DNA from: Citreimonas salinaria
GTDB taxonomy: Bacteria > Pseudomonadota > Alphaproteobacteria > Rhodobacterales > Rhodobacteraceae
Assembly: GCF_900107235.1 (NCBI RefSeq)
Contig: NZ_FNPF01000001.1
Span: forward strand, 62,001 to 126,000
Direction: 5' to 3'
DNA: 64,000 bases
Below are positions 1-64,000 of this stretch, one piece after another (positions within the stretch are counted from its first letter, which is position 1; each line of letters starts with the position of its first letter). Position numbers and translations under genes: made by a program. A model generated the notes under the pieces. It was not told the DNA's origin and did no database searches. It saw only the letters and a program-made list of their open reading frames with translations.

Positions 1-142
1 CGTCCGCCACTGCGGCGACGTTGTCGAGACACGCGGCATAGGTCAGCGCATCGACGTTCACCACCGAATGGCCATCGGCCACGGCGTACCGGACAACCGC
101 CGATCCGATGAAGCCCGCTCCGCCCGTCACGAGGATCTTCAT
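1..142 (-). CDS. rmlB: dTDP-glucose 4,6-dehydratase, N-terminal part (runs off window start)
   Basis: Reading the complement from an ATG at 142 gives [19 protein letters not shown], the Rossmann GxxGxxG signature of extended SDR sugar-nucleotide enzymes, followed by [13 protein letters not shown], which is characteristic of RmlB (compare NLDALTYAGN). Only about 47 codons are in the window. The enzyme converts dTDP-glucose to dTDP-4-keto-6-deoxyglucose, the second step to dTDP-L-rhamnose. The start overlaps the stop of rmlC by ATGA, so the two are translationally coupled and rmlC is the upstream gene. The assignment rests on the N-terminal motif and the rmlC neighbour; the catalytic YxxxK lies outside the window. 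Confidence 0.85.
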
Positions 143-705
143 GCGGGGGCCATGACGAACGGACTTGTGAAATCGGCCCAGCATGGTGCGCCCGCGTCCT
201 TTTCGGACAGGACGGGCGGGGCGTCCAAGGCGGGCCAGACTATGGCGAGGCCGGGATCATCCCAGCGCAGGGCCGTCTCGCTTTCGGGTGCGTAGAAATC
301 GGAGCATTTGTAGACGATCTCGGTCTCGGGCTCCAGCGTCATGAAACCGTGGGCAAAACCCTCGGGGATGAAGACCTGCCGGCCGTTCTCGGCCGAAAGC
401 TCGAACCCCGCCCAGCGCCCGAACGTGGTTGATCCGACGCGCAGGTCCAATGCCACGTCGAACAGGCGGCCCCGACCGCAGCGCAAGAGCTTGGCCTGCG
501 CGTGCGGCGGCGCCTGGAAATGCAGACCGCGCACGGTGCCGGCATGCTCCGAGACCGAGTGGTTGTCCTGCACGAAGACTGTGTCGATGCCGGCCCGCGC
601 GTAGGTGCGGGCATTGAAGGTTTCGGCGAAGAAGCCGCGCGCGTCGCCGTAGCGGCGCGGCGTGACCAGGCAGAGACCCGGAAGGTCCGTAGGCTCGATC
701 CGCAT
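139..705 (-). CDS. rmlC: dTDP-4-dehydrorhamnose 3,5-epimerase
   Basis: A 188-aa protein starting [16 protein letters not shown], the usual length for RmlC. The family core is visible: [17 protein letters not shown] with the substrate-contacting region, VRGLHFQ carrying the catalytic histidine, and the [10 protein letters not shown] segment of the cupin barrel. The frame stays open upstream to 831, but the upstream part is arginine/alanine-rich and unlike the family, so the ATG at 705 is preferred. It epimerises dTDP-4-keto-6-deoxyglucose at C3 and C5 on the way to dTDP-L-rhamnose. The gene is coupled to rmlB downstream by a 4-nt overlap. Confidence 0.93.
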
Positions 706-853
706 GTCCGCCGCCCCTCGCCTGTTCGGTGCGCGCCCCGCGCGCTTTTCAGCGCGCCGATCCAAGCCGTTCGCACCCGCGGCGTCAACGCCTGCGCACG
801 CACGGCCGCCATGGTGTCGCAGCGCGGTCACGAACCTCGGTCACGAGCTTCGG

Positions 854-1867
854 TCAGGCCACGTCGTAGTAGTCCCGATACCATTCGACAAAGCGCCGAA
901 CCCCGTCGCGCATGTCGGTTTTCGGACGGTAGCCGGTCAGACGTTCCAGCAGTGTGGCGTCGGCCCAAGTGGCCGGCACGTCGCCCGGCTGCATGTCCAT
1001 GAAGTTGCGGGTGACCGGCACGCCCAGCGCCTCTTCGACCGCGTCGACGAAATCCAGCAGCCGCTCGCTTTTCGAATTGCCGATGTTGACCACGCGGTAG
1101 GGCGCGACGGGCGACAGGCTGTCACCCTCCTCGATCGCCTCGGGACTATCGGGGCGGACGGGCGGGGCATCCATCAACAGGCGGATCGCGCGCACGAGAT
1201 CATCGACATAGGTGAAGTCGCGAAACATCTCGCCGTGATTGTAGACGTCGATCGGACGGCCGTTCAGCGTGGCCTCGACGAACTTGAACAGCGCCATGTC
1301 GGGACGCCCCCAAGGCCCGTAGACGGTGAAGAAGCGGAACATGGTCGTCGGCAGGTCGTAGAGATGGGCGTAGCTGTGGCCCATCGCCTCGGTCGCCATC
1401 TTGGTCGCGGCGTAGATCGTCATCGGCGTGTCGACACGGTCGGTCTCGCGGAAGGGCATATCGGTGTTTGCGCCGTAGACCGACGACGTCGAGGCCATCA
1501 TCAGGTGCTTCACGCGATGACGGCGCGCGACCTCCATGACGTTGAAGGTGCCGACGACGTTGGCGTCGACATAGGCGCGCGGATTTTCCAGGCTGTAGCG
1601 GACGCCCGCCTGTGCCGCGAGATGCACGATCACGTCCGGTTCGAACCCGTCCATAGCGGCGTCCAGCGCCTCGCGGTCCTCGAGCATCGCCTCGGACGCG
1701 GAAAAGTCGGGCTTCTGCGACAGCATCGCGTGCCGGCGCGCCTTCAGCCGGACGTCGTAGTAGTCGGTCATCCCGTCGAAGCCCGCAACGGCGTGCCCCT
1801 CGTCCAGCAGAAGCCGCGCGAGGTGGAAACCGATGAAGCCGGCGGATCCCGTAATCAAAATACGCAA
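854..1867 (-). CDS. UDP-glucuronate 4-epimerase (NAD-dependent extended SDR)
   Basis: A 337-aa extended SDR beginning (M)RILITGSAGFIGFHLA, with STSSVYG, YAATKMATE (the catalytic Y-x3-K region), FRFFTVYGPWGRPDMA and FRDFTYVDD. The combination GFIGFHLA, YGPWGRPDMA and FRDFTYVDDLV is typical of UDP-glucuronate 4-epimerases (LpsL/CapI type), which make UDP-galacturonate. The frame opens at an ATG at 1918, but a TTG at 1867 has a GAGGG ribosome binding site 7 nt upstream and yields the family-standard N-terminus, so TTG is taken as the start. It lies 148 bp upstream of rmlC on the same strand. A related UDP-sugar 4-epimerase specificity cannot be excluded. Confidence 0.87.
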   Translation of the reverse strand: MRILITGSAGFIGFHLARLLLDEGHAVAGFDGMTDYYDVRLKARRHAMLSQKPDFSASEAMLEDREALDAAMDGFEPDVIVHLAAQAGVRYSLENPRAYVDANVVGTFNVMEVARRHRVKHLMMASTSSVYGANTDMPFRETDRVDTPMTIYAATKMATEAMGHSYAHLYDLPTTMFRFFTVYGPWGRPDMALFKFVEATLNGRPIDVYNHGEMFRDFTYVDDLVRAIRLLMDAPPVRPDSPEAIEEGDSLSPVAPYRVVNIGNSKSERLLDFVDAVEEALGVPVTRNFMDMQPGDVPATWADATLLERLTGYRPKTDMRDGVRRFVEWYRDYYDVA

Positions 1868-2024
1868 AATATGGCCCTCGCACCGCCGTTGAAAGTCAAC
1901 GTATTGGGTTTCATTCATGCATGCATCCTGTCAAGCACGCTCAAGCGCTTGTCCGCGTGCGTATCACACGTGGACAAGCCCAACCGAAAGCTTACTGAAA
2001 CCGGGAGCGACGCGTCGTTGCTGG

Positions 2025-2681
<657 letters not shown>

Positions 2682-2793
2682 GGTCGCGGTGACCAGCCCG
2701 CCGACAATCCGGCCGCCCAACCAGGGAACCACGAGAACGGCCGCACTTTCACCCAGCGATGGGGCCACAGGATGCCGGTAGGAAACACCAGGC

Positions 2794-3960
2794 TCACGGT
2801 TTACCCTTCCTAAACACGTGCTTTGCGACGCCAGGGAGGATTCGCCTCAAGTACAGGACGGGCAACCAGTCGGCCCGTCCGCGCGAGAAGCGGGCGCGCA
2901 TGTACTCCGGCGGTGGAAAGAAGATTTCGGAGAGACCTGTGACGCGCGTGAGCAGGCTCTGCGTCGCGACAAGGTTCATCAAAACCGCCCTTGCAGGGGC
3001 CGCGGCGATGTAGCGGGACACGCTTCCGGGCTTGGCAGATGCCAGGGCGCCCGCGATGTCGTCGGGAACGGTCGTGCCGAGGCGCGCATCTGAATCGGCT
3101 AGCGCGGCGCGGAGAATGTCGGAGATATCCCTTTCCGCGGCGCGCGCCACGAGACGCTCCTGCTCGTCGCGGTCAAGACTGCCGAAGAGAAGGTGGATGT
3201 CCATCAGCCATGTCAGGCTGTCGATGACCGGGTGCGCGACGCCGTTGAGATGGATCTTAGTCGGCCGGTCGATGTGCTTCTTGCGGTGAACTGCCGAGTA
3301 CAGCAGCGCATCCACGGCACTAGGGCAACGCGCCTGCGCGTGAAGTGCCAGCACGGGCTGCGAGCGTGCGAGCAGTTCTGCGTGCGTGAAAATTCGCGCC
3401 AGAACCGGCGAGGAATCCAACCGCCAGTGCAGATCGATATCGTGCCACCCCCCATCCCGTCCCGACGCCCGAACGACGTCTCCGCGACCAAAATCGACCC
3501 CCCGGCGGTAAAGGGGCCGGCTGAAGCCAGCCTCTTCGAGGGCGGCGAATGCTTGTAGTTTTAGGTTTTCCTCAATCAGGATGTCGCTGTCGCCGCGCAT
3601 CCGCGCCGCGGGACGGGGATAAAGCGTGTAGGCCAGCGCCGTGCCCTTCGTCAGGAGCGGGTGGAGGCCGGCCGCGTACAGTGCGTCGAGCGCCTGCGAC
3701 ACCACGCGCCTGTGCTGTTCCTCCCACATCTCGCGGGCGATCAAGGCTTTCCGAAGAAATTGCGCTAGATCGCTCGGCACCGCCGCCAAGTCGCTTTTCA
3801 GCGCAAGAAGCGGACCGAGACCATTGAGGTTGATCCTGTGAAAAAGCAGCGCCCGGTCGGCAGCCAGCGCACCATCACCTGGCCGCCCCGAGCCTAGCCA
3901 AGCAGCGAGCGACGCATCGACTTCCGTTTCCACCTCTGTGTCAGATCTTGGTACGGTCAT
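2794..3960 (-). CDS. Nucleotidyltransferase-fold family protein (NTP_transf_5-like)
   Basis: A 388-aa protein if started at the ATG at 3960 (MTVPRSDTEVETEV). The frame extends to an ATG at 4134, but neither start has a good ribosome binding site and the extra 58 residues are not family-like. The core LLTKGTALAYTLYPRPAARM then RGDSDILI matches the uncharacterised nucleotidyltransferase family, which shows a KG...LY....R..GDxDLLV pattern; the D-x-D would bind metal. Family members occur in exopolysaccharide and peptide-modification loci, and their substrates are unknown. Here it lies alone on the minus strand between the two copies of a direct repeat. The precise function is unknown. Confidence 0.75.
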   Translation of the reverse strand: MTVPRSDTEVETEVDASLAAWLGSGRPGDGALAADRALLFHRINLNGLGPLLALKSDLAAVPSDLAQFLRKALIAREMWEEQHRRVVSQALDALYAAGLHPLLTKGTALAYTLYPRPAARMRGDSDILIEENLKLQAFAALEEAGFSRPLYRRGVDFGRGDVVRASGRDGGWHDIDLHWRLDSSPVLARIFTHAELLARSQPVLALHAQARCPSAVDALLYSAVHRKKHIDRPTKIHLNGVAHPVIDSLTWLMDIHLLFGSLDRDEQERLVARAAERDISDILRAALADSDARLGTTVPDDIAGALASAKPGSVSRYIAAAPARAVLMNLVATQSLLTRVTGLSEIFFPPPEYMRARFSRGRADWLPVLYLRRILPGVAKHVFRKGKP

Positions 3961-4211
3961 CTTTTCATCAAGCAGTACGTGACGTAGTGCCTCGCGATTG
4001 AACAAGGCGCTATGGTTGGCGTTAGCCGCTATTGCGCCAAACCGCCACGCTTGAACCACATCGCGCCTGCTTGACCTGGGCGAAGCCGCCCATTTCCGCT
4101 GCACCGCAGAGGAAAGGTGGTTCGACAGCGACATAGAATTTGCGATGGACCTAGGACCCGTGTACGCATCCCCGCGTACCCGGTTCAGCCAAAGTGCAGA
4201 GGTGTCGCGAA

Positions 4212-4955
4212 ATGCTGAAGATCTCGGTCGTGACAGCGGTCTTCAATCGCAAGCGCACCATTGCCGAGGCGCTGGACAGCGTGGCGTCACAGGATCATCC
4301 CGAAATCGAGCACGTCGTCCAGGACGGCGCATCGACCGACGGGACGATGGACATCGTCCACGCCCGGTCTCGCCCGTCGCTGCTGGTCCAGAGCCAACCA
4401 GACGCTGGCATCTACGACGGCATCAACCGCGGCATCGCCCGCACCTCGGGCGAGGTGGTCGGCCTGATGCATTCCGACGACCTGTTCGCCCACCGTTCGG
4501 TGCTGTCCTGGGTGGCCGAGGCGCTGGCCGACCCTGATATTGACGGCGTCTATGGCGATCTGGACTATGTCGCGGCCGAGGATACCGCACGCGTCATCCG
4601 CCGCTGGAGGTCGGGCGAATACAGCCAGCGCAAGCTGCGCCAAGGCTGGATGCCTCCGCATCCCACGCTGTACCTGCGGCGCGGCGTCTTCGACCGGCTG
4701 GGGCTGTACGACACCAGCTACCGCATCGCGGCCGATTACGACGCCATGCTCCGCTACCTCGTCCGCGGCAACCTTCGGCTGGCCTACGTGCCGCGCGTCT
4801 TCGTCAACATGCGGATGGGTGGCGAAAGCAACCGTTCTGTCGCAAAGATGATTCAGAAAAGCCGCGAGGATTACCGCGCAATCCGGACGCATGGCGTCGG
4901 TGGCGTGGGCACACTCGCACTCAAGAATTTCGGCAAACTTCGGCAATTTCTTTGA
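4212..4955 (+). CDS. Glycosyltransferase family 2 (WcaE/colanic-acid type)
   Basis: A 247-aa GT-A fold protein: [20 protein letters not shown] at the N-terminus, [30 protein letters not shown], then [14 protein letters not shown] with the metal-binding D-D. The QDGASTDGT and DAGIYDAMNKG-like motifs are typical of WcaE-like GT2 enzymes of colanic acid and capsule clusters. The ATG at 4212 follows GAGGTG at good spacing and is preferred over the frame start at 4194. The sugar donor is not predictable, but the position just before gmd/fcl suggests a GDP-sugar. The 3' half is duplicated at 2025-2453. Confidence 0.87.
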
Positions 4956-5088
4956 AGGATCCCATGACGAAACGCGCACTCATCACCGGCATCACCGGGC
5001 AGGACGGATCCTATCTGGCCGAACTCCTCTTGCAAAAGGGCTACGAGGTCCACGGCATCAAGCGCCGCGCCTCGTTGTTCAACACCGC
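4526..5088 (+). repeat. Direct repeat copy 2 (in intact glycosyltransferase and gmd)
   Basis: This is the parental-looking copy of the duplication described at 2024-2586. It spans codon 105 of the glycosyltransferase to codon 42 of gmd, both intact here. The left 320 bp are almost identical to copy 1 and the right 240 bp are about 90 percent identical. Confidence 0.9.
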
Positions 5089-6088
5089 CCGGATCGACCA
5101 CATCTATCAGGACCCGCACGAGGCGCGGCCCAATCTGAAGCTGCATTACGGCGACCTGACGGACACGTCGAACCTGACCCGAATCCTGCAAGAGGTCCGC
5201 CCGGACGAGGTCTATAACCTTGGGGCGCAATCGCATGTGGCGGTCAGCTTCGAGGCGCCGGAATACACGGCCGACGTGGACGGCACGGGCACCCTGCGCC
5301 TGCTCGAGGCGATCCGCTTCCTGGGGATGGAAAAGACCTGCCGGTTCTATCAGGCATCGACCTCCGAGCTTTACGGCCTGGTGCAGGAAACCCCGCAGCG
5401 CGAGACCACTCCCTTCTACCCCCGCAGCCCCTACGCGGTGGCCAAGCTCTACAGCTACTGGATCACGGTGAATTACCGCGAGGCATACGGGATGTATGCC
5501 TGCAACGGGATCCTGTTCAACCACGAGAGCCCCCGGCGCGGCGAGACCTTCGTGACGCGCAAAATCACGCGCGGGCTGGCCAACATCGCGCAGGGCTTGG
5601 AAAGCTGCCTCTACATGGGCAACATCGACGCACTACGCGACTGGGGCCACGCCAAGGATTACGTCCGCATGCAGTGGATGATGCTGCAGCAGGAGGCGCC
5701 CGAGGATTTCGTGATTGCGACCGGCAAGCAGTATTCCGTGCGCGAGTTCATCATTTGGTCGGCCAGCGAACTGGGTATCGAGCTGGAGTTTTCGGGCAGG
5801 GGCGTTGACGAGATCGCCACCGTCGCCCGCGTCACCTCGGACATGGCGCCGGCGGTAAAGCCGGGCGACGTGATCATGCGCATCGATCCGCGCTACTTCC
5901 GACCCGCCGAGGTCGAAACGCTTCTCGGCGATGCGTCCAAGGCAAAGGCGAAACTCGGCTGGGAGCCCGAGATCACCGCCCGGGAAATGTGCGCCGAAAT
6001 GGTCGCCAGCGACCTGCAAACCGCCCGCCGGCACGCCCTGCTGAAAGAGCACGGGCTGGACGTGCCGGTAAGCCTGGAAGACGGCTGA
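4964..6088 (+). CDS. gmd: GDP-mannose 4,6-dehydratase
   Basis: A 374-aa protein of standard Gmd length: [20 protein letters not shown] (NADP-binding), [14 protein letters not shown], the catalytic STSELYG and [12 protein letters not shown] segments, [19 protein letters not shown] and [16 protein letters not shown]-type residues (here [17 protein letters not shown]). It converts GDP-D-mannose to GDP-4-keto-6-deoxymannose, the precursor of GDP-L-fucose. The ATG at 4964 is 8 nt after the glycosyltransferase stop with GAAGGA just upstream. It forms a pathway block with fcl and manC. Confidence 0.96.
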
Positions 6089-6101
6089 GGAGGGTAGACA
6101 G

Positions 6102-7079
6102 ATGCTTAGGATCTACGTCGCCGGACATCGCGGCATGGTTGGGGGCGCGATCCTGCGCGCGCTCGAGGCGCGCCGGGACGCCGGCGAGGACCTGACGCTG
6201 CTGACCCGCACGCACGCCGAACTCGACCTGATCGACCGTGGGCAGGTGCGCGCCTTCTTCGATCGTGAACGCCCAGACATGGTGATCCTGGCCGCGGCGA
6301 AAGTCGGCGGCATCATGGCCAACAACACCTACCCGGCCGAATTCATCCACGACAACCTGATGATCCAGGCCAACGTCATCCACGAAGCCTGGCGCGCCGG
6401 CGTCACGAAGCTGCTGCAACTGGGCAGTTCGTGCATCTATCCACGTATGGCGCCGCAGCCCATGGCCGAGGACGCGTTGCTGACCGGCACGCTCGAGCCC
6501 ACGAACGAGCCCTACGCCATCGCCAAGATCGCCGGCATCAAGCTGTGCGAAAGCTACAACCGGCAGTACGGCGTCGATTACCGCTCGGTCATGCCGACCA
6601 ACCTCTACGGGCCCGGCGACAACTTTCATCCCGAAAACAGCCATGTCCTGCCCGCGCTGATCCGCCGCTTCACGGAGGCGCGCGAGGACGGCCGCGACAG
6701 CGTCACGATCTGGGGCACGGGCAGTCCACGGCGGGAATTCCTGCACGTGGACGACATGGCGCAGGCCAGCCTGTTCGTCCTCAACCTCGACCCAGAAACC
6801 TACGCTCGCGAGACCGAGCCGATGCTGAGCCATATCAACGTCGGCACCGGCTCCGACATATCGATCCTCGAACTGGCGCACATGGTGGCGCAGGTGACGG
6901 GGTTCGAGGGACGGATCGAAACCGACCCGACCAAGCCCGACGGCACGCCGCGCAAGCTGATGGATGTCAGCCGCCTCGACAGGCTTGGTTGGCGCGCCTC
7001 GATCGGTCTGGAAAACGGCATCGAAGGCACCTATCGATGGTTCCTGCAGCACCGCGACAATTTCCGCGGACGCGCCTGA
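6102..7079 (+). CDS. fcl: GDP-L-fucose synthase (3,5-epimerase/4-reductase)
   Basis: A 325-aa protein: [72 protein letters not shown] (catalytic Y-x3-K), [18 protein letters not shown] and [13 protein letters not shown]. These motifs are diagnostic of GDP-L-fucose synthase (WcaG/Fcl). It completes GDP-L-fucose synthesis from the Gmd product. It starts 13 bp after gmd behind a GGAGGG ribosome binding site and is clearly cotranscribed with it. Confidence 0.96.
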
Positions 7080-7092
7080 CGAAGGAATGGCC

Positions 7093-8523
7093 ATGACCGA
7101 CCTCATCCACCCCCTGCTGCTGTGCGGCGGGTCCGGCACGCGGCTCTGGCCGCTGTCGCGGAAAAGCTTTCCCAAGCAGTTCACGCAGCTGATCGGCGAC
7201 GAAAGCCTGTTCCAGGCCTCGGCGCGCCGTCTGTCCGGCCCCGGCTTCGCACCCCCGCTGGTGGTGACGGCCTCGGACTTCCGCTTCATCGTCACCGAGC
7301 AGCTGGCCGGGATCGAGACCGCCGCCGCCGCCACGCTGATCGAGCCCGAGGGCCGCAACACCGCGCCCGCGATCCTGGCGGGCGCGCTGGTTCTGGCGGC
7401 CGAAGACCCCGCCGCGCTGATGCTGGTTGCACCCTCCGACCACGTCATTCCCGATGCCGCACGCTTCCGCGAAGCGGTGCAGGCCGCCGCGCCCGAGGCC
7501 CGCAGCGGTCGCCTGGTGACATTCGGCATTCGTCCGGACCGGGCCGAGACCGGCTATGGCTGGCTCGAGCTCAGCCGCGACCCCGGCGACTTCGCCCCCG
7601 AGGCCCAGCCGCTTCAGGCATTCGTCGAAAAGCCCGACGCCGCGACCGCGCAGGCCATGCTGGACGGTGGCCGGCACCTGTGGAACGCGGGCATCTTCCT
7701 GCTGCGCGCGGATGCGCTGATCGCCGCGTTCGAAACCCATGCCCCCGCGATGCTGGCCGGCGTGCGCGACGCGGTGGCGCGCGCCACGCGCGACCTTGGC
7801 TTCACCCGCCTCGCCCCGGATGCATGGGCAGGGCTGGACGACATCTCGATCGACTACGCGGTGATGGAGAAAGCCGACAGCCTGTCGGTCGTGCCTTACG
7901 CCGGCGCGTGGTCAGACCTTGGCGGCTGGGACGCGGTCTGGCGCGAACAGGGCCCCGACGACCACGGCGTCGTCACCACCGGCCCTGCCACCGCGATCGA
8001 CTGCGAAGGAACGCTGCTGCGCGCGGAACACGAAGGCCAGGCGCTGGTAGGCATAGGCTTGCGGGACATGATCGCCGTGGCCATGCCCGACGCTGTCCTG
8101 GTGGCGCCGCGCGACCGGGCGCAGGACGTGAAGAAGGCCGTCGCGGCACTCAAGGCCAAGGGCCTGCCTCAGGCCGAGGCGCTGCCGCGCGATTTCCGCC
8201 CCTGGGGCTGGTTCGAAAGCCTGGTGGTCGGCCCGCGCTTCCAGGTCAAGCGCATCCATGTCCATCCCGGCGCGGCACTCAGCCTGCAAAGCCACCACCA
8301 CCGGGCCGAGCACTGGATCGTCGTGCAGGGCACCGCCAAGGTCACGATCGACGACGAGGTCAGGCTGGTGACCGAGAACCAGTCGGTCTACATCCCGCTC
8401 GGCGCCGTGCACCGCATGGAGAACCCCGGCAAGGTCAACATGGTGCTGATCGAGGTGCAGACCGGCTCGTACCTCGGCGAGGACGACATCCTGCGCTTCG
8501 AGGACGTCTACGCCCGCACATGA
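7093..8523 (+). CDS. manC: Mannose-1-phosphate guanylyltransferase / mannose-6-phosphate isomerase
   Basis: A 476-aa bifunctional ManC/CpsB-type protein. The N-terminal nucleotidyltransferase domain shows LLCGGSGTRLWPLSRKSFPK and FVEKPD; the C-terminal cupin isomerase domain shows RPWGWFESL, FQVKRIHVHPGAALSLQSHH and HRAEHWIVVQG. It makes GDP-mannose, the substrate of Gmd. A GAAGGA site precedes two ATG codons (7087, 7093), and 7093 has the better spacing. The isomerase half would provide mannose-6-phosphate, but the mutase (ManB) that links the two activities is not in the window. Confidence 0.95.
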   Translation: MTDLIHPLLLCGGSGTRLWPLSRKSFPKQFTQLIGDESLFQASARRLSGPGFAPPLVVTASDFRFIVTEQLAGIETAAAATLIEPEGRNTAPAILAGALVLAAEDPAALMLVAPSDHVIPDAARFREAVQAAAPEARSGRLVTFGIRPDRAETGYGWLELSRDPGDFAPEAQPLQAFVEKPDAATAQAMLDGGRHLWNAGIFLLRADALIAAFETHAPAMLAGVRDAVARATRDLGFTRLAPDAWAGLDDISIDYAVMEKADSLSVVPYAGAWSDLGGWDAVWREQGPDDHGVVTTGPATAIDCEGTLLRAEHEGQALVGIGLRDMIAVAMPDAVLVAPRDRAQDVKKAVAALKAKGLPQAEALPRDFRPWGWFESLVVGPRFQVKRIHVHPGAALSLQSHHHRAEHWIVVQGTAKVTIDDEVRLVTENQSVYIPLGAVHRMENPGKVNMVLIEVQTGSYLGEDDILRFEDVYART

Positions 8524-8695
8524 GAGAGTGTTCATCACCCCTTCGGGATGCGGCCCCGCCCCGATCCCCGCCAAGGCTTAGCCGTGGCGCGTACGTGCGA
8601 CTTCAATGGTCAGGCAGGGCTCTGACGGACCGTGGCTTGACACTTGCTGCCCTACGCGGGAAGCGTCTGCAAAACGCTGCCAAGGAAGATTTCAC

Positions 8696-10018
8696 ATGAA
8701 GATTGCGGTAATCGGGACGGGTTACGTGGGCCTGGTTTCCGGAGTGTGTTTTTCCGACTTCGGGCACGAGGTCGTCTGCGTGGACAAGGACTCGCGCAAG
8801 ATCGAGATGCTCGAGAAAGGCAAAGTGCCGATCTACGAGCCCGGACTCGACCGCTTGATGGAGCGCAACGTCGAGACGGGGCGCCTGTCCTTCACCATAG
8901 ACCTAAACGCGGCGATCGATGGTTCCGAGGCGGTATTCATCGCCGTCGGCACCCCCACCCGGCGCGGCGACGGTCATGCCGACCTGACCTACGTCATGGC
9001 CGCAGCTGAAGAGATTGCGAAGGCGGCGAAGGACTATGTCGTTATCGTCACGAAATCCACAGTACCGGTCGGCACCAACCGCAAGGTCGCCGAGGTGGTG
9101 CGTGCCGCGAACCCCGACCTTGATTTCGACGTCGCGTCGAACCCGGAATTCTTGCGCGAAGGCGCCGCGATCGACGATTTCATGAAGCCCGACCGTGTCG
9201 TCGTCGGCGTTGAAACCGATCGCGCCGCTGCCGTCATGGCAAGCATCTACCGCCCGCTCTACCTGCGCGAATTCCCGATCATCACCACCGATCTCGAATC
9301 CGCCGAGATGACGAAATACGCCGCCAACGCCTTTCTCGCCACCAAGATCACCTTCATCAACGAGATCGCCGCGCTGTGCGAGAAGGTCGGCGCGGACGTG
9401 AAACAGGTGGCGCGTGGCATGGGGCTCGACAACCGGATTGGCAACAAGTTCCTGCACGCAGGGCCCGGCTACGGCGGTTCGTGCTTTCCCAAGGACACCA
9501 AGGCGTTGGCCCGCACCGCGCAGGAATATGCCTCGCCGATCCAGCTGGTCGAAACGGTCATCAAGGTCAACGAAGAGGTCAAGCGTCGCATGGTGGACAA
9601 GCTGCTGGATCTCTGCGACGGCAGCTTCAACGGCAAGTGCGTCGCCGTGCTGGGCGTGACCTTCAAGCCCAACACCGACGACATGCGCGATGCCCCTGCC
9701 CTGACCATCGTGCCGGCACTTGTCGGCGGCGGGTCCACGGTACGAGTCTGCGATCCCCAGGGCCGCCGCGAGGGCGAAGCACTGCTGCCCAGCGTCAGCT
9801 GGGAAGACGATCCCTACGCCGCCGCCGACGGCGCCGACCTAGTCGTAATACTGACTGAGTGGAACGAGTTCCGGGCCTTGGATCTCAGCGCGCTGGCAAA
9901 ACGGATGCGCACACCCCGGCTGGGCGACCTGCGCAACGTCTACACTGCCGAGGATGCGCAGAAGGCCGGTTTCCAAGCCTATGTCAGCATCGGCCGCGCC
10001 GACCTGATTCCTGGGTGA
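8696..10018 (+). CDS. ugd: UDP-glucose 6-dehydrogenase
   Basis: A 440-aa protein: MKIAVIGTGYVGLVSGVCFS, the substrate-gating TVPVGTNRKV, NPEFLREGAAIDDF, EMTKYAANAFLATKITFINE, and the catalytic cysteine motif GPGYGGSCFPKDT. It oxidises UDP-glucose to UDP-glucuronate with two NAD+. The UDP-glucuronate can be used directly or epimerised by the enzyme at 854-1867. The ATG at 8696 follows AAGGAAG; the longer open frame from 8606 lacks family similarity. A 172-bp gap to manC holds no other gene. Confidence 0.96.
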   Translation: MKIAVIGTGYVGLVSGVCFSDFGHEVVCVDKDSRKIEMLEKGKVPIYEPGLDRLMERNVETGRLSFTIDLNAAIDGSEAVFIAVGTPTRRGDGHADLTYVMAAAEEIAKAAKDYVVIVTKSTVPVGTNRKVAEVVRAANPDLDFDVASNPEFLREGAAIDDFMKPDRVVVGVETDRAAAVMASIYRPLYLREFPIITTDLESAEMTKYAANAFLATKITFINEIAALCEKVGADVKQVARGMGLDNRIGNKFLHAGPGYGGSCFPKDTKALARTAQEYASPIQLVETVIKVNEEVKRRMVDKLLDLCDGSFNGKCVAVLGVTFKPNTDDMRDAPALTIVPALVGGGSTVRVCDPQGRREGEALLPSVSWEDDPYAAADGADLVVILTEWNEFRALDLSALAKRMRTPRLGDLRNVYTAEDAQKAGFQAYVSIGRADLIPG

Positions 10019-10028
10019 CGGCAGTGGT

Positions 10029-10050
10029 CGCGACGATTCTCCCCGTCGCG
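10029..10050. terminator. Hairpin between ugd and galE (possible weak terminator or mRNA stability element)
   Basis: Inverted repeat CGCGACG / CGTCGCG (7-bp stem) with an 8-nt loop, starting 11 nt after the ugd stop. There is no T-run, so termination is uncertain. Confidence 0.35.
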
Positions 10051-10114
10051 GCACCCCCGCGGCGCCTCGCCCGGCCCGGCCGGAACCGAAGCAGAAGAAC
10101 ATGGATGTGCGGCT

Positions 10115-11149
10115 ATGCCGAATGACGAGAAACCAGTGCTGGTCACCGGTGGCGCCGGATATATCGGCAGCCATACGTGCAAGGCGCTCGCCGCTGCGGG
10201 CTACACGCCGATCACCTACGACTCGCTGTGTCGCGGCAACGCGTGGGCGGTCCGCTACGGTCCGCTCGAGGTCGGCGACCTGATGGACGGGGAACGGCTG
10301 CGCGACGTGATCCACAAACACGCGCCGATCGGCGTGATCCACTTCGCGGCCTTCTCGTACGTCGGAGAGTCGACGGGCGATCCGCTGCTGTACTACCGCA
10401 ACAATGTCGCCGGCACCGCAACGCTGCTGCGTGCCATGCAGGTCGAAGGGATCAAGCGCTTCGTCTTCTCATCGACCTGCGCGACCTACGGCACGCCCGA
10501 ACGAACCCCGATCGACGAGGACTGCCCGCAACGCCCGATCAACCCCTATGGCCACAGCAAGCTGATGGTCGAACAGATCATGAGGGACTGCGCCCGGGCG
10601 GGACATCTGGACGCCATCGCGCTGCGGTATTTCAACGCCGCCGGCGCCGACGCCGCGGCTGAGATAGGCGAGGCGCACAACCCGGAAACGCACCTGATCC
10701 CGCTGGCTCTCGGCGCCGCGAAGGGCACCTGTCCGCCGCTGACGGTCTTCGGCGACGACCACGATACGCCCGACGGAACCTGCATCCGGGACTACATCCA
10801 TGTTTCGGACCTTTCCGATGCCCATGTGGCGGCGCTGGCGCGGACCGGAAAAGGGCCGGGTTTCGACGCGCTCAACCTAGGGACGGGAACCGGCGTTTCC
10901 GTGAGAGACGTGATCGATATGACGCGCGAGATCACTGGCCGCGAAGTGCCTCATAGCTACGGACCACGGCGCAAAGGCGATCCCTCCGCGCTGGTCGCGG
11001 ACCCGTCGCGTGCGTTCGCGACTCTGGACTGGAAGCCGTCCCACTCGGACCTTAGCAACATCCTTCAAACTGCATGGGCGTGGATGGAACGTGAACGACG
11101 GATGCCGCCGACGACTCGGCTGGCTCAGGCTGCCAAGGGCGCGCGATAG
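10115..11149 (+). CDS. galE: UDP-glucose 4-epimerase
   Basis: A 344-aa GalE-type SDR: PVLVTGGAGYIGSHTCKALA, HFAAFSYVGES, FSSTCATYG, NPYGHSKLMVEQI (Y-x3-K), LRYFNAAGAD, and DGTCIRDYIHVSDLSDAHV. The YFNAAGA and IRDYIHV blocks separate GalE from the other SDRs in this locus. It interconverts UDP-glucose and UDP-galactose. It is the last gene of the sugar-nucleotide run that begins at gmd; the DNA downstream is decayed. Confidence 0.94.
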   Translation: MPNDEKPVLVTGGAGYIGSHTCKALAAAGYTPITYDSLCRGNAWAVRYGPLEVGDLMDGERLRDVIHKHAPIGVIHFAAFSYVGESTGDPLLYYRNNVAGTATLLRAMQVEGIKRFVFSSTCATYGTPERTPIDEDCPQRPINPYGHSKLMVEQIMRDCARAGHLDAIALRYFNAAGADAAAEIGEAHNPETHLIPLALGAAKGTCPPLTVFGDDHDTPDGTCIRDYIHVSDLSDAHVAALARTGKGPGFDALNLGTGTGVSVRDVIDMTREITGREVPHSYGPRRKGDPSALVADPSRAFATLDWKPSHSDLSNILQTAWAWMERERRMPPTTRLAQAAKGAR

Positions 11150-11520
11150 GCTGACCCGCTTGTTGCTGCCGGTCTCCCGCGGCACTCCGTCCTTCAGCAG
11201 GATGACGCAGGGGAGGATTGCAGAGCCAAGGCTAGGTTCGCCGCCGCCGCCGAACGCGCCCGCACGGCAATAACGGTGGAGGCGGATCCGACCGTCTACC
11301 GAACGACTTGCGTAAACACACTCAATAAGGCTGCCGCATTTCGTTGCGCGGATGGGCTTCCGCAACTTCGGCTTGTTCTCGGCATTTTCTCGAATGGCCG
11401 TATGCCGGATGCTCTTTCGGTTTTGCCTACATTGTGGCACCCTCATGTAGAGATGACGCGCCCCGGCCGCCGAATGGCGGCCCCGATGGCTAGTCTTTGC
11501 CCTGCGCCAGGATGAGCCGC
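11150..11520. other. Gene-free stretch after galE
   Basis: No reading frame here has family-like sequence on either strand and no structured RNA was recognised. It leads into the string of gene fragments that starts at 11521. Confidence 0.5.
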
Positions 11521-11610
11521 CGGCGGCTCAGGGAGCTCAAGGACGAGAGTGTCAAGCTGAAGAAGCTGCTGGCCGAGCCGATGCTCTACAACGCGATCGT
11601 GAAGGACGGA
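11521..11610 (+). mobile_element. IS3-family transposase OrfA fragment
   Basis: The plus strand reads RRLRELKDESVKLKKLLAEP followed by MLYNAIVKD, matching the leucine-zipper end of IS3-family OrfA proteins (typically RRLRELEDENARLKKLLAE-MLDNA-LKD). Only about 30 codons remain, with no terminal repeats or OrfB visible. It is a relic showing that an insertion sequence was once active at this breakpoint. Confidence 0.75.
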
Positions 11611-11615
11611 TGCCC

Positions 11616-11670
11616 CGGCGTTGCCGAGGTTCAGCAGGCACCCTTCGGACAGCAGGATGATCTGGTTACC
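11616..11670 (-). pseudogene. ahcY fragment (S-adenosylhomocysteine hydrolase)
   Basis: The complement of this stretch reads GNQIILLSEGCLLNLGNAG, closely matching the conserved AhcY segment GNxxILLSEGRLLNLGNATGH near its C-terminal half. Only 18-19 codons survive and the conserved arginine is a cysteine here. The short length limits confidence, but the pattern is highly characteristic and the neighbouring scrap is also from SAM metabolism. Confidence 0.55.
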
Positions 11671-11689
11671 TAAGAGCACCTGCTGCGCG

Positions 11690-11887
11690 CGGGCCAATAC
11701 CGGGGTCTCGGCCTCGATCGACGGGGCGGGGCGGGTGCTTGCCTCGCTCGACCTCGGGCAGGTGGGATACGCTGACGCGCCCCTGCCGCCGCCGCTGCGG
11801 GTCACGGCCGACAGCCGGACCGGCGACTGGCCGCTCGCAGGCGCAATCGCCGCGGCGCTTGTGCTTGGCAGGCGCAAAAGCTTTTGA
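11690..11887 (+). pseudogene. 3' end of lnt (apolipoprotein N-acyltransferase)
   Basis: The frame reads ARANTGVSASIDGAGRVLAS, LDLGQVGYADAPLPP, then TADSRTGDWP and a short hydrophobic tail ending in TGA at 11887. This is the conserved end of Lnt (R.ANTGISAxID..GRV..SL.LG..G..DA.LP....T.Y.R.GD). The rest of the gene is missing. In Rhodobacteraceae lnt is a chromosomal neighbour of metK, and the metK leader follows here in the natural order, so one contiguous chromosomal piece of about 360 bp was copied or moved. Confidence 0.75.
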
Positions 11888-11932
11888 CCGCCCAGCCGCG
11901 CCCGCGTAACCGGGAATAATACAAATAGTGCC

Positions 11933-11976
11933 GCCACAACGGCTTCCTCGCGTGGCGACGAAAACACCAACGGAGC
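11933..11976 (+). promoter_or_regulatory. SAM/SAH riboswitch (metK leader type)
   Basis: The stretch reads GCCACAACGGCTTCCTCGCG, then TGGC, a short A-rich linker and AACGGAGCG. This matches the SAM/SAH riboswitch consensus from Rhodobacterales: a CACAACGGCUUCCU-GCGUG hairpin with P1 stem GCCAC (11933-11937) pairing with GTGGC (11952-11956), followed by the GGAG Shine-Dalgarno that forms the pseudoknot and is masked on ligand binding. The known role is translational repression of metK when SAM or SAH is high. Here the downstream metK is only a stub, so the element is either a relic or has been inherited by the gene at 12123. Confidence 0.82.
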
Positions 11977-11980
11977 GTTC

Positions 11981-12046
11981 ATTTCCCGACAAGATTACAC
12001 GTTTACTTCGGAGTCCGTTTCCGAAGGCCACCCGGATAAGGTCTGC
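11981..12046 (+). pseudogene. 5' fragment of metK (S-adenosylmethionine synthetase)
   Basis: Five nt after the riboswitch GGAG, the frame reads ATT-SRQDYTFTSESVSEGHPDKV and C, the invariant N-terminus of MetK. The expected ATG is ATT here, which would cripple initiation. Similarity stops at codon 22 and unrelated DNA follows. It is clearly a severed gene start, not a functional synthetase. Confidence 0.85.
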
Positions 12047-12122
12047 GGCCAGGGGGCTCGAGGGACTTGCGCCGAGCCGGTGCCCCGAACTATCAGGTAG
12101 CTTCAGGAGTTTGGAGACGGGT

Positions 12123-13061
12123 ATGGATGCGCTAGTAGGACATACGGGCTTCGTCGGAAGCACGCTTCGTTCGCAGCATGGGTTCGACGCGCTCTTCAAC
12201 AGCTCCAACATAGACGAGATCGCGGACGGACCATTCGATGGCGTGGTCTGTGCTGCGGCGCCGGGCTCGATGTTCGAGGCCAACCGGTTTCCCGACAGAG
12301 ACCTGGAAAAGGTCGAAGGGTTGATCGAACGGCTCGATCGTGTGGCGACCAAGCGGTTCGTGCTCGTCTCGTCGATCGCGGTGCTCGAGGATTTCGCCGC
12401 CGGGCTGGACGAAACGACCACGCGGTTCCAGAACGAGCTGGCCTATGGCCGGCACCGTCGGCGGCTCGAGACTTTTTGCGCGGACCGTTTCGACGACTGC
12501 CTCATCCTGCGGCTTCCAGCGCTTTTCGGCTCGGGCCTGCGGAAGAATTTCATGTTCGACCTGCTGAACCCCATGCCTTCGATGCTGACCGAAGGTCGAT
12601 ACGCCGGGATCCTTGGGGTCGACGAGGCGATCGCGGGCTATTATCGGCACGACCCAGAGTCCGGGATGTACCACCTCGACCGCGCGTCCTACGACCGCGG
12701 CAAGCGGCGGCCGGACATGGACGCGGCCGTGAAGGCAGCGGGACTGTCGGCGATCCAGTTCCACGCGCCCGACAGCACCCACCAGTTCTACGACACCAGC
12801 CGCCTGTGGTCCGATATCGAGCTCGCGACGCAGCACGGGCTACCCTTGGTGCACTTGGCGACCGAACCGGTGCGTGTCGGCGCGATCTACGAACGCTTGG
12901 CCAAGGAAGCGATGCCGGCGACCGGCGCGAAGGTGCATCACGAGGACATGCGCACGGTCCACGCCGACCTGTGGAACAAGTCGGGCCCGTACCTGATGGA
13001 CGGCGACGAGGTGATGATGCGGCTGGCGGCGTTCCACACCGCCGCAACGGTGGCGCGGTGA
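12123..13061 (+). CDS. NAD(P)-binding Rossmann sugar dehydrogenase/epimerase, cassette gene 1
   Basis: A 312-aa protein starting MDALVGHTGFVGSTLRSQHG, a short-form GxxGxxG dinucleotide fold, with FVLVSSIAVLEDF and a possible active-site Y in NELAYGRHRRRLE. It resembles atypical SDRs (sugar-nucleotide reductase/epimerase-like) but matches no named enzyme. The ATG at 12123 is preferred; the frame runs back to 11928 through the riboswitch and metK scrap, which is not protein-like. Its stop overlaps the next gene (GTGA). It is the first of seven same-strand genes, six of which overlap by 4 nt, and probably makes or reduces the special sugar of this cassette. Confidence 0.7.
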   Translation: MDALVGHTGFVGSTLRSQHGFDALFNSSNIDEIADGPFDGVVCAAAPGSMFEANRFPDRDLEKVEGLIERLDRVATKRFVLVSSIAVLEDFAAGLDETTTRFQNELAYGRHRRRLETFCADRFDDCLILRLPALFGSGLRKNFMFDLLNPMPSMLTEGRYAGILGVDEAIAGYYRHDPESGMYHLDRASYDRGKRRPDMDAAVKAAGLSAIQFHAPDSTHQFYDTSRLWSDIELATQHGLPLVHLATEPVRVGAIYERLAKEAMPATGAKVHHEDMRTVHADLWNKSGPYLMDGDEVMMRLAAFHTAATVAR

Positions 13062-13897
13062 TTCCTGCCATTTCGAATATCGCGTGGTCGCCGGACCAGC
13101 GCGCCGAAGCCTACGACCTGATGGCCGGGTGCGGGGTCACGGGTCTTGAGATCGCGCCGGGCCTGTTCTTCCATTCCGCCGCCGATCCCTTCGTTCCCGA
13201 TGCCGCCGAAGCGCGCCGTGCGATGTCCGAGGCCGAAAGCCGCGGGCTTCGGCTCGTGTCAATGCAGTCGCTGCTGTTCGGCGTCGAAGGCGCGGCGCTG
13301 TTCGGCAATGCCGAGGCGCGCGAAACGTTCGAGCACGGCATGACGCGGGCGATCGGACTGGCCGGGCGGTTCGACATTCCCAACATGGTCTTCGGATCGC
13401 CGCGCCAGCGCTGTATCCCCGAAGGAATGACGCCCGGCCCCGCGCAAGAGCGCGCGATCGACACGTTCCGGCGCTTGGGCGACCGCGCCGAACGCGCCGG
13501 AACGGTCATCACGGTCGAGGCGAATCCGGCGCGTTACGGCACGAACTTCCTCAACACCTTCGACGAGGCCGCCGATTTCGTGGCGCGGGTGGATCACCCG
13601 CGGATTCGCATGATCCTCGACATGGGCGCCATGCACCTGAACGAGCAGATCGGGCTCGCGGCCGATCGGGCCCGGGACCATTCGGGCCGGATCCACCACG
13701 TCCATGTCAGCGAGCCGCATCTGGCCCCCGCCCCGGCCGACATCGCCCCCCTGTCCCGTGTGCTGGACGCTCTTTCCGATTCAGGCTACGAGGGAGCAGT
13801 TTCTGTAGAGATGGCGCGTTCCGACGGCGGGCTGACGGCCGTGAAGGAAAGTCTGGTGAAACTTGCGCTGGCCATTTCGGGGAGGGCCCCGGCATGA
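13058..13897 (+). CDS. Sugar phosphate isomerase/epimerase (AP-endonuclease-2-like TIM barrel), cassette gene 2
   Basis: A 279-aa xylose-isomerase-like TIM barrel beginning with GTG: (M)IPAISNIAWSPDQRAEAYDL. Metal-ligand-type motifs are present: VITVEANPARYGTNF (E on a strand end), IRMILDMGAMH (D), HHVHVSEPHL (H and E), and GYEGAVSVEM. These are the four strand-end acidic or histidine positions of sugar phosphate isomerases. It is coupled to the previous gene by GTGA and to the next by ATGA. The substrate is unknown; it is probably an isomerase or epimerase for the precursor of the sugar attached by the downstream transferases. Confidence 0.8.
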   Translation: MIPAISNIAWSPDQRAEAYDLMAGCGVTGLEIAPGLFFHSAADPFVPDAAEARRAMSEAESRGLRLVSMQSLLFGVEGAALFGNAEARETFEHGMTRAIGLAGRFDIPNMVFGSPRQRCIPEGMTPGPAQERAIDTFRRLGDRAERAGTVITVEANPARYGTNFLNTFDEAADFVARVDHPRIRMILDMGAMHLNEQIGLAADRARDHSGRIHHVHVSEPHLAPAPADIAPLSRVLDALSDSGYEGAVSVEMARSDGGLTAVKESLVKLALAISGRAPA

Positions 13898-14919
13898 CGA
13901 CCCATCTTCGGACTGCCGATGTTGTGGCGCGCCAGGATGTCCTGTTGTCGGTGTGTCTTGCGGATCTGCCCCAGACCAAAGCGGCGCATCGCGCCGTGCG
14001 CGAATTTGCGCGCACCCTGGACGCCCGCTTCAGGTTCCGCGAAATCATCCTGATCGCGGACGAGGACCGGCGCGAAGCTTTCCTGCCCCTGGTGCGGGAT
14101 GTTCCGAACGTGCGCCTGTTCCTGGTGCGGTCGGGTCTGGAACATTATGAACGCAGGGTCATTGCGGCGGAAGAGGCGATCGGCGACGTCATCCTGATGG
14201 CGAATGCGGCCGAACTGGCCAGCATCGATGCCCTGAGGATGATCGAGCGTGCGGCCGACGAAGGTTTGTTGATCGTGGGCCTGCGGCCGGAGCAAGCCAG
14301 CCTTGGCCGGATCGTATCGGCCCCCGTTGCCGCGCTTGGACATGCCGCGGGCTTCAAGGTGGGCGTTCGCGACATGCAGACTATGGCGGTGCCGCGAACG
14401 TTGCTGAACCAGATCCTCAGCCACGCCCACCCCGAGCTTGCCCTTCGGTTCCCGCCGCGCGACACGCGACTGCCCTTGGGTTTCGAGACGGTCAGGGAGG
14501 GCATGGTTCCGGCGCATGCTCCGGGACAGCTGCGCCGCCGCCTCATGCTCATCGACAAGCTTCTGGTACATCTGGCGCCAAGAGTGCTTCTGCTGGTGAC
14601 TCTTTCTTCGGGACTGCTCAGCCTGCTGGGGCTGGCCTACATCTTTTACGTCCTCGGCGTCTGGGTGTTCGTCTCCGACATCGAGCCGGGCTGGTTGACG
14701 ATCTCGGCCATGCAGGGGTTCATCGCGGGGTTCATGGGTCTCGCCGTGCTCGGGCTCAGCCTGGGGCTTCAGCATCTGCTCGCGCTGATGCGGAACGACC
14801 GACTGGACAGTGTTACCGAAGAGGTCGCCAAGGTCGATCTGTTCCAGCAGGTTGCTCATGAACTGAACGTCGACCTGAACGACGAGGCCACCACGTCGGG
14901 CACGGCCGGGAACCGATGA
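13894..14919 (+). CDS. Degenerate GT2-like membrane-anchored protein (pseudo-glycosyltransferase), cassette gene 3
   Basis: A 341-aa protein with the layout of GtrB/DPM1-type transferases: an N-terminal GT-A-like half (LLSVCLADLPQTKAAH, REIILIADED) and two C-terminal membrane segments at roughly residues 228-256 and 270-292. At the position where active enzymes have D-x-D (GDxVIVMDADLQ) this one reads GDVILMANAAELASID, so the metal-binding aspartates appear to be absent. It may act as a scaffold or regulator for the active GT2 at 16450. It overlaps both neighbours by 4 nt. Confidence 0.65.
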   Translation: MTTHLRTADVVARQDVLLSVCLADLPQTKAAHRAVREFARTLDARFRFREIILIADEDRREAFLPLVRDVPNVRLFLVRSGLEHYERRVIAAEEAIGDVILMANAAELASIDALRMIERAADEGLLIVGLRPEQASLGRIVSAPVAALGHAAGFKVGVRDMQTMAVPRTLLNQILSHAHPELALRFPPRDTRLPLGFETVREGMVPAHAPGQLRRRLMLIDKLLVHLAPRVLLLVTLSSGLLSLLGLAYIFYVLGVWVFVSDIEPGWLTISAMQGFIAGFMGLAVLGLSLGLQHLLALMRNDRLDSVTEEVAKVDLFQQVAHELNVDLNDEATTSGTAGNR

Positions 14920-16058
14920 CCGTTTCCGATCGGACCCATGACATCTTGATCGTCGGTGGCGGGTTCTACGGATGTTGCCTCGCACTGTTCATGCGTTCGC
15001 TGTCGCTGCGGGTCCTTCTCGTCGAAAGCGAGGAAACCTTGATGCACCGAGCGTCCCGCATCAACCAGGCCCGCATCCACACCGGTTTCCACTATCCGCG
15101 CTCGGCCTTGACGGCGATCCGGTCGATGGCGCTGCACCACCGTTTCATGGCCGATTTTTCCGAAGCGGTCGTCGATGACTTCCAGATGCTCTACGCGATC
15201 TCGCGGCAGCGCTCGAAGGTATCGGCAAAGCGCTTCTACCGGATGTTCGAGGAAATGGGCGCGCCGATCCGTCCGGCCTCGGCCGCACAGGCGGCGCTTT
15301 TCGACGACACGCGGGTGGAAGGAGTGTTCGCCTGCACCGAAACCGCGTTCGACTATACGATCTTGCGCCAGTTGCTGAGTGAGCGGCTTGCTCGCGGGGG
15401 GGTGACCGTCATGACCGGAACGCAGGTCACGGCGCTGGCCGACGGGCCCGAGCGGGTGGTGGCCGGCCTTTCCACGGGGGCCGAGGTGACGGCCGCCTAC
15501 GCGTTCAACGTCACGTATTCTAGGATCAACGCCGTTCTCGACATGGCCGGACTGCCACGGGCGCCCCTGAAACACGAACTGGCCGAACTGGCCCTTGTCG
15601 ATCCGCCCGAGGAGCTGCGGGGCTACGCGATCACGCTGATGGACGGCCCGTTCTTTTCCTTCACCCCCTTCCCGGCGGAAAATACCTACTGCCTGACCCA
15701 TGTCCGCTACACGCCGCACGAAAGCTGGAAGGACGACGAGCCCGAGGTTCACCTCGCCGAGCCGCAGGCGCGGGACACGCAGGTCCGCCACATGATCAAC
15801 GACGGGAAACGCTATCTCCCGAGCCTGGCGCGCGCGACCTACAAGCACTCGTTCTACGAGGTGAAGACCGTGCTGATGAAGAACGAGCGCGACGACGGGC
15901 GACCGATCCTGTTCCAGCGGAATCCGGCCGGAAGCCGCGTCATCTCGATCCTCGGAGGCAAGGTCGACAACATCTACGACCTGTTCGACCTCGTCCGCCA
16001 GACCAGCCCGGAATTCGCGGGCGCCACGATCGCGCCGGTCCGGGGCAGCGCGGTATGA
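14916..16058 (+). CDS. FAD-dependent oxidoreductase (DAO/LhgO-like), cassette gene 4
   Basis: A 380-aa flavoprotein: HDILIVGGGFYGCCLALFMR (FAD-binding GxGxxG near residue 13), E at the end of the second strand (LLVESEE), and INQARIHTGFHYPRSALTA, a block shared with LhgO-like oxidoreductases that bind a 2-hydroxyacid-like substrate. ISILGGKVDNIYDLFDLV near the C-terminus resembles the flavin-closing segment. Oxidation of a sugar or hydroxyacid substituent is likely. Its place inside a glycosyltransfer cassette is unusual. It is coupled at both ends by ATGA overlaps. Confidence 0.78.
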   Translation: MTVSDRTHDILIVGGGFYGCCLALFMRSLSLRVLLVESEETLMHRASRINQARIHTGFHYPRSALTAIRSMALHHRFMADFSEAVVDDFQMLYAISRQRSKVSAKRFYRMFEEMGAPIRPASAAQAALFDDTRVEGVFACTETAFDYTILRQLLSERLARGGVTVMTGTQVTALADGPERVVAGLSTGAEVTAAYAFNVTYSRINAVLDMAGLPRAPLKHELAELALVDPPEELRGYAITLMDGPFFSFTPFPAENTYCLTHVRYTPHESWKDDEPEVHLAEPQARDTQVRHMINDGKRYLPSLARATYKHSFYEVKTVLMKNERDDGRPILFQRNPAGSRVISILGGKVDNIYDLFDLVRQTSPEFAGATIAPVRGSAV

Positions 16059-16453
16059 CGGTCGCCGGGCGCTTCCTTGCGGTGGCGGTGGTGGGCGTGG
16101 TGCTCGACATCGCCGTGGCCTACCTGTTGGCCGACCAGCTTGGCCTAGCCCTGTGGTTGGCGGCGGCGATTGGCTTTGTGACCGCCGCGTCGGTCAATTA
16201 CGTCATTCACGAAACCTGGACCTTCGGATCGGGCGGATCGCTGTCCCTGCAGCGTGGGGGGCAGTATCTCACGACCTGTACCGTCGCGCTTGGCGTGCGA
16301 TTGGCAGCGGTCGCCGGGCTGAGCGCGCTCGACGCAGGACTGCCGGAACTCGTCATCTTGATCTGCGGCGCGGCAGCGTCCTTCGCCGTCAATTACAACG
16401 TGAGCCGCTACCTGATCTTTTCAGCCGATTCGACGAAGAAGGGCAGCCGATGA
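16055..16453 (+). CDS. GtrA family membrane protein, cassette gene 5
   Basis: A 132-aa protein with four predicted membrane helices: residues about 5-25, 31-52, 68-90 and 98-120. The FLAVAVVGVVLDIAVAYLLA start, NYVIHETWTF between helices 2 and 3, and FAVNYNVSRYLIF at the end are the GtrA signature. GtrA-like proteins are thought to help flip polyprenyl-phosphate-linked sugars across the inner membrane, together with a GtrB transferase. It overlaps the flanking genes by 4 nt. Confidence 0.88.
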   Translation: MTVAGRFLAVAVVGVVLDIAVAYLLADQLGLALWLAAAIGFVTAASVNYVIHETWTFGSGGSLSLQRGGQYLTTCTVALGVRLAAVAGLSALDAGLPELVILICGAAASFAVNYNVSRYLIFSADSTKKGSR

Positions 16454-17280
16454 ACCGACCGGAACCAAGCGCTCCCGTCACCCAGCACACAGGCCGGGAA
16501 GTTCCGACCTTCGAGGTCCGAACCTTCGCGGAAAAGCGGCACGCCTACGCCCTGGTGATCCCCGTCATCAACGAAGGCGACCGGGTCCGCGACCAGCTGG
16601 AGCGGATCCGCGATCTGGCGCCCGAGGTGGACGTAATCGTGGCCGACGGCGGATCGACCGATGGATCGCTCGACGATGCGTTCGTGTCTGGCGCCGGCGT
16701 GCGGGCCGTCCTCGTCAAGATCGGTCCGGGCAAGCTGAGCGCGCAATTGCGGATGGCCTATGCGTGGTGCCTCGACGAAGGGTATCGCGGTATCATTACG
16801 GTGGACGGGAACGGAAAGGACGGGGTCGATGCGATCCCCCAGTTCATCGCCAAACTCGACAAGGGCTATGACTATGTGCAGGGATCACGGTATCTGCCGG
16901 GGGGGGCGGCGATCAACACGCCGACCGAGCGAACCATTGCCAACCGGCTGATCCACGCCCCGCTTCTGAGCCTTGCCGGCCGCCGCTGGCTGACGGACAC
17001 GACAAACGGATTTCGCGCATACTCGGCCCGTTATCTGCTCGACGAGAACGTGCAACCGTTCCGCGGCATCTTCCAGAACTACGAGCTTCTCTTCTACCTC
17101 ACAGTGCGCGCGGGCCAGCTCGGCTATCGGGTCGCCCAAGTTCCCGTGCGCCGCGTCTACCCTGGGAAAACGGCTGTCCCGACCAAGATAACCGGGGTCG
17201 GCGGAAAGCTCCGGGTTCTGCGCCAGACAATCGATGCCGCGCGGGGCAAGTATGCCCCGCCTCGCGAGACTCGAAGCTAG
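16450..17280 (+). CDS. Glycosyltransferase family 2 (polyprenyl-phosphate sugar transferase-like), cassette gene 6
   Basis: A 276-aa GT2: YALVIPVINEGDRVRDQLER, VIVADGGSTDGSLDD, GIITVDGNGKDGVDAIPQFI (metal site DGNGKD), YVQGSRYLPGG, and a C-terminal TDTTNGFRAYS block plus YRVAQVPVRRVYP, all typical of dolichol-phosphate-mannose-synthase-like enzymes. No C-terminal membrane segments are seen. It would load a sugar from a nucleotide donor onto undecaprenyl phosphate. The start ATG at 16450 overlaps the gtrA stop. Confidence 0.85.
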   Translation: MNRPEPSAPVTQHTGREVPTFEVRTFAEKRHAYALVIPVINEGDRVRDQLERIRDLAPEVDVIVADGGSTDGSLDDAFVSGAGVRAVLVKIGPGKLSAQLRMAYAWCLDEGYRGIITVDGNGKDGVDAIPQFIAKLDKGYDYVQGSRYLPGGAAINTPTERTIANRLIHAPLLSLAGRRWLTDTTNGFRAYSARYLLDENVQPFRGIFQNYELLFYLTVRAGQLGYRVAQVPVRRVYPGKTAVPTKITGVGGKLRVLRQTIDAARGKYAPPRETRS

Positions 17281-17289
17281 GGCCGTCTG

Positions 17290-18828
17290 ATGTCAACCAG
17301 TTCCGGGGACGGCTCTCCGAATCTTGCGCCAGCTGGAGTTCTGAGATCCGTGTGGACGTCTGACAATTTGGCTCGCTTGGCCCTGATCGTCCTAGTCCTG
17401 GTGTCGATCCTGCGGCTATCGCAAAGGTCGATCGGTCTCGACGAGGGAATGCTGCTGACGAACCTGTTCCATGCCGGCGGGCTGCAGGATCTGTTCGGTC
17501 CGATGCCGTTCTACGACCAGGCGCAGCCAGTGCTTGCCTCGGCGTTCCACCAGGCGATGCTGTTCGTGACCGAGGACGTCTGGGCGCTTCGAGTGATGTC
17601 GGCGATGGCGGTGGGGCTGTCGTCGGTGCTTTCGATCCGCGTCCTGAGGGCCGAGCGGGCGCCGTGGCTTGCCATTACGCTGGCTGCAGGAGCTTTCCTG
17701 GGGCCACTTGCCTATTATGCAACCGAGATCAAGCACTACGCGCTCGAACTCGTGCAGGCCTTCTTCCTAGTCTACACCTTCCACCTTTTCTATCAGCGGC
17801 GCATCACGCTTCAAGCTTTCGCCGTCATCGCGGCGATTTCTGCGTTCCTCGGCTTTTCCACGCTGATCCCCACTGTCCTGAGCATCGCGTTCTGCGTTGC
17901 TCTTCAACTTCGCACCAGCGGCACGAGCGCGGCGATGGTTCAGTGGCCCGGTCTTGCCGTCTCGGCCGTGCTCCTCGCCCTCAACTACCTTAGCCTCAAG
18001 TACTTGACGCGGGAACAGCTTGAGGTTCCGGCCTATGCTTCGGACGGGCTTCTTGCCGACCTGGGCGTTCTGGCCGTGGCGCTGGGCAGCGCCCACGGCG
18101 GGGTCATTTCGGTGATCGCGCTGGTGATCGCGCTGGTCTCGATCCTCGCGCGCCGCGGCTCTCGGTTCGCGGTCCGGTTGGGTCTGCTCTTCATCGCCTT
18201 CTGCGTTGCGATCCTGTTGGGTAAGATGACGGGCGTCTATCCGGTCATCAGCGCCCGGCATGTAATCTGGACGACGCCGTTCGCCCTGACGCTCGTGGGG
18301 CTGTTTCTGGCGACGGAACTGCAAGCCCGCGGTAAAACCCCGCTCGTTCTCGTCGTCGGCGGCCTGTGCTCGATCGCGGCGTTCTGGGAGACGGGCAGAA
18401 TCATGATCGACGACGGAGCCGTGGAATTCGCGGACAACGAGGCGCTTTACAGGCATCTCGCTTCGCTTCCCCCGCAGGAAATCGGTCTCTACCCCTACGC
18501 GGTGCCGTCGCTCGATTACTACGCCCGCCACATTTCTGGGCTGGAGCGTCACACGTATATTGGCCGACGCGTCTATCCCAGCGGCACGAGGTTCGATCAG
18601 GCGGAGTTCGACGGGCTGGCCGAGGGACTTGAGGGCATCGAGGGGTCGCGCCGCCTATACGTCGTTTCACACCTTCCGTCCTCGGTTGATCCCCCAGACG
18701 CCGGCACAAGGCGCGTGAACCGCCTGGAGGACGCGTTACGCGCGCGCGGCTGCGCGTGGAGCGAAGAGTTCGCGGGCCGGAGGGTCAGCCTGCTGATGGT
18801 CTACTGCCGTCCCGAACCGTCCCGCTGA
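17290..18828 (+). CDS. Polytopic GT-C-like membrane glycosyltransferase, cassette gene 7
   Basis: A 512-aa protein with about ten membrane segments between residues 30 and 370 and a soluble C-terminal part. The first extracytoplasmic loop carries RSIGLDEGMLLTN, matching the D-E motif of GT39/GT83-type transferases that use polyprenyl-phosphate sugars; AYYATEIKHYALEL is another GT-C-like segment. It probably transfers the flipped sugar to the polysaccharide or another periplasmic acceptor. It begins 9 nt after the GT2 gene and ends the cassette. Confidence 0.72.
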   Translation: MSTSSGDGSPNLAPAGVLRSVWTSDNLARLALIVLVLVSILRLSQRSIGLDEGMLLTNLFHAGGLQDLFGPMPFYDQAQPVLASAFHQAMLFVTEDVWALRVMSAMAVGLSSVLSIRVLRAERAPWLAITLAAGAFLGPLAYYATEIKHYALELVQAFFLVYTFHLFYQRRITLQAFAVIAAISAFLGFSTLIPTVLSIAFCVALQLRTSGTSAAMVQWPGLAVSAVLLALNYLSLKYLTREQLEVPAYASDGLLADLGVLAVALGSAHGGVISVIALVIALVSILARRGSRFAVRLGLLFIAFCVAILLGKMTGVYPVISARHVIWTTPFALTLVGLFLATELQARGKTPLVLVVGGLCSIAAFWETGRIMIDDGAVEFADNEALYRHLASLPPQEIGLYPYAVPSLDYYARHISGLERHTYIGRRVYPSGTRFDQAEFDGLAEGLEGIEGSRRLYVVSHLPSSVDPPDAGTRRVNRLEDALRARGCAWSEEFAGRRVSLLMVYCRPEPSR

Positions 18829-19710
18829 GCCCATGGATGCCGCGGGACAACCGGCCGAGACGCGAGCGGCCTCGCATTTGAGGCGGAGGATGTCCGCGCT
18901 GGCTCAAGGGTGAATCCCGGCGATGCGACCGGCTCGCAGAGCCGTTCCGGGGTTGAGCCATAAAGCACTGTCGAGCCACCGCCTGATCACGCCATCATCA
19001 CCTTTGCCGTCGGGTACACGTGGCCGGTGCCGGTGGGCGGATCGTGGCATGGGGCTGGCCGCCGCGCTTCTGATCGCGGAGTCAGCGTTTCTCGCCACGC
19101 GAGCGTCTGCGTATAGCCCTACAAGTTTCTGATCACCGCCATTGAGGTCACGGTTGCCGCCTCTCCGACGGCAGCCCGCTAAGTCTGTTTCTCGTGGCTC
19201 TAGGCCTGCCGCGAGACGTGGGTCAATCTTCCCTTCGCGCCTGGACTCGGGGCTTTGAGCATCATCCGTCCCGCGGCGCGGGGAAGGGGTGGCCTACCCG
19301 GCGACAGGAGGCGCCTTCTTCGCGGCGTTGATACTGAAGTCGGCCTTCTACCGGGTCGACTACGGCGACTGGCTGGACCGGGTGCATGTCGACTTGAACC
19401 ATCGGCGGACGTGCCGGTACCCCGTCCCCTCGCCTCTCCCTTGCGCAAGGGCGACAGTTGGCTACGCCCGCTGACGCGACCTTCCCTGCGTTGCTGTCAC
19501 CCGTTTATATCGTGACCCCAATCGGCCTCGTAGCGGCACCCTTCGCCGAATGCCGCTGGAGCCCCAAAGACCGCTGGGCCGTCGTCTATTTGGGGATCGG
19601 AACCTTGAGCCCATATGCTCTCTGAAAGCGCGCTGAACCTCGAGAACTACCGCTGTTTCCCGATCCCCGGAATCAGGATTGCGGCATGGGCGCGGCTGAT
19701 CCGCTCCGGA
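18829..19710. other. Gene-poor 880-bp region with traces of decayed coding sequence
   Basis: No intact gene was found between the cassette and the tyrosine kinase gene. Short protein-like stretches occur on the plus strand in different frames: KFLITAIEVTVAASPTAAR near 19110-19180, AFFAALILKSAFYRVDYGDW at about 19312-19371, and YIVTPIGLVAAPFAECRWSP then KDRWAVVYLG at about 19506-19595. They read like one membrane protein broken by frameshifts, but I cannot name it. No terminal repeats were noticed. Confidence 0.4.
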
Positions 19711-21900
19711 TCAGCTTTCGTAATAGGAACTTCCATAGCCGGCATAGCTGCCGTATTTCCCGCCATAACCGTAGCGTTTCATCCCGGCCGGGCTGATCTG
19801 GCTCAGCACCAAGCCGGTCACACTGATGTTGACCGTCGAGAGCTGACGCAGCGCTTCCCTGACTTGTACCCGGCTGGTGCGGTCCCAAGCAACGTTGAAG
19901 ACGACCGTGTCCGCATACTGGCCTATCACCCGCGCGTCGGGCACGATCAGAACCGGCGGGGTGTCGATCACGACATAGTCGTAATGCGCCTGGAGCGTTC
20001 CAAGGAATCGCTTGAACTTGGCGGAAGAAAACACGTCGGCGGCGTTTTGGGCGATCTTTTCGCCCAAAATCACGTCCACGTCGAGCCTTGGGTCGCGTAT
20101 GATGAACTTGGCTATCTCCTCCATCGAGGCGTCGGTCTGCAACGCGGAGCCAATGCCTTCCGCGGTATTCACGTCCTTGCGGAAATACTGGTTCAACGTC
20201 CGCCGCCGCACGTCGCCTTCTATCAGAATCACTTTCTTGTCCAGACCAGCCAGGTTGTGCGCTAGGGCTATGGCCTGGGTGGTCTTACCCTCACCCGGTA
20301 GCGACGAGGTCGACATAATGATCTGCGAAGGCTTGTCGGGCGAGGACAGCAAGATCGAGGTGCGAAGGTTGCGGATCGCCTCTGCTGCGGCCGAAGTCGG
20401 CTTGTCGTTGAAATAGGTGATGAGCTGGTTGCGCCGCTTGATCGGCATGAGCGGGATCTGGCCCAGGACCGACCGTCCCGTACTCGTCTCCAGTTCCTCG
20501 GCGCTGCGATAGCCTTTGTTGCCAAGCTGACGTGCCAGCACGATAGCGGCTCCCACCAAAAGCCCCAGGATCAGCGACAACATCAGAATCCGGGATTTGT
20601 TCGGCGACACGTAGTTTCCCATGATCGCCTCGGACAGGACGCGACTGTCGGCCTGGGCTGTCCCCCGCTGCACGGTGGCCTCCTTCAGACGCGTCAGGAA
20701 GGTCTCGTAGAGAGTCCGCGTCGTCTGGATCTCGCGCTCGATCTGCTGCAACTGAGAAACTTCGTCTGACTGTGCTTCCACCTGACCCTCGAGCCGCTCG
20801 ACGGAGGGCATCAAGGTTTCCAGCCTTTGCCGCTGTCGCGTAAGGGAATTGTCGAGTTGGTCGGTCAGGAGGTCGAGCCGAGCCTCGATGGCCGAGGTGT
20901 CGCTACCGTCGCGGACCAGTGCCGACAACGTGTTGTCGTCAAAGATGCTGTCCAAGCCGAGGTAGTCCTGCTCCGCACGCAGAGCTGCGATCTGCGACAG
21001 GCGAGCCTCGGCCTCCGAAATCTCGCTGGCCACGGCTTCGGCCCGTTCGCGAGCGACGATCAACTGCCGGTTCAACGCTTCGAGGCCCTCGAGCGAGACG
21101 AGATCGACCTGTGTCCGCAGAGCCTTGAGTTCGCTTTCGCGATTCCGAAGCTCCTCCTCGAGTTCGACGACGCGTGTGCTCAACCAGGTCACTGCGCTCT
21201 CGGTGGCCGAGAACTTCTGATCGATCTGATTTTCGATGTATAGTTCAGCCAACGTGTTGGCCATCACCATGGATTTGCGCGGGCTTTGCGTCGTGACCGA
21301 GATGTCGAAAACGTAGGTGTTGCGCTGCACGTTGGCCGCAACCGCCCGCCGTACAGCGCCGATGGTGGCGTTCATGCCCGGAGGGGCCGAGACTGCCGGT
21401 TCCTCCTCGGTTTCGACGAGAGGTTCGATCCCTGCCCCTCTGGGTTCGGGGAGTGCAGGGAGATCGAACGGCAGCTGGTCGATGGCCGCAGCCACGACTT
21501 TTCTCAGCGAGAAGGCCGGCGCGGGACGAAGACTGCTGTTGAATTCGGGATCGGCCAACAGGTTCAGCTCCTGCACGAGCTGGCGGATGAGGCCGCGCGA
21601 ACGGATTACCTCAATCTCGGTGTTCAAGGCGGCATCGTCAGTGGACGCGCCGGAAACGAGAGCTTCGATGTCAACGACGGGTTCGTTGCGAAGCTCGAGC
21701 GCGAGAGACGTGGTGGATCGGTAGGTCGGCACCGCGACGAAGAAGGCATAGTAGGCGCCAAGCAGCAAGGCCACAAGTGCGCAGGCGGCGAGAGCGAACT
21801 TGCGGCGCCACAAGGTACCGGCAAGCGCAAGCACGTCGAGCTCATCATCTCGCTCGGTTTGGAGCGATGACACGGGTTGGGCGGTGTGTTTTTGAAGCAT
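19711..21900 (-). CDS. Polysaccharide co-polymerase / BY-type tyrosine kinase (Wzc/ExoP-like)
   Basis: A 729-aa inner-membrane protein started at the ATG at 21900 (MLQKHTAQPVSSLQ); the frame opens at 21975. Order: TM1 about 33-56, periplasmic Wzz domain with a long coiled coil about 255-395, TM2 about 435-458, then the cytoplasmic kinase with Walker A STSSLPGEGKTTQA (about 530-543), Walker A' VILIEGDV and Walker B YVVIDTPP. The tail ends in a tyrosine cluster (YGYGGKYGSYAGYGSSYYES), the usual autophosphorylation site. It controls chain length and export. No partner Wza or phosphatase is in the window. Confidence 0.92.
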   Translation of the reverse strand: MLQKHTAQPVSSLQTERDDELDVLALAGTLWRRKFALAACALVALLLGAYYAFFVAVPTYRSTTSLALELRNEPVVDIEALVSGASTDDAALNTEIEVIRSRGLIRQLVQELNLLADPEFNSSLRPAPAFSLRKVVAAAIDQLPFDLPALPEPRGAGIEPLVETEEEPAVSAPPGMNATIGAVRRAVAANVQRNTYVFDISVTTQSPRKSMVMANTLAELYIENQIDQKFSATESAVTWLSTRVVELEEELRNRESELKALRTQVDLVSLEGLEALNRQLIVARERAEAVASEISEAEARLSQIAALRAEQDYLGLDSIFDDNTLSALVRDGSDTSAIEARLDLLTDQLDNSLTRQRQRLETLMPSVERLEGQVEAQSDEVSQLQQIEREIQTTRTLYETFLTRLKEATVQRGTAQADSRVLSEAIMGNYVSPNKSRILMLSLILGLLVGAAIVLARQLGNKGYRSAEELETSTGRSVLGQIPLMPIKRRNQLITYFNDKPTSAAAEAIRNLRTSILLSSPDKPSQIIMSTSSLPGEGKTTQAIALAHNLAGLDKKVILIEGDVRRRTLNQYFRKDVNTAEGIGSALQTDASMEEIAKFIIRDPRLDVDVILGEKIAQNAADVFSSAKFKRFLGTLQAHYDYVVIDTPPVLIVPDARVIGQYADTVVFNVAWDRTSRVQVREALRQLSTVNISVTGLVLSQISPAGMKRYGYGGKYGSYAGYGSSYYES

Positions 21901-21920
21901 ATCGGCCAATTTGTCGTTTC

Positions 21921-21948
21921 TACCAGCCTTGGTAGATCGGTCTCTACC
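21921..21948. promoter_or_regulatory. Overlapping inverted repeats upstream of the kinase gene
   Basis: TACCA-GCCT-TGGTA (21921-21934) overlaps GGTAGA-TCGGTC-TCTACC (21931-21948), giving three alternating TACC/GGTA half-sites in 28 bp, 21 bp upstream of the chosen kinase start in the divergent intergenic region. This looks like an operator for a dimeric regulator; its identity is unknown. Confidence 0.4.
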
Positions 21949-22180
21949 CCATGTCGCCAACCGGCGGAAGTGCACATCCCCACGGGGTTAGTCGTTGGTG
22001 AAGGCCGTCGATTCCCAAATGCCGCCCCGGGCAAGAAAACTGCCCTGTAATCGACGGATTCTCTTGATTATGTGTTCCGGAGGAAGGAAACCGTCTATCG
22101 CGAATTTGATCGCGTCATGCCGTCTGCCGAGCCGGAAACCGATAATCGAAGGCGGGAAAATCTATGTGGAGCGTGCCCCT

Positions 22181-22924
22181 GTGACGGCAAATTCGGATAA
22201 CTGGCGACAGCATCTCTATGAAAACTACGTTTCCAGCGGCCAAGGCGGCACCGGCGCATCGGCGCGCTTCCGGCCGCAAAAGGCGGCTTATCAGGCCATC
22301 ATCCGCAGGCACGTCCCGCAGGATCGGTCGACGCGCATACTGGATCTGGGGTGCGGGGCGGGGGGAATGCTCTATTTCCTGAAAGAGGCCGGCTACACCC
22401 GCCTGCACGGCGTCGACTATTCCGCGGAAATGGTCGAGCTGGCACATGGCGCTGGATTGCACGATGTGCAGGTCGGCGACCTGTTCCAGACGCTTGGCCA
22501 AACGCAGGATGGTAGCTTCGACGTCATTTTCACCATGGATGTGCTGGAACACATGACACGACGGAGCCTGTTCACGCTAGTGGCAGAGATGCGCCGAGTT
22601 CTGGCGCCGGGAGGGCGGGTGATCCTGCACGTTCCCAATGCTGCGGGCCTCTTCGGCAGCAAGATCCGGTATTCTGACTTGACCCACGAACTCGCGTTCA
22701 CCGCCACGTCCTTGCGCCAACTCTTCCAAAGCCTTGGCTTCTCGCGGACGGAGTGTTTCGAGGACAGGCCCCTGCCCCGCGGTTTGATAAGGATGATGCG
22801 GGCGATAATCTGGGAGATCGGCACCCTGCCCCTGCGGCTCCTTCATGGGGCTGAGACCGGAAGTTTCGACTGTATTCTGTCGCAGAATCTGACAGCAGTC
22901 GCATACGCCCCCGACAAAGGCTGA
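22181..22924 (+). CDS. Class I SAM-dependent methyltransferase
   Basis: A 247-aa protein from a GTG at 22181 (SD-like GGAG 9 nt before); a GTG at 22166 is an alternative, and the frame opens at 21995. Motif I ILDLGCGAGGMLYFLKEAGY binds SAM; VDYSAEMV, FDVIFTMDVLEHM (motif II) and VLAPGGRVILHVPN (motif III) follow. It is a methyltransf_11/23-type enzyme, commonly found in polysaccharide loci where it methylates sugars or chain ends. It is divergent from the kinase gene and convergent with the beta-helix gene. Confidence 0.85.
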   Translation: MTANSDNWRQHLYENYVSSGQGGTGASARFRPQKAAYQAIIRRHVPQDRSTRILDLGCGAGGMLYFLKEAGYTRLHGVDYSAEMVELAHGAGLHDVQVGDLFQTLGQTQDGSFDVIFTMDVLEHMTRRSLFTLVAEMRRVLAPGGRVILHVPNAAGLFGSKIRYSDLTHELAFTATSLRQLFQSLGFSRTECFEDRPLPRGLIRMMRAIIWEIGTLPLRLLHGAETGSFDCILSQNLTAVAYAPDKG

Positions 22925-22928
22925 AGAA

Positions 22929-22955
22929 GCGGGGCAGACCTGCCGCCTGCCCCGC
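22929..22955. terminator. Hairpin between convergent genes, probable bidirectional terminator
   Basis: GCGGGGCAG (22929-22937) pairs perfectly with CTGCCCCGC (22947-22955), a 9-bp stem with a 9-nt loop in the 37-bp gap between the stops of two convergent genes. There is no clear T-run. Confidence 0.6.
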
Positions 22956-22961
22956 CGAAAG

Positions 22962-25571
22962 TCACGTGCTTAGCAGCGTCCTGCGCACCATCTGGACGAT
23001 CGGGATTCGGCGGGAATAGACCGCGTTGCCGCCCATGCTGATGGTCCCACTCGCATTGCTTCGCGACGCGACGACCGCGTTGGCCTCGGCGAACGGCCGG
23101 AACTCGTGCCGATTGATCGCCAGCGCGTCTCCCTCCGTGATGGAGGCCTCGATCTGGGTCGCGGTGCCGTCGTCGTCACCGACGCTGATCGTGGCGCTAC
23201 CGGACGTCGTCGTGCCCCAAAGTGGACTCTGCACCGCATAGTAGCGGCTGTTCAGGATGAACGCCTGGAAGTTTGCCGGGTTGAACGCCTGTACGACGCC
23301 AGTTCCGCGCGCATTGACCGGCAGAAACTCGAACCCGCCGAAGCCGTCCGACACGTAACCTGTGACGGCATCGGCCGTGACCGTAAGCTCGGATCGCGTC
23401 CTGACGATGAACGCCTGCCCGCTGTTCCGGTCGATCAACACGTCACCGGGCAGCGGCCCCGCCTGGACGAACGTCGCGTCGGCCCGGCTGTTGAACGTGA
23501 TGGTCCACGTTATGCCCGACACCGACGATGCCGACACCTGGTTCTGGTTCACGAGCGTGGCGGCGCCATCCAGGATCGGGACAGTCAGCCGGAAGTACTG
23601 CGGGCCCGTCGTCTCGCAATAAGGGCTGATTCCGTAGGCCCGTCCCCGTGGGTCTCTCGGTCCGACCTTGATCTTGGCCCGTGCGCCCGTGTCGACGTCA
23701 TAGCTGTTCGTGCGGACACTGATGATCGTGGCCCGGCCGAGTCCGTTGCCGATGCTGACGTTGCCGGCGTTGTGCAGCAAAAGCCCGCCCAAGGTCGCGT
23801 TGCAACTGGCCCGGTCCGCCGCCGTGGCCGGGACGTCCGAGGGATCGAACTGGCACCCGTCGAATCGCAGGGCGCTCGGATCGCAGTCGAAAAACAGGTG
23901 TGTCGGGTGGTTCTTGAACTGGATGTTCTGGAAGTGAACCGACGCATCTCCGCCGAGAAACCGCCCGGCCCCCGGACTCAGAACCGACAGGGGAACGCCG
24001 TGATCCTTCCCCTGAAGACCGAAGCTCAGGTTGCCGTCAGCGAAGGTGATCGTCGCATCATCGGGGCCGCCGCCGCCGGAGATCTCACCGATCCGCCAAA
24101 GCTTCTCGCCGTGAAAGCCTTCGATCCGGGTCGGCCCCGTCCCACCGGGCTGCGCGGTGCCCCGGAACTCCACGAGGTTCACGATCGCGTCGAAGGAAAA
24201 GCCCGTCAGCACCCCGCCGAACGTGCCCGACTGCTTCCCGTGCTTGTTGTTCGTAAGCGCGCAGAAAAGCTGGTTGAAGATGACTTGCCTTCCGGTCACC
24301 GCGCGGGATTGGGAATTGCCGATCGAGATCCCGTATTTGCACCGCTGGATGCGGATATCCGCGAAATTCGAGAAGTCCGCGTTACCGTCGGCATCGCAAG
24401 GCTGCTGCGCGATAGCGGTGTTGAACCCGACGATCTCGACGTTCCGGATCGACGCTCGGCTGGTGAAGTTCTTGTTGTACTGCGGCACGTGCCCCAAGTA
24501 GCCCGGATAGGAAATGTCCGGGTACCCGCCCACTGGCTTTGCGCCCGCAAACGCGTCGATGGAAATGCCGGCATAAGGTGCGTGGCGGCTGTCGGCCGTC
24601 CCCGGATAGGTGACGTCGTCGACCCATGCGTCGGAATCGAAACTGTTGTCCGTCATCTGCGGCGTGCCGAGCGCCCGGCTCTTGATATGCGCGTCGAGCT
24701 TGCCCAGAACGGTAAAGCCTTGCACGACCGTCGCGCGGGCGCCCTGAATGTTGATCGCCGGCCGGTCGGAAAAATCGGCAACGATGGTCGTGCCACGGTT
24801 TGTCGTCATGCCGTTGTTGCACTCGCCCGCGCCCTCGAGGATCACGGACTGGAAGCCGATATTGAACGGCCCATCACTTCCCTTGAAGCCGTAGCCGACA
24901 TGCAGGGTCTGGCTTATTCGATACCGCCCGGCAGGCACGAAGGCGACGCCGGAATGCGAGTCCCTGAAGTGAGACCCGAGGTAGGAGGCATCGATGCAGC
25001 CTTGGATCGCTGCCCAGGAATCCCGTACCCCCGTGGGATCGGCGCCGAATGCCAAGGCGTTGTAGCGGCCGGATCGGTCAGGCCGGGCGTTCAGCTTGAT
25101 GCCGCCTGCCGTGGTCAGGTGGGCGTGCGGCTGCGAGGCCGGGACGATCTGGTAGACGAAACTTCCGTCCAAAATATGGACGAACTCCCCGGGTATGGCC
25201 GTGTAGCGATGCGAACGCCCTTCGTAGCACATGGTCCGACTCTCGAGGAGCGACCGGAGCGACCGGAACTTGTGGACGTGGCTCTCTTCCAGCGGGGACT
25301 GAATGAACACGCGACGGTCGGAGTAGATCAAAACGCCCCGGTTCGTCACGATGTCGACTCGGTAGACCCCATCGACCAGATAGCATGGCGGGAAGTTTCC
25401 CTCCGCGTCAGCTATCATGGGGTTTGCAACGATTCGCGTTAGCCCCGGATCGCCGTAGAGCGTACAGAGCCGCTCGCTGTTCTCGTGATACACGTAACGT
25501 TTTGCGCCAGCGTGGACTGAACCCTTGTCGTCGATTGCATGGTGGAGTTTGCTGATATTGATGAAACCCAT
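22962..25571 (-). CDS. Phage tailspike-like right-handed beta-helix protein (pectate_lyase_3 type)
   Basis: An 869-aa protein from the ATG at 25571 (MGFINISKLHHAI) with a GGGAGAG site upstream. Residues about 35-95 (YGDPGLTRIVANPMIADAEG, FPPCYLVDGVYRVDI) match the head-binding-like fold of phage tail fibres (columns of DPaLt..NPvvaDa.GrFp.iyl..g.Yrv). From about residue 170 (NALAFGADPTGVRDSWAAIQ) it is a pectate_lyase_3 beta-helix with repeating VVQGFTV/IRNVEIVGFN-like rungs. No signal peptide is seen. It may be a polysaccharide depolymerase/epimerase or a prophage-derived tailspike captured by the locus. Confidence 0.8.
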   Translation of the reverse strand: MGFINISKLHHAIDDKGSVHAGAKRYVYHENSERLCTLYGDPGLTRIVANPMIADAEGNFPPCYLVDGVYRVDIVTNRGVLIYSDRRVFIQSPLEESHVHKFRSLRSLLESRTMCYEGRSHRYTAIPGEFVHILDGSFVYQIVPASQPHAHLTTAGGIKLNARPDRSGRYNALAFGADPTGVRDSWAAIQGCIDASYLGSHFRDSHSGVAFVPAGRYRISQTLHVGYGFKGSDGPFNIGFQSVILEGAGECNNGMTTNRGTTIVADFSDRPAINIQGARATVVQGFTVLGKLDAHIKSRALGTPQMTDNSFDSDAWVDDVTYPGTADSRHAPYAGISIDAFAGAKPVGGYPDISYPGYLGHVPQYNKNFTSRASIRNVEIVGFNTAIAQQPCDADGNADFSNFADIRIQRCKYGISIGNSQSRAVTGRQVIFNQLFCALTNNKHGKQSGTFGGVLTGFSFDAIVNLVEFRGTAQPGGTGPTRIEGFHGEKLWRIGEISGGGGPDDATITFADGNLSFGLQGKDHGVPLSVLSPGAGRFLGGDASVHFQNIQFKNHPTHLFFDCDPSALRFDGCQFDPSDVPATAADRASCNATLGGLLLHNAGNVSIGNGLGRATIISVRTNSYDVDTGARAKIKVGPRDPRGRAYGISPYCETTGPQYFRLTVPILDGAATLVNQNQVSASSVSGITWTITFNSRADATFVQAGPLPGDVLIDRNSGQAFIVRTRSELTVTADAVTGYVSDGFGGFEFLPVNARGTGVVQAFNPANFQAFILNSRYYAVQSPLWGTTTSGSATISVGDDDGTATQIEASITEGDALAINRHEFRPFAEANAVVASRSNASGTISMGGNAVYSRRIPIVQMVRRTLLST

Positions 25572-25708
25572 GGGTCTCTCCCTGTGTCGCGACGGCCGGA
25601 TCCCTGACCCATGCCGAAATGAGCACCGGCCGCGGACATGCGTCTTGTGGCCGTGCGAGACAGGATGATCGGACAAAAGCATTAACGGGGCGGGACAGGC
25701 GCGCGCGC

Positions 25709-25722
25709 TGCCTCCGGAGGCA
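25709..25722. terminator. Perfect 14-bp palindrome downstream of the GT2 gene
   Basis: TGCCTCCGGAGGCA is fully self-complementary and lies 14 bp after the stop of the minus-strand GT2 gene, in the 164-bp gap before the beta-helix gene. It could end the transcript of the glycosyltransferase operon or be an operator; it has no T-run. Confidence 0.4.
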
Positions 25723-25735
25723 ACGCAACTCTGGA

Positions 25736-26641
25736 TCAGCTTGCCGTAAGGTCGATATTCAACACCCTGCGGATCGCCGCCACGGGATCGCCGTCGCCGG
25801 CCCTGATTTCTTTACGGACCTCGTAGATCTTGGCATCGACCAGATAGCGATACCAAAGGCCCTGAAGAACGTGGAACGCCGCGCCTTCCTTTCCGTCAAG
25901 GAAGCCAAGTCGCACAACATATCTGTAGAAGAAGTACATGAACGCCCGCACCCCGCCGGGCAGCCGGGTATAGACCTTTTCCTTCAGCCAGCGCTTCACA
26001 CCGGCCTGCTGCCCGCTGGAAAGGTCCGCTACCGTCTCGTGCGGGATAAACCCGTATTCCAGGTTCAGAAGGTCCACCGCCTCTCGGCTGGCGTAGGAAT
26101 TGTGCTTCTCGATCCACCAAGTGAGAGAGTTGAGGTTGTCGTCCAGTATCGATCCCCGGAAATTGGCGACGGCTCCTTCGACCAGGATATGCTCGTCCAT
26201 CCAGCGCATCTCGCAGCGTCCGCGCCCATTGCGGAACAGGCGCAGCATGCGGACCGGGAATACGCCGCCCCAGCGGATCGGCCGACCAAGGAAGGTCATG
26301 TGGCGCGACACGTAGACACCATCTACCTCGGGGGGCAGGCCGGAAAGCCGTGTGCGGATTTCCTCGGCCAGATCGGGCTGCACTATTTCATCGGCGTCGA
26401 GCCGCATCACCCACTCGGCGTCGAGCCCGACGCGGTCGATACCCCAGTTCAACTGCGTGGCGTAGTTGGTCCAGGGGTTCGACAGGACGCGCGCCCCGGC
26501 GGCCTCGGCCAGTTCGACCGTCCGATCGGTCGAGCCGCTGTCCACGACCAGAATGTCGGTGGCAAAGGACGTGACCGAGTCGATGCAACGCTCGATGTGG
26601 CGCTCCTCGTTCTTCGTAAGGATCACGACGGTCAGGTGCAT
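25736..26641 (-). CDS. Glycosyltransferase family 2 (WaaE/KdtX-like)
   Basis: A 301-aa GT2 from the ATG at 26641: MHLTVVILTKNEERHIERCI, ILVVDSGSTDRTVELAE, WVMRLDADEIVQPDLAEEI (D-x-D-E), VSRHMTFLGRPIRWGG and a C-terminal FYRYVVRLGFLDGKEGAAFH block. This layout is that of WaaE/KdtX-like beta-glycosyltransferases of LPS core and exopolysaccharide loci. It is the last gene of a minus-strand operon with the two GT4 genes and the sulfotransferase upstream. The exact linkage is unknown. Confidence 0.88.
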   Translation of the reverse strand: MHLTVVILTKNEERHIERCIDSVTSFATDILVVDSGSTDRTVELAEAAGARVLSNPWTNYATQLNWGIDRVGLDAEWVMRLDADEIVQPDLAEEIRTRLSGLPPEVDGVYVSRHMTFLGRPIRWGGVFPVRMLRLFRNGRGRCEMRWMDEHILVEGAVANFRGSILDDNLNSLTWWIEKHNSYASREAVDLLNLEYGFIPHETVADLSSGQQAGVKRWLKEKVYTRLPGGVRAFMYFFYRYVVRLGFLDGKEGAAFHVLQGLWYRYLVDAKIYEVRKEIRAGDGDPVAAIRRVLNIDLTAS

Positions 26642-26657
26642 GGTGTTGTCTCCGGCC

Positions 26658-27779
26658 TCATCGGGCGGCCCCGTGCAGATCCTCGTAAAGCACGGCCATC
26701 CGCGCAGCGATACCGTCCCAGCCGAAATCAGCAAGAACCCAAGCGCGGCCTTTCTGCCCCATAACTTCCAAGCGCGCGTCCGGCAACGTCATGGCTTCGG
26801 CAAGCGCGTCGGAAAGCGGGCCGGGTTCCGGCGGGCACCACCAGCCGCACCCTTTCTCGACGAGTCCCTCCCAAGGAGAGCCGGTGCTGGCCAGGACGGG
26901 CGTGCCGCATACCAGCGCTTCGGGAACCGTGAGGGCGAAATTCTCGCTCAGCGACGGGAGGGCGAAGAGCCGTGCATTGGAGATGAGCGCGTCCCGCTCT
27001 GCGCCGAAGGCCGGCGGGAAAATTTCCGCGCGGGCCACACCGAGTCTTGTGATCAGCCGCCGCAGCTCCGCTCCGTACCCGCCGCTGTCCGGCCCCGCAA
27101 TCTTCAACGACCAGTCCGGAAAACGGCCTTCGACCTTCGCCCACGCCATCAGAAGCTGGTCGTACCCCTTTACCGGGTGCAGCCGGCCGATCGCCACAAC
27201 CTGCTTCGCGCGACCGCTCCAATCGGAACGTGCGGCCTCATTGCTCCGAATGCCGATCGGGATCGTCCGAATTGGAACGTCGCCGAGCAGGGCGCGAACA
27301 TGCTCGGCCTCGGCGCCGGCCGTGACGTGGAAGGCGTCAGTCTGCGCAAAGCACCGGTTCTGGAACAGCATGCGGAACAGGGCCTTGCGCCGCGGGGAAT
27401 AGGCCAGCGCCCGGGGGGCGAGCATGCCGTGCGGAGACACGACGAGCGATCGTCCTGCCCGGCGCGCCTTCCACCGGCCGGCGACGCGGGCGGAATAGTT
27501 CCAGACGCCGTGCAAATGCATCACGTCATAGTTGCCGGCCTCAATGGTGCGCCCCATGCTGGGAACGAAGCCAAGGTTTTCAGGCCCCACCCGGTCCATC
27601 ATCTTCACCGGACCGCCGCGCCAACGCTCTGCGTCGCCGTCTCCCCATTCCGCATCGCGAATGCCCAACACGGTCACGTCGGTCCCGTGCGCTAAAAGCG
27701 CCCCCGAAAGCCCTTCGACGAATTGGCTGACCCCGAAGGCCCGACGTGACAGCGGTCCGGCGACATGGACGACTCTCAT
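26658..27779 (-). CDS. Glycosyltransferase family 4
   Basis: A 373-aa GT-B protein: VVHVAGPLSRRAFGVSQFVE, VMHLHGVWNYSA, VVSPHGMLAPRAL, VVAIGRLHPVKGYDQLLMAW, and the C-terminal donor-site motif PSLSENFALTVPEALVCGTP (E-x7-E). It probably assembles the repeat unit on the cytoplasmic face of the inner membrane. The start overlaps the preceding GT4 gene by ATGA. Confidence 0.92.
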   Translation of the reverse strand: MRVVHVAGPLSRRAFGVSQFVEGLSGALLAHGTDVTVLGIRDAEWGDGDAERWRGGPVKMMDRVGPENLGFVPSMGRTIEAGNYDVMHLHGVWNYSARVAGRWKARRAGRSLVVSPHGMLAPRALAYSPRRKALFRMLFQNRCFAQTDAFHVTAGAEAEHVRALLGDVPIRTIPIGIRSNEAARSDWSGRAKQVVAIGRLHPVKGYDQLLMAWAKVEGRFPDWSLKIAGPDSGGYGAELRRLITRLGVARAEIFPPAFGAERDALISNARLFALPSLSENFALTVPEALVCGTPVLASTGSPWEGLVEKGCGWWCPPEPGPLSDALAEAMTLPDARLEVMGQKGRAWVLADFGWDGIAARMAVLYEDLHGAAR

Positions 27780-28801
27780 TCCGCCTGCTCCGCGACGCGC
27801 CGGTAAATTTGAGCATACCGTTCGGCCGCCAGCGACGGTGCGAACCGGTTCACGTTGAGCAAACCATCCGCCACCAGGCGCGGAACCAGGTCGGGCTCCT
27901 TCATCAGCCGCACGACAGCGGCGCGGATCGTGTCCGGATCCACGGGGTCCACCAGAAGCGCCGCATCCCCGGCGACTTCCCGCATCGGCGAGCGGTCGCT
28001 CGTGACAACGGGCCGACCGACCGACTGCGCCTCGATGATCGGCAGGCCGAACCCCTCGGACAGAGAGGGGAACATCAAGATGTCGGCCCGTGCATAGGCT
28101 TCGGCCAGTTCCGCGTCGGACAGGTCGAAGCGGGCATCGAGCGGGACGCCGAGCGCCCCGATCCGCGCGCGAAGCTCGTCGGGCAGCCGCCCGATGACGG
28201 CGAGCGTCACCGGCAGGTCGGCGACCGCTTCGGCCACACGGGCGATGTTCTTGTGCGCTTCCGTGCCGATCATCAGAAGACGGGGCCGCTGCATGTCCAG
28301 CGGACGCTCCGAGCGGGGCAACCTTTTCGACAGTGGGTTTTCGACGACTTCTATGCGGGCCGGGTCAAGGCGCAACCATTGTAGAAGTTGCGCCTTGCTT
28401 GTCTCGGACACGACCGTGATCGCCGCCGCATGTCGAACCGGCCACCACATCCAGAAGAGCCAAAGGATGAACCGCTTGATCCCGCGGCTGCGGTCTAGGA
28501 ACTCGCAGTCATGCACAGTCAGCACGGTCCGGCGGCGCGGCAGGGCAAGGGCCACGAAATGCGTGTCCCCGGTGACATGCGCAACGTCCGCTCCTCGCGC
28601 TGCGCGACGCGCGTGAAAAGCCGCACGAAGGCGGCGCAGGATGCCTTTGCTGACGTGGGGCGAGACGTCGTAGCTCGCCTCGATGTCGTCGGGCATGTGG
28701 TCGGCCACGGTGGTGAACACCGCTTCGACGCTGAAGCTGCGACCCTGCGGCGCACGCATCAGAAGCACGACTTTCAGCGGGTCCGCGACGGAGTGGGTCA
28801 T
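27776..28801 (-). CDS. Glycosyltransferase family 4
   Basis: A 341-aa GT-B protein: VLTVHDCEFLDRSRGIKRF, ITVVSETSKAQLL, IEVVENPL, LLMIGTEAHKNIARVAEAV, and the donor site FPSLSEGFGLPIIEAQSVGR with E-x7-E. It is the WbaZ/mannosyltransferase-like type of GT4 with a typical HNKN(L/I)-like EAHKNIAR segment. It overlaps the sulfotransferase gene upstream and the GT4 gene downstream by 4 nt each, so all three are translated together. Confidence 0.92.
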   Translation of the reverse strand: MTHSVADPLKVVLLMRAPQGRSFSVEAVFTTVADHMPDDIEASYDVSPHVSKGILRRLRAAFHARRAARGADVAHVTGDTHFVALALPRRRTVLTVHDCEFLDRSRGIKRFILWLFWMWWPVRHAAAITVVSETSKAQLLQWLRLDPARIEVVENPLSKRLPRSERPLDMQRPRLLMIGTEAHKNIARVAEAVADLPVTLAVIGRLPDELRARIGALGVPLDARFDLSDAELAEAYARADILMFPSLSEGFGLPIIEAQSVGRPVVTSDRSPMREVAGDAALLVDPVDPDTIRAAVVRLMKEPDLVPRLVADGLLNVNRFAPSLAAERYAQIYRRVAEQAE

Positions 28802-29688
28802 CGCGCGAGAGCCGGATCGGCGTCTGCTTGCTCGGGCCAGTGCCAGCGATCCGGATCGGCGCCGACACGGGACAGATAGGCGCAGCTCGGCCCCTCGAAC
28901 CGCTCGCGGAACCTGTCCCAGTCCGCGCTGGACCAGATCGGACGTGCAACCTTGTGCCGGGAGGAAATCAGCCCGCGTACGGGCCTTTTCAGCGCTTCCG
29001 GCAGCATGAGCCCGATGTCCGAACCCAACCGCGTTTCACGCAGCCAACGGATCACGGGCGGGAACCGGCGCGAATTCGCGGTCTGACCATGCCGCGCGTC
29101 CGTCTCGAAGGCGAAGTTGGGATCGACGCCCAGGAAACGGGTCACACGATCGAGAAGGGCGGCCGGATCGCTGGTCAGATCGGCATGGAACAACGGCAGG
29201 ATGCGGTCCGCGCCGAACCGTTCGGAATAAGCCTCGAACGTGCGCAGATACTGGTTCTTGTCCTCGTAGATCCGGTCCGTGCGCAGGAAGTCCGTGAACG
29301 AGATATTCTGCAGTGTGGTCATCTCCATCCAGTCGCTCTCGGTGCGGGCCTTGGGATGGCGGGTTATGTAGATGAACTTCGGGTCCTCCAGAGCGTCCGC
29401 GATGCGCTCTACCGTCCGCGGATAGAGCCCGAGCGCCGAGTAGGAGTTGCTTGCCTCGCCACGCGCAATCATGCCCCCGAGGCCGGCAAACAGCTTCGCA
29501 TACCAGTCCGACCCGCGGGCATAGATTTCGTCCATTGAGAAGAAGCTGGGCTCCTTGGACGGCGACATACCGACCTGCGGGTGCTGGTTCAAATACGCCC
29601 AGAGCGAGGTCGTGCCCGACTTTCCCGCCCCGATGATGAGAAAGTTTGGGAGCACCGCCCGGGCGTCAGGCGTGGATGTCGTCGCCAT
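28798..29688 (-). CDS. Sulfotransferase (sulfotransfer_1 type)
   Basis: A 296-aa protein from the ATG at 29688 with AAGGAGG 8 nt upstream. The 5'-phosphosulfate loop is NFLIIGAGKSGTTSLWAYLN, and the 3'-phosphate site lies around FIYITRHPKARTESDWMEM, where R and S contact PAPS. The KEPSFFSMD block after the P-loop is typical of bacterial carbohydrate (NodH/heparan-like) sulfotransferases. It is the first gene of the GT4/GT4/GT2 operon and suggests sulfation of the polysaccharide. Confidence 0.88.
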   Translation of the reverse strand: MATTSTPDARAVLPNFLIIGAGKSGTTSLWAYLNQHPQVGMSPSKEPSFFSMDEIYARGSDWYAKLFAGLGGMIARGEASNSYSALGLYPRTVERIADALEDPKFIYITRHPKARTESDWMEMTTLQNISFTDFLRTDRIYEDKNQYLRTFEAYSERFGADRILPLFHADLTSDPAALLDRVTRFLGVDPNFAFETDARHGQTANSRRFPPVIRWLRETRLGSDIGLMLPEALKRPVRGLISSRHKVARPIWSSADWDRFRERFEGPSCAYLSRVGADPDRWHWPEQADADPALAR

Positions 29689-29859
29689 CGAAGCGTTCCT
29701 CCTTGGTTCGGAACCACCTGGAATATCCGTTCTGTCTGCATGCCCTGCCGGCATTGTCGATGCCCTCGTTGGCCCCGATCTTCCCGGTCGTCAACGGGCA
29801 AAGCCTTTCCATCCTCGACCTAATTGAAAGACGGCATCCAGGTCCTGTCGGTCGCCGCT

Positions 29860-30924
29860 TTATTGTCCATTGGGCGTTCTAGCCTCGAGCCAGGCGACGA
29901 TCCGTGCAAACTGCTGATCCGTCGAGTAACCGGCCCTGCGGCACTTTTCCTGTCCGGCTTTCGCGATCCGTTCGCGTTCGGCGTCGCGGGTCAGGTAATA
30001 GCGGATCTTGTCCACCAGTTCGGCCGGGCCGTCGAAGAACTCCGCCTCGACACCCTCCTCGAACATCGCGCGGTGATCGTCGGTGCGCTCCGCCAGCAGC
30101 ATGGTCCCTATCGCCGGGATCTCGAAGCTGCGGGTCGTCGTCGTCTCGGGAATGAACTTGCTCAGAAGGCCGATCGCGATCTTCGCGCCGGCAAGCGCCC
30201 GCACGTAGTCAGGGCCGAACAGCCCGTCCCCGCGCACAACCTCGCGCGCCCAGGCATTGCGTCGCGCGTACCTTTGCCAACCCGGCCCCCAGACAGCCAG
30301 CGGTCCCGCTGCGGCGATGGCTTCCAGCACCTGGGTGTAATGGGGCTGGCAGTGTCCGACGAAGGCGACCTCGCTCTGCAGATGCTGCGGCACATCGACC
30401 GCAAGCGCGGGATCCATGCGCGGGCCGAAACCCTGCTCGATATGCAGAAGCTCTCGCGCCCCCGCCTGACGGTAGGCGTCGATCTCGAAGGGTTTCGTCG
30501 TCACCAGCAGGTCGTAGTCCGGAACCGCCCGGAAGAAGTGGCGCGACCGGTTTGAGAAGAACTGCGCGTCCGGCGTGTAGTGAATTGCCAGATTCCGCGC
30601 CGCGGCCTTCCTCAAGGCCACGACCGTGCTTCGGTAAAGAATCGTGCCCTTGTCGACGAAGACCAAGTCGAACCCGCCCTTGGCTGCGCGTTCCTTCAGG
30701 TCGCGGTTCAGCCTCCACACGGGCAAGCTCGTCTGCCAGCGGGCCGTCATTGACCGTACGAGGCGGGGGCCGGCATTGCGGTAGGGCAGCGTGTCGAAGC
30801 CCTCGACCACGTAGCCCGATTCTTCGAGTATGGCCGCGCGATCCGGGCCATTTCCCCCCGCCATGAGGTTGCCGACATATAGGATGCGGCCGCCCGGGGC
30901 AGAGGCTCGGACGCGGCCCGTCAT
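29860..30924 (-). CDS. Glycosyltransferase (CgeB/Glyco_trans_1_2 type)
   Basis: A 354-aa protein from the ATG at 30924, overlapping the polymerase stop by ATGA. The N-terminal half is a Rossmann-like GT-B domain (ILYVGNLMAGGNGPDRAAIL, LVFVDKGTILYRSTVVALRK, IHYTPDAQFF). The C-terminal half has TTTRSFEIPAIGTMLLAERT, MFEEGVEAEFFDGPAELVDK and YYLTRDAERERIAKAGQEK, the glycosyl transferases group 1_2 signature. The donor is unknown. It is coupled to the Wzy-like gene, so it is probably part of repeat-unit assembly. Confidence 0.85.
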   Translation of the reverse strand: MTGRVRASAPGGRILYVGNLMAGGNGPDRAAILEESGYVVEGFDTLPYRNAGPRLVRSMTARWQTSLPVWRLNRDLKERAAKGGFDLVFVDKGTILYRSTVVALRKAAARNLAIHYTPDAQFFSNRSRHFFRAVPDYDLLVTTKPFEIDAYRQAGARELLHIEQGFGPRMDPALAVDVPQHLQSEVAFVGHCQPHYTQVLEAIAAAGPLAVWGPGWQRYARRNAWAREVVRGDGLFGPDYVRALAGAKIAIGLLSKFIPETTTTRSFEIPAIGTMLLAERTDDHRAMFEEGVEAEFFDGPAELVDKIRYYLTRDAERERIAKAGQEKCRRAGYSTDQQFARIVAWLEARTPNGQ

Positions 30925-32444
30925 CTTGCCGGCTCGGGAAGGCCGTGGCCGGCGGAGCCGATGAACGACTTCTGCTGCACGGCGAGCTTCCCGATGATGC
31001 GATACATGACGACGATCAACCCGCAATACGCAAAGTAAATCGGCAGACCGGCGATGACCCCGCTTTGCAGGAAGGTTGTCGGTGCCAGCGCACCGATCTG
31101 GAGTGTCATCATCGCGGCGGGCAGGTAAAGAAATCGGCCGCGGCCCAACTGGTTGATCGTCAAGCGCGTCAGAAGCCCCATGACCAGCCCGAAAACTAGG
31201 CCGAACAGGACCACCCCGGTCCAGCCCATCTGCCAGTACCCGTCTCCGTATATCGACGCGCCGACCCGTGTTTCGGTGTTGCTGCTACCTCTGGCGGCCG
31301 CGTGGAACTCCAGCCCCGGGCTGGCCAGGATCGGCTTGTCCGGCCAGATGAACCGCGGCAGGAAATAGATCAGCGGGTTCTGGGTGAACGTCCCCGGCTG
31401 CCCCGAATCATACAGCTCCATCGCCGCGGTCTGGGCGCCCGAGTAGTTCAGCCGCAGCCACCACATTTCAACCCCCACGAGTACGGCAGGCAGATGGATG
31501 TCGAGTTCTTGATTTGTGAAGGTGAGATCGCCTAGGATTTCCATGCGTTCCCGTATACCCAAGACTTCGCCGTACTCGGCCGCCTCAAGCTCGCTCCATC
31601 GTGCGATGGTGTTGGTGTTCTGTAGTGCCGAAAAGATCACCAGCAGGGATAGGACCCAAGGGAACAGTCGCAAATAGGACCGATGGACGACGAAGCCTCC
31701 GAGCGCGGGAAGAAGCATGGTAAGAACCACGCTCTTCTTGGAAAATTCAGGAAAGGCGAGCAGCAGGTGCAAGGGCCAGATCAGCCAGAACAGCAGGGCG
31801 AACCTACGATCGCCCGTCGCCGCGATCATTGCGACCAGAGCGAAGCCGAGATCCGGCAGGTAACGCAGGTTCCGCAGCGTCCCCGGCACAAGGAAACTCG
31901 AGGTCCCATAGATCGATGGCATGATGATGAGATGCTTCAAGATCAGCCCGGTGACGAGGAAGATAATGGCGACGGCCCGCAGCGAAAGCAGCGGCGATCT
32001 GGTGCGAACCGACCTGAATCGCGGCAGGGCCAGGAGGATGCCCATGATCGTTGCCGCCAGACCGATGCAGGTCAAAAGGCTGGTGCCCAGGACTTCCTCG
32101 CCGGTAACGGCGTAGGTCGAATAGGCCTGGAACTGCCTGGTCACCTCACTGCCGAGGAATGTCACCATCGGCCCAAAGCCGAAGAACAGTGCCGAGGCCG
32201 CAGCGAAGGAAATCACCGGCGTGAAAAGCAGCAGCGTCTCGGCCCGACTCAGCCTGATCGCAGCCTGGACGCAGACGAAAACGATCGCGCCAAGCCCGGT
32301 CAGGCCGAGCGTACTGAGCGTCGCCTGGCCACACCTTCCCCCGCCGCAGGTCAGGTTTGCGACGATGAAGTAGGCCGCGACGACCAAGGTGCCCGCCATC
32401 CACTTGCTCAGGATGCCTCGGATATGCGGCCAGTCCTGTGTCAT
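30921..32444 (-). CDS. O-antigen/exopolysaccharide polymerase-like membrane protein (Wzy type)
   Basis: A 507-aa polytopic protein with 11-12 membrane segments. The long periplasmic loop near residues 300-400 contains NPLIYFLPRFIWPDKPILAS, the PR-(I/L)WPxKP signature of Wzy-like oligosaccharide repeat unit polymerases. The ATG at 32444 overlaps the sulfotransferase stop (ATGA). It would polymerise flipped repeat units in the periplasm under control of the Wzc-like protein at 19711. Wzy proteins are poorly conserved, so the call is from topology and this motif. Confidence 0.75.
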   Translation of the reverse strand: MTQDWPHIRGILSKWMAGTLVVAAYFIVANLTCGGGRCGQATLSTLGLTGLGAIVFVCVQAAIRLSRAETLLLFTPVISFAAASALFFGFGPMVTFLGSEVTRQFQAYSTYAVTGEEVLGTSLLTCIGLAATIMGILLALPRFRSVRTRSPLLSLRAVAIIFLVTGLILKHLIIMPSIYGTSSFLVPGTLRNLRYLPDLGFALVAMIAATGDRRFALLFWLIWPLHLLLAFPEFSKKSVVLTMLLPALGGFVVHRSYLRLFPWVLSLLVIFSALQNTNTIARWSELEAAEYGEVLGIRERMEILGDLTFTNQELDIHLPAVLVGVEMWWLRLNYSGAQTAAMELYDSGQPGTFTQNPLIYFLPRFIWPDKPILASPGLEFHAAARGSSNTETRVGASIYGDGYWQMGWTGVVLFGLVFGLVMGLLTRLTINQLGRGRFLYLPAAMMTLQIGALAPTTFLQSGVIAGLPIYFAYCGLIVVMYRIIGKLAVQQKSFIGSAGHGLPEPAR

Positions 32445-33298
32445 GCAGTGCCGGCGTCCTCGGTCTCGCGGATCCACGAGCGGTCGGTTTCGAAGCCCAT
32501 CAGTTCCAGCCCGTCCTGGGCGTGGCGGGCGAAAGCCTCGCGCGCGGCCTGGCTGTAGAGCGGACGCCATTCACCGACCTGGCTCTTGCGCAAGTGATAG
32601 GCATTCTCGGTGTTCTTCACGCGCGAGAAATCCAGTTCGTCGATGATCATCTCAAGCCGTGCACGGTCGACCGTCTGTCCCGAGACGCGCTCGAACAATG
32701 GCGCGAGCGTCTCGAACGGCGTCTGCTTCAGGTCCTCGAAAAGCAGGCGCGGCAGATCCATCGCCTCGGCGCGGCGGACATGGTCGGCCCAGTTCATCGC
32801 GCTGAACCTCTTTTCCGTGAAATACCATTCGATAAAGGCCGGCAATTGCTCGCGCGCCTTCGTCTTGTTGAAGACGACGCCGCTGGCGGCCTCGAAAGCC
32901 TTCAATGGGCGGCTGTCGTTGGGGTTCACCAGCTTAAAATAGCGCGAGACGATGGCGTCGCGCCCGTCTCGCGTGATGTAGAGCGTCCTTGCCCGCGCTG
33001 CGCGGGTATCCACGAAGCGGTGCAGGTGGAACACGTGAGGCCGCAGCGTCGGCGTCAGCCGCGTCCAAGGCTCGAAGATCGGCAGATCGAAATAGCGCGA
33101 GGCAAGATGGCACAACCAGTTCGTCCCGGACGAGGGGAAGCCGTTGACGAAAAAGCTTCCTCGCGCGTCGAACTGCGCGGCATGCATCCAGACCGAGGGC
33201 CAATAGATCGACTGCTGCCTGCGGACCGTCAGCTGACGGGGCAGCCCGTTGTCCATCGACGTCACGAGGCGAGACAGCCTTGAGGCACTATCGGTCAT
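32441..33298 (-). CDS. Sulfotransferase
   Basis: A 285-aa protein: FFVNGFPSSGTNWLCHLASR is the PAPS 5'-loop (PSSGTNW in place of the usual KSGTTS/T), and LYITRDGRDAIVSRYFKLV is the 3'-phosphate site with R and S. WRPLYSQAAREAFARHAQDG near the C-terminus matches the conserved RKGxxG-like end region of sulfotransfer_1 proteins. The ATG at 33298 overlaps the next sulfotransferase by ATGA. It is the second of three complete sulfotransferases in this run and of a clearly different subtype. Confidence 0.85.
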   Translation of the reverse strand: MTDSASRLSRLVTSMDNGLPRQLTVRRQQSIYWPSVWMHAAQFDARGSFFVNGFPSSGTNWLCHLASRYFDLPIFEPWTRLTPTLRPHVFHLHRFVDTRAARARTLYITRDGRDAIVSRYFKLVNPNDSRPLKAFEAASGVVFNKTKAREQLPAFIEWYFTEKRFSAMNWADHVRRAEAMDLPRLLFEDLKQTPFETLAPLFERVSGQTVDRARLEMIIDELDFSRVKNTENAYHLRKSQVGEWRPLYSQAAREAFARHAQDGLELMGFETDRSWIRETEDAGTA

Positions 33299-34263
33299 GC
33301 GCCATGCTCCTGTATTCGTTGGGGGTCGGGGGCCTCCGGCCATCGGAAGTCGTCCCAAGGCAGCGAGCTTCGGCCAAGGGTGGAAGCGATCTTCCGGGCG
33401 TCGTCCAGCAGCGCGTCCGCGACCCGCTGCCTGAGTTCGGCCGACGGAGCGCCCGCACCGGGCTTGCTGTGGTTCAGCCGGTCCATTGCGCGCAGAACAC
33501 CCGTCGCTGGCGGGTTCAGACCCAGGCGAGACAGGCCCCGGACCACGGCGCGGCGCATGCGGCGACTGCCCCCCTGCAGGCGGGCCGAGCGGAAACCGAG
33601 TCGCGGATTGGCGACGTCGTATCTGGCCAGCTGATGCGGGGCGAGACCCAGAAAATCCAGCACCTCGGCGTAGGCGCGCGCGGGTGCCTGGCGCATCTCC
33701 TCCTCGAGGATCAGAACCTTCAGTCGATCGGGAGCGAAGACCTCGGCGTATCGCGCCAGGTGCTCACCGGGCTGGCCCCAGAAGTGATAATCCGTCAGAC
33801 GGTCACCTTCGCGAAGCGGTCCCTGATCCCAGGCAGTCTCAAAATCGACGCGGGGGTCGCGCCCCTCCCGCACGTTCTGGGCGTGCATCGCGATTGCCAG
33901 ATCGACCGGGTTCCGCAGGATGGCGATCAGCCGAACGCGGTCTCTCCGGGCAGCTAGGATGTCGAAGGCGCTCTGCGAATACAGGTACTTCGGGGTGGCG
34001 TCGCCAGTCAGCAGCCGGTCTGCCTCGGGCGGGCAGACTTTGGCGCGATACTCGTCCCAGCTGGTGATCGCGCCGGGCATTCCGGCCGTGTCGAAGACGT
34101 CATGCGAAAGAAAGTTGGGTTCCTTGATCGCAAGAAACGTGTCGGGATGCGCTCGGAGCCATGAAAACAGGCTCGTCGTGCCGCATTTCGGAGCGCCGAT
34201 CAGAAACAGATCGGGAAACCGGACAGTATCGGCGACCTCAACCAACGGGGACCACTCTTTCAC
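33295..34263 (-). CDS. Sulfotransferase
   Basis: A 322-aa protein starting with GTG at 34263. PAPS loop: DLFLIGAPKCGTTSLFSWLR; 3'-phosphate site: VRLIAILRNPVDLAIAMHAQ, where the usual serine position is A or M; KEPNFLSHDVFD follows the P-loop as in NodH-like enzymes. No ribosome binding site precedes the GTG: the upstream DNA is the tandem repeat at 34265-34338, so the transcript may be leaderless or the true start may be slightly downstream (TTG at 34245). It is first in the minus-strand operon of sulfotransferase, sulfotransferase, polymerase and glycosyltransferase genes. Confidence 0.84.
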   Translation of the reverse strand: MKEWSPLVEVADTVRFPDLFLIGAPKCGTTSLFSWLRAHPDTFLAIKEPNFLSHDVFDTAGMPGAITSWDEYRAKVCPPEADRLLTGDATPKYLYSQSAFDILAARRDRVRLIAILRNPVDLAIAMHAQNVREGRDPRVDFETAWDQGPLREGDRLTDYHFWGQPGEHLARYAEVFAPDRLKVLILEEEMRQAPARAYAEVLDFLGLAPHQLARYDVANPRLGFRSARLQGGSRRMRRAVVRGLSRLGLNPPATGVLRAMDRLNHSKPGAGAPSAELRQRVADALLDDARKIASTLGRSSLPWDDFRWPEAPDPQRIQEHGA

Positions 34264-34264
34264 T

Positions 34265-34338
34265 TACGATCGTACGATAACCTGCGACAAGCTGCCGGCT
34301 CACCTACAATCGTACGGTAACGTGCGACAAGCTGCCGG
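34265..34338. repeat. Two imperfect 34-bp direct repeats, 40-bp period, at the start of the sulfotransferase operon
   Basis: Unit A (34265-34298) and unit B (34305-34338) match at 31 of 34 positions. Both contain ATCGTACG followed by the core TGCGACAAGCTGCCGG. Unit A includes the perfect palindrome ATCGTACGAT. The pair abuts the GTG start of the operon, so it is likely a regulator-binding array or a duplicated promoter. Confidence 0.7.
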
Positions 34339-34424
34339 GCGCCTGTATCGGAACGCAATTTAGTACGCCGATTGGCGGCGCTACGTCTAACAGAGCCGGC
34401 ACAGAAGTAAAGCGGCAGATGCCG

Positions 34425-36002
34425 TCAGCCTGCCCGCCCGGCCCTGCCCATCCGGGTAAGTTCCGCATTCAGGTGGTCGGCCAGTCTCAGGACCAGCAGG
34501 ATCAGCGTCATCGTCGGGTTCGCGCTGCCGCCATTCGGCAGCACGCTCGTCGCAGCCAGATACACGTTGTCGATGCCGAACACGCGCAGATCCGCGTTCA
34601 CGACGCCTCTGTCCGCGCTGTCGGCGAGACGGGTCGTTCCGACCGGGTGGTAGATGTCGTCGACGCCCCGGATGTCATCGATGGACAAAGCTTCGGGTCG
34701 CACAGGCCAACTCAGCCGGCCGAGATGCTCCAGTCCGGACTCCCGCCAGTATCGCTCGAACCTCAGGCAGAGTGAGCGGAAGATTTCCAGGTCCCCTGCG
34801 TCGATATCCCAGTCGATCTCGGTCACCGGATGCCCGAACGCATCTTTCCGCGCGCCCAGCACGATCCTGTTCCGAGCCAAGGCGGCCTGCTCGGTGACAA
34901 AGTGCACGTGATACTCGGCGGGTGCCGGCCAGAGCAGCCTATGGCGCCCGTAGCGCCACCAGGCGAGGCGAGCAATGTAAGGAGCGTGCCGCGCCGCGCG
35001 GGCCAGAGCCGTCGGGTTCGGGCGGCGGGCCTGAAGGGAACGAACGAAGTCCTTCACCGCGTCGAACCCCGTCGCCACCGTCGCATGTGGGGCAATGTGG
35101 GCGAACCCCGCGGCGCCGTCCGGGGCGGCGCGCTCGAACCGAAGGCTGCGCATCACCGCCCCGTCGAAGCGAAATCCGAACATGTCGTTAAGTCGCCCCG
35201 GCTTGTCCGTCTCGATCCTGCCCAGGGGCGCCGACAGATGGTCCTGAAAGTAAAGACCAAGATGCTTCCGTCCGGTAACGGCGACTCCCTGCGTCTGCTG
35301 ATCGAGCAGCAGCATAAGCCGCGTCGTCTCGATCGCGCCGGCGGCCATGACGAAGCTGGTCGCCCGGATCTTCAGGCGCCGCCCTTCGGGGCCGTGGCAC
35401 ACCACATGATCGACGACGCCGTCGCGCACATCGAAATCGCGCGCGGTGGCGTTCAGCCAGACGGCCGGACCGTCCGCGTCGCGCAGCATGGCATCGAAAA
35501 GGTATGCCACGTTGCGGTTGCGGAAGGTTGGCCATTTCGCTTCGCGCGGCACGAACCCGGCCGCCGGACGCGCGCCAATCCGGGCCGGATCGACCTCGAA
35601 CGCCGAATGGTCGAGGCCGAAAATCCGCTCAGCCTCGGACAAGTGTTCGGCTAGGACTTCGGGGCCGAAGGGCCAGCCCGGGTGTCCCAGCTCCGGTCGC
35701 GGAAGCAGGTCCTCGTCCCGCAGGGGAAGGAGCGCGCCACCCCACTTGACCGAGGTTCCGCCCAGGCCGCGGACTCGTCCCTCGGTCGCACCCGAATAGG
35801 TCCGTCGCCGGAAGGCGACGTCGCCGTAGAGCGGATCGGACGGCACATGGCGCTCGGACCCGCTTTCGATGACGACACAGCGAAGCCCCCGCCCGTGAAG
35901 CTGCCGGGCAAGGACGAGCCCGGCGATGCCACCGCCAAGGATCGCGATGTCGCACGTCACGCCGTCCTGCGGGGGTGTTTCATGCGACAGGTCGTAAAGC
36001 AT
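34425..36002 (-). CDS. GMC-family oxidoreductase
   Basis: A 525-aa flavoprotein: DIAILGGGIAGLVLARQLHG (FAD-binding), GLGGTSVKWGGALLPL (GMC signature-like), FVMAAGAIETTRLML, and at the C-terminus YHPVGTTRLAD with the active-site His and YLAATSVLPNGGSANPTMTL with the second His/Asn region. The C-terminal GMC_oxred_C pattern is clear. It would oxidise an alcohol group, in this setting probably on a sugar or glycoside. Its ATG overlaps the aldo-keto reductase stop by 1 nt (TGATG), so an oxidise-then-reduce pair (epimerisation through a keto sugar) is plausible. Confidence 0.87.
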   Translation of the reverse strand: MLYDLSHETPPQDGVTCDIAILGGGIAGLVLARQLHGRGLRCVVIESGSERHVPSDPLYGDVAFRRRTYSGATEGRVRGLGGTSVKWGGALLPLRDEDLLPRPELGHPGWPFGPEVLAEHLSEAERIFGLDHSAFEVDPARIGARPAAGFVPREAKWPTFRNRNVAYLFDAMLRDADGPAVWLNATARDFDVRDGVVDHVVCHGPEGRRLKIRATSFVMAAGAIETTRLMLLLDQQTQGVAVTGRKHLGLYFQDHLSAPLGRIETDKPGRLNDMFGFRFDGAVMRSLRFERAAPDGAAGFAHIAPHATVATGFDAVKDFVRSLQARRPNPTALARAARHAPYIARLAWWRYGRHRLLWPAPAEYHVHFVTEQAALARNRIVLGARKDAFGHPVTEIDWDIDAGDLEIFRSLCLRFERYWRESGLEHLGRLSWPVRPEALSIDDIRGVDDIYHPVGTTRLADSADRGVVNADLRVFGIDNVYLAATSVLPNGGSANPTMTLILLVLRLADHLNAELTRMGRAGRAG

Positions 36003-36835
36003 CAGGCCCAGTCCCCGCCGGCGACGAGGGCGCGCAGATTCGCCGGCTTGGTCGTCGACACCAGCACCACCCCCTCGGGGCGGCGATCAAGGGCGTGGCG
36101 CAGTCGGTCGATCACGGTCCCAGTGTCGAGACCGGGTTCACCGCGGTGCTGCGGACCTTGGGACAGGGCGCCGAAAGTCACGTCGGGTGGTGCCTCTGGG
36201 CGCCAATGCCCCTCGTCGATCTGGCGCAGGACAGATGCCTCGCCGAACTGTGCCAGCGTCGGGCGGACATGGGCATCGTAGCCGGCGACACCATACGCCC
36301 GGATTTTGCCTTCAGCCACCAGCGCATCCAGCCCGGCCCGCACGGCCTGAGGTTCCTGCAGCAGGGCGGGCTCGGGTTCGTGCATCCACAGAACGTCAAT
36401 CCGCTCCACTCCAAGGCGCCGCAGGGACCGCTCGACCGAGAGAGACATTGCCTCTGGCGTGAAAGCGGGCCGCTCCCGCGCAGGTAACACCTTGCGTCGG
36501 ACCATTTCCGCCAGCACCGCCGGGCGCAACAGGCGCTGTGGCACGGCATCGGTCCAGCCCGCACCCGGAATGCCCCATTTCGTGGCGATGGTGATCCCGT
36601 CCCGTTCGGATCGCCGCGCGGCGATGAAGCGCCCTAGGCTGCGTTCGGCCATTCCGTGGCCGTAGACGGGCGCGACGTCAAAATAGGTGATGCCCAGATC
36701 AAGCGCCGTGCCCAGCATGGCCTGCCGTTCCGATTCATCCTTCAGCCTGTGCAGCCGCGATCCACCCAAGCCCAAGCGAGAGCATTCGATGTCGGCGCGA
36801 GGCAGGCGGGTTCGGGGGACGGTGGAGTGTGACAT
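36002..36835 (-). CDS. Aldo/keto reductase
   Basis: A 277-aa AKR barrel from the ATG at 36835: RLGLGGSRLHRLKDESERQA, ITYFDVAPVYGHGMAERSLG containing the catalytic D and Y, ITIATKWG with the catalytic K, IDVLWMHEPEPAL, and GKIRAYGVAGY, all standard AKR landmarks. It reduces an aldehyde or ketone with NAD(P)H. Because it is coupled to the GMC oxidoreductase, both probably act on the same substrate. The open frame to 37033 includes sequence antisense to the acetyltransferase and is rejected. Confidence 0.88.
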   Translation of the reverse strand: MSHSTVPRTRLPRADIECSRLGLGGSRLHRLKDESERQAMLGTALDLGITYFDVAPVYGHGMAERSLGRFIAARRSERDGITIATKWGIPGAGWTDAVPQRLLRPAVLAEMVRRKVLPARERPAFTPEAMSLSVERSLRRLGVERIDVLWMHEPEPALLQEPQAVRAGLDALVAEGKIRAYGVAGYDAHVRPTLAQFGEASVLRQIDEGHWRPEAPPDVTFGALSQGPQHRGEPGLDTGTVIDRLRHALDRRPEGVVLVSTTKPANLRALVAGGDWA

Positions 36836-36869
36836 GCGTTCCTCAATGCTATGGCGCGGCAGCCCTTGG

Positions 36870-37445
36870 CTACGCGTTCGGCTGGTAACGGAGACCGACG
36901 ACCCGCGCCGGATTCCCCGCGACGACCGCGTTGGGCGGAACGGTGTGGAACACGACCGCGCGGGCGCCCACGACGGCGGTTTCACCCACTTCGACCCCGG
37001 GTCCGAGAAAGACTTCGGCGGCGATCCAGGCATTCCGGCACACGCGTATCTCGGCCGCGACCAGCGGAAAGGCAGGGTCGCGATGATCGTGGCTGGGCGT
37101 GCACAGATGCGCGCGCTGGCTGACTGTGGCGTTTGCGCCGATCGAGATCAGGGCGACGTTGTAGCAGATAACGCCGTCCGCGATGCAGCTGTCGGCTTCC
37201 ATTACGAGGTTGCGAGGCGCCCAGACCCGCGCGCCCGGATAGGGTTTCGCGGTGGCTGCGATCCGCGCGCCGAACAGGCGCAGCAGGGCCCGGCGGGGCC
37301 CGAAAAAGGGGGTCGGAATAGCCCGGTAGAGCGTGGAGTTCATCAGCCGCCAGACCCCGCGATAGAGCTTGTCGCGAAGATCCGGCGCCGGGAAGGTCTT
37401 CTTGCCCACGGGACGCATCAACGACATGTCCGGAGGATTCTTCAT
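36870..37445 (-). CDS. Hexapeptide-repeat acyltransferase (WcaF/colanic acid acetyltransferase type)
   Basis: A 191-aa protein from the ATG at 37445. The left-handed beta-helix with CoA-binding features is visible: ALISIGANATVSQRAHLCTP, CTPSHDHRDPAF (catalytic His region) and RNAWIAAEVFLGPGVEVGET, followed by AVVFHTVPPNAVVAGNPARV. These are hallmarks of WcaF/NodL-type O-acetyltransferases. It probably acetylates a sugar of the repeat unit. It is preceded on its strand by the flippase gene. Confidence 0.9.
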   Translation of the reverse strand: MKNPPDMSLMRPVGKKTFPAPDLRDKLYRGVWRLMNSTLYRAIPTPFFGPRRALLRLFGARIAATAKPYPGARVWAPRNLVMEADSCIADGVICYNVALISIGANATVSQRAHLCTPSHDHRDPAFPLVAAEIRVCRNAWIAAEVFLGPGVEVGETAVVGARAVVFHTVPPNAVVAGNPARVVGLRYQPNA

Positions 37446-37545
37446 GCCGCCTGCCTGACCTTCTGATCCAAAAAATGCCATCTTTTCCGCGGGATTCTGG
37501 CAGGCTCCGATAACTGACCCGTCGCCTCTACCCGGCGCGAGCGGT

Positions 37546-39096
37546 TCATGACAATCTCTGAAAAGCGTCGGCTCGAAGATTCAGCCGCCGCCGGACCAGA
37601 ATCCATTGCTGCAGTTCCATCGTCACCATCGCGATCGCGGTGGCGATCGCCGCGCCCGTCGGGCCGTAGCGCGGCACCAGCACAAGGTTCAGCACCACGT
37701 TGGTCACGGCTGCGATCGCGGCCGACCGGGCGGCCAGCCCGGCAAGTTTCGACATCTGCAACATCTTGCCAACGAGACCGCAGGCCGCGCTGAATAGCGT
37801 GCCAAGCGCCAGGATGAGGCAGGGGTAGAACGCGGCGCCGTAGGGTTCGCCGAAGACGATGACCAGCGCGCCGTGGCCGAAGAGGGCGAACAGCACCACG
37901 AACGTCACGGCGGCCAGAAGCATGATCCGCGCCGCCTTGGCCATGTAGGCCGCCAGTGTCGCGCGGTCGCCTTCGGCATATGCCGCCGCGAGACGCGGCG
38001 CGCTCACCTCGCCCAGCACGAGCATCGTGAACGAGCTGAGGACGGCCACCTGCACGGCAATCCGATAGACGCCGACCTCGGCCGGCTCGCGCAGAATGCC
38101 CAGCATCAAGATGTCCGTATTGCTCTTGATGAGGCCAACGGCGGTCAGAGCGGTCAGCGGAACGAGCGCACGCAGCCATTCGCCATGCTGCATCACCGCG
38201 GGTCCATCGACGGATCGCGGTACAAGCCGGCGTATCAGAACAACGGTTCCCCCGACCGCAAGTAAGGCGGCGACCACTTGCAGAAAAAGAGCCCCGGGTG
38301 CCCCGTGGTTCAGCATCGGCAGAAGTAGCACCAACAGGATAAGCATCGTCACGGGGCGGAACACCTGCTCGCCCAGAGCGCCGGCCACCACGTCTCCATG
38401 TCCGGACAGAATGCTGCGCTGAAGCTGCAGCAGGCCGGTGACGGGAATCAGCAGAACCACCAGCACGGCAAGAAGAATCTCGGTGCGGGTCGGCGTCCAA
38501 ACGTCAAGCTGCACCAGCAGGATGCCCCCCAGAAGTGCCAGCAGGACGAGCGCCGCGGCGACCGTCGCAAGGAACCGGTAGCCCCATCTGACGACCCGCC
38601 GAGCGTCGTGCTTGCGCGCGCGCGCGGCAGCGATTTCCCGGATCAGCAGGACCGGCAGGCCGCCTGTAAGCGGCAGGGCGAAAATCGTCGCGATGCTGAG
38701 GGCGAATGCAAAGCGGCCGAAATCGTCGACCCCGAGCGTGCGGGTGAGGATGACGGACACGAGGAAGCCCATTCCAACGGACGCGACGCGGATGGCCATC
38801 AATGCGATGGCACTTCCGCCGAACCGGCGCAAGAAGGCCACGCGCTCGCCGCTGTTGCCAGACGGCTCGTCCGTCTTCGCACGTGGCGTGTCGGTCGCTG
38901 GCTCCGCCTCGCCCGCCGGAGCGGCCCCGAAGACATCGGGATATTCCTCTATCTGGCTGCGCCACAGCGCGATCTCGTCGGGATCCACGCCGAACCGCTC
39001 TGCCAGCTCAGCCAGCGTCTGCTCTCCCTTGAGGGCCCCCAGCGCCACCTTCGCCTTGAAGGCTGGATCGTGGTTCCGGCGCGGTGGTGTCGTCAT
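37546..39096 (-). CDS. Wzx-like polysaccharide flippase with an N-terminal transposase-type HTH domain
   Basis: A 516-aa protein. Residues 1-58 (RRNHDPAFKAKVALGALKGE, QTLAELAERFGVDPDEIALW) are unmistakably the HTH_Tnp_1 domain of IS3-family OrfA transposases, ending in YPDVFG as in OrfA (..DIFER). After an acidic linker (about 59-88), residues 90-516 form a polysaccharide flippase with 12-14 membrane segments (VSVILTRTLGVDDFGRFAFA, SNTDILMLGILREPAEVGVY, PRYGPTGAAIATAIA). The ATG has a good AGGAGCG site, so the fused frame is likely translated. A GTG at codon 86 could start a normal flippase. Confidence 0.85.
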   Translation of the reverse strand: MTTPPRRNHDPAFKAKVALGALKGEQTLAELAERFGVDPDEIALWRSQIEEYPDVFGAAPAGEAEPATDTPRAKTDEPSGNSGERVAFLRRFGGSAIALMAIRVASVGMGFLVSVILTRTLGVDDFGRFAFALSIATIFALPLTGGLPVLLIREIAAARARKHDARRVVRWGYRFLATVAAALVLLALLGGILLVQLDVWTPTRTEILLAVLVVLLIPVTGLLQLQRSILSGHGDVVAGALGEQVFRPVTMLILLVLLLPMLNHGAPGALFLQVVAALLAVGGTVVLIRRLVPRSVDGPAVMQHGEWLRALVPLTALTAVGLIKSNTDILMLGILREPAEVGVYRIAVQVAVLSSFTMLVLGEVSAPRLAAAYAEGDRATLAAYMAKAARIMLLAAVTFVVLFALFGHGALVIVFGEPYGAAFYPCLILALGTLFSAACGLVGKMLQMSKLAGLAARSAAIAAVTNVVLNLVLVPRYGPTGAAIATAIAMVTMELQQWILVRRRLNLRADAFQRLS

Positions 39097-39180
39097 GATC
39101 GCTCCTGGTTGCCGGCATCATGCAGCGCATGCGCGGATTGTCTACTCTCGGCGCAGGAAACTGGGCGGCGATCCACGCGG

Positions 39181-40467
39181 TCAGGCGCCAGCCGCATCTT
39201 TCTGCGCCTGCGCCTCTCCAAGCGCTTCGGCCTCGTCCTCGCCCTCGGCCAAGGCCGCCGTTTCCGGTGTCGCGGCGCGTGTGGTGCCGAAGGCGCGGAA
39301 GCTGCCCTTGTCCGACGCTGCGACCGCAGGGCTGCGGTAGATCCGGTACAGCCCGAAACCGATCACCACCACGTGCGAGATAACGGTGGTCACGAACAGG
39401 CCCCGCGGCCCGAAATAGTCGGTCATCAGGAAGCCGGCCGCCAGTGGCCCCACGATCGAGCCCAACCCGAACACCATCAGCAGTCCGCCGGAAACCTGGA
39501 TCGACGTGCCCGGCGGAGCGTGGTCGTTCGCGTGCGCGACGATGATCGGATACATCGAGAAGATGGCTGCGCCGAACAGTCCGACCAGCGCCAGGTTCAT
39601 CACTCGGCTTTCGGGCGCCAGCAGGACAAAGGCAAGGTCCGCCGCCAGTGCGGTCACTGCAACGGCGATCAACACGATGCGGCGGTCCATTCGGTCGCTC
39701 GCAAGCCCGACGGGAATCTGCGCGACCGCACCGGCCAGAACGGGAATGCTTGCGAACAGCGCGATGGCGGTCAGGTTCAGCCCGATGCGGTCGGCGTAGA
39801 CTGCCGCCAGCGCGCCGAACGAGGCGTTCGATACGCCCACCAGAAAGACTGCCACCACCGCCACCGGTGAGTTTCGCCACAGCGCAGCCAAATTAAGTTG
39901 GACCGATGTCAGCGGTGCCGGTGTCGCCTGGGTCGACAGCGCCGTGGGCACCAACGCCAGCGCATAGACGATCGCCGCAATGGCAAAGAAAACGAAACCC
40001 GACGCGTCCCCAAGCGAAATCGCCATCTGGCCGGCGGTGATGGCAGCCAGATTCACCATCGTGTAGACTCCGAAAATCGCACCGCGGGTGGATGGCTGCG
40101 CGCGGTCGTTCAGCCAGCTTTCGACGATCATCGCCGCGCCGGCGAAGCAGAACCCGGCGATCGCGCGCGTGGGGATCCAGGCCCACATCTCGACCACCAG
40201 CGCTTGCAGCAGCACGGCCACGGCGGCAAAGGCGCACATGACGCCGAAGGTCCGGATGTGGCCCACCGCCCCCACCAGGCGCGGCGCGAAGACGCAACCC
40301 AGCACGTACCCGACGGCCCAGCCGGTCCCCAGCAGGCCAAGAGAATAGGCGCTGAACCCCTCGGCCGAGCCGCGGACCGGCAGGATGAGGCCGTTCAGCC
40401 CGCCAGCGAACAGCAGAAGGGCGGAGCCGAGCAAGAGCGCCGTGACCGGAAGAAACTGTCTGATCAT
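39181..40467 (-). CDS. Major facilitator superfamily transporter (YcaD-like)
   Basis: A 428-aa, 12-helix MFS protein from the ATG at 40467: ALLLFAGGLNGLILPVRGSA, FCFAGAAMIVESWLNDRAQP, FGVYTMVNLAAITAGQ, QIPVGLASDRMDRRIVL. The ESWLND and YTMVNLAAI-GQ segments are typical of the YcaD/sugar-phosphate-antiport-like subfamily. The substrate is unknown. The C-terminal 50 residues are acidic and Ala/Glu-rich. It sits between the polysaccharide locus and the formate island, and either affiliation is possible. Confidence 0.85.
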   Translation of the reverse strand: MIRQFLPVTALLLGSALLLFAGGLNGLILPVRGSAEGFSAYSLGLLGTGWAVGYVLGCVFAPRLVGAVGHIRTFGVMCAFAAVAVLLQALVVEMWAWIPTRAIAGFCFAGAAMIVESWLNDRAQPSTRGAIFGVYTMVNLAAITAGQMAISLGDASGFVFFAIAAIVYALALVPTALSTQATPAPLTSVQLNLAALWRNSPVAVVAVFLVGVSNASFGALAAVYADRIGLNLTAIALFASIPVLAGAVAQIPVGLASDRMDRRIVLIAVAVTALAADLAFVLLAPESRVMNLALVGLFGAAIFSMYPIIVAHANDHAPPGTSIQVSGGLLMVFGLGSIVGPLAAGFLMTDYFGPRGLFVTTVISHVVVIGFGLYRIYRSPAVAASDKGSFRAFGTTRAATPETAALAEGEDEAEALGEAQAQKDAAGA

Positions 40468-40549
40468 GCCGCGCTGCACCCTCGTCCGGTGTCCGATCCG
40501 TCGGCCTCCGTCCTCGCCCAATCGGGCGGACAACGCAAGTTGCCGGCGG

Positions 40550-41029
40550 TCAGTCGTCGACCGATCCGTGGATCGCGAACTGCTCGAGTCCAGCCTCCTG
40601 CGCCTCGATCACCCGGTAGCTTTCGCGCACGCCGGAATCGGTCAGCTCGCGCGCGACGGTCAGCAGCGTGTTGGGCGCGTGATCCTCGCACAACTCGGCC
40701 ATCTGGGCGATTTCTTCGCGCGCGACGGGTTTCGCCGCCTCGACCGAGGGTGCGCCATAATAGGTCACGAAGTGTTGCGCCAGCAGCGAGGTCAGCGTCT
40801 CGACTTCTGATGGCTCGATCTGCGTCACCGCGACGAAGGTCACGCGCCCGCCGGTTTCCAATCCCATCCAGCCGTTGGCGAAGGCCTGCCGCGGCTTGCC
40901 TGTGAGGTCGCCCTCCGTCCAGTCGGAGAATTCGAACCCGCCCGAGATGCACCATTCGCCGGTCCGCGCCGGGCTGGCAAAGACGTGCTGGTCGGATTCG
41001 TCGAAGTGAATGGCGCGGGCCAGTTTCAT
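40550..41029 (-). CDS. DUF6505 family protein
   Basis: A 159-aa protein MKLARAIHFDESDQHVFASP with GFEFSDW and GGRVTFVAVTQI. It matches my memory of DUF6505 proteins of Rhodobacterales, always found beside the biotin/lipoate-ligase-like gene. The ATG at 41029 overlaps that gene's stop by ATGA. The function is unknown; its conserved association with Mrp, DUF6494 and formate dehydrogenase genes suggests a role in metallo-cofactor supply to FDH. Confidence 0.7.
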   Translation of the reverse strand: MKLARAIHFDESDQHVFASPARTGEWCISGGFEFSDWTEGDLTGKPRQAFANGWMGLETGGRVTFVAVTQIEPSEVETLTSLLAQHFVTYYGAPSVEAAKPVAREEIAQMAELCEDHAPNTLLTVARELTDSGVRESYRVIEAQEAGLEQFAIHGSVDD

Positions 41030-41745
41030 GGCGTGTCCTCCAGAACAACGGTCAGCGGGATCAGGTGCGTGCGCTCGTCGTCGCGCAGCAGCATGCCGAA
41101 CCGCTCGTCGACGCCAAGGAAGGTGCCGGTGCGGCCCTGTATGGTGATCTCTTCGCCGATGCCGTGGGCCAGTCCGCGCCACTCGGCGTGCAGCGGCTTG
41201 GTGCCTTCCGTGTCCCAGCGGGAGATCCAGTTCAGGCTGTGCCGCGCCCAGGATTCGACCAGCTGGCCCAGGTCGACGTCGGCGCAACCCTCGGCGTAAA
41301 GCGCCGTCCGGTCGGGCGTCAGCCCGCCATCGGCCAAGTCCAGCAGCGGCATCTCGAAGCCGATGACCAGCCACAGCGGCACTTCGTCGGGATCGGCATC
41401 AGACACCACCACGTGGAACCCGCCGCAGGACGCGCCGTTGACGCGGACGCCGCCGGTCCATTCCAGGTGAACGGCGACCTCGGGCGGAGCGAGCGCCCCC
41501 AGCGCGTTCTGAAGCCCCACACCGCACAGCGGCAGCATCGCCATCGCATCTGCCAAGGGAACTTCGGGCGCGAAGACAAGCGCGGCTCCAACGCGGTCGG
41601 CTGCGACGCGGTAGCAGATCAGTCCCGCGTCACAGCCCTGGATCGCGCGCATCACCGCTATTTCAAGCGGGTCTTCCGTCACCGCTTCGCCCGTCATCGC
41701 GGGCGGGAAAGTCAGCACGTCGGGTATGGCGTCAAGCTCGGACAT
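41026..41745 (-). CDS. Biotin/lipoate A/B ligase-like protein (DUF4444 type)
   Basis: A 239-aa protein with a BPL/LplA-like catalytic half: RVGAALVFAPEVPLADAMAM, VHLEWTGGVRVNGASCGGFH (the usual WPNDVxxxGxKxxG block is changed to WTGGVRVNGASCGG), and VPLWLVIGFEMPLLD. A short SH3-like C-terminal domain (GEEITIQGRTGTFLGVDERF) follows. The lysine of the ligase K-x-G motif is missing, so real ligase activity is doubtful. It is coupled to DUF6505. Its neighbourhood links it to formate dehydrogenase maturation. Confidence 0.75.
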   Translation of the reverse strand: MSELDAIPDVLTFPPAMTGEAVTEDPLEIAVMRAIQGCDAGLICYRVAADRVGAALVFAPEVPLADAMAMLPLCGVGLQNALGALAPPEVAVHLEWTGGVRVNGASCGGFHVVVSDADPDEVPLWLVIGFEMPLLDLADGGLTPDRTALYAEGCADVDLGQLVESWARHSLNWISRWDTEGTKPLHAEWRGLAHGIGEEITIQGRTGTFLGVDERFGMLLRDDERTHLIPLTVVLEDTP

Positions 41746-41754
41746 GGCAGCCCC

Positions 41755-42822
41755 TCACGCCACGCCCCTGGCGACCAGCGCCGCGGCGATGTCGTGGAAC
41801 GCCTTGGCCTGCGGGCTGTCGGGCTGGCTGACGGCGATCGGTGCGCCGCCGTCCGACGCCAGACGGATCTGCAGGTGCAGCGGCACCTCGGCCAGCAGCG
41901 GCACGCCCAGCTTGGCCGCCTCGGCGGCAACGCCGCCGTGGCCGAAGACGTGTTCCTCGTGGCCGCAATTCGAGCAGATATGCGTGCTCATGTTCTCGAT
42001 CATGCCGATGATCGGCACCTTGAGCTGGTTGAACATGTCGATGCCCTTGCGCGCGTCCAGCAACGCCACGTCCTGCGGCGTGCTGACGATGATCGCGCCG
42101 TCGACCTGCGCCTTCTGCGCCAGCGTCATCTGCACATCGCCGGTGCCCGGCGGCAGGTCGACCAGCAGCACGTCGAGCGCGCCCCACTGGACCTGGTTCA
42201 TCATCTGCTGCAGCGCGCCCATCAGCATCGGGCCGCGCCAGACCACCGCCTGGTCCTCGTTCGTCATCAGGCCGATCGACATCATCGTGACGCCGTGGTT
42301 GCGCATCGGCAGGATCGTCTTGCCATCGGGCGAGGCCGGCCGGCCCGACACGCCCAGCATCCGCGGTTGGCTGGGGCCGTAGACGTCGGCGTCGAGCAGG
42401 CCCACGCGCCGTCCCTGCGCCGCCAGGGCGCAGGCCAGGTTCGCCGAAACCGTGGACTTGCCCACGCCGCCCTTGCCGCTGGCGATGGCGATGATGCGGT
42501 CGATTCCGGGGATCTTCTGCGGCCCGGTGGGCTCGGCCGCCTTGCGCGGGCGCAGCTCGGGCGGAGCCTTTTCCGTATGGCCGGTCATCACGATCGACAC
42601 CGCCGACACGCCCGGCAGCGCCTTCAGCGCGGTCTCTGCCTGCGCCTTGATCGCTTCGTAGGCCGACGCGCGCTGCGGCGCGATCTCCATCACGAACCGG
42701 ACGGAGCCGGTTTCGTCAACGTTCAGTGCCCGCACCACCCCGGCGCCCACGATGTCGCCAGAGCCGGATGGGTCGGCGATCTTCTTGAGTGTCTCGAGAA
42801 CCGTGTCCCTGCTTGCGCTCAC
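41755..42822 (-). CDS. apbC: Iron-sulfur cluster carrier ATPase, Mrp/ApbC family
   Basis: A 355-aa protein: N-terminal MIP18-like DUF59 domain (residues 1-85), then the deviant Walker A IAIASGKGGVGKSTVSANLA, LLDADVYGPSQPRMLG, DVLLVDLPPGTGDVQMTL, and the cluster-binding C-x2-C in IENMSTHICSNCGHEEHVFG. It transfers [4Fe-4S] clusters to apo-proteins. The adjacent polyferredoxin and the several Fe-S formate dehydrogenase subunits are obvious clients. It lies 9 nt from the ligase-like gene and 4 nt from DUF6494. Confidence 0.93.
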   Translation of the reverse strand: MSASRDTVLETLKKIADPSGSGDIVGAGVVRALNVDETGSVRFVMEIAPQRASAYEAIKAQAETALKALPGVSAVSIVMTGHTEKAPPELRPRKAAEPTGPQKIPGIDRIIAIASGKGGVGKSTVSANLACALAAQGRRVGLLDADVYGPSQPRMLGVSGRPASPDGKTILPMRNHGVTMMSIGLMTNEDQAVVWRGPMLMGALQQMMNQVQWGALDVLLVDLPPGTGDVQMTLAQKAQVDGAIIVSTPQDVALLDARKGIDMFNQLKVPIIGMIENMSTHICSNCGHEEHVFGHGGVAAEAAKLGVPLLAEVPLHLQIRLASDGGAPIAVSQPDSPQAKAFHDIAAALVARGVA

Positions 42823-42826
42823 CGGA

Positions 42827-43018
42827 TCACTCCTGGCCCTTGATGGTGCCGTCGATCTCGTGCGTCACGCCCAGTTCGGGGATCGTGACCACGGCCTTGA
42901 CGGCATAACTCTTGCCGGAGGTGTCGTGTTCGCGCATCGCCTCTTCGATGGCCTGCTGCGAGGTCACGCCGACCTGCTTGAGGAACTTTCGCATCGACAT
43001 GTTGAAATCGTCGCTCAT
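42827..43018 (-). CDS. DUF6494 family small protein
   Basis: A 63-aa protein MSDDFNMSMRKFLKQVGVTS with AIEEAMREHDTSGK and a beta-rich end (VVTIPELGVTHEIDGTI). It is the known length for DUF6494, a small Rhodobacterales family encoded beside Mrp. The function is unknown. It is the first gene of the minus-strand run DUF6494-Mrp-ligase-like-DUF6505 and is divergent from the cytochrome c gene. Confidence 0.75.
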   Translation of the reverse strand: MSDDFNMSMRKFLKQVGVTSQQAIEEAMREHDTSGKSYAVKAVVTIPELGVTHEIDGTIKGQE

Positions 43019-43082
43019 CGTCGTCTCCCTGTTCCGTTCGTCACGATTGACGCGCTGTGTGCGCGCCGCCTAACCTGATCGC

Positions 43083-43829
43083 ATGGCCCGTCTCATCGCG
43101 ATCCTCGCCCTGGCGCTGGCGGTCCTGCCGCGGCTTGCCGCCGCGCAGGACGACCGCACCGTCCGGCTTTACGCGCCCGACGCTTTGGTGGGCACCGGTG
43201 TGATGGATTACATCCTGCCGCGCTTCTCGCTCAAGACCCAGATCCGCGTCACCCTGGCCGACGCGCCGGACGCCGCCGACATCGTCGTGGGCGACGAGGG
43301 CCGCCCGCTGTTTGAGGGCGAGCGCGTGTGGCGCATGCGGGTGCTGTCCGACGGCCACGCCGCGACCGAACGATTTGCAGACTGGCTGGCTGGCGACATT
43401 GGCCGCAAGGCTGTGCTCGCCTACCAGCCGGACGGCAAGCCCGTCTTTACCGAAGCCACCCCCGAGACGCGCGAGGTCGCCGCCATCGCCTTCGACGGTG
43501 ACGCGGCGCTGGGGCATCAGGTTTCGCTCAGCCAGTGCACGCGCTGCCACGCGGTGGACGAGGACACGCGGGGTGCCGGAATCGGATCGACGCCCAGCTT
43601 CGCGGTCCTGCGGGCCCTGCCCGACTGGGAGCAGCGCTTTACCGCGTTCTACGCGCTCAACCCGCACCCGGCCTTCACCATCATCCACGAGGTCACGCCA
43701 CCCTTCGACGAAAGTCGGCCCAGCCCGATCGTTCCCATCGCCCTGACGCTGGACGAGGTCGAGGCCGTGCTGGCCTACGTGGCCGGCATGCAGGCCGCCG
43801 ATCTGGGGGCGCCGCTGGCCCATCAATGA
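43083..43829 (+). CDS. Periplasmic cytochrome c with TupA/ModA-like N-terminal segment
   Basis: A 248-aa protein with a signal peptide (residues 1-21, cut after AAA). Residues 27-125 resemble the two ends of an oxyanion-binding protein: RLYAPDALVGTGVMDYILPR, ADIVVGDEGRPLFEG, and FADWLAGDIGRKAVLAYQPD then GKPVF, close to the TupA/ModA end pattern (F.dwl.s..Gq..I..y..dGk.LF). The middle of such proteins is absent. A single c-type haem site QCTRCHAVDE follows at 152-156. It is divergent from DUF6494 and overlaps the polyferredoxin gene tail to tail by 7 bp. An electron-transfer role with FDH3 is likely. Confidence 0.75.
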   Translation: MARLIAILALALAVLPRLAAAQDDRTVRLYAPDALVGTGVMDYILPRFSLKTQIRVTLADAPDAADIVVGDEGRPLFEGERVWRMRVLSDGHAATERFADWLAGDIGRKAVLAYQPDGKPVFTEATPETREVAAIAFDGDAALGHQVSLSQCTRCHAVDEDTRGAGIGSTPSFAVLRALPDWEQRFTAFYALNPHPAFTIIHEVTPPFDESRPSPIVPIALTLDEVEAVLAYVAGMQAADLGAPLAHQ

Positions 43830-45772
43830 TCGCGCCGCTTCGACAGGTAGTCGTCGGTGGTGCGGGGACGCGGCCGCTCGCGGCCGGCGAATGGGTTGTC
43901 GTGCGAATGGAACTGGGCGTTGACCCGGCAATCGTCGCACATCTGGATCATCCGCAGCTTGTCGCCGCCCTGGAACATGGAGTGGCTCTGCAGCTTCTCG
44001 GTGATGCGATCGATCGTGGATTTGACGCCGAACAGGGTGCCGCATTCCACGCAGGCAAAGGGCTCTTCCTCGTTGATGACCTCCTGGCGCAGCGCGCCCT
44101 CGGTCAGGTCCAGGCGGGGTTCGAGCGTGATCGCGTCCTCGGGACAGATGTTGGCGCACAGGCCGCACTGCAGGCAGGCATCCTCCTGGAAGCGCAGCTG
44201 CGGCAGGTCGGGATTGTCACCCAGCGCACCCGACGGGCACAGCGACACGCAGGACAGGCACAGCGTGCAGGCGTCCTTGTCCACCAGCACGGCGCCATAG
44301 GGCGCGCCCGCGGGCAGTGGCAGCTGCTCGGCATCCGGGTGCAGCGCGCGAGCCGCCTGCCGGGTGATCTGCCGCCGCGTGCCCATGGGGCGCACGGGGG
44401 TGACGACCGGCGCTGGCGCGGCCTCGTCGTACAGCGCATCGCTCATGGCGTCGGGATCGGGCGTGTCCAGCACGCGCACGCGCGGCTCTCCGGCGATGGC
44501 CTGCGCCAGGGCGACCTGCGCATTCAGCGCCGCCAAATCGGCTTTCGGGCCGGGCAGCAGCGTGACGCTGGCGAAACCGGCGGCCAGCGCCGCGACCGCC
44601 TCGGCGTGGCCGAAGGCGCCGATTGCCGTCATCTCCAGCGGGATCACGTCGACCGGCAGACCGCGTCCGTGACGCGCCGACAGGCCGATCATTTCCATGC
44701 CGTGGCTGTCGTGAACCAGCAGGCGGGGCGCTGCGCCGCCCGCGTCCAGGTACGCCTTGGCCAGCGTCTGCACCCGGCGGAAAACCAGGTCGACCGGCGG
44801 CGCATCGTAGCTGATCGCGCCCGACGGGCACACCGCCGAGCACGCGCCGCAGCCGGCGCAGATCATCGGGTCGACGGTGACGTGTTCGCCGTTCGGCACG
44901 ATCGCCCCGGTCGGGCACAGGTCAAGGCACCGTGTGCAGCCCGTTTGCTCCGCGCGGGAATGGGCGCAAAGAAGCGGCTCGGTCCGGACATAGAGCGGCT
45001 TTTCGAAGGTGCCGACAAGGTGCGACGCCGCGAGGATCGCCGCCGCGACGGCCGGCGGATGCGCCGGATCCGCGCGCAGATAGCCTTCGCGCTTGTCGTG
45101 GGCAGGAAACAGGGGCACGTCGCCGCGCAGGTCCACGATCACGTCGCATTGCGACACGCCGCCGTCCTTCGGCTCGGTCAGCGCGAAACCGCCGCGGCCG
45201 CCGGGTTCGATCTGGCGCAGTGCGTCGATCGCCACCTCGAACTGGCCCAGCGCGCCCGTCGCCCGGCGGAGGCGGCCGGTGATCACGTCATAGGCCCGAG
45301 TATCGGGAATCTCGTCGCCCTCGGCCAGCAGCACCGTGACAGACAGGTGGTCGGACAGCTGCTCGGCCGCAGGCAGCGCCACCTCGGCCCGACCGATGAC
45401 AAGGCACAACCCCTCGGACACCACGTCCAGCGATTTTTCCGCCGCAGGCGGTAGCAGTGATTCAGCGATCAGGGCGGACATTTTGGGCACATTGGACCGG
45501 GTATCCTCGGTCCAACCGGCCCGGTCACGCAGGTCCAGTACCGGCGCCGGGTCGACCCCCAGCTCCTCGGCCAGTGCGTCGAAAGTGCGTGCCTCCTGGG
45601 TGCAGCAGAAAACTGCGTCACCCTCGGTCAAGGCCGCCGCAGCAAGGTCGATCTGGCGGGTGCACAGGGCGGTGCAAGGGGTGCGCACGTGTAGCCCCGC
45701 AGCCCTGGACAGCGCATCTGCATCGACCGTCTGGCTGCCCAGACAGTCGCACGTTATCAATGACTTGACCAT
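43823..45772 (-). CDS. 4Fe-4S polyferredoxin protein of the formate dehydrogenase cluster
   Basis: A 649-aa soluble protein from the ATG at 45772 (MVKSLITCDCLGSQTVDADA). The N-terminal third has cysteine pairs and an acidic Rossmann-like region. Two 2x[4Fe-4S] ferredoxin modules follow: CTRCLDLCPTGA with CAGCGACSAVCPSGA near 290-330, and CTLCLSCVSLCPSGA with CLQCGLCANICPEDA near 510-560. A CVECG...CDDCR zinc-ribbon-like tail ends the protein. This architecture is typical of the 4Fe-4S protein next to alphaproteobacterial FDH3 loci. It probably passes electrons between formate dehydrogenase and a cytoplasmic or cofactor-insertion partner. Confidence 0.88.
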   Translation of the reverse strand: MVKSLITCDCLGSQTVDADALSRAAGLHVRTPCTALCTRQIDLAAAALTEGDAVFCCTQEARTFDALAEELGVDPAPVLDLRDRAGWTEDTRSNVPKMSALIAESLLPPAAEKSLDVVSEGLCLVIGRAEVALPAAEQLSDHLSVTVLLAEGDEIPDTRAYDVITGRLRRATGALGQFEVAIDALRQIEPGGRGGFALTEPKDGGVSQCDVIVDLRGDVPLFPAHDKREGYLRADPAHPPAVAAAILAASHLVGTFEKPLYVRTEPLLCAHSRAEQTGCTRCLDLCPTGAIVPNGEHVTVDPMICAGCGACSAVCPSGAISYDAPPVDLVFRRVQTLAKAYLDAGGAAPRLLVHDSHGMEMIGLSARHGRGLPVDVIPLEMTAIGAFGHAEAVAALAAGFASVTLLPGPKADLAALNAQVALAQAIAGEPRVRVLDTPDPDAMSDALYDEAAPAPVVTPVRPMGTRRQITRQAARALHPDAEQLPLPAGAPYGAVLVDKDACTLCLSCVSLCPSGALGDNPDLPQLRFQEDACLQCGLCANICPEDAITLEPRLDLTEGALRQEVINEEEPFACVECGTLFGVKSTIDRITEKLQSHSMFQGGDKLRMIQMCDDCRVNAQFHSHDNPFAGRERPRPRTTDDYLSKRRDH

Positions 45773-46115
45773 GAATCCGCTCCCCTGGCAGGCCATCGAT
45801 CTAAGGAATCCCCAAGGCCTGCGCGTCGATCACCTACACACGATTCGCCACCCCCGACAACCGGTTTGTCGGCACGATTTCGTGCCTGAAGTCGGCGGGT
45901 ACGGTACTGCGCCGGGGGGTGATTCGCTCCGATCCGCCAATGCGGCTTTCCTAGAGAAATTGTCGGGTTGGACAAATCGTCCGTCTGACTCCAAGCAGCC
46001 CTGCAGGACTGCCCAAAATGTCCCGATCCGGCTCGGAATGCAGTGGTGCACAAAATGCCCCCTTCCCCAAACGCGCAAGGATGCGCCACGGTTCCATGCG
46101 ACAGGGAGGTCTTTT
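45773..46115. promoter_or_regulatory. Divergent intergenic region of the FDH operon with several inverted repeats
   Basis: This 343-bp gap between the polyferredoxin (minus) and DUF3305 (plus) has no gene. It contains CCGACAA-CCGGT-TTGTCGG (45854-45872), overlapping GGCACGA-TT-TCGTGCC (45871-45886), and a related site AATTGTC-GGGTTG-GACAAAT (45958-45977). Shared TTGTCGG/GACAA half-sites suggest operators for one dimeric regulator. AGGGAGG at 46102-46108 is the ribosome binding site of DUF3305. Confidence 0.6.
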
Positions 46116-46682
46116 GTGATCCACAATCCGAACGCTTACCGAACCATGCCGGTCGGGATCGTGCTGCGGCGCGCGCCCGGCGTCACGCGTTGGGTGCCGT
46201 GGGTCTGGACGGCGACGGCGGTACTGCCCGGAGCCGGTCCCGCCGACTGGAAGGTCATGCGCCGCGAGGGCGAGACGGTCGAATACCACGCTGCGACCCT
46301 GACGCTGGAACTGCACGGCGCCGATTCCGAGGCGTATCTGCATGGTATCTCCGCCCACGTGCCCAGCCTGTACGTCGTGATGCGTGAATCCACAGAGGAC
46401 GAATGCCCGCTGGACGTCGCGCTGGTGACCGCCTCGCCCTATGAGGCGCAGGATTACACCGACAGCGGCGAGGAAATCGTCGAGAAGGTGCCGATGCCCC
46501 ACGGTCTGATCGCCTGGGTGCGCGACTTCGTCGAAGAGTTCCATCAGGATGAGGTCTTCGTGAAGCGGCGCCGCGATCGCAAGCGAGTCGACCTGGTACA
46601 GGACGGCATCGGAGACCCGCGCGTGGGCAAACCCGCAGACGTCTACGCGTCGCCCGCGCTCAAGCGGAGGCGCCTGCAATGA
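46116..46682 (+). CDS. DUF3305 family protein
   Basis: A 188-aa protein starting with GTG at 46116 behind a strong AGGGAGG. The YRTMPVGIVLRRAPGVTRWV start and the W-rich VPWVWTATAVLPGA segment are characteristic of DUF3305, which is found almost only beside DUF3306 and FDH or molybdoenzyme genes. The protein seems soluble and cytoplasmic. It is first in the plus-strand FDH operon and overlaps DUF3306 by ATGA. The biochemical role is unknown; maturation of the tungsten/molybdenum formate dehydrogenase is inferred from context. Confidence 0.82.
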   Translation: MIHNPNAYRTMPVGIVLRRAPGVTRWVPWVWTATAVLPGAGPADWKVMRREGETVEYHAATLTLELHGADSEAYLHGISAHVPSLYVVMRESTEDECPLDVALVTASPYEAQDYTDSGEEIVEKVPMPHGLIAWVRDFVEEFHQDEVFVKRRRDRKRVDLVQDGIGDPRVGKPADVYASPALKRRRLQ

Positions 46683-47290
46683 CCCGTGACCCCCGCCATG
46701 ACGCACCCGGCAGCTTCTGGGCACGCCGCCGCGCTGCCGTCGAGGCCGAGGACCGCGCCGAGGTCGAGGCGAAGCGTGCCGAGGAGGCCGCGGCCGAAGA
46801 GGTCAGGCTGGCCGAGCGCCCGGACGAGGAGATCCTGGCGGAGCTGGGCCTGCCCGACCCGGACGTGATGGAGCGCACCGACCAGGTCCAGGCGCTGCTG
46901 CGCGAGGCGGTTCCGCAGCGGCTGAAGACGCGCGCGCTGCGGCGGCTGTGGCGGTTGAACCCGGTGCTGGCCAATATCGACGGGCTTGTCGATTACGGCG
47001 GCGACTACACCGACGCTGCTACCGTGGTCGAGAACCTGCAGACCGCCTACCAGGTCGGCCGCGGCATGCTGAAGACCCTCGTGCAGGACGAGGACGAGCC
47101 CGCCGCAGACACCCCCGAGGACGCAACGGCCGAGGTCGCCGACGATTACGAGACCGCCGACGTCGATGCCCCCGTGGCCGGACCCGAGGAGGAGACGCCT
47201 GCCTACCGGCACGTCTACGACGACGAGGAGGACGGGGACGAGGCGCCTGCGCGGACCGCGCGGCGCATGCGCTTCACGTTCGACACATGA
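46679..47290 (+). CDS. DUF3306 family protein
   Basis: A 203-aa protein: SFWARRRAAVEAEDRAEVEA at the start, then LKTRALRRLWRLNPVLANID and GLVDYGGDYTDA, the DUF3306 core, followed by a very acidic tail (residues about 140-190). No signal peptide or membrane segment is seen. The conserved RRLWR-P...DGL-DY-DD pattern is the family hallmark. It is translated together with DUF3305 and overlaps torD by ATGA. An assembly role for FDH3 is inferred. Confidence 0.82.
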   Translation: MTRDPRHDAPGSFWARRRAAVEAEDRAEVEAKRAEEAAAEEVRLAERPDEEILAELGLPDPDVMERTDQVQALLREAVPQRLKTRALRRLWRLNPVLANIDGLVDYGGDYTDAATVVENLQTAYQVGRGMLKTLVQDEDEPAADTPEDATAEVADDYETADVDAPVAGPEEETPAYRHVYDDEEDGDEAPARTARRMRFTFDT

Positions 47291-47910
47291 CGGAAAAGGA
47301 CACCATGACCGCAGCCGAAACGATCGCCGTCGCCGACGAGGACCGCCAGCGCGCGGATCTCTACAATTTCCTGGGCGTGATCCTGTCGGCGCCGCCCGAC
47401 GAGATGCTGCTGGCGCAGACCGCGTCGCTGCAGGGCGACGAGTCCGAGCTGGGCCGCGCCATCGCCACGCTTGCGAAGATGGCCAAGGTCACCAAGCCGA
47501 AATCGGTGGAAAGCGAATACAATCGTCTGTTCATCGGGCTGGGCCGGGGCGAATTGCTGCCATACGCTTCGTACTACCTGACCGGGTTCCTGAACGAGAA
47601 GCCTCTGGCCCTGCTGCGGCAGGACATGACGGCACGGGGGCTGGCCCGGTCGGACACCGTGTTCGAACCCGAGGACAACATCGCCTCGCTGATGGAGATG
47701 ATGGGCGCGATGATCGTCGGCCGCTTCGGCGTGCCGGCCTCGCTGGCCAGCCAGAAGACGTTTTTCAACAAGCATATCGCGCCGTGGGCGTCGCACTTCT
47801 TCTCGGATCTCGAGGGGGCCAAGAACTCGGTCTTCTACGCGCCCGTGGGCACCATCGGGCGCAGCTTCATGGAGATCGAGACCGAGGCGTTCCGGATGAG
47901 CACGGACTAG
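47287..47910 (+). CDS. TorD/DmsD family molecular chaperone for formate dehydrogenase
   Basis: A 207-aa all-helical protein: RADLYNFLGVILSAPPDEML, VESEYNRLFIGLGRGELLPY, ASYYLTGFLNEKPLALLR, EPEDNIASLMEMMGAMI, and FNKHIAPWASHFFSDLEGAK. The Y-x2-LF-G....PY.S.Y and E..DH...-like blocks are the TorD signature. It would bind the Tat signal or apo-form of FdhA and allow export only after cofactor loading. The ATG at 47287 overlaps DUF3306; an internal ATG at 47305 with AAAGGA upstream is an alternative start. Confidence 0.9.
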   Translation: MTEKDTMTAAETIAVADEDRQRADLYNFLGVILSAPPDEMLLAQTASLQGDESELGRAIATLAKMAKVTKPKSVESEYNRLFIGLGRGELLPYASYYLTGFLNEKPLALLRQDMTARGLARSDTVFEPEDNIASLMEMMGAMIVGRFGVPASLASQKTFFNKHIAPWASHFFSDLEGAKNSVFYAPVGTIGRSFMEIETEAFRMSTD

Positions 47911-47918
47911 GGTTTTCC

Positions 47919-48010
47919 GCCCGGGGCCGCAGGGCTCCCGGGCACACCGCGCGGGCAACCGCGCATCAGCGGCCGGGCAACCGGCCTTACGAGCGGCGGG
48001 TGACACCGCC
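47919..48010 (+). ncRNA. Intercistronic array of four RNA hairpins
   Basis: In the 127-bp gap between torD and the Tat peptide gene: GCCCGGG/CCCGGGC (47919-47943), GCGCGG-GCAA-CCGCGC (47949-47964), GGCCGG-GCAA-CCGGCC (47971-47986), and GGCGG/CCGCC (47995-48010). Two have identical GCAA tetraloops of the stable GNRA class. They could protect or process the mRNA so that the enzyme genes are expressed differently from the chaperone genes. Confidence 0.65.
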
Positions 48011-48037
48011 GGAACGCCACCAAGGGAGGACCTTGAC

Positions 48038-48223
48038 ATGGCAGGGGAAAAAGAGGCTTCGCGCCGGACTTTCCTGAAACTGGCCGGGACCACGGCGCCG
48101 ATCGCAGCCGTCGCGATCGCCACCGGCGGGACCGAGGCCGAGGCGGCCGAGCCCGACCTGACTCTGGAGAAGATGCAGGACACCGCGCACACGCGCGCCT
48201 ACTACGCCTCCGCCCGGTTCTGA
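48038..48223 (+). CDS. Small Tat-signal protein of the FDH3 operon (FdhX-like)
   Basis: A 61-aa protein, MAGEKEASRRTFLKLAGTTA, with a twin-arginine motif SRRTFLK, a hydrophobic stretch (residues 20-32) and a short tail ending in HTRAYYASARF. Proteins of this size and tail are found directly before fdhA in proteobacterial FDH3 operons. It may be a small accessory subunit carried through the Tat pathway with the enzyme. An AGGGAGGA ribosome binding site lies 5-12 nt upstream. Confidence 0.85.
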   Translation: MAGEKEASRRTFLKLAGTTAPIAAVAIATGGTEAEAAEPDLTLEKMQDTAHTRAYYASARF

Positions 48224-48328
48224 CCGGACGGATCAGCGGTGGAACAACTGGTAGCGTGAGGCCCGACCGTTCCGCCTGATCACAGCCACGCGTGCCCGCG
48301 GTGGGTGCGTGAATGGGAGAGAGAAACC

Positions 48329-51300
48329 ATGCTCAGGAAAAAGACCAACGGGGTTGCGCGACGCCCCCAGCGGACAAGTATCCTTGCCGAGGCCGCGAAC
48401 GCCTCGGTCGACCGCCGCGCCTTCCTGCGCGGGTCCGGTCTGGCCATCGGCGGCCTTGCCGCCATCGCCGCCACCGGGGGAACCGTGACGCAAGCCACGG
48501 CCCAGACCGCCGCCACCGGCGCGGTCGAACTGCGTAAATCCGTCTGCACCCACTGCTCGGTGGGCTGCACGGTCGTCGCCGAGGTTTCGGACGGCGTCTG
48601 GGTCGGGCAGGAGCCCGGCTGGGACAGCCCCTTCAACCTGGGCGCCCACTGCGCCAAGGGCGCATCGGTGCGCGAGCACGCGCATGGCGAGCGCCGCCTC
48701 AAGTATCCGATGAAGAAGGAAGGCGGCGAGTGGAAGCGCATCAGCTGGGAGCAGGCGATCAACGAGATCGGCGACAAGATGCTGTCGATCCGCGAGGAAA
48801 GCGGCCCGGATTCGGTCTACTGGCTGGGCAGCGCCAAGCATAACAACGAGCAATCCTACCTGTTCCAGAAGTTCGCGCGCTACTGGGGCACGAACAACGT
48901 GGATCACCAGGCCCGGATCTGCCACTCGACCACCGTGGCCGGCGTTGCGAACACATGGGGCTACGGCGCCATGACGAACTCGTACAACGACATCCACAAT
49001 TCGAAAGCGATCTTCATCATCGGCGGCAACCCGGCCGAGGCGCACCCCGTCTCGCTGCTGCACGTGCTGAAGGCCAAGGAGGAGAACAACGCCCCGCTGA
49101 TCGTCTGCGACCCGCGGTTCACGCGCACTGCGGCGCATGCGGACGAATACGTTCGCTTCCGTCCCGGCTCGGACGTGGCGCTGATCTGGGGCATCCTGTG
49201 GCACATCTTCGAAAACGGGTGGGAGGACAAGGAGTTCATCCGCACCCGCGTCTGGGGCATGGACCAGATCCGCGAAGAAGTCGCCAAGTGGACGCCCGAG
49301 GAAGTCGAGCGCGTCACCGGCACGCCGGGCAGCCAGTTGCGACGCGTGGCGATGACGATGGCCAACAACCGTCCCGGCACCGTGATCTGGTGCATGGGCG
49401 GCACGCAGCACACCAACGGCAACAACAACACCCGCGCGTACTGCATCCTGCAGCTTGCGCTGGGCAACATGGGCGTCTCGGGCGGCGGCACGAACATCTT
49501 CCGCGGCCACGACAACGTGCAGGGTGCCACCGACCTCGGCGTGCTTTCGCACACGCTTGCCGGCTATTACGGCCTTGCCAAAGGTTCGTGGGAGCACTGG
49601 GCCCGGGTCTGGAACGAGGACTGGGATTGGCTGAATGGCCAATTCGCGAAGGTCGAAGGCGCCGACGGCAAGACCAAGGACCTGATGTACGAGACCGGCA
49701 TACCGGTGTCGCGCTGGATCGACGGCGTTCTGGAAGACGCCGAGAACATCGACCAGCCCAACAACGTCCGGGCCATGGTGCTCTGGGGCCACGCGCCGAA
49801 CTCTCAGACCCGCATGGTCGAGATGAAGAAGGCGATGGAGCTGCTCGACATGCTCGTCGTCGTCGACCCGTTCCCCACGGTCTCGGCGGTGCTGCACGAC
49901 CGCACCGACGGCGTCTACCTGCTGCCGGCCACGACCCAGTTCGAGACCACAGGCTCGGTCACCGCATCGAACCGGTCGATCCAGTGGCGCGAAAAGGTCG
50001 TCGATCCACTCTTCGAGTCCAAGCCCGATCACACGATCATCGGCCTGTTCGCGCAGAAGTTCGGCTTCCACGACCGGCTGTTCCGCAACATCGCTCTGGA
50101 AGATGACGGCATCACGCCGAACATCGAGGACACCCTGCGCGAGATCAACCGCGGCATGTGGACGGTTGGCTATACCGGCCAGTCGCCCGAGCGGTTGAAG
50201 CTGCACATGGCCAACCAGCACACGTTCGACCGGACGACGCTGCGTGCCAACGGCGGTCCTGCCGACGGCGACTATTACGGTCTGCCGTGGCCGTGCTGGG
50301 GAACGGCGGAGATGAACCATCCGGGTTCGCCGAACCTGTACGACATCTCTAAGCCGGTGGCCGACGGTGGTCTGCCCTTCCGCGCCCGCTACGGCGTGGA
50401 GCGCAACGGCGACAACCTGCTGGCCGAAGGGGTGTCCAACCCCGGCGCCGAACTTCAGGACGGCTACCCCGAGTTCACCTACCAGATGCTGGTGGATCTG
50501 GGCTGGCACAACGATCTCACGGACGAGGAGAAGCAGATTATCGGCCAAGTGGCCGGCGTGCAGATGAGTGCGATGCTAGCTGGAGACGGCAATAGCACCG
50601 TCGATGGTGGACCCGACCAGGCCCTGAACGAGGAAGTCGGCGAGCAATCCATGTCGCCCTTCCCGTCGGATTTCGACGCGAAATCCTCGGCCGTCAACTG
50701 GAAGACCGACCTGTCGGGCGGCATCCAACGGGTCGCGATCAAGCACGGCTGCGCCCCCTACGGCAATGCCAAGGCCCGCGCCGTGGTGTGGACCTTCCCG
50801 GACCCGGTGCCGTTGCACCGCGAGCCGCTCTACACCAACCGCCGCGATCTCGTGGCCGACTACCCGACCTACGAGGACCGGAAGTTCTATCGCCTGCCGA
50901 CGATGTACGCATCGATCCAGAAGCAGGATTTCAGCAAGGACTATCCGATCATCCTCACCTCGGGCCGTCTGGTCGAATACGAGGGCGGCGGCGACGAGAC
51001 GCGGTCGAACCCGTGGCTGGCCGAGCTGCAGCAGGACATGTTCGTCGAGATCAACACCCGCGACGCCAACAATCTCGGCGTCCGTGACGGTGCTCAGGTC
51101 TGGGTCGAAGGCCCCGAAGGCGGCAAGGTCAAGGTGATGGCGATGGTGACCGAACGGGTGGGCGAAGGCGTGGCCTTCATGCCTTTCCACTTCGGCGGCC
51201 ATTTCCAGGGCGAGGACCTGCGGAGCAAGTACCCCGAAGGGGCGGATCCATATGTCTTGGGTGAATCCACCAACACCGCCCAAACCTATGGCTACGACAG

Positions 51301-51355
51301 CGTGACCCAGATGCAGGAGACGAAAGCGACTCTCTGCAAGATCATGCCAGCGTAA
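48329..51355 (+). CDS. fdhA: Formate dehydrogenase catalytic subunit (FDH3 type, Tat-exported, Mo/W-bis-MGD)
   Basis: A 1008-aa protein from the ATG at 48329 behind GGGAGAGAG. The twin-arginine signal DRRAFLRGSGLAIGG covers residues about 25-60. The [4Fe-4S] site is C-x2-C-x3-C at 73-80 (CTHCSVGCTVV) plus GAHCAKG. The metal ligand is a cysteine, C198 in DHQARICHSTTVAG, where E. coli FdnG has selenocysteine; the catalytic His follows directly. It oxidises formate to CO2 in the periplasm. The molydopterin_binding C-terminal domain (ITSGRLVEYEGGGDETRSN) is complete. It depends on FdhD, the MGD genes and TorD encoded nearby. Confidence 0.95.
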   Translation: MLRKKTNGVARRPQRTSILAEAANASVDRRAFLRGSGLAIGGLAAIAATGGTVTQATAQTAATGAVELRKSVCTHCSVGCTVVAEVSDGVWVGQEPGWDSPFNLGAHCAKGASVREHAHGERRLKYPMKKEGGEWKRISWEQAINEIGDKMLSIREESGPDSVYWLGSAKHNNEQSYLFQKFARYWGTNNVDHQARICHSTTVAGVANTWGYGAMTNSYNDIHNSKAIFIIGGNPAEAHPVSLLHVLKAKEENNAPLIVCDPRFTRTAAHADEYVRFRPGSDVALIWGILWHIFENGWEDKEFIRTRVWGMDQIREEVAKWTPEEVERVTGTPGSQLRRVAMTMANNRPGTVIWCMGGTQHTNGNNNTRAYCILQLALGNMGVSGGGTNIFRGHDNVQGATDLGVLSHTLAGYYGLAKGSWEHWARVWNEDWDWLNGQFAKVEGADGKTKDLMYETGIPVSRWIDGVLEDAENIDQPNNVRAMVLWGHAPNSQTRMVEMKKAMELLDMLVVVDPFPTVSAVLHDRTDGVYLLPATTQFETTGSVTASNRSIQWREKVVDPLFESKPDHTIIGLFAQKFGFHDRLFRNIALEDDGITPNIEDTLREINRGMWTVGYTGQSPERLKLHMANQHTFDRTTLRANGGPADGDYYGLPWPCWGTAEMNHPGSPNLYDISKPVADGGLPFRARYGVERNGDNLLAEGVSNPGAELQDGYPEFTYQMLVDLGWHNDLTDEEKQIIGQVAGVQMSAMLAGDGNSTVDGGPDQALNEEVGEQSMSPFPSDFDAKSSAVNWKTDLSGGIQRVAIKHGCAPYGNAKARAVVWTFPDPVPLHREPLYTNRRDLVADYPTYEDRKFYRLPTMYASIQKQDFSKDYPIILTSGRLVEYEGGGDETRSNPWLAELQQDMFVEINTRDANNLGVRDGAQVWVEGPEGGKVKVMAMVTERVGEGVAFMPFHFGGHFQGEDLRSKYPEGADPYVLGESTNTAQTYGYDSVTQMQETKATLCKIMPA

Positions 51356-51368
51356 GGAGAAAAGAACT

Positions 51369-51962
51369 ATGGCAAGAGCTAAGTTCCTGTGTGACGCCGA
51401 GCGCTGCATCGAGTGCAATGCCTGCGTCACCGCGTGCAAGAACGAACACGAGGTGCCGTGGGGGATCAACCGCCGCCGCGTCGTGACCATTCAGGACGGC
51501 ACGCCCGGCGAACGATCGATCTCGGTCGCCTGCATGCACTGTTCGGACGCGCCCTGCATGGCCGTTTGCCCGGTGGATTGCTTCTACCAGTCCGAAGACG
51601 GCGTCGTCCTGCACTCCAAGGACCTGTGCATCGGCTGCGGCTATTGCTTCTACGCGTGCCCCTTCGGCGCGCCGCAATACCCGCAGGCGGGCAACTTCGG
51701 GTCCCGTGGCAAGATGGACAAGTGCACCTTCTGCGCCGGTGGCCCCGAAGAGACTCACTCGAACGCCGAGTTCTCCAAGTACGGCCGCAACCGGATCGCC
51801 GAGGGCAAGCTGCCGATCTGCGCCGAGATGTGCTCGACCAAGGCGCTGCTTGCGGGTGACGGCGACGTGGTGTCGGCGATCTACCGCGAACGCGTCGTCG
51901 CCCGCGGCTTCGGCTCGGGCGCGTGGGGCTGGGGCACCGCCTACGAGCAGAAGGGCGGCTGA
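51369..51962 (+). CDS. fdh3B: Formate dehydrogenase iron-sulfur (beta) subunit, FDH3 type
   Basis: A 197-aa ferredoxin subunit: FLCDAERCIECNACVTACKN, CMHCSDAPCMAVCPVDCFY, CIGCGYCFYACPFGAPQYP, then MDKCTFCAGG and ICAEMCSTKALLAGD, giving four [4Fe-4S] clusters as in FdnH/DmsB types. There is no C-terminal membrane helix, which is usual for FDH3. It passes electrons from FdhA to the cytochrome b subunit. It starts 13 nt after fdhA; a long hairpin-rich gap separates it from the next gene. Confidence 0.95.
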   Translation: MARAKFLCDAERCIECNACVTACKNEHEVPWGINRRRVVTIQDGTPGERSISVACMHCSDAPCMAVCPVDCFYQSEDGVVLHSKDLCIGCGYCFYACPFGAPQYPQAGNFGSRGKMDKCTFCAGGPEETHSNAEFSKYGRNRIAEGKLPICAEMCSTKALLAGDGDVVSAIYRERVVARGFGSGAWGWGTAYEQKGG

Positions 51963-51971
51963 TCCGTCCGC

Positions 51972-52069
51972 GCGGGCCGGTTCGCGCCGGCCCGCCGATC
52001 ATCCATCCGGTGGGCCCGTCTGTGCGGGCCCATCCGCATTGCACCGCCCGGCGAGGCCGGCGGGCTTTT
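51972..52069 (+). ncRNA. Intercistronic hairpin array, last hairpin terminator-like
   Basis: In the 183-bp gap after fdh3B: GCGGGCCGG/CCGGCCCGC (51972-51995, 9-bp stem, loop TTCGCG), TGGGCCCG/CGGGCCCA (52011-52032, loop TCTGTG), and a bulged GC-rich hairpin at 52046-52065 followed by TTTT. The third resembles a partial intrinsic terminator, so fewer transcripts may reach the membrane subunit than the FdhAB core. Confidence 0.62.
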
Positions 52070-52145
52070 CGGCCCTGGCCTCCGCCGCAGCGGACCGGGC
52101 CGCGTGGCGGCAGCCATCCACCGGACAGGGTTTGAGGGGAAAGAG

Positions 52146-53399
52146 ATGATGAAGAAATCGACCGGGTTCGCATGGTTCGTCGGGTTGCTTCTTGTGCTTG
52201 GCGTGCTGGCGGTGGTCTTCCGCCCCGCGCCGCCCCCCTTGGGGCCGACCCCCGAGGCACTGGCCGAGGCGCGCGAGGCGACAGGCGGCGCACAGACCCT
52301 TCAAGATATTCTTGCTCGGCAGGAGGGACGGCCCATAGACCCAGCCTTCCGTCAAAGCCAGATCGGCGACGACACCGCCGCCGGCATGGCCGCGCAGCTG
52401 GGCACGCTGGGCGGTGAATCGGATTCCGAGATCTGGCGCGCGCTGCGCTACGGCTACGACACGGTCGAGGTCAGCGCAGGCGGCGACGTCGCGCGCGTCC
52501 TGATGCAGGATGGCGGGATGAGCTGGTACGAGTTCCGCCAAGGGCCGCTGGCCACTTGGGGCGGCTGGGGATTGCTGGGCGTGATCGGCCTGCTGGCGCT
52601 GTTCTTCGCCTTCCGCGGCCGCGTCCGCGTCGAAGAGCCCAAGACCGGCCGCACCGTCACCCGCTTCAGGGCGTTCGAGAGGTTCTCGCACTGGATGCTT
52701 GCCGGCAGCTTCATCGTGCTGGGACTGTCCGGCCTTGTCGTGCTGTTCGGCCGCACCCTCATCGCCCCGGTCTTCGGGCGCGAAGTCAACGCGGTGCTGC
52801 TGACGGGCGCGAAGTTCGTGCACAACAACCTGGCTTGGCCTTTCATGCTGGCGCTGGTGTTCGTGTTCTTCCTGTGGGTCTGGCACAACATCCCGAACCG
52901 CACGGACATCACGTGGTTCCGCATGGCCGGCGGCATCATCGGGAAAGAGCATCCGCCCGCGAAGAAGTTCAACGCGGGCCAGAAGATCATCTTCTGGTCG
53001 GTGATACTGCTGGGCGCCTCGATCTCGATGTCGGGCCTGTCGCTGCTGTTCCCCTACGAACTGCCGCTGTTCGCCAAGACCTTCGCCATCCTCAACGACA
53101 CCGGGCTTCCGCAGCTACTGGGCATCGGGGTGCTTCCCAACGAACTGGCACCGCAAGAGGAAATGCAGCTGGCCCAGACGTGGCATGCGATCGTCGGCTT
53201 TGTCCTGATGGCGATCATCGTCGCGCACATCTACATCGGCTCGATCGGGATGGAGGGCGCCTTCGACGCCATGGGCTCGGGCCAGGTCGACGAGGCCTGG
53301 GCGCATCAGCACCACTCGCTCTGGCTGGACGAAATCCGCGCCAAGGAGGGCTCGACCGAGCCCGCGGCGCCGGTCCGTCCCGCCACGGCAGCCGAATAG
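52146..53399 (+). CDS. fdhG: Formate dehydrogenase cytochrome b (gamma) subunit
   Basis: A 417-aa membrane protein from ATG codons at 52146/52149. A hydrophobic N-terminal helix (residues 7-22) is followed by a periplasmic segment of about 110 residues. The FdnI-like core has RFRAFERFSHWMLAGSFIVL (haem b His), KFVHNNLAWPFMLALVFVFF, WHNIPNRTDITW and MQLAQTWHAIVGFVLMAIIV then AHIYIGSIGMEGAF. It anchors FdhAB and carries electrons to the quinone pool. The spacing from fdh3B is large and structured; the next gene starts 7 nt downstream. Confidence 0.92.
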   Translation: MMKKSTGFAWFVGLLLVLGVLAVVFRPAPPPLGPTPEALAEAREATGGAQTLQDILARQEGRPIDPAFRQSQIGDDTAAGMAAQLGTLGGESDSEIWRALRYGYDTVEVSAGGDVARVLMQDGGMSWYEFRQGPLATWGGWGLLGVIGLLALFFAFRGRVRVEEPKTGRTVTRFRAFERFSHWMLAGSFIVLGLSGLVVLFGRTLIAPVFGREVNAVLLTGAKFVHNNLAWPFMLALVFVFFLWVWHNIPNRTDITWFRMAGGIIGKEHPPAKKFNAGQKIIFWSVILLGASISMSGLSLLFPYELPLFAKTFAILNDTGLPQLLGIGVLPNELAPQEEMQLAQTWHAIVGFVLMAIIVAHIYIGSIGMEGAFDAMGSGQVDEAWAHQHHSLWLDEIRAKEGSTEPAAPVRPATAAE

Positions 53400-53406
53400 G
53401 TCCGTC

Positions 53407-54690
53407 ATGCGGAAGGCGTTGCTTTCTGCGATCATGGTCGTCTGCGCGGCGGCCCCCCTCGCCGCGCAGGACTTTACCACACTCAAGGGCCACGGCGGCC
53501 CGATCATGGGACTGGACGTGTCTTCCGAAGGGCGCGTCGCCTCGGCCAGTTTCGACAATTCCGTGGGCCTGTGGACCGGGCGCGACCCCGCTTGGCTGGA
53601 AGGCCACGAGGCGGCCGTGACCACGGTCGTCTGGGGGCCGGACGGCACGTTGTATTCCGGCGGCGACGATTTTGCCGTGCGCGCCTGGGGCGACACGCCG
53701 CGGGTGCTTGGCCGCCACCAGGGAAAGGTCGCGGCTCTGGCCGTCTCTCCGGACGGGCAGACGCTGGCCAGCGGCAGCTGGGACGGGTCGATCATCGTGT
53801 GGACCGTTTCGGGCGCCGGCGATCCGCGAACGCTGGAACGACCCGGGGCAGGCGTAAACACCGTCGGCTTTTCGCCGGACGGCCGGTACCTGTTCGCCGG
53901 CACCTCGGCAGGCGATCTGCTGCGCTACGACCTGACGCAGGGTGGCACGCCCTACCCAATGGTCCGTCATGGATTTGGCGTGAACGAACTGGTCATCGGC
54001 GAAGGCTGGATCGCCTACGGCGCGGTCGACGGCGGCACGCGCATCGTCGATGCCGCGACCGGGAAACCGATCGCGGATTTCACGCTGGACCGCCGGCCGA
54101 TCCTGGCGATGGATCATCACGCCGGCACAGACCGGCTTGCGGTGGGCGACGGCCACGGCTTCATAATGATGCTCGACACCGCCGAGTGGGCAATCGCAAA
54201 CGACTTCCGCGCCACGCGCGAAGGGCCGGTCTGGGCGCTGGCGTTCTCGGCCGACGGTGCGGTGCTCCATGCGGGGGGGCTGGACGACGTGGTCTATGCC
54301 TGGCCGGTGGCGATGCTGGATACGTTTGACAGCACGATGGGCCAAGAGCGCGCCTTCCTGCGCGACCCCGAGACCATGCCCAACGGCGAACGGCAGTTCA
54401 TGCGCAAATGCTCAATCTGCCACGCGCTGGAACCCGGCCCTTCGCGCAAGGCCGGCCCGACGCTGCACGGCGTGTTCGGCCGGCCCGCCGGCACCGTGCC
54501 CGGCTACACCTATTCCGCAACGCTCGACGGTTCGGGGATCGTCTGGTCGGACGAGACGATCGACGCGCTGTTCGACCAGGGGCCGGACCATTACATTCCC
54601 GGGTCGAAGATGCCCATGCAGGTGATCGGCGGACGCGACGACCGCGCCGACCTGATCGCCTTCCTGAAACAGGCCACCACAGAGGAGTGA
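53407..54690 (+). CDS. WD40 repeat - cytochrome c fusion protein, periplasmic
   Basis: A 427-aa protein with a signal peptide (MRKALLSAIMVVCAAAPLAA). Residues 24-305 form about seven WD40-type blades (LKGHGGPIMGLDVSSEGRVA, LASGSWDGSIIVWTVSG, VWALAFSADGAVLHAGGLDD). Residues about 325-427 are a cytochrome c of the c2-like class: QFMRKCSICHALEPGPSRKA with the CSICH haem site and GSKMPMQVIG carrying the distal Met. It is in the FDH operon, 7 nt after the cytochrome b gene, so it probably takes electrons from, or docks onto, the formate dehydrogenase. Confidence 0.88.
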   Translation: MRKALLSAIMVVCAAAPLAAQDFTTLKGHGGPIMGLDVSSEGRVASASFDNSVGLWTGRDPAWLEGHEAAVTTVVWGPDGTLYSGGDDFAVRAWGDTPRVLGRHQGKVAALAVSPDGQTLASGSWDGSIIVWTVSGAGDPRTLERPGAGVNTVGFSPDGRYLFAGTSAGDLLRYDLTQGGTPYPMVRHGFGVNELVIGEGWIAYGAVDGGTRIVDAATGKPIADFTLDRRPILAMDHHAGTDRLAVGDGHGFIMMLDTAEWAIANDFRATREGPVWALAFSADGAVLHAGGLDDVVYAWPVAMLDTFDSTMGQERAFLRDPETMPNGERQFMRKCSICHALEPGPSRKAGPTLHGVFGRPAGTVPGYTYSATLDGSGIVWSDETIDALFDQGPDHYIPGSKMPMQVIGGRDDRADLIAFLKQATTEE

Positions 54691-54697
54691 GCCGCAC

Positions 54698-54826
54698 ATG
54701 AAAGCAATGATGACGGGTTTCGCCGCCAGTGCGCTGATCGCGGTCGGCGCGTGGTACACGCTGAACCAGATCGGATTCTCGTCGGCAGAGGTCTATTCGA
54801 GCCCCGGCAGCGTGAGGCTGGACTGA
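54698..54826 (+). CDS. Small single-pass membrane peptide, 42 aa
   Basis: An ATG at 54698, 7 nt after the WD40-cytochrome stop, opens a 42-codon frame: MKAMMTGFAASALIAVGAWY followed by TLNQIGFSSAEVYSSPGSVR and LD. A hydrophobic helix spans residues 6-19 and the polar tail would be periplasmic. It has the position and character of a real operon gene, though it has only a weak ribosome binding site (GAGTGAG). It may be a small accessory subunit of the membrane complex. I know no named family for it. Confidence 0.6.
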   Translation: MKAMMTGFAASALIAVGAWYTLNQIGFSSAEVYSSPGSVRLD

Positions 54827-54882
54827 CCGGTCGCGAAGCGCGCTGTCTTCTGCCGGCCGCGCGGCTGGTGTAGACGGTCTCC

Positions 54883-56217
54883 ATGAACGCGACAGATGAA
54901 TACGGCAGCACCCTGGCAGGCGCCTCGATCCTGGTGATCGACGACGAACCGGGGATGCGGAACTTCCTGACCAAGATCCTCGGCCCGCGGGTGAAGCGGG
55001 TCGAGCAGGCCGCCAGCGCCGCCGAGGCGACGAAGCGCCTGGACGAATCGCATTTCGATCTGGTGATCCTGGACAACATCATGCCCAGGACGACCGGGCT
55101 GGACTGGGTCACCGAACAGCGCCGCAAGGGCTTCTTCGCCGACACCATCCTGATCACTGCCTATGCCGACCTGGAAACCGCCATCGCCGCGCTTCGCGCC
55201 GGTGTCAGCGACTTCGTTCTGAAACCGTTCCGCGCGAACCAGATCCTGGGTGCCGTGGCGCGCACCCTCGACCGTAAATTCCTCCGACGCGACAACACGC
55301 TGCTGCGGCACGCGCTGAACGCGGGCGACGCCCACGGGCCGCTGCTGGGCAAGTCGCGGCCGATGGCCGAGCTGCGCGCCATGCTGGCCCGGCTGGCGCC
55401 ACTGACGACGCCGGTCCTGTTCACCGGTGCCACCGGCACCGGAAAGGAATTGGCCGCGCGCCACCTGCATGCACTGTCCCCCCGCGCCGAAGGGCCCTTC
55501 GTCGCGGTAAACTGCGCCGCGCTGACGCCCGAACGGATCGCGGCCGACCTGTTCGGCGTGATCGAGGAGGGTGGCCGCCTGAAGCCGGGGCTTATCCCTC
55601 TGGCCGATGGGGGCACGCTTTTCCTCGACGAGGTGGCGCAGATGCCGGATCAATTGCAGGCCGCACTTCTGCGCGTGCTAGAGGACCGTCGCGTGCGACC
55701 CGTCGGCGCCGAGCGAGAGATGCCCTTCGACCTGCGTTTCTGCTTTGCCACCAACGCCGATCTGGACGCCGCCATCGCCGAAGGCCGCTTCCGCGCAGAC
55801 CTCTATCACCGCATCAACGTGGTGCGCATCGACATGCCCCCGCTGGCCGATCGGTCCGAGGATATCGTCGAGTTGGCCGCGCTGTTCATGACGCAATCGT
55901 CGGTTTCGCTGGGCCTGCCGGCGCTGGACCTGGACGAAGAGACGCTGCTGAAGCTGCGCCGCTACGGCTGGCCCGGCAACGTGCGCGAGTTGAAGAACCT
56001 GGTCGAACGGTCGGTCATCCTCGGGGAGTTTCCGCCCGAGTTCGCCGGCAGCGGTCAGGTCACCGGCGCGCGTGCGATCGAGGATCTGGAACTGGTCGTG
56101 CAGCGCCACATCCTGCACGTGCTCGACATGTGCAACGGTAACCGGGCCGAGGCCGCGCGGCGCCTGGGCGTGTCGCGCAAGACGGTCGATCGGCGAATGG
56201 CGACCTGGGGCGACTAG
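54883..56217 (+). CDS. NtrC-family response regulator lacking the GAFTGA loop
   Basis: A 444-aa protein. Receiver domain about 14-130: ILVIDDEPGMRNFLTKIL, phospho-acceptor in VILDNIMPRTTG (D64), FVLKPFRANQI. AAA+ domain: Walker A LFTGATGTGKELAARHLHAL, Walker B DGGTLFLDEVAQMP, R-finger area FRADLYHRINVVRI. The sigma-54-contacting GAFTGA loop is replaced by VIEEGGRLKPGLI. A Fis-type HTH ends the protein (AARRLGVSRKTVDRRM). It follows the FDH operon by 56 bp. It probably controls this region without sigma-54, as NtrC of Rhodobacter capsulatus does. No histidine kinase lies nearby. Confidence 0.88.
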   Translation: MNATDEYGSTLAGASILVIDDEPGMRNFLTKILGPRVKRVEQAASAAEATKRLDESHFDLVILDNIMPRTTGLDWVTEQRRKGFFADTILITAYADLETAIAALRAGVSDFVLKPFRANQILGAVARTLDRKFLRRDNTLLRHALNAGDAHGPLLGKSRPMAELRAMLARLAPLTTPVLFTGATGTGKELAARHLHALSPRAEGPFVAVNCAALTPERIAADLFGVIEEGGRLKPGLIPLADGGTLFLDEVAQMPDQLQAALLRVLEDRRVRPVGAEREMPFDLRFCFATNADLDAAIAEGRFRADLYHRINVVRIDMPPLADRSEDIVELAALFMTQSSVSLGLPALDLDEETLLKLRRYGWPGNVRELKNLVERSVILGEFPPEFAGSGQVTGARAIEDLELVVQRHILHVLDMCNGNRAEAARRLGVSRKTVDRRMATWGD

Positions 56218-56238
56218 AAGCGGCGCCGAGACGCCGGT

Positions 56239-56745
56239 TCATGCCGCCTGGCGGTGCGCCCGGCACCAGACCATGATCGCGTCGGCATCCGGTGGCAGTT
56301 GTTCGGCCATGTCGGCAGCGAATTCCAGGAAGGCGTCGACGTTACCTTGGTTGACCGCGGTCAGAACCGGGATGCCCTCGGCCAGCGCCTCGCCGATCAG
56401 GGGGCGGAAGCCGCGGCCGTCGATTTCCTGCTTGCCGAACTTGTTCACGATCAGCAGAGCTGGCCGGTTCGCCAGCGCCGCGGCAACGATTCCCACCGCA
56501 CGCTCCAGCCCGGCAGGATCAAGCCGGCAGCCGCGCGACAGGCGCCCCAGGTCCTGGCTGATGCGCACCGTGTCGTTGCCCGACAGGATGTGCAGGTCCA
56601 TGTCGCATTTGCGCGTCGGATCTCGATCCTCATTGGTCTGCACGGCGCCCGCCAGCGGCAGGCCCGCCGCGCGCAGTTGCATCGCCACCGCGTGGATCAG
56701 GCGATCACCTTCGCCGCGGCCTTCGGACACCACGTAGCCCAGCAT
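56239..56745 (-). CDS. DUF2478 family protein
   Basis: A 168-aa protein: MLGYVVSEGRGEGDRLIHAV, LAGAVQTNEDRDPTRKCDMD, and ALLIVNKFGKQEIDGRGFRP. These match DUF2478, a P-loop-related family found beside molybdenum cofactor and molybdate transport genes; the classic Walker A lysine is not present, while VNKFGKxE is well conserved. It is the only minus-strand gene between the response regulator and fdhD. A role in molybdenum/tungsten metabolism is inferred from context. Confidence 0.8.
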   Translation of the reverse strand: MLGYVVSEGRGEGDRLIHAVAMQLRAAGLPLAGAVQTNEDRDPTRKCDMDLHILSGNDTVRISQDLGRLSRGCRLDPAGLERAVGIVAAALANRPALLIVNKFGKQEIDGRGFRPLIGEALAEGIPVLTAVNQGNVDAFLEFAADMAEQLPPDADAIMVWCRAHRQAA

Positions 56746-56830
56746 CGCTCATCCCTTGCAACCGGTTCCGCACCCATACACTATGCCTTTCAAGCCCGGT
56801 AACACCACCCCTCACAGGAGCGCGCAGGCC

Positions 56831-57694
56831 GTGCCCGACACCCCCATCCTGCCGAACCCGGACGACCCGCGCCTGACACGCCGCGTCACCGGAACCGACC
56901 AGACCGGCGCGTCCGTCGACATCAGCGTCGTCGAGGAGCGTCCGCTGACGATCTACCTCAACCGACAGGAGATCGTGACCGCCATGACCATCGGAGATTA
57001 TCCTGAATACCTGGCGGTCGGTTTCCTGCGCAACCAGGGCATGCTGCGCGACGACGACGTGGTGACGCGCGTCGACTACGACGACGAGATCGAGACGGTC
57101 GTGGTGCGGACCGAGCGCGAGACCTCCTACGAGGACAAGATGCAGAAGAAGACGCGCACCTCGGGCTGCGCGGTCGGCACGGTCTTCGGCGACATGATGG
57201 AGGGGCTCGAGGGCCTGACCCTGCCACGGGCCGAGATCCGGACAAGCTGGCTGTATGCGCTGGCGCAGGAGATCAATACCACCCCGTCACTGTACCTCGA
57301 GGCTGGGGCGATCCACGGCACGGTGCTGTGCCAGGGCGACCGGCCGCTGGTCTACATGGAGGACGTCGGCCGCCACAACGCCGTCGACAAGATCGCCGGC
57401 TGGATGTTCCGCAACGGCGTGCCTGCCGATGACAAGATCCTCTACACCACCGGCCGGCTGACGTCCGAGATGGTGATCAAGTGCGCGCTGATGGGCATTC
57501 CGGTGCTGGCCTCGCGCTCGGGGTTCACCGCCTGGGGGGTCGAAATCGCGCGCGAGGTCGGGTTGACCTGCATCGGCCGGATGCGCGGGCGCCGCTTCGT
57601 CTGCCTGTCGGGCGAGGAACGGCTGGTGCGCGACGCCGATCCTGCCAGCGTGCCCGACGAGGACCGCAAGACCCGCCGCAAGGCCGCATCGTGA
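56831..57694 (+). CDS. fdhD: Formate dehydrogenase accessory sulfurtransferase FdhD
   Basis: A 287-aa protein from a GTG at 56831 (AGGAG 10 nt before); the frame opens at 56756, and an ATG at 56783 lacks a ribosome binding site. Motifs: ERPLTIYLNRQEIVTAMTIG, YPEYLAVGFLRNQGML, RTSGCAVGTVFG with the reactive cysteine, YMEDVGRHNAVDKIAGW and YTTGRLTSEMVIKCALMGIP. E. coli FdhD has two cysteines (CxxC) at this site and here only one is seen. It transfers sulfur to the bis-MGD metal of formate dehydrogenase. It is coupled to mobA by GTGA. Confidence 0.95.
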   Translation: MPDTPILPNPDDPRLTRRVTGTDQTGASVDISVVEERPLTIYLNRQEIVTAMTIGDYPEYLAVGFLRNQGMLRDDDVVTRVDYDDEIETVVVRTERETSYEDKMQKKTRTSGCAVGTVFGDMMEGLEGLTLPRAEIRTSWLYALAQEINTTPSLYLEAGAIHGTVLCQGDRPLVYMEDVGRHNAVDKIAGWMFRNGVPADDKILYTTGRLTSEMVIKCALMGIPVLASRSGFTAWGVEIAREVGLTCIGRMRGRRFVCLSGEERLVRDADPASVPDEDRKTRRKAAS

Positions 57695-58323
57695 CCAGAC
57701 CGCTGGGCGTGATCCTGGCTGGCGGCCTTGCCACCCGCATGGGCGGTGGCGACAAGGGGCTGCTGCGCGTGGGCGGGCAGACACTGCTTTCGCGGGCGAT
57801 CGATCGGCTTGGGCCGCAGGTGGACGGGCTGGCGCTGAACGCCAACGGCGATCCAGCGCGTTTCGCCGAATACGGCCTGCCGGTCCTGCCCGACACAATG
57901 CCCGGCTTTCCAGGTCCGCTGGCTGGCGTGCTGGCCGGTCTGGACTGGGCGGCAGAGCAGGGAGCCGAAAGCATCGTCACCGCCGCCGCCGACACGCCGT
58001 TCTTTCCCACCGACCTCGTCACGCGCCTGCAGGCGGCGGCGACGGGGCCTTACCCGCTGGCGTTGGCCGCGACGCCGCGCGACGGGGCGGCGCTGAAATC
58101 CGGCGGCAAGGTCAATCGCCATCCGACCTTCGGCCTGTGGCCCGTGGCCCTGCGCGACGATCTGCGCACGGCATTGAACGACGGGTTGCGCAAGGTGGTG
58201 CTCTGGACCGACCGCCACGGCGGCACCGAGGCGCTGTTCGAGGCCGAGCCCTTCGACCCGTTCTTCAACGTCAACACGCCCGAGGACCTGGAGCGGGCCG
58301 AGGCCCTGGCAGAGACCGCATGA
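57691..58323 (+). CDS. mobA: Molybdenum cofactor guanylyltransferase
   Basis: A 210-aa protein starting with GTG: (M)TRPLGVILAGGLATRMGGGDKG, the nucleotide-binding LAGGxxxRMGGxDK motif of MobA, VLPDTMPGFPGPLAGVLAGL, VTAAADTPFFPTDLV (metal-binding D), HPTFGLWPVAL and PFFNVNTPEDL. It attaches GMP to molybdopterin to form MGD, needed by FdhA. It overlaps fdhD (GTGA) and mobB (ATGA). Confidence 0.95.
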   Translation: MTRPLGVILAGGLATRMGGGDKGLLRVGGQTLLSRAIDRLGPQVDGLALNANGDPARFAEYGLPVLPDTMPGFPGPLAGVLAGLDWAAEQGAESIVTAAADTPFFPTDLVTRLQAAATGPYPLALAATPRDGAALKSGGKVNRHPTFGLWPVALRDDLRTALNDGLRKVVLWTDRHGGTEALFEAEPFDPFFNVNTPEDLERAEALAETA

Positions 58324-58811
58324 AGCTCTACGGGGTGACCGGCTGGAAGAACGCCGGCAAGACGACGCTGATGGAGCGCCTCGTGACCGAGATCACGGGG
58401 CGCGGCCTGACCGTGACGACCGTCAAGCACGCGCACCACGACACTGACGTCGACCAGCCCGGCCGCGACAGTCACCGTCACCGGCAGGCGGGGGCGTCGC
58501 AGGTCGTGCTGGCCTCGCCCCGCCGCTGGGCGCTGATGACCGAGTTGCGCGATGCGCCCGAGCCATCGCTGGCCGACCTGTTGCCCCGGCTCGACCCCGT
58601 CGACCTGGTGCTGGTCGAGGGGTACAAGCGCGCGCCGCATCCCAAGGTCGAGGCCTGGCGCGGCGCCAACGGCAAACAACCGCTGGCCGGCCGGAACGAC
58701 ACGATCCGCGCCATCGCGGCCGACGGGCCGGTCGAGACCCCTCTGCCTGTCTTGGACCTGAACGACACGAAGGCAATCGCCGATTTCATCCTGCGCGAGG
58801 TCGGTGCATGA
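58320..58811 (+). CDS. mobB: Molybdopterin-guanine dinucleotide biosynthesis protein B
   Basis: A 163-aa P-loop GTPase-like protein: MKLYGVTGWKNAGKTTLMER (Walker A GWKNAGKTT), TTVKHAHHDTDVDQPGRDSH, HRQAGASQVVLASPRRWALM, and LDPVDLVLVEGYKRAPHPKV (Walker B-like). It assists MobA in MGD formation. It is translated in a chain with mobA and moeA through 4-nt overlaps at both ends. Confidence 0.95.
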   Translation: MKLYGVTGWKNAGKTTLMERLVTEITGRGLTVTTVKHAHHDTDVDQPGRDSHRHRQAGASQVVLASPRRWALMTELRDAPEPSLADLLPRLDPVDLVLVEGYKRAPHPKVEAWRGANGKQPLAGRNDTIRAIAADGPVETPLPVLDLNDTKAIADFILREVGA

Positions 58812-60931
58812 GTCGCTTCGACCTCTGCGTCGTCGTCGACTGGTCCGCGCGCTCGACCCCGTCGCCCGCGCGGGACAGTGCGGATTCGATCTGGATCGGC
58901 GCGGCAGGCCGCGACGGCGTCACCTGCCACTATCGGCGCACGCGCATGTCGGCGATGGCAACGCTGGAATCCATCTTCGACGAGGCGCTGTCCAAGGGCC
59001 AGCGTGTGCTCGCCGGCTTCGACTTTCCCTTCGCCTATCCGCGCGGTTTCGCGCAGGCAATCGCCGGCACAGACGACCCGCTGGCGCTGTGGTCCGCGCT
59101 GGCTGATCGGATTCAGGATGCGCCCGACAACGCCAACAACCGCTTTGCCGTGGCCGCCGATATCAACCGTCGGTTCTCCGGAAACGGCCCGTACTGGGGA
59201 CGACCCACGACGCTGGGCCTGCCCGACCTTCCCGCGAACAAGGCCGGGTATTTGAATCCCTTCGCCGAGAAACGCGGCTGCGAACGTGCGAAGGGCGCTC
59301 AGCCAACGTGGAAGCTGACAGGAGTCGGCTCGGTTGGATCGCAGGCCTTGCTGGGCGTCCCCCGGCTGCAGGCGCTGCGTCAGCGCTACGGCGACCAGCT
59401 GGCCGTCCGCCCCTTCGAGGACCGCGACGCGCCGATCACGCTGGTTGAGGTGTTCCCCTCGCTGATCGCGGACACGATCGCCGCGCTGGCCGAGCCGGAC
59501 GAGATCAAGGATCGCGCGCAGGTGCGGGTTCTGGCGGGCGCGCTGCACGCCCTGCCGGGCGAAACCCTCGATGCGATGACGCGCGAGGGCGATCCGGTCG
59601 AGGGCTGGATCCTGGGGCTGGGGCACGAAGCCACGCTGACCGATGCCGCGATGCGTGCAATCGAAGGGCCCGCCCCGCCTCCCCTGCGCAACGACTGCTT
59701 CGCCATGCCGCGTGGTGTCGACTGGGTGCCGGTGGACGACGCGCTGGCCCGGCTGCGCGACGGATTGCACGTCGTGGCCGCTACGCAGCGGGTCGCGACC
59801 GCAGATGCGGCCGGTCGTGTCCTGGCCGAGGAGACCGTGGCGCGGCGGTCGAACCCGCCGCGGCCGAACTCGGCGGTCGACGGCTATGGCTTCGCCCACG
59901 CCGCAATCGGAGACGGTCCGCAGCGTCTGCCGCTGCTGGGCGGCCGCGCCGCCGCGGGACAGCCCTTCGACGGCAAGGTCCCTGAAGGCGCCGCGATCCG
60001 CATACTGACCGGCGCCATCCTACCCGACGGCGTCGACACCGTCGTCCTTGAGGAGGACACCGCCGCCGACGCCCGCCACGTTGCCTTCCGGGGCCCGCTG
60101 AAGCGCGGCGCCAACACTCGCAAGGCCGGCGAGGACGTGGTCGAAGGCGCGCCCGCTCTGCCCGCCGGCCACCGGCTGCGCGCGCCGGACCTGGCGCTGC
60201 TGTCGGCGCTGGGCATCGGTACGGTCACGGTGCGCAGACGGTTGCGCATAGGCGTGCTGTCGACGGGGGACGAGATCGTCGCCACGCCGGACCGGGTGGC
60301 AGAGCCGCACCAAATTTTCGACGCGAACCGCCCGATGCTGCTGTCGCTGGCCGAAGCATGGGGCTACGAGGCGGTCGACCTCGGCCATGCGCCCGACGAT
60401 CCGGACATAATCGCGGCCCGCATGGACGAAGGCGCGCGGGCGGCGGACGTGATCCTGACCTCGGGCGGCGCCTCGGCCGGAGACGAGGACCACGTCTCGG
60501 CCCTGCTGCGGTCGCGCGGCATGCTGTCCAGCTGGCGGATCGCACTGAAGCCGGGCCGACCGCTGGCGCTGGCGCTGTGGAACGGCACGCCGGTCTTCGG
60601 CCTGCCCGGCAATCCGGTCGCGGCGCTGGTCTGCGCGCTGATCTTCGCGCGGCCGGCGTTCTCGCTGATGGCGGGCGCGGGCTGGCATGAGCCGCAGGGT
60701 TTCACCGTGCCGGCGGCGTTCTCGAAGAACAAGAAGCCCGGGCGCCGCGAATACCTGCGCGCAAGGCTGACGGACGACGGCGCGGCCGAGGTCTTCGCTT
60801 CGGAAGGATCGGGGCGCATCAGCGGGCTGAGCTGGGCAACGGGGTTGGTCGAACTGCCCGACGGCGCGATGCAGGTCGAACCGGGCGCCCCGGTTCGCTA
60901 CATCCCCTATGCCAGCTTCGGCCTGACCTAG
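58808..60931 (+). CDS. moeA: Molybdopterin molybdotransferase MoeA with an extra N-terminal RNase H-like domain
   Basis: A 707-aa protein, about 300 residues longer than usual. Residues 1-295 (FDLCVVVDWSARSTPSPARD, SIWIGA, VLAGFDFPFAYPRGFAQAIA, ITLVEVFPSLIADTIAALAE) resemble DUF429-like RNase H-fold proteins. Residues about 305-707 are MoeA: RPNSAVDGYGFAHAAIGDGP, IRILTGAILPDGVDTVVLEE, IGVLSTGDEIVATPD, ILTSGGASAGDEDHV and VFGLPGNPVAALVCALIF. It inserts molybdenum into adenylylated molybdopterin. The fusion partner has no known function in the pathway. It overlaps mobB by ATGA, and its stop overlaps tusA tail to tail. Confidence 0.92.
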   Translation: MSRFDLCVVVDWSARSTPSPARDSADSIWIGAAGRDGVTCHYRRTRMSAMATLESIFDEALSKGQRVLAGFDFPFAYPRGFAQAIAGTDDPLALWSALADRIQDAPDNANNRFAVAADINRRFSGNGPYWGRPTTLGLPDLPANKAGYLNPFAEKRGCERAKGAQPTWKLTGVGSVGSQALLGVPRLQALRQRYGDQLAVRPFEDRDAPITLVEVFPSLIADTIAALAEPDEIKDRAQVRVLAGALHALPGETLDAMTREGDPVEGWILGLGHEATLTDAAMRAIEGPAPPPLRNDCFAMPRGVDWVPVDDALARLRDGLHVVAATQRVATADAAGRVLAEETVARRSNPPRPNSAVDGYGFAHAAIGDGPQRLPLLGGRAAAGQPFDGKVPEGAAIRILTGAILPDGVDTVVLEEDTAADARHVAFRGPLKRGANTRKAGEDVVEGAPALPAGHRLRAPDLALLSALGIGTVTVRRRLRIGVLSTGDEIVATPDRVAEPHQIFDANRPMLLSLAEAWGYEAVDLGHAPDDPDIIAARMDEGARAADVILTSGGASAGDEDHVSALLRSRGMLSSWRIALKPGRPLALALWNGTPVFGLPGNPVAALVCALIFARPAFSLMAGAGWHEPQGFTVPAAFSKNKKPGRREYLRARLTDDGAAEVFASEGSGRISGLSWATGLVELPDGAMQVEPGAPVRYIPYASFGLT

Positions 60932-61164
60932 GCCTTGCGGATCAGGTAGACCTGCGCGTTGTCTTCTTCGGCGGTGTCGACGAGCGTGTGACCGGCCTCG
61001 GCGCAGAAATGCGGAACGTCGATGACGGCTGCGGGATCGTCGGCCAGCATGCGCAGCACCGCGCCCGGCGCCAGCGCCTGAAGACGCTTGCGCGCCTTGA
61101 GCACCGGCAGCGGGCACAGCAGCCCGCGCGCGTCCAGTTCGTGATCCCAGTTCGTCCCGCTCAT
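60928..61164 (-). CDS. TusA-family sulfur carrier protein
   Basis: A 78-aa protein from the ATG at 61164: WDHELDARGLLCPLPVLKAR with the CPxP persulfide site, then KRLQALAPGAVLRMLADDPA and a C-terminal FCAEAGHTLVDTAEEDNAQV. This is the TusA/SirA fold. Its stop overlaps that of moeA (CTAG shared) and it is divergent from the NAD-dependent FDH genes. A TusA-like protein here could feed sulfur to FdhD or to molybdopterin synthesis. Confidence 0.92.
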   Translation of the reverse strand: MSGTNWDHELDARGLLCPLPVLKARKRLQALAPGAVLRMLADDPAAVIDVPHFCAEAGHTLVDTAEEDNAQVYLIRKA

Positions 61165-61246
61165 GCGCCACATCTAGGCCGTGGCTACGGCACTGTCCAT
61201 GCCGGGCATTGATCGACAGTTCCTATCAGAGTACGGGTTTTTCATA

Positions 61247-61263
61247 TTGATTGTTTTCATCAA
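61247..61263. promoter_or_regulatory. Inverted repeat upstream of the NAD-dependent FDH genes
   Basis: TTGAT (61247-61251) and ATCAA (61259-61263) form an interrupted palindrome in an unusually AT-rich patch 39 bp upstream of the chosen fdsB start. The size and layout suit a LysR- or FNR-like operator; the regulator is not in the window. Confidence 0.4.
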
Positions 61264-61301
61264 CCCGTCTCTTGGTGCGGGAAAGCGAATGGGGAATGCA
61301 A

Positions 61302-62996
61302 ATGGCCTTGGATGACCGCGACAGCGTCTGGCGCGCGGGTCGCAGCAACGGCAAGGGGCGTTCCACGCCCAAGGGCCGGCAGTTGGACGACACCGCCTTG
61401 GCCGAGGTGTGCGCCCTGCTGGGCGATCGGCCACGGCGACGCGATCTGCTGATCGAGCATCTGCACCTGATCCAGGACGCCTACGGCCACCTGTCGGCCC
61501 CGCACCTGCGCGCGCTGGCCGAGGAAATGCGCCTGTCGATGGCCGAGGTCTGGGAAGTGGCGACGTTCTACGCGCACTTCGATCCAGTGCGCGAGGACGA
61601 GACCCCGCCGCCCGACCTGACGATCCGCGTCTGCGACTCGCTGTCCTGTGAACTTGCGCGATCACAGGCGCTGTTCGACGCGTTGCAGGCCGGTCACGAC
61701 CCGGCGCGCGTGCGCGTGCTGCGCGCACCCTGCATGGGCCGCTGCGACACCGCGCCCGTGGCCGAGGTCGGGCATCGCCACGTGGACCACGCTACACCCG
61801 AGCGAGTCACCGAGGCCGTGCAGTCGGGCCATTTCCACCCGCGCATCCCGGACTACGAACGCTTCGACGCCTACCGCGCGACGGGCGGCTACGACACGCT
61901 GCGATCCCTGCGCGAAACCGGCGACTGGGAAGCTGTGCAGGAACGGGTCCTGACCGCAGGTCTGCGCGGGCTGGGCGGCGCGGGCTTCCCGTCGGGCAAG
62001 AAATGGGGCTTCGTGCGCGCCAATCCCGGCCCGCGCTACCTGGCAGTCAACGGCGACGAGGGCGAGCCCGGCACGTTCAAAGACCGCTACTACTTGGAAC
62101 GCACGCCGCACCTGTTTCTGGAAGGCATGCTGATCGCGGCTTGGGCGGTCGAGGCCGAGGTGGCCTTCATCTACATGCGCGACGAGTATCCCGCCGTGCT
62201 GGAGATCCTGCGCCGAGAGATCGCCACGCTCGAAGACGCCGGCATCGTGGCGCCCGGATACATCGACCTGCGCCGCGGCGCCGGCGCCTATATCTGCGGC
62301 GAGGAATCCGCGATGATCGAGTCGATCGAGGGCAAGCGCGGCATCCCGCGCCTGCGGCCGCCCTACGTCGCGCAGGTCGGCGTCTTCGACCGGCCCACGC
62401 TGGTGCACAACGTGGAAACGCTGCACTGGGTCGCGCGGGTCTGCCGCGAAGGACCCGAGGCCCTGAACGTGCATGAACACAACGGCCGCACGGGCCTGCG
62501 CAGCTATTCCGTCTCGGGCCGCGTGGCGGTGCCGGGCGTCTACCTGCTGCACGCCGGTTCCACGATCAAGGACGTGATCGAGGCCGCCGGGGGCATGGCC
62601 GAGGGTCACACGTTGAAGGCCTACCAGCCGGGCGGGCCGTCTTCGGGTCTGCTGCCGGCGACGATGGACGACGTGCCGCTGGATTTCGACACGCTGCAGC
62701 CGCACGGCTCGTTCATCGGCTCGGCCGCGGTGGTGGTGCTGTCCGACCACGACAGCGCGCGCGACGCGGCACTCAACATGCTGCGGTTCTTCGAGGATGA
62801 ATCCTGCGGCCAGTGCACACCCTGCCGGTCGGGCTGCGAAAAGGCGGTCAAGCTGATGCAGGCGGATCGCTGGGACGCCGCCTTGCTGACAGATTTGTGC
62901 GAGGTCATGGTCGATGCCTCGATCTGCGGGCTGGGCCAGGCGGCGCCGAACCCGATCCTGCACGTTCTGAAACATTTTCCCGACGAGGTTTCGTGA
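61302..62996 (+). CDS. fdsB: NAD-dependent formate dehydrogenase beta subunit, fused NuoE-NuoF
   Basis: A 564-aa protein from the ATG at 61302 behind GGGGA. Residues 20-165 are NuoE/FdsG-like with a [2Fe-2S] site (RVCDSLSCELARS, APCMGRCDTAP). Residues about 200-564 are NuoF/FdsB: GLRGLGGAGFPSGKKWGFVR (NADH), LAVNGDEGEPGTFKDR (FMN), ICGEESAMIESIEGKRG, and the [4Fe-4S] site ESCGQCTPCRSGCEK. The typical FdsG and FdsB are separate, so this is a natural gamma-beta fusion. It overlaps fdsA by 1 nt (TGATG) and reduces NAD+ with electrons from the alpha subunit. Confidence 0.93.
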   Translation: MALDDRDSVWRAGRSNGKGRSTPKGRQLDDTALAEVCALLGDRPRRRDLLIEHLHLIQDAYGHLSAPHLRALAEEMRLSMAEVWEVATFYAHFDPVREDETPPPDLTIRVCDSLSCELARSQALFDALQAGHDPARVRVLRAPCMGRCDTAPVAEVGHRHVDHATPERVTEAVQSGHFHPRIPDYERFDAYRATGGYDTLRSLRETGDWEAVQERVLTAGLRGLGGAGFPSGKKWGFVRANPGPRYLAVNGDEGEPGTFKDRYYLERTPHLFLEGMLIAAWAVEAEVAFIYMRDEYPAVLEILRREIATLEDAGIVAPGYIDLRRGAGAYICGEESAMIESIEGKRGIPRLRPPYVAQVGVFDRPTLVHNVETLHWVARVCREGPEALNVHEHNGRTGLRSYSVSGRVAVPGVYLLHAGSTIKDVIEAAGGMAEGHTLKAYQPGGPSSGLLPATMDDVPLDFDTLQPHGSFIGSAAVVVLSDHDSARDAALNMLRFFEDESCGQCTPCRSGCEKAVKLMQADRWDAALLTDLCEVMVDASICGLGQAAPNPILHVLKHFPDEVS

Positions 62997-64000
62997 TGGA
63001 TGGCTCGCGCCCAGAACCGGTGATCTTCACGCTCGACGGCCAATCGGTCGCCGCGCATGAGGGCGAGACGCTGTGGGACGTGGCGACGCGCCACGGCAAG
63101 ACGATCCCGCACCTGTGCCACAAGCCGGCGCCGGGCTACCGCCCCGACGGCAATTGCCGCGCCTGCATGGTCGAGATCGACGGCGAACGTTCGCTGGCGC
63201 CGTCCTGCTGCCGCAACCCCGAGAACGGCATGACCGTCCGCACCGACACCGCGCGCGCCGAAAAGGCCCGCGCGATGGTGCTGGAGCTGCTGCTGGCCGA
63301 CCAGCCCACGCGGGACGACGCGCACGACCGGTCTGCCCACCTGTGGGACATGGCCGATGCGGCGGGCGTTGCCGAAAGCCGCTTTCCCGCGCTGGGGCCC
63401 GAGCGCATACCGCTGCTCGATGACAGCCACGTGGCGATGCGCGTGAACCTCGATGCCTGCATCCAGTGCGGACTGTGCGTGCGCGCCTGCCGCGAGGTGC
63501 AGGTCAACGACGTGATCGGTATGGCCGGGCGCGGACACGACGCTTATCCGGTCTTCGATTTCGACGACCCGATGGGCGACAGCACCTGCGTCGCCTGTGG
63601 CGAATGCGTGCAAGCCTGCCCCACCGGCGCGCTGATGCCCGCCAGCGTGATGGACGAGGCGCAGCACGGCGACAGCGACGACTACGACAGCGAAACGAAA
63701 TCCGTCTGCCCGTTCTGCGGCGTCGGGTGCCAGATCAGCGTCAAGGTCAAGGACGGCCGCGTGACCCACGTGGAGGGCATCAACGGCCCCGCGAACGAAG
63801 GCCGGCTGTGTGTCAAGGGACGCTTCGGCTTCGACTACATCCACCACCCGCACCGGTTGACCAAGCCGTTGATCCGCCGCGACGACGCTCCGGAAAAGGG
63901 CATGAACGCCGATCCGGGCAACCCGTGGACCCATTTCCGCGAGGCGACCTGGGACGAGGCGCTGGACCGCGCCGCCCACGGGCTGGCCGACCTGCGCAGC
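62996..64000 (+). CDS. fdsA: NAD-dependent formate dehydrogenase alpha subunit, N-terminal part (runs off window end)
   Basis: An open frame of 335 codons from the ATG at 62996, continuing past the window. The N-terminus is a [2Fe-2S] NuoG-like ferredoxin (TLDGQSVAAHEGETLWDVAT, HLCHKPAPGYRPDGNCRACM), then two [4Fe-4S] sites (CIQCGLCVRACREVQ, CVACGECVQACPTGA) and the molybdopterin domain's first cluster (SVCPFCGVGCQISVKVKDGR, NEGRLCVKGRFGFDYIHHP). No Tat signal is present, so the enzyme is cytoplasmic. The metal ligand (Cys or Sec) lies beyond the window. Confidence 0.94.
   Translation, partial: MDGSRPEPVIFTLDGQSVAAHEGETLWDVATRHGKTIPHLCHKPAPGYRPDGNCRACMVEIDGERSLAPSCCRNPENGMTVRTDTARAEKARAMVLELLLADQPTRDDAHDRSAHLWDMADAAGVAESRFPALGPERIPLLDDSHVAMRVNLDACIQCGLCVRACREVQVNDVIGMAGRGHDAYPVFDFDDPMGDSTCVACGECVQACPTGALMPASVMDEAQHGDSDDYDSETKSVCPFCGVGCQISVKVKDGRVTHVEGINGPANEGRLCVKGRFGFDYIHHPHRLTKPLIRRDDAPEKGMNADPGNPWTHFREATWDEALDRAAHGLADLRS

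What the first reader, a model, noticed from the sequence alone, without database searches (positions are those of the whole stretch)
12123..18828. Seven-gene coupled cassette combining GtrA/GT2/GT-C glycosylation with an FAD oxidoreductase and two sugar-modifying enzymes
Six successive genes overlap by exactly 4 nt and the seventh follows by 9 nt. The order is Rossmann epimerase/dehydrogenase, TIM-barrel epimerase, pseudo-GT with membrane anchor, LhgO-like flavoprotein, GtrA, GT2, GT-C. GtrA/GT2/GT-C is the known plan for periplasmic glycosylation through undecaprenyl-phosphate sugars; adding three dedicated sugar enzymes and a dead transferase is not a standard set I recognise. It may build and attach a novel oxidised or epimerised sugar. 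This is my best candidate for an undescribed system.
Basis: partly seen in the sequence, partly recalled or inferred. Interest (0 to 1): 0.8.

Follow-up and report, generated by a model that had tools for sequence, protein, structure and literature searches.

The report
Lipid-linked sugar epimerisation and glycosylation cassette
A set of seven overlapping bacterial genes, found in recognisable form in distantly related bacteria, looks like a complete assembly line that reshapes a sugar by oxidising and re-reducing it and then attaches it outside the cell membrane; we found no description of it.

Summary
In detail: seven genes at 12123-18828, five successive 4-nt overlaps, then a 9-nt gap. The cassette is not a local accident. 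At the cut-offs used, the FAD enzyme and the SDR occur in the same 12 of 72,556 plasmids, and TIM-barrel, GT2 and pseudo-GT hits fall only inside those 12. Of 29 other loci found through the FAD protein (Alpha-, Gamma-, 'Delta'-proteobacteria, cyanobacteria), 27 have a pseudo-GT-like protein (25 clear), 26 a GT2 (23 clear) and 22 both SDR and TIM barrel nearby. The pseudo-GT is GtrB/ArnC-like with a membrane hairpin and lacks DxD in 27 of 27 aligned copies. The TIM barrel keeps the metal ligands of ketose 3-epimerases; the FAD enzyme has the DAO fold (GlpD among the best matches); the SDR has YxxxR. An SMR transporter replaces GtrA in two loci; fusions join pseudo-GT to GT2 and GT2 to GT-C. 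Best reading: a three-component (synthase, flippase, GT-C) glycosylation system with a built-in oxidise-epimerise-reduce relay, probably acting on the lipid-linked sugar, like DprE1/DprE2 but with unrelated enzymes. Reactions, the stage of action and the sugar are not shown. New variant of a known kind.

The parts
12123..13061 (+). EPI: extended SDR-type NAD(P) oxidoreductase, 312 aa, YxxxR in place of YxxxK; proposed keto-sugar reductase
   Evidence: PF01370; GxxGxxG and YGxxR in 24 of 24 aligned members
13058..13897 (+). TIM: xylose-isomerase-like TIM barrel, 279 aa, GTG start; proposed keto-sugar C-epimerase
   Evidence: PF01261; D-psicose/D-tagatose 3-epimerases; E154, D188, H214, E251 invariant in the 23 of 25 members that were aligned
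13894..14919 (+). PGT: pseudo-GtrB/ArnC, GT-A domain without DxD plus C-terminal membrane hairpin, 341 aa
   Evidence: no DxD in 27 of 27 aligned; 7 of 10 relatives match PF00535, 6 of them over the cut-off; best folds ArnC and GtrB
14916..16058 (+). FAD: DAO-fold flavoprotein, 380 aa; proposed sugar hydroxyl oxidase/dehydrogenase
   Evidence: PF01266; GlpD and other DAO-family folds
16055..16453 (+). GtrA-family membrane protein, proposed flippase, 132 aa; the only GtrA match in this genome
   Evidence: (PF04138)
16450..17280 (+). GT2: polyprenyl-phosphate glycosyltransferase-like, 276 aa, without a membrane hairpin of its own
   Evidence: PF00535; best NCBIfam are polyprenyl/dolichyl-phosphate transferases, all below cut-off
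17290..18828 (+). GTC: multi-pass membrane protein, 512 aa, with D51-E52 invariant among 8 relatives; proposed GT-C transferase
   Evidence: (five hydrophobic segments here, 7 or more in relatives); relatives fused to GT2 in L018 and L025

Best explanation
The cassette is a three-component extracytoplasmic glycosylation system with a built-in sugar-reshaping relay. GT2 (soluble, held at the membrane with the help of the pseudo-GtrB PGT) moves a common sugar from a nucleotide onto undecaprenyl phosphate. While the sugar is bound at the inner face of the membrane, the FAD enzyme oxidises one ring hydroxyl to a ketone, as GlpD does with a secondary alcohol next to a phosphate, passing electrons to quinone or oxygen. 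The metal-dependent TIM barrel epimerises (or shifts) the carbon next to the ketone through an enediolate, and the SDR reduces the ketone with NAD(P)H, giving an epimer. GtrA (an SMR protein in some relatives) flips the lipid-linked sugar and GT-C adds it to the exported, here probably sulfated, polysaccharide. The pseudo-GtrB is the membrane platform that presents the lipid-linked sugar to the relay. Shown: gene set, conservation, predicted folds, kept and lost active-site residues, fusions, flippase exchange. Inferred: every reaction, its order, the lipid-linked stage and the platform role.
For: Co-occurrence: FAD 12 and EPI 12 of 72,556 plasmid records, the same 12; TIM 11, GT2 10 and PGT 8 lie inside that set. 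In 385 genomes of the class, EPI is in 7, and all 7 have a FAD-family gene within about 5 kb of it. Of 29 other loci found through FAD, PGT-like 27 (25 clear), GT2 26 (23 clear), EPI with TIM 22; PGT is FAD's next cassette gene in 25. The best fold matches of PGT are enzymes that make lipid-linked sugars (ArnC, GtrB). Fusions: PGT-GT2 in one open frame and GT2-GTC (L018, L025). Flippase exchange GtrA to SMR. No kinase or nucleotidyltransferase recognised in the cassette. Distances correlate most among PGT, FAD and TIM (rho 0.76-0.80, 0 of 499 permutations as high). Precedent: DprE1/DprE2 (PMC11127046).
Against: No substrate or reaction is shown. FAD-EPI-TIM also occurs without PGT or GT2: G334 (no GT2 match at 1e-20 in the genome), next to a sugar ABC importer, and on an IS-broken Mesorhizobium plasmid, so the trio need not act on this GT2's product. 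In one search, 5 of 6 genomes with FAD-family genes had no GT2 match at 1e-20. Six of 29 loci lack both EPI and TIM near FAD (L005, L007, L030, L031, L049, L051; one on a short contig, one decayed). The PGT-like proteins of L030 and L031 score no better than ordinary GtrB-like paralogues, and the GT2s of L007, L029 and L031 score clearly lower than the rest. PGT stays where GT2 is fused to the membrane protein GTC, so anchoring alone cannot be its role. GT2 distances correlate less with EPI and PGT (rho 0.30, 0.35). No GtrA or SMR was recognised near FAD in 13 of 29 loci. GTC has no family or PDB match.
Confidence: 0.5

Rival explanations
1. The same oxidise-epimerise-reduce relay acts one step earlier, on a nucleotide sugar, and GT2 then loads the finished rare sugar onto undecaprenyl phosphate for flipping and transfer by GT-C.
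For: Trio found without GT2 and PGT in G334 and Mesorhizobium. A Pelagibacter FAD relative sits next to a Gfo/Idh oxidoreductase (divergently oriented) and near a GT17. Most sugar epimerisation for glycans is at nucleotide level (general knowledge). The same locus makes NDP-sugars (ugd, galE-like, gmd, manC).
Against: Does not explain the pseudo-GtrB next to FAD in 25 of 29 loci or the closer PGT-FAD than PGT-GT2 distance correlation; I recall no DAO-fold enzyme acting on NDP-sugars.
Confidence: 0.3
2. The FAD enzyme makes an oxidised end product (keto sugar or sugar acid) and SDR and TIM act elsewhere in the pathway, so the added sugar is oxidised rather than epimerised, one of the options the first reader named.
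For: Five loci keep FAD and a PGT-like protein without EPI and TIM nearby (L005, L007, L030, L031, L051).
Against: In the 7 genomes and 12 plasmid records that hold EPI, a FAD-family gene is always there too, and TIM keeps its four metal ligands, as a relay needs; a reductase is not needed if the oxidised form is the product (inference).
Confidence: 0.1
3. The trio is a YcjQRS-like module for interconverting imported or free glycosides, and only rides with glycosylation genes.
For: The G334 trio lies beside a DeoR regulator and a sugar ABC importer; the TIM barrel resembles free-ketose epimerases.
Against: GT2 and PGT are with it in most of the 29 loci, across phyla, and the annotated relatives show overlapping or abutting genes.
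Confidence: 0.06
4. A chance run of ordinary exopolysaccharide genes with no joint function.
For: The locus is a large exopolysaccharide cluster; 4-nt overlaps are common in operons (general knowledge).
Against: Strict co-occurrence and repeated order in distant taxa.
Confidence: 0.02

Closest known systems
Three-component Gtr systems (GtrA flippase, GtrB polyprenyl-phosphate glucosyltransferase, serotype-specific GT-C)
   Same: GtrA-family protein, polyprenyl-phosphate GT2 relative and multi-pass GT-C-like protein in one operon
   Different: Synthase split into a soluble GT2 and a pseudo-GtrB with the membrane hairpin; three extra sugar enzymes
Mycobacterial DprE1/DprE2 with Rv3789 and arabinosyltransferases
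   Same: FAD enzyme plus SDR with a small flippase and GT-C enzymes; lipid-linked sugar epimerised there (literature)
   Different: FAD enzyme here is DAO fold (PF01266), SDR has YxxxR, a TIM-barrel enzyme is added, and the donor synthase is GT2-like, not a PRPP-using enzyme
Citrobacter youngae O2 pentofuranose system (ORF12-15; PMC11127046, abstract, passages and first part of the Discussion read)
   Same: Three-component side-chain glycosylation with an auxiliary epimerase acting, as the authors argue, on the lipid-linked sugar
   Different: There a single SDR, a MATE flippase, a PRPP-using synthase and GT136; here a flavoprotein, TIM barrel and SDR, GtrA or SMR, and GT2 with pseudo-GtrB
E. 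coli YcjQ/YcjR/YcjS (roles taken from passages of PMC11543891; the primary paper was not held)
   Same: Dehydrogenase, TIM-barrel epimerase/isomerase and second dehydrogenase acting through a keto-glucoside
   Different: Those act on soluble glucosides in a carbohydrate import cluster; by recall both dehydrogenases are Gfo/Idh type

Membership tests
Three-component GtrA/GtrB/GT-C system | GtrA or SMR-type small flippase | tested here: met
   PF04138, 65 bits against cut-off 26; flipping itself not testable here
Three-component GtrA/GtrB/GT-C system | Polyprenyl-phosphate GT2 synthase | tested here: inconclusive
   PF00535 met; NCBIfam polyprenyl/dolichyl-phosphate transferases are the best hits but below cut-off; weak PDB matches to DPMS and ArnC
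Three-component GtrA/GtrB/GT-C system | Synthase with its own C-terminal membrane hairpin (GtrB type) | tested here: not met
   The GT2 frame shows fewer than two hydrophobic segments; the hairpin is on the DxD-less PGT
Three-component GtrA/GtrB/GT-C system | GT-C transferase | tested here: inconclusive
   Several hydrophobic segments, invariant D51-E52 in 8 aligned members, GT2 fusions of relatives; no Pfam or PDB match
DprE1 | FAD_binding_4 / ALO-type flavoprotein (family recalled) | tested here: not met
   PF01266 DAO instead; DAO-fold matches
DprE2 / classical extended SDR | YxxxK catalytic motif | tested here: not met
   YxxxR in 24 of 24 aligned members
Xylose-isomerase-like ketose 3-epimerases | PF01261 with Glu, Asp, His, Glu metal ligands | tested here: met
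   that these residues are the ligands is recalled
L-2-hydroxyglutarate oxidase LhgO | NCBIfam equivalog cut-off (299 bits) | tested here: not met
   23.4 bits
GtrB / ArnC synthases (for PGT) | GT-A fold plus membrane hairpin | tested here: met
   Foldseek best hits ArnC and GtrB, TM about 0.5 on a model of mean pLDDT 72
GtrB / ArnC synthases (for PGT) | DxD metal site | tested here: not met
   0 of 27 aligned copies have both Asp; ten keep the first

The most novel reading that the evidence does not exclude
A membrane-bound sugar-editing machine: a retired polyprenyl-phosphate synthase (pseudo-GtrB) serves as docking platform on which a flavoprotein, a TIM-barrel epimerase and an SDR oxidise, epimerise and re-reduce a sugar already attached to undecaprenyl phosphate, so that one operon can make a new activated sugar from a housekeeping one without new nucleotide-sugar chemistry, and then flip and attach it. 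It would be a convergent counterpart of DprE1/DprE2 that can reach double epimers.
Probability: 0.38. Interest if true: 0.78.

Novelty: new variant of a known kind. Interest (0 to 1): 0.62.

Why it matters
If right, it adds a second, unrelated solution to making rare sugars on the lipid carrier. The authors of the pentofuranose study wrote, after naming DprE1/DprE2 and their own ORF13, that they were not aware of other epimerases in O-polysaccharide side-chain systems (PMC11127046, Discussion). A three-enzyme relay could invert two neighbouring centres, which one oxidation and reduction cannot. It gives a genomic marker for polysaccharides carrying an unrecognised sugar in Alphaproteobacteria and cyanobacteria, and a DxD-less relative of GtrB kept with its partners across phyla offers a test case for pseudo-glycosyltransferase function.

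Tried and rejected
GT-C identity by family model or PDB sequence: none for P0007 or its 8-member profile. TM-rich neighbours in L017, L019, L028, L029, L044, L052, L053 and L002, L005, L006, L050, L031, L021, L018 were scanned with Pfam; apart from the GT2 half of L028 and an SMR/EamA match in L052 none had a hit, so I do not call them GT-C. L007 had a weak, sub-cut-off PMT_2 hit. In L020 (and by position in its near copy L046) the GTC place holds an exosortase.

The idea that the FAD family always has an NAD(P) oxidoreductase next to it is only partly borne out outside the cassette: in Pelagibacter L008 a clear Gfo/Idh gene lies next to it but divergently (L009 was not scanned), and in G1003 the Gfo/Idh match of the next gene is below the family's cut-off (22.7 against 24.0 bits).

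A first distance-correlation run (17 loci) used a fragment of the L021 GT2 and lost loci; it gave low GT2 values (rho 0.06 to 0.41) and was replaced (20 loci; also repeated without L029). L046, a near copy of L020, was dropped before both. Such correlations partly reflect shared descent of the host genomes.

Rows dropped elsewhere: two TIM sequences (L024, L028) by a length filter; from the DxD census two GtrB-like paralogues away from FAD (one with DxD, one without at the aligned columns) and one gap-only fragment; the Psychrobacter PGT was not in that alignment.

Sugar-acid (LhgO) reading of the flavoprotein: rejected (23 bits against 299). FAD sequence against PDB at 1e-6: nothing; the profile found L-alpha-glycerophosphate oxidase. 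EPI against PDB at 0.01: nothing. Phage collection at 1e-10: one partial match.

Literature: ten searches in open-licence PMC papers; five listed nothing, and no title or abstract start in the others is about this cassette. Subscription papers and preprints are outside that library, so 'not in print' is not claimed. PMC8563793 was searched for passages only, giving a TIM-barrel C-deglycosylation enzyme similar to sugar isomerases.
Full report
What is there. The window (64 kb of a 4.26-Mb, 62-contig genome, about 65% GC) carries a large exopolysaccharide locus: a GT2, GDP-mannose 4,6-dehydratase, ManC, UDP-glucose dehydrogenase and a GalE-like epimerase upstream of the cassette, and a Wzz/tyrosine-kinase protein, a methyltransferase, GT4 transferases, three sulfotransferases and a Wzx-like protein downstream. 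Within it, 12123-18828 holds seven genes read. Five successive junctions overlap by 4 nt and the seventh gene follows by 9 nt, exactly as reported. I call them EPI, TIM, PGT, FAD, GtrA, GT2 and GTC. The genome has one GtrA match, one FAD match at 1e-30 and one EPI match at 1e-10. A genome placed in the host's family has a contig of 127,298 bases, the length of Roseobacter litoralis plasmid pROLI127, so the host is probably a Roseobacter relative (inference).

It is a unit. The plasmid collection (72,556 records) was searched with five of the proteins, at thresholds chosen to leave out their wide superfamilies. FAD (1e-20) hits 12 records and EPI (1e-10) hits 12: the same 12. TIM (1e-15) hits 11, GT2 (1e-25) 10 and PGT (1e-5) 8, all inside those 12. 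The records missing for GT2 are the two Mesorhizobium plasmids; TIM misses Azospirillum, and PGT misses Azospirillum, Psychrobacter and Mesorhizobium; profiles do find TIM and PGT in Azospirillum and PGT in Psychrobacter. Three of the 12 are close Cereibacter relatives. In the host's class FAD occurs in 7 of 385 genomes and EPI in 7 of 385; five, own genome included, are shared. The two EPI-only genomes turned out to have a divergent FAD-family gene within a few kb of EPI. The two FAD-only genomes (G106, G171) have no EPI at that threshold. Within the order FAD occurs in 7 of 292 genomes (one copy truncated), and in the phylum sample in 6 of 398 at 1e-15: a patchy distribution.

Gene neighbourhoods. 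I collected 29 loci other than the window whose FAD protein is at least 30% identical to P0004: 6 of the 8, 6 of 6 others, 5 of 6 others (the sixth is the R. litoralis plasmid again), 4 of 5 others, and 8 of the 9 plasmid records fetched out of 12. Left out as more distant were two Pelagibacter loci, G1003 and one Mesorhizobium plasmid. One locus (L046) is nearly a copy of another (L020). In iterated profile searches a PGT-like protein lies near FAD in 27 of 29; in 25 it is clear, while in L030 and L031 it scores no better than ordinary GtrB-like paralogues. GT2 is near in 26; in 23 it is clear, while L007, L029 and L031 score much lower. EPI together with TIM is in 22 (L045 has TIM at a contig end). 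PGT is the next cassette gene to FAD in 25. GtrA is near in 14 (13 by profile, one by Pfam), and a small SMR/EamA protein is in the cassette of two (Psychrobacter and G973). GTC by profile is in seven.

What the parts are. TIM matches D-psicose and D-tagatose 3-epimerases, and the residues aligned with the metal ligands, E154, D188, H214 and E251, are invariant in the 23 of 25 members aligned (that these are the ligands is from memory). FAD has a confident model (mean pLDDT 82.7) whose best PDB matches are GlpD and amine or amino-acid oxidases of the DAO fold, and its profile finds L-alpha-glycerophosphate oxidase. EPI is an SDR with GxxGxxG and, in 24 of 24 aligned members, YxxxR in place of YxxxK. 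PGT has no Pfam match in the window, but of ten relatives scanned seven match PF00535, six above cut-off. Its model (pLDDT 71.9) matches ArnC and GtrB best (TM about 0.5). None of 27 aligned copies has both Asp of the DxD. So it is a degenerate polyprenyl-phosphate synthase that kept its membrane hairpin. GT2 resembles polyprenyl-phosphate and dolichyl-phosphate transferases below every cut-off and lacks a hairpin. GTC is multi-pass with an invariant Asp-Glu, the usual GT-C hallmark by memory.

Links between parts. In Psychrobacter plasmid pA22P4 one open frame from a GTG that overlaps the FAD stop runs through PGT into GT2; the gene table shows only the second half. In Cereibacter and Rhodobacter CZR27 GT2 is fused to GTC, and in L028 to an unclassified part with eight hydrophobic segments. 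Evolutionary distances over 20 loci correlate most strongly among PGT, FAD and TIM (rho 0.76-0.80, none of 499 permutations as high) and least for EPI-GT2 and PGT-GT2 (0.30 and 0.35, with 5 and 1 of 499 as high).

Beyond the cassette. FAD, EPI and TIM also occur without PGT or GT2: in G334, whose genome has no GT2 match at 1e-20, beside a TonB-like protein, a DeoR regulator and a sugar ABC importer; and on a Mesorhizobium plasmid broken by insertion sequences. Of the six genomes searched, five (G334, G345, G106, G171, G1003) gave no GT2 match. A more distant FAD relative in Pelagibacter lies next to a divergently read Gfo/Idh gene, and the one in G1003 is followed by a gene with a sub-cut-off Gfo/Idh match. 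So a flavin enzyme with an NAD(P)-dependent partner is a recurring theme, and the trio is separable from the glycosylation genes.

How it most likely works. A ketone-based relay explains the trio: FAD oxidises a hydroxyl, TIM epimerises next to the ketone, EPI reduces. YcjQ/R/S is a soluble example (passages of PMC11543891), and DprE1/DprE2 is the lipid-linked one (PMC11127046). A polyprenyl-phosphate synthase relative, flippase and GT-C candidate make up the delivery arm. The pseudo-GtrB next to FAD, and the absence of any recognised sugar-activating enzyme in the cassette, favour action on the lipid-linked sugar. The trio's separate life in G334 argues the other way. I put lipid-level action at about 0.5 and nucleotide-level at 0.3. 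The sugar cannot be named.

Verdict. Its parent plan is known, so it is a new variant of a known kind.

Noticed in passing
window 34425-37033 (-): A GMC-type FAD oxidoreductase abutting an aldo/keto reductase in the same exopolysaccharide locus: a second flavin-oxidation plus NADPH-reduction pair that could epimerise a sugar.
   Followed up: no
window 28798-29754, 32441-33358, 33295-34263 (-): Three sulfotransferase genes, suggesting a sulfated polysaccharide.
   Followed up: no
L020 11597-13249; L025 4105-5715: Exosortases annotated XrtD and XrtE beside the cassette; in L020 the exosortase occupies the GTC place.
   Followed up: partly
L023 5410-7188: The gene table of the plasmid shows only the second half of an open frame that holds both pseudo-GT and GT2; the listed start falls on an ATA codon.
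   Followed up: yes
L065 7994-10718: FAD-EPI-TIM trio alone beside a DeoR regulator and a sugar ABC importer, perhaps a catabolic use of the same chemistry.
   Followed up: partly
L044 10322-11890: An extra 522-residue protein with seven hydrophobic segments and no Pfam match between FAD and GtrA.
   Followed up: no
L049 about 9081-10857: A decayed copy: truncated FAD gene followed by GtrA and GT2.
   Followed up: no
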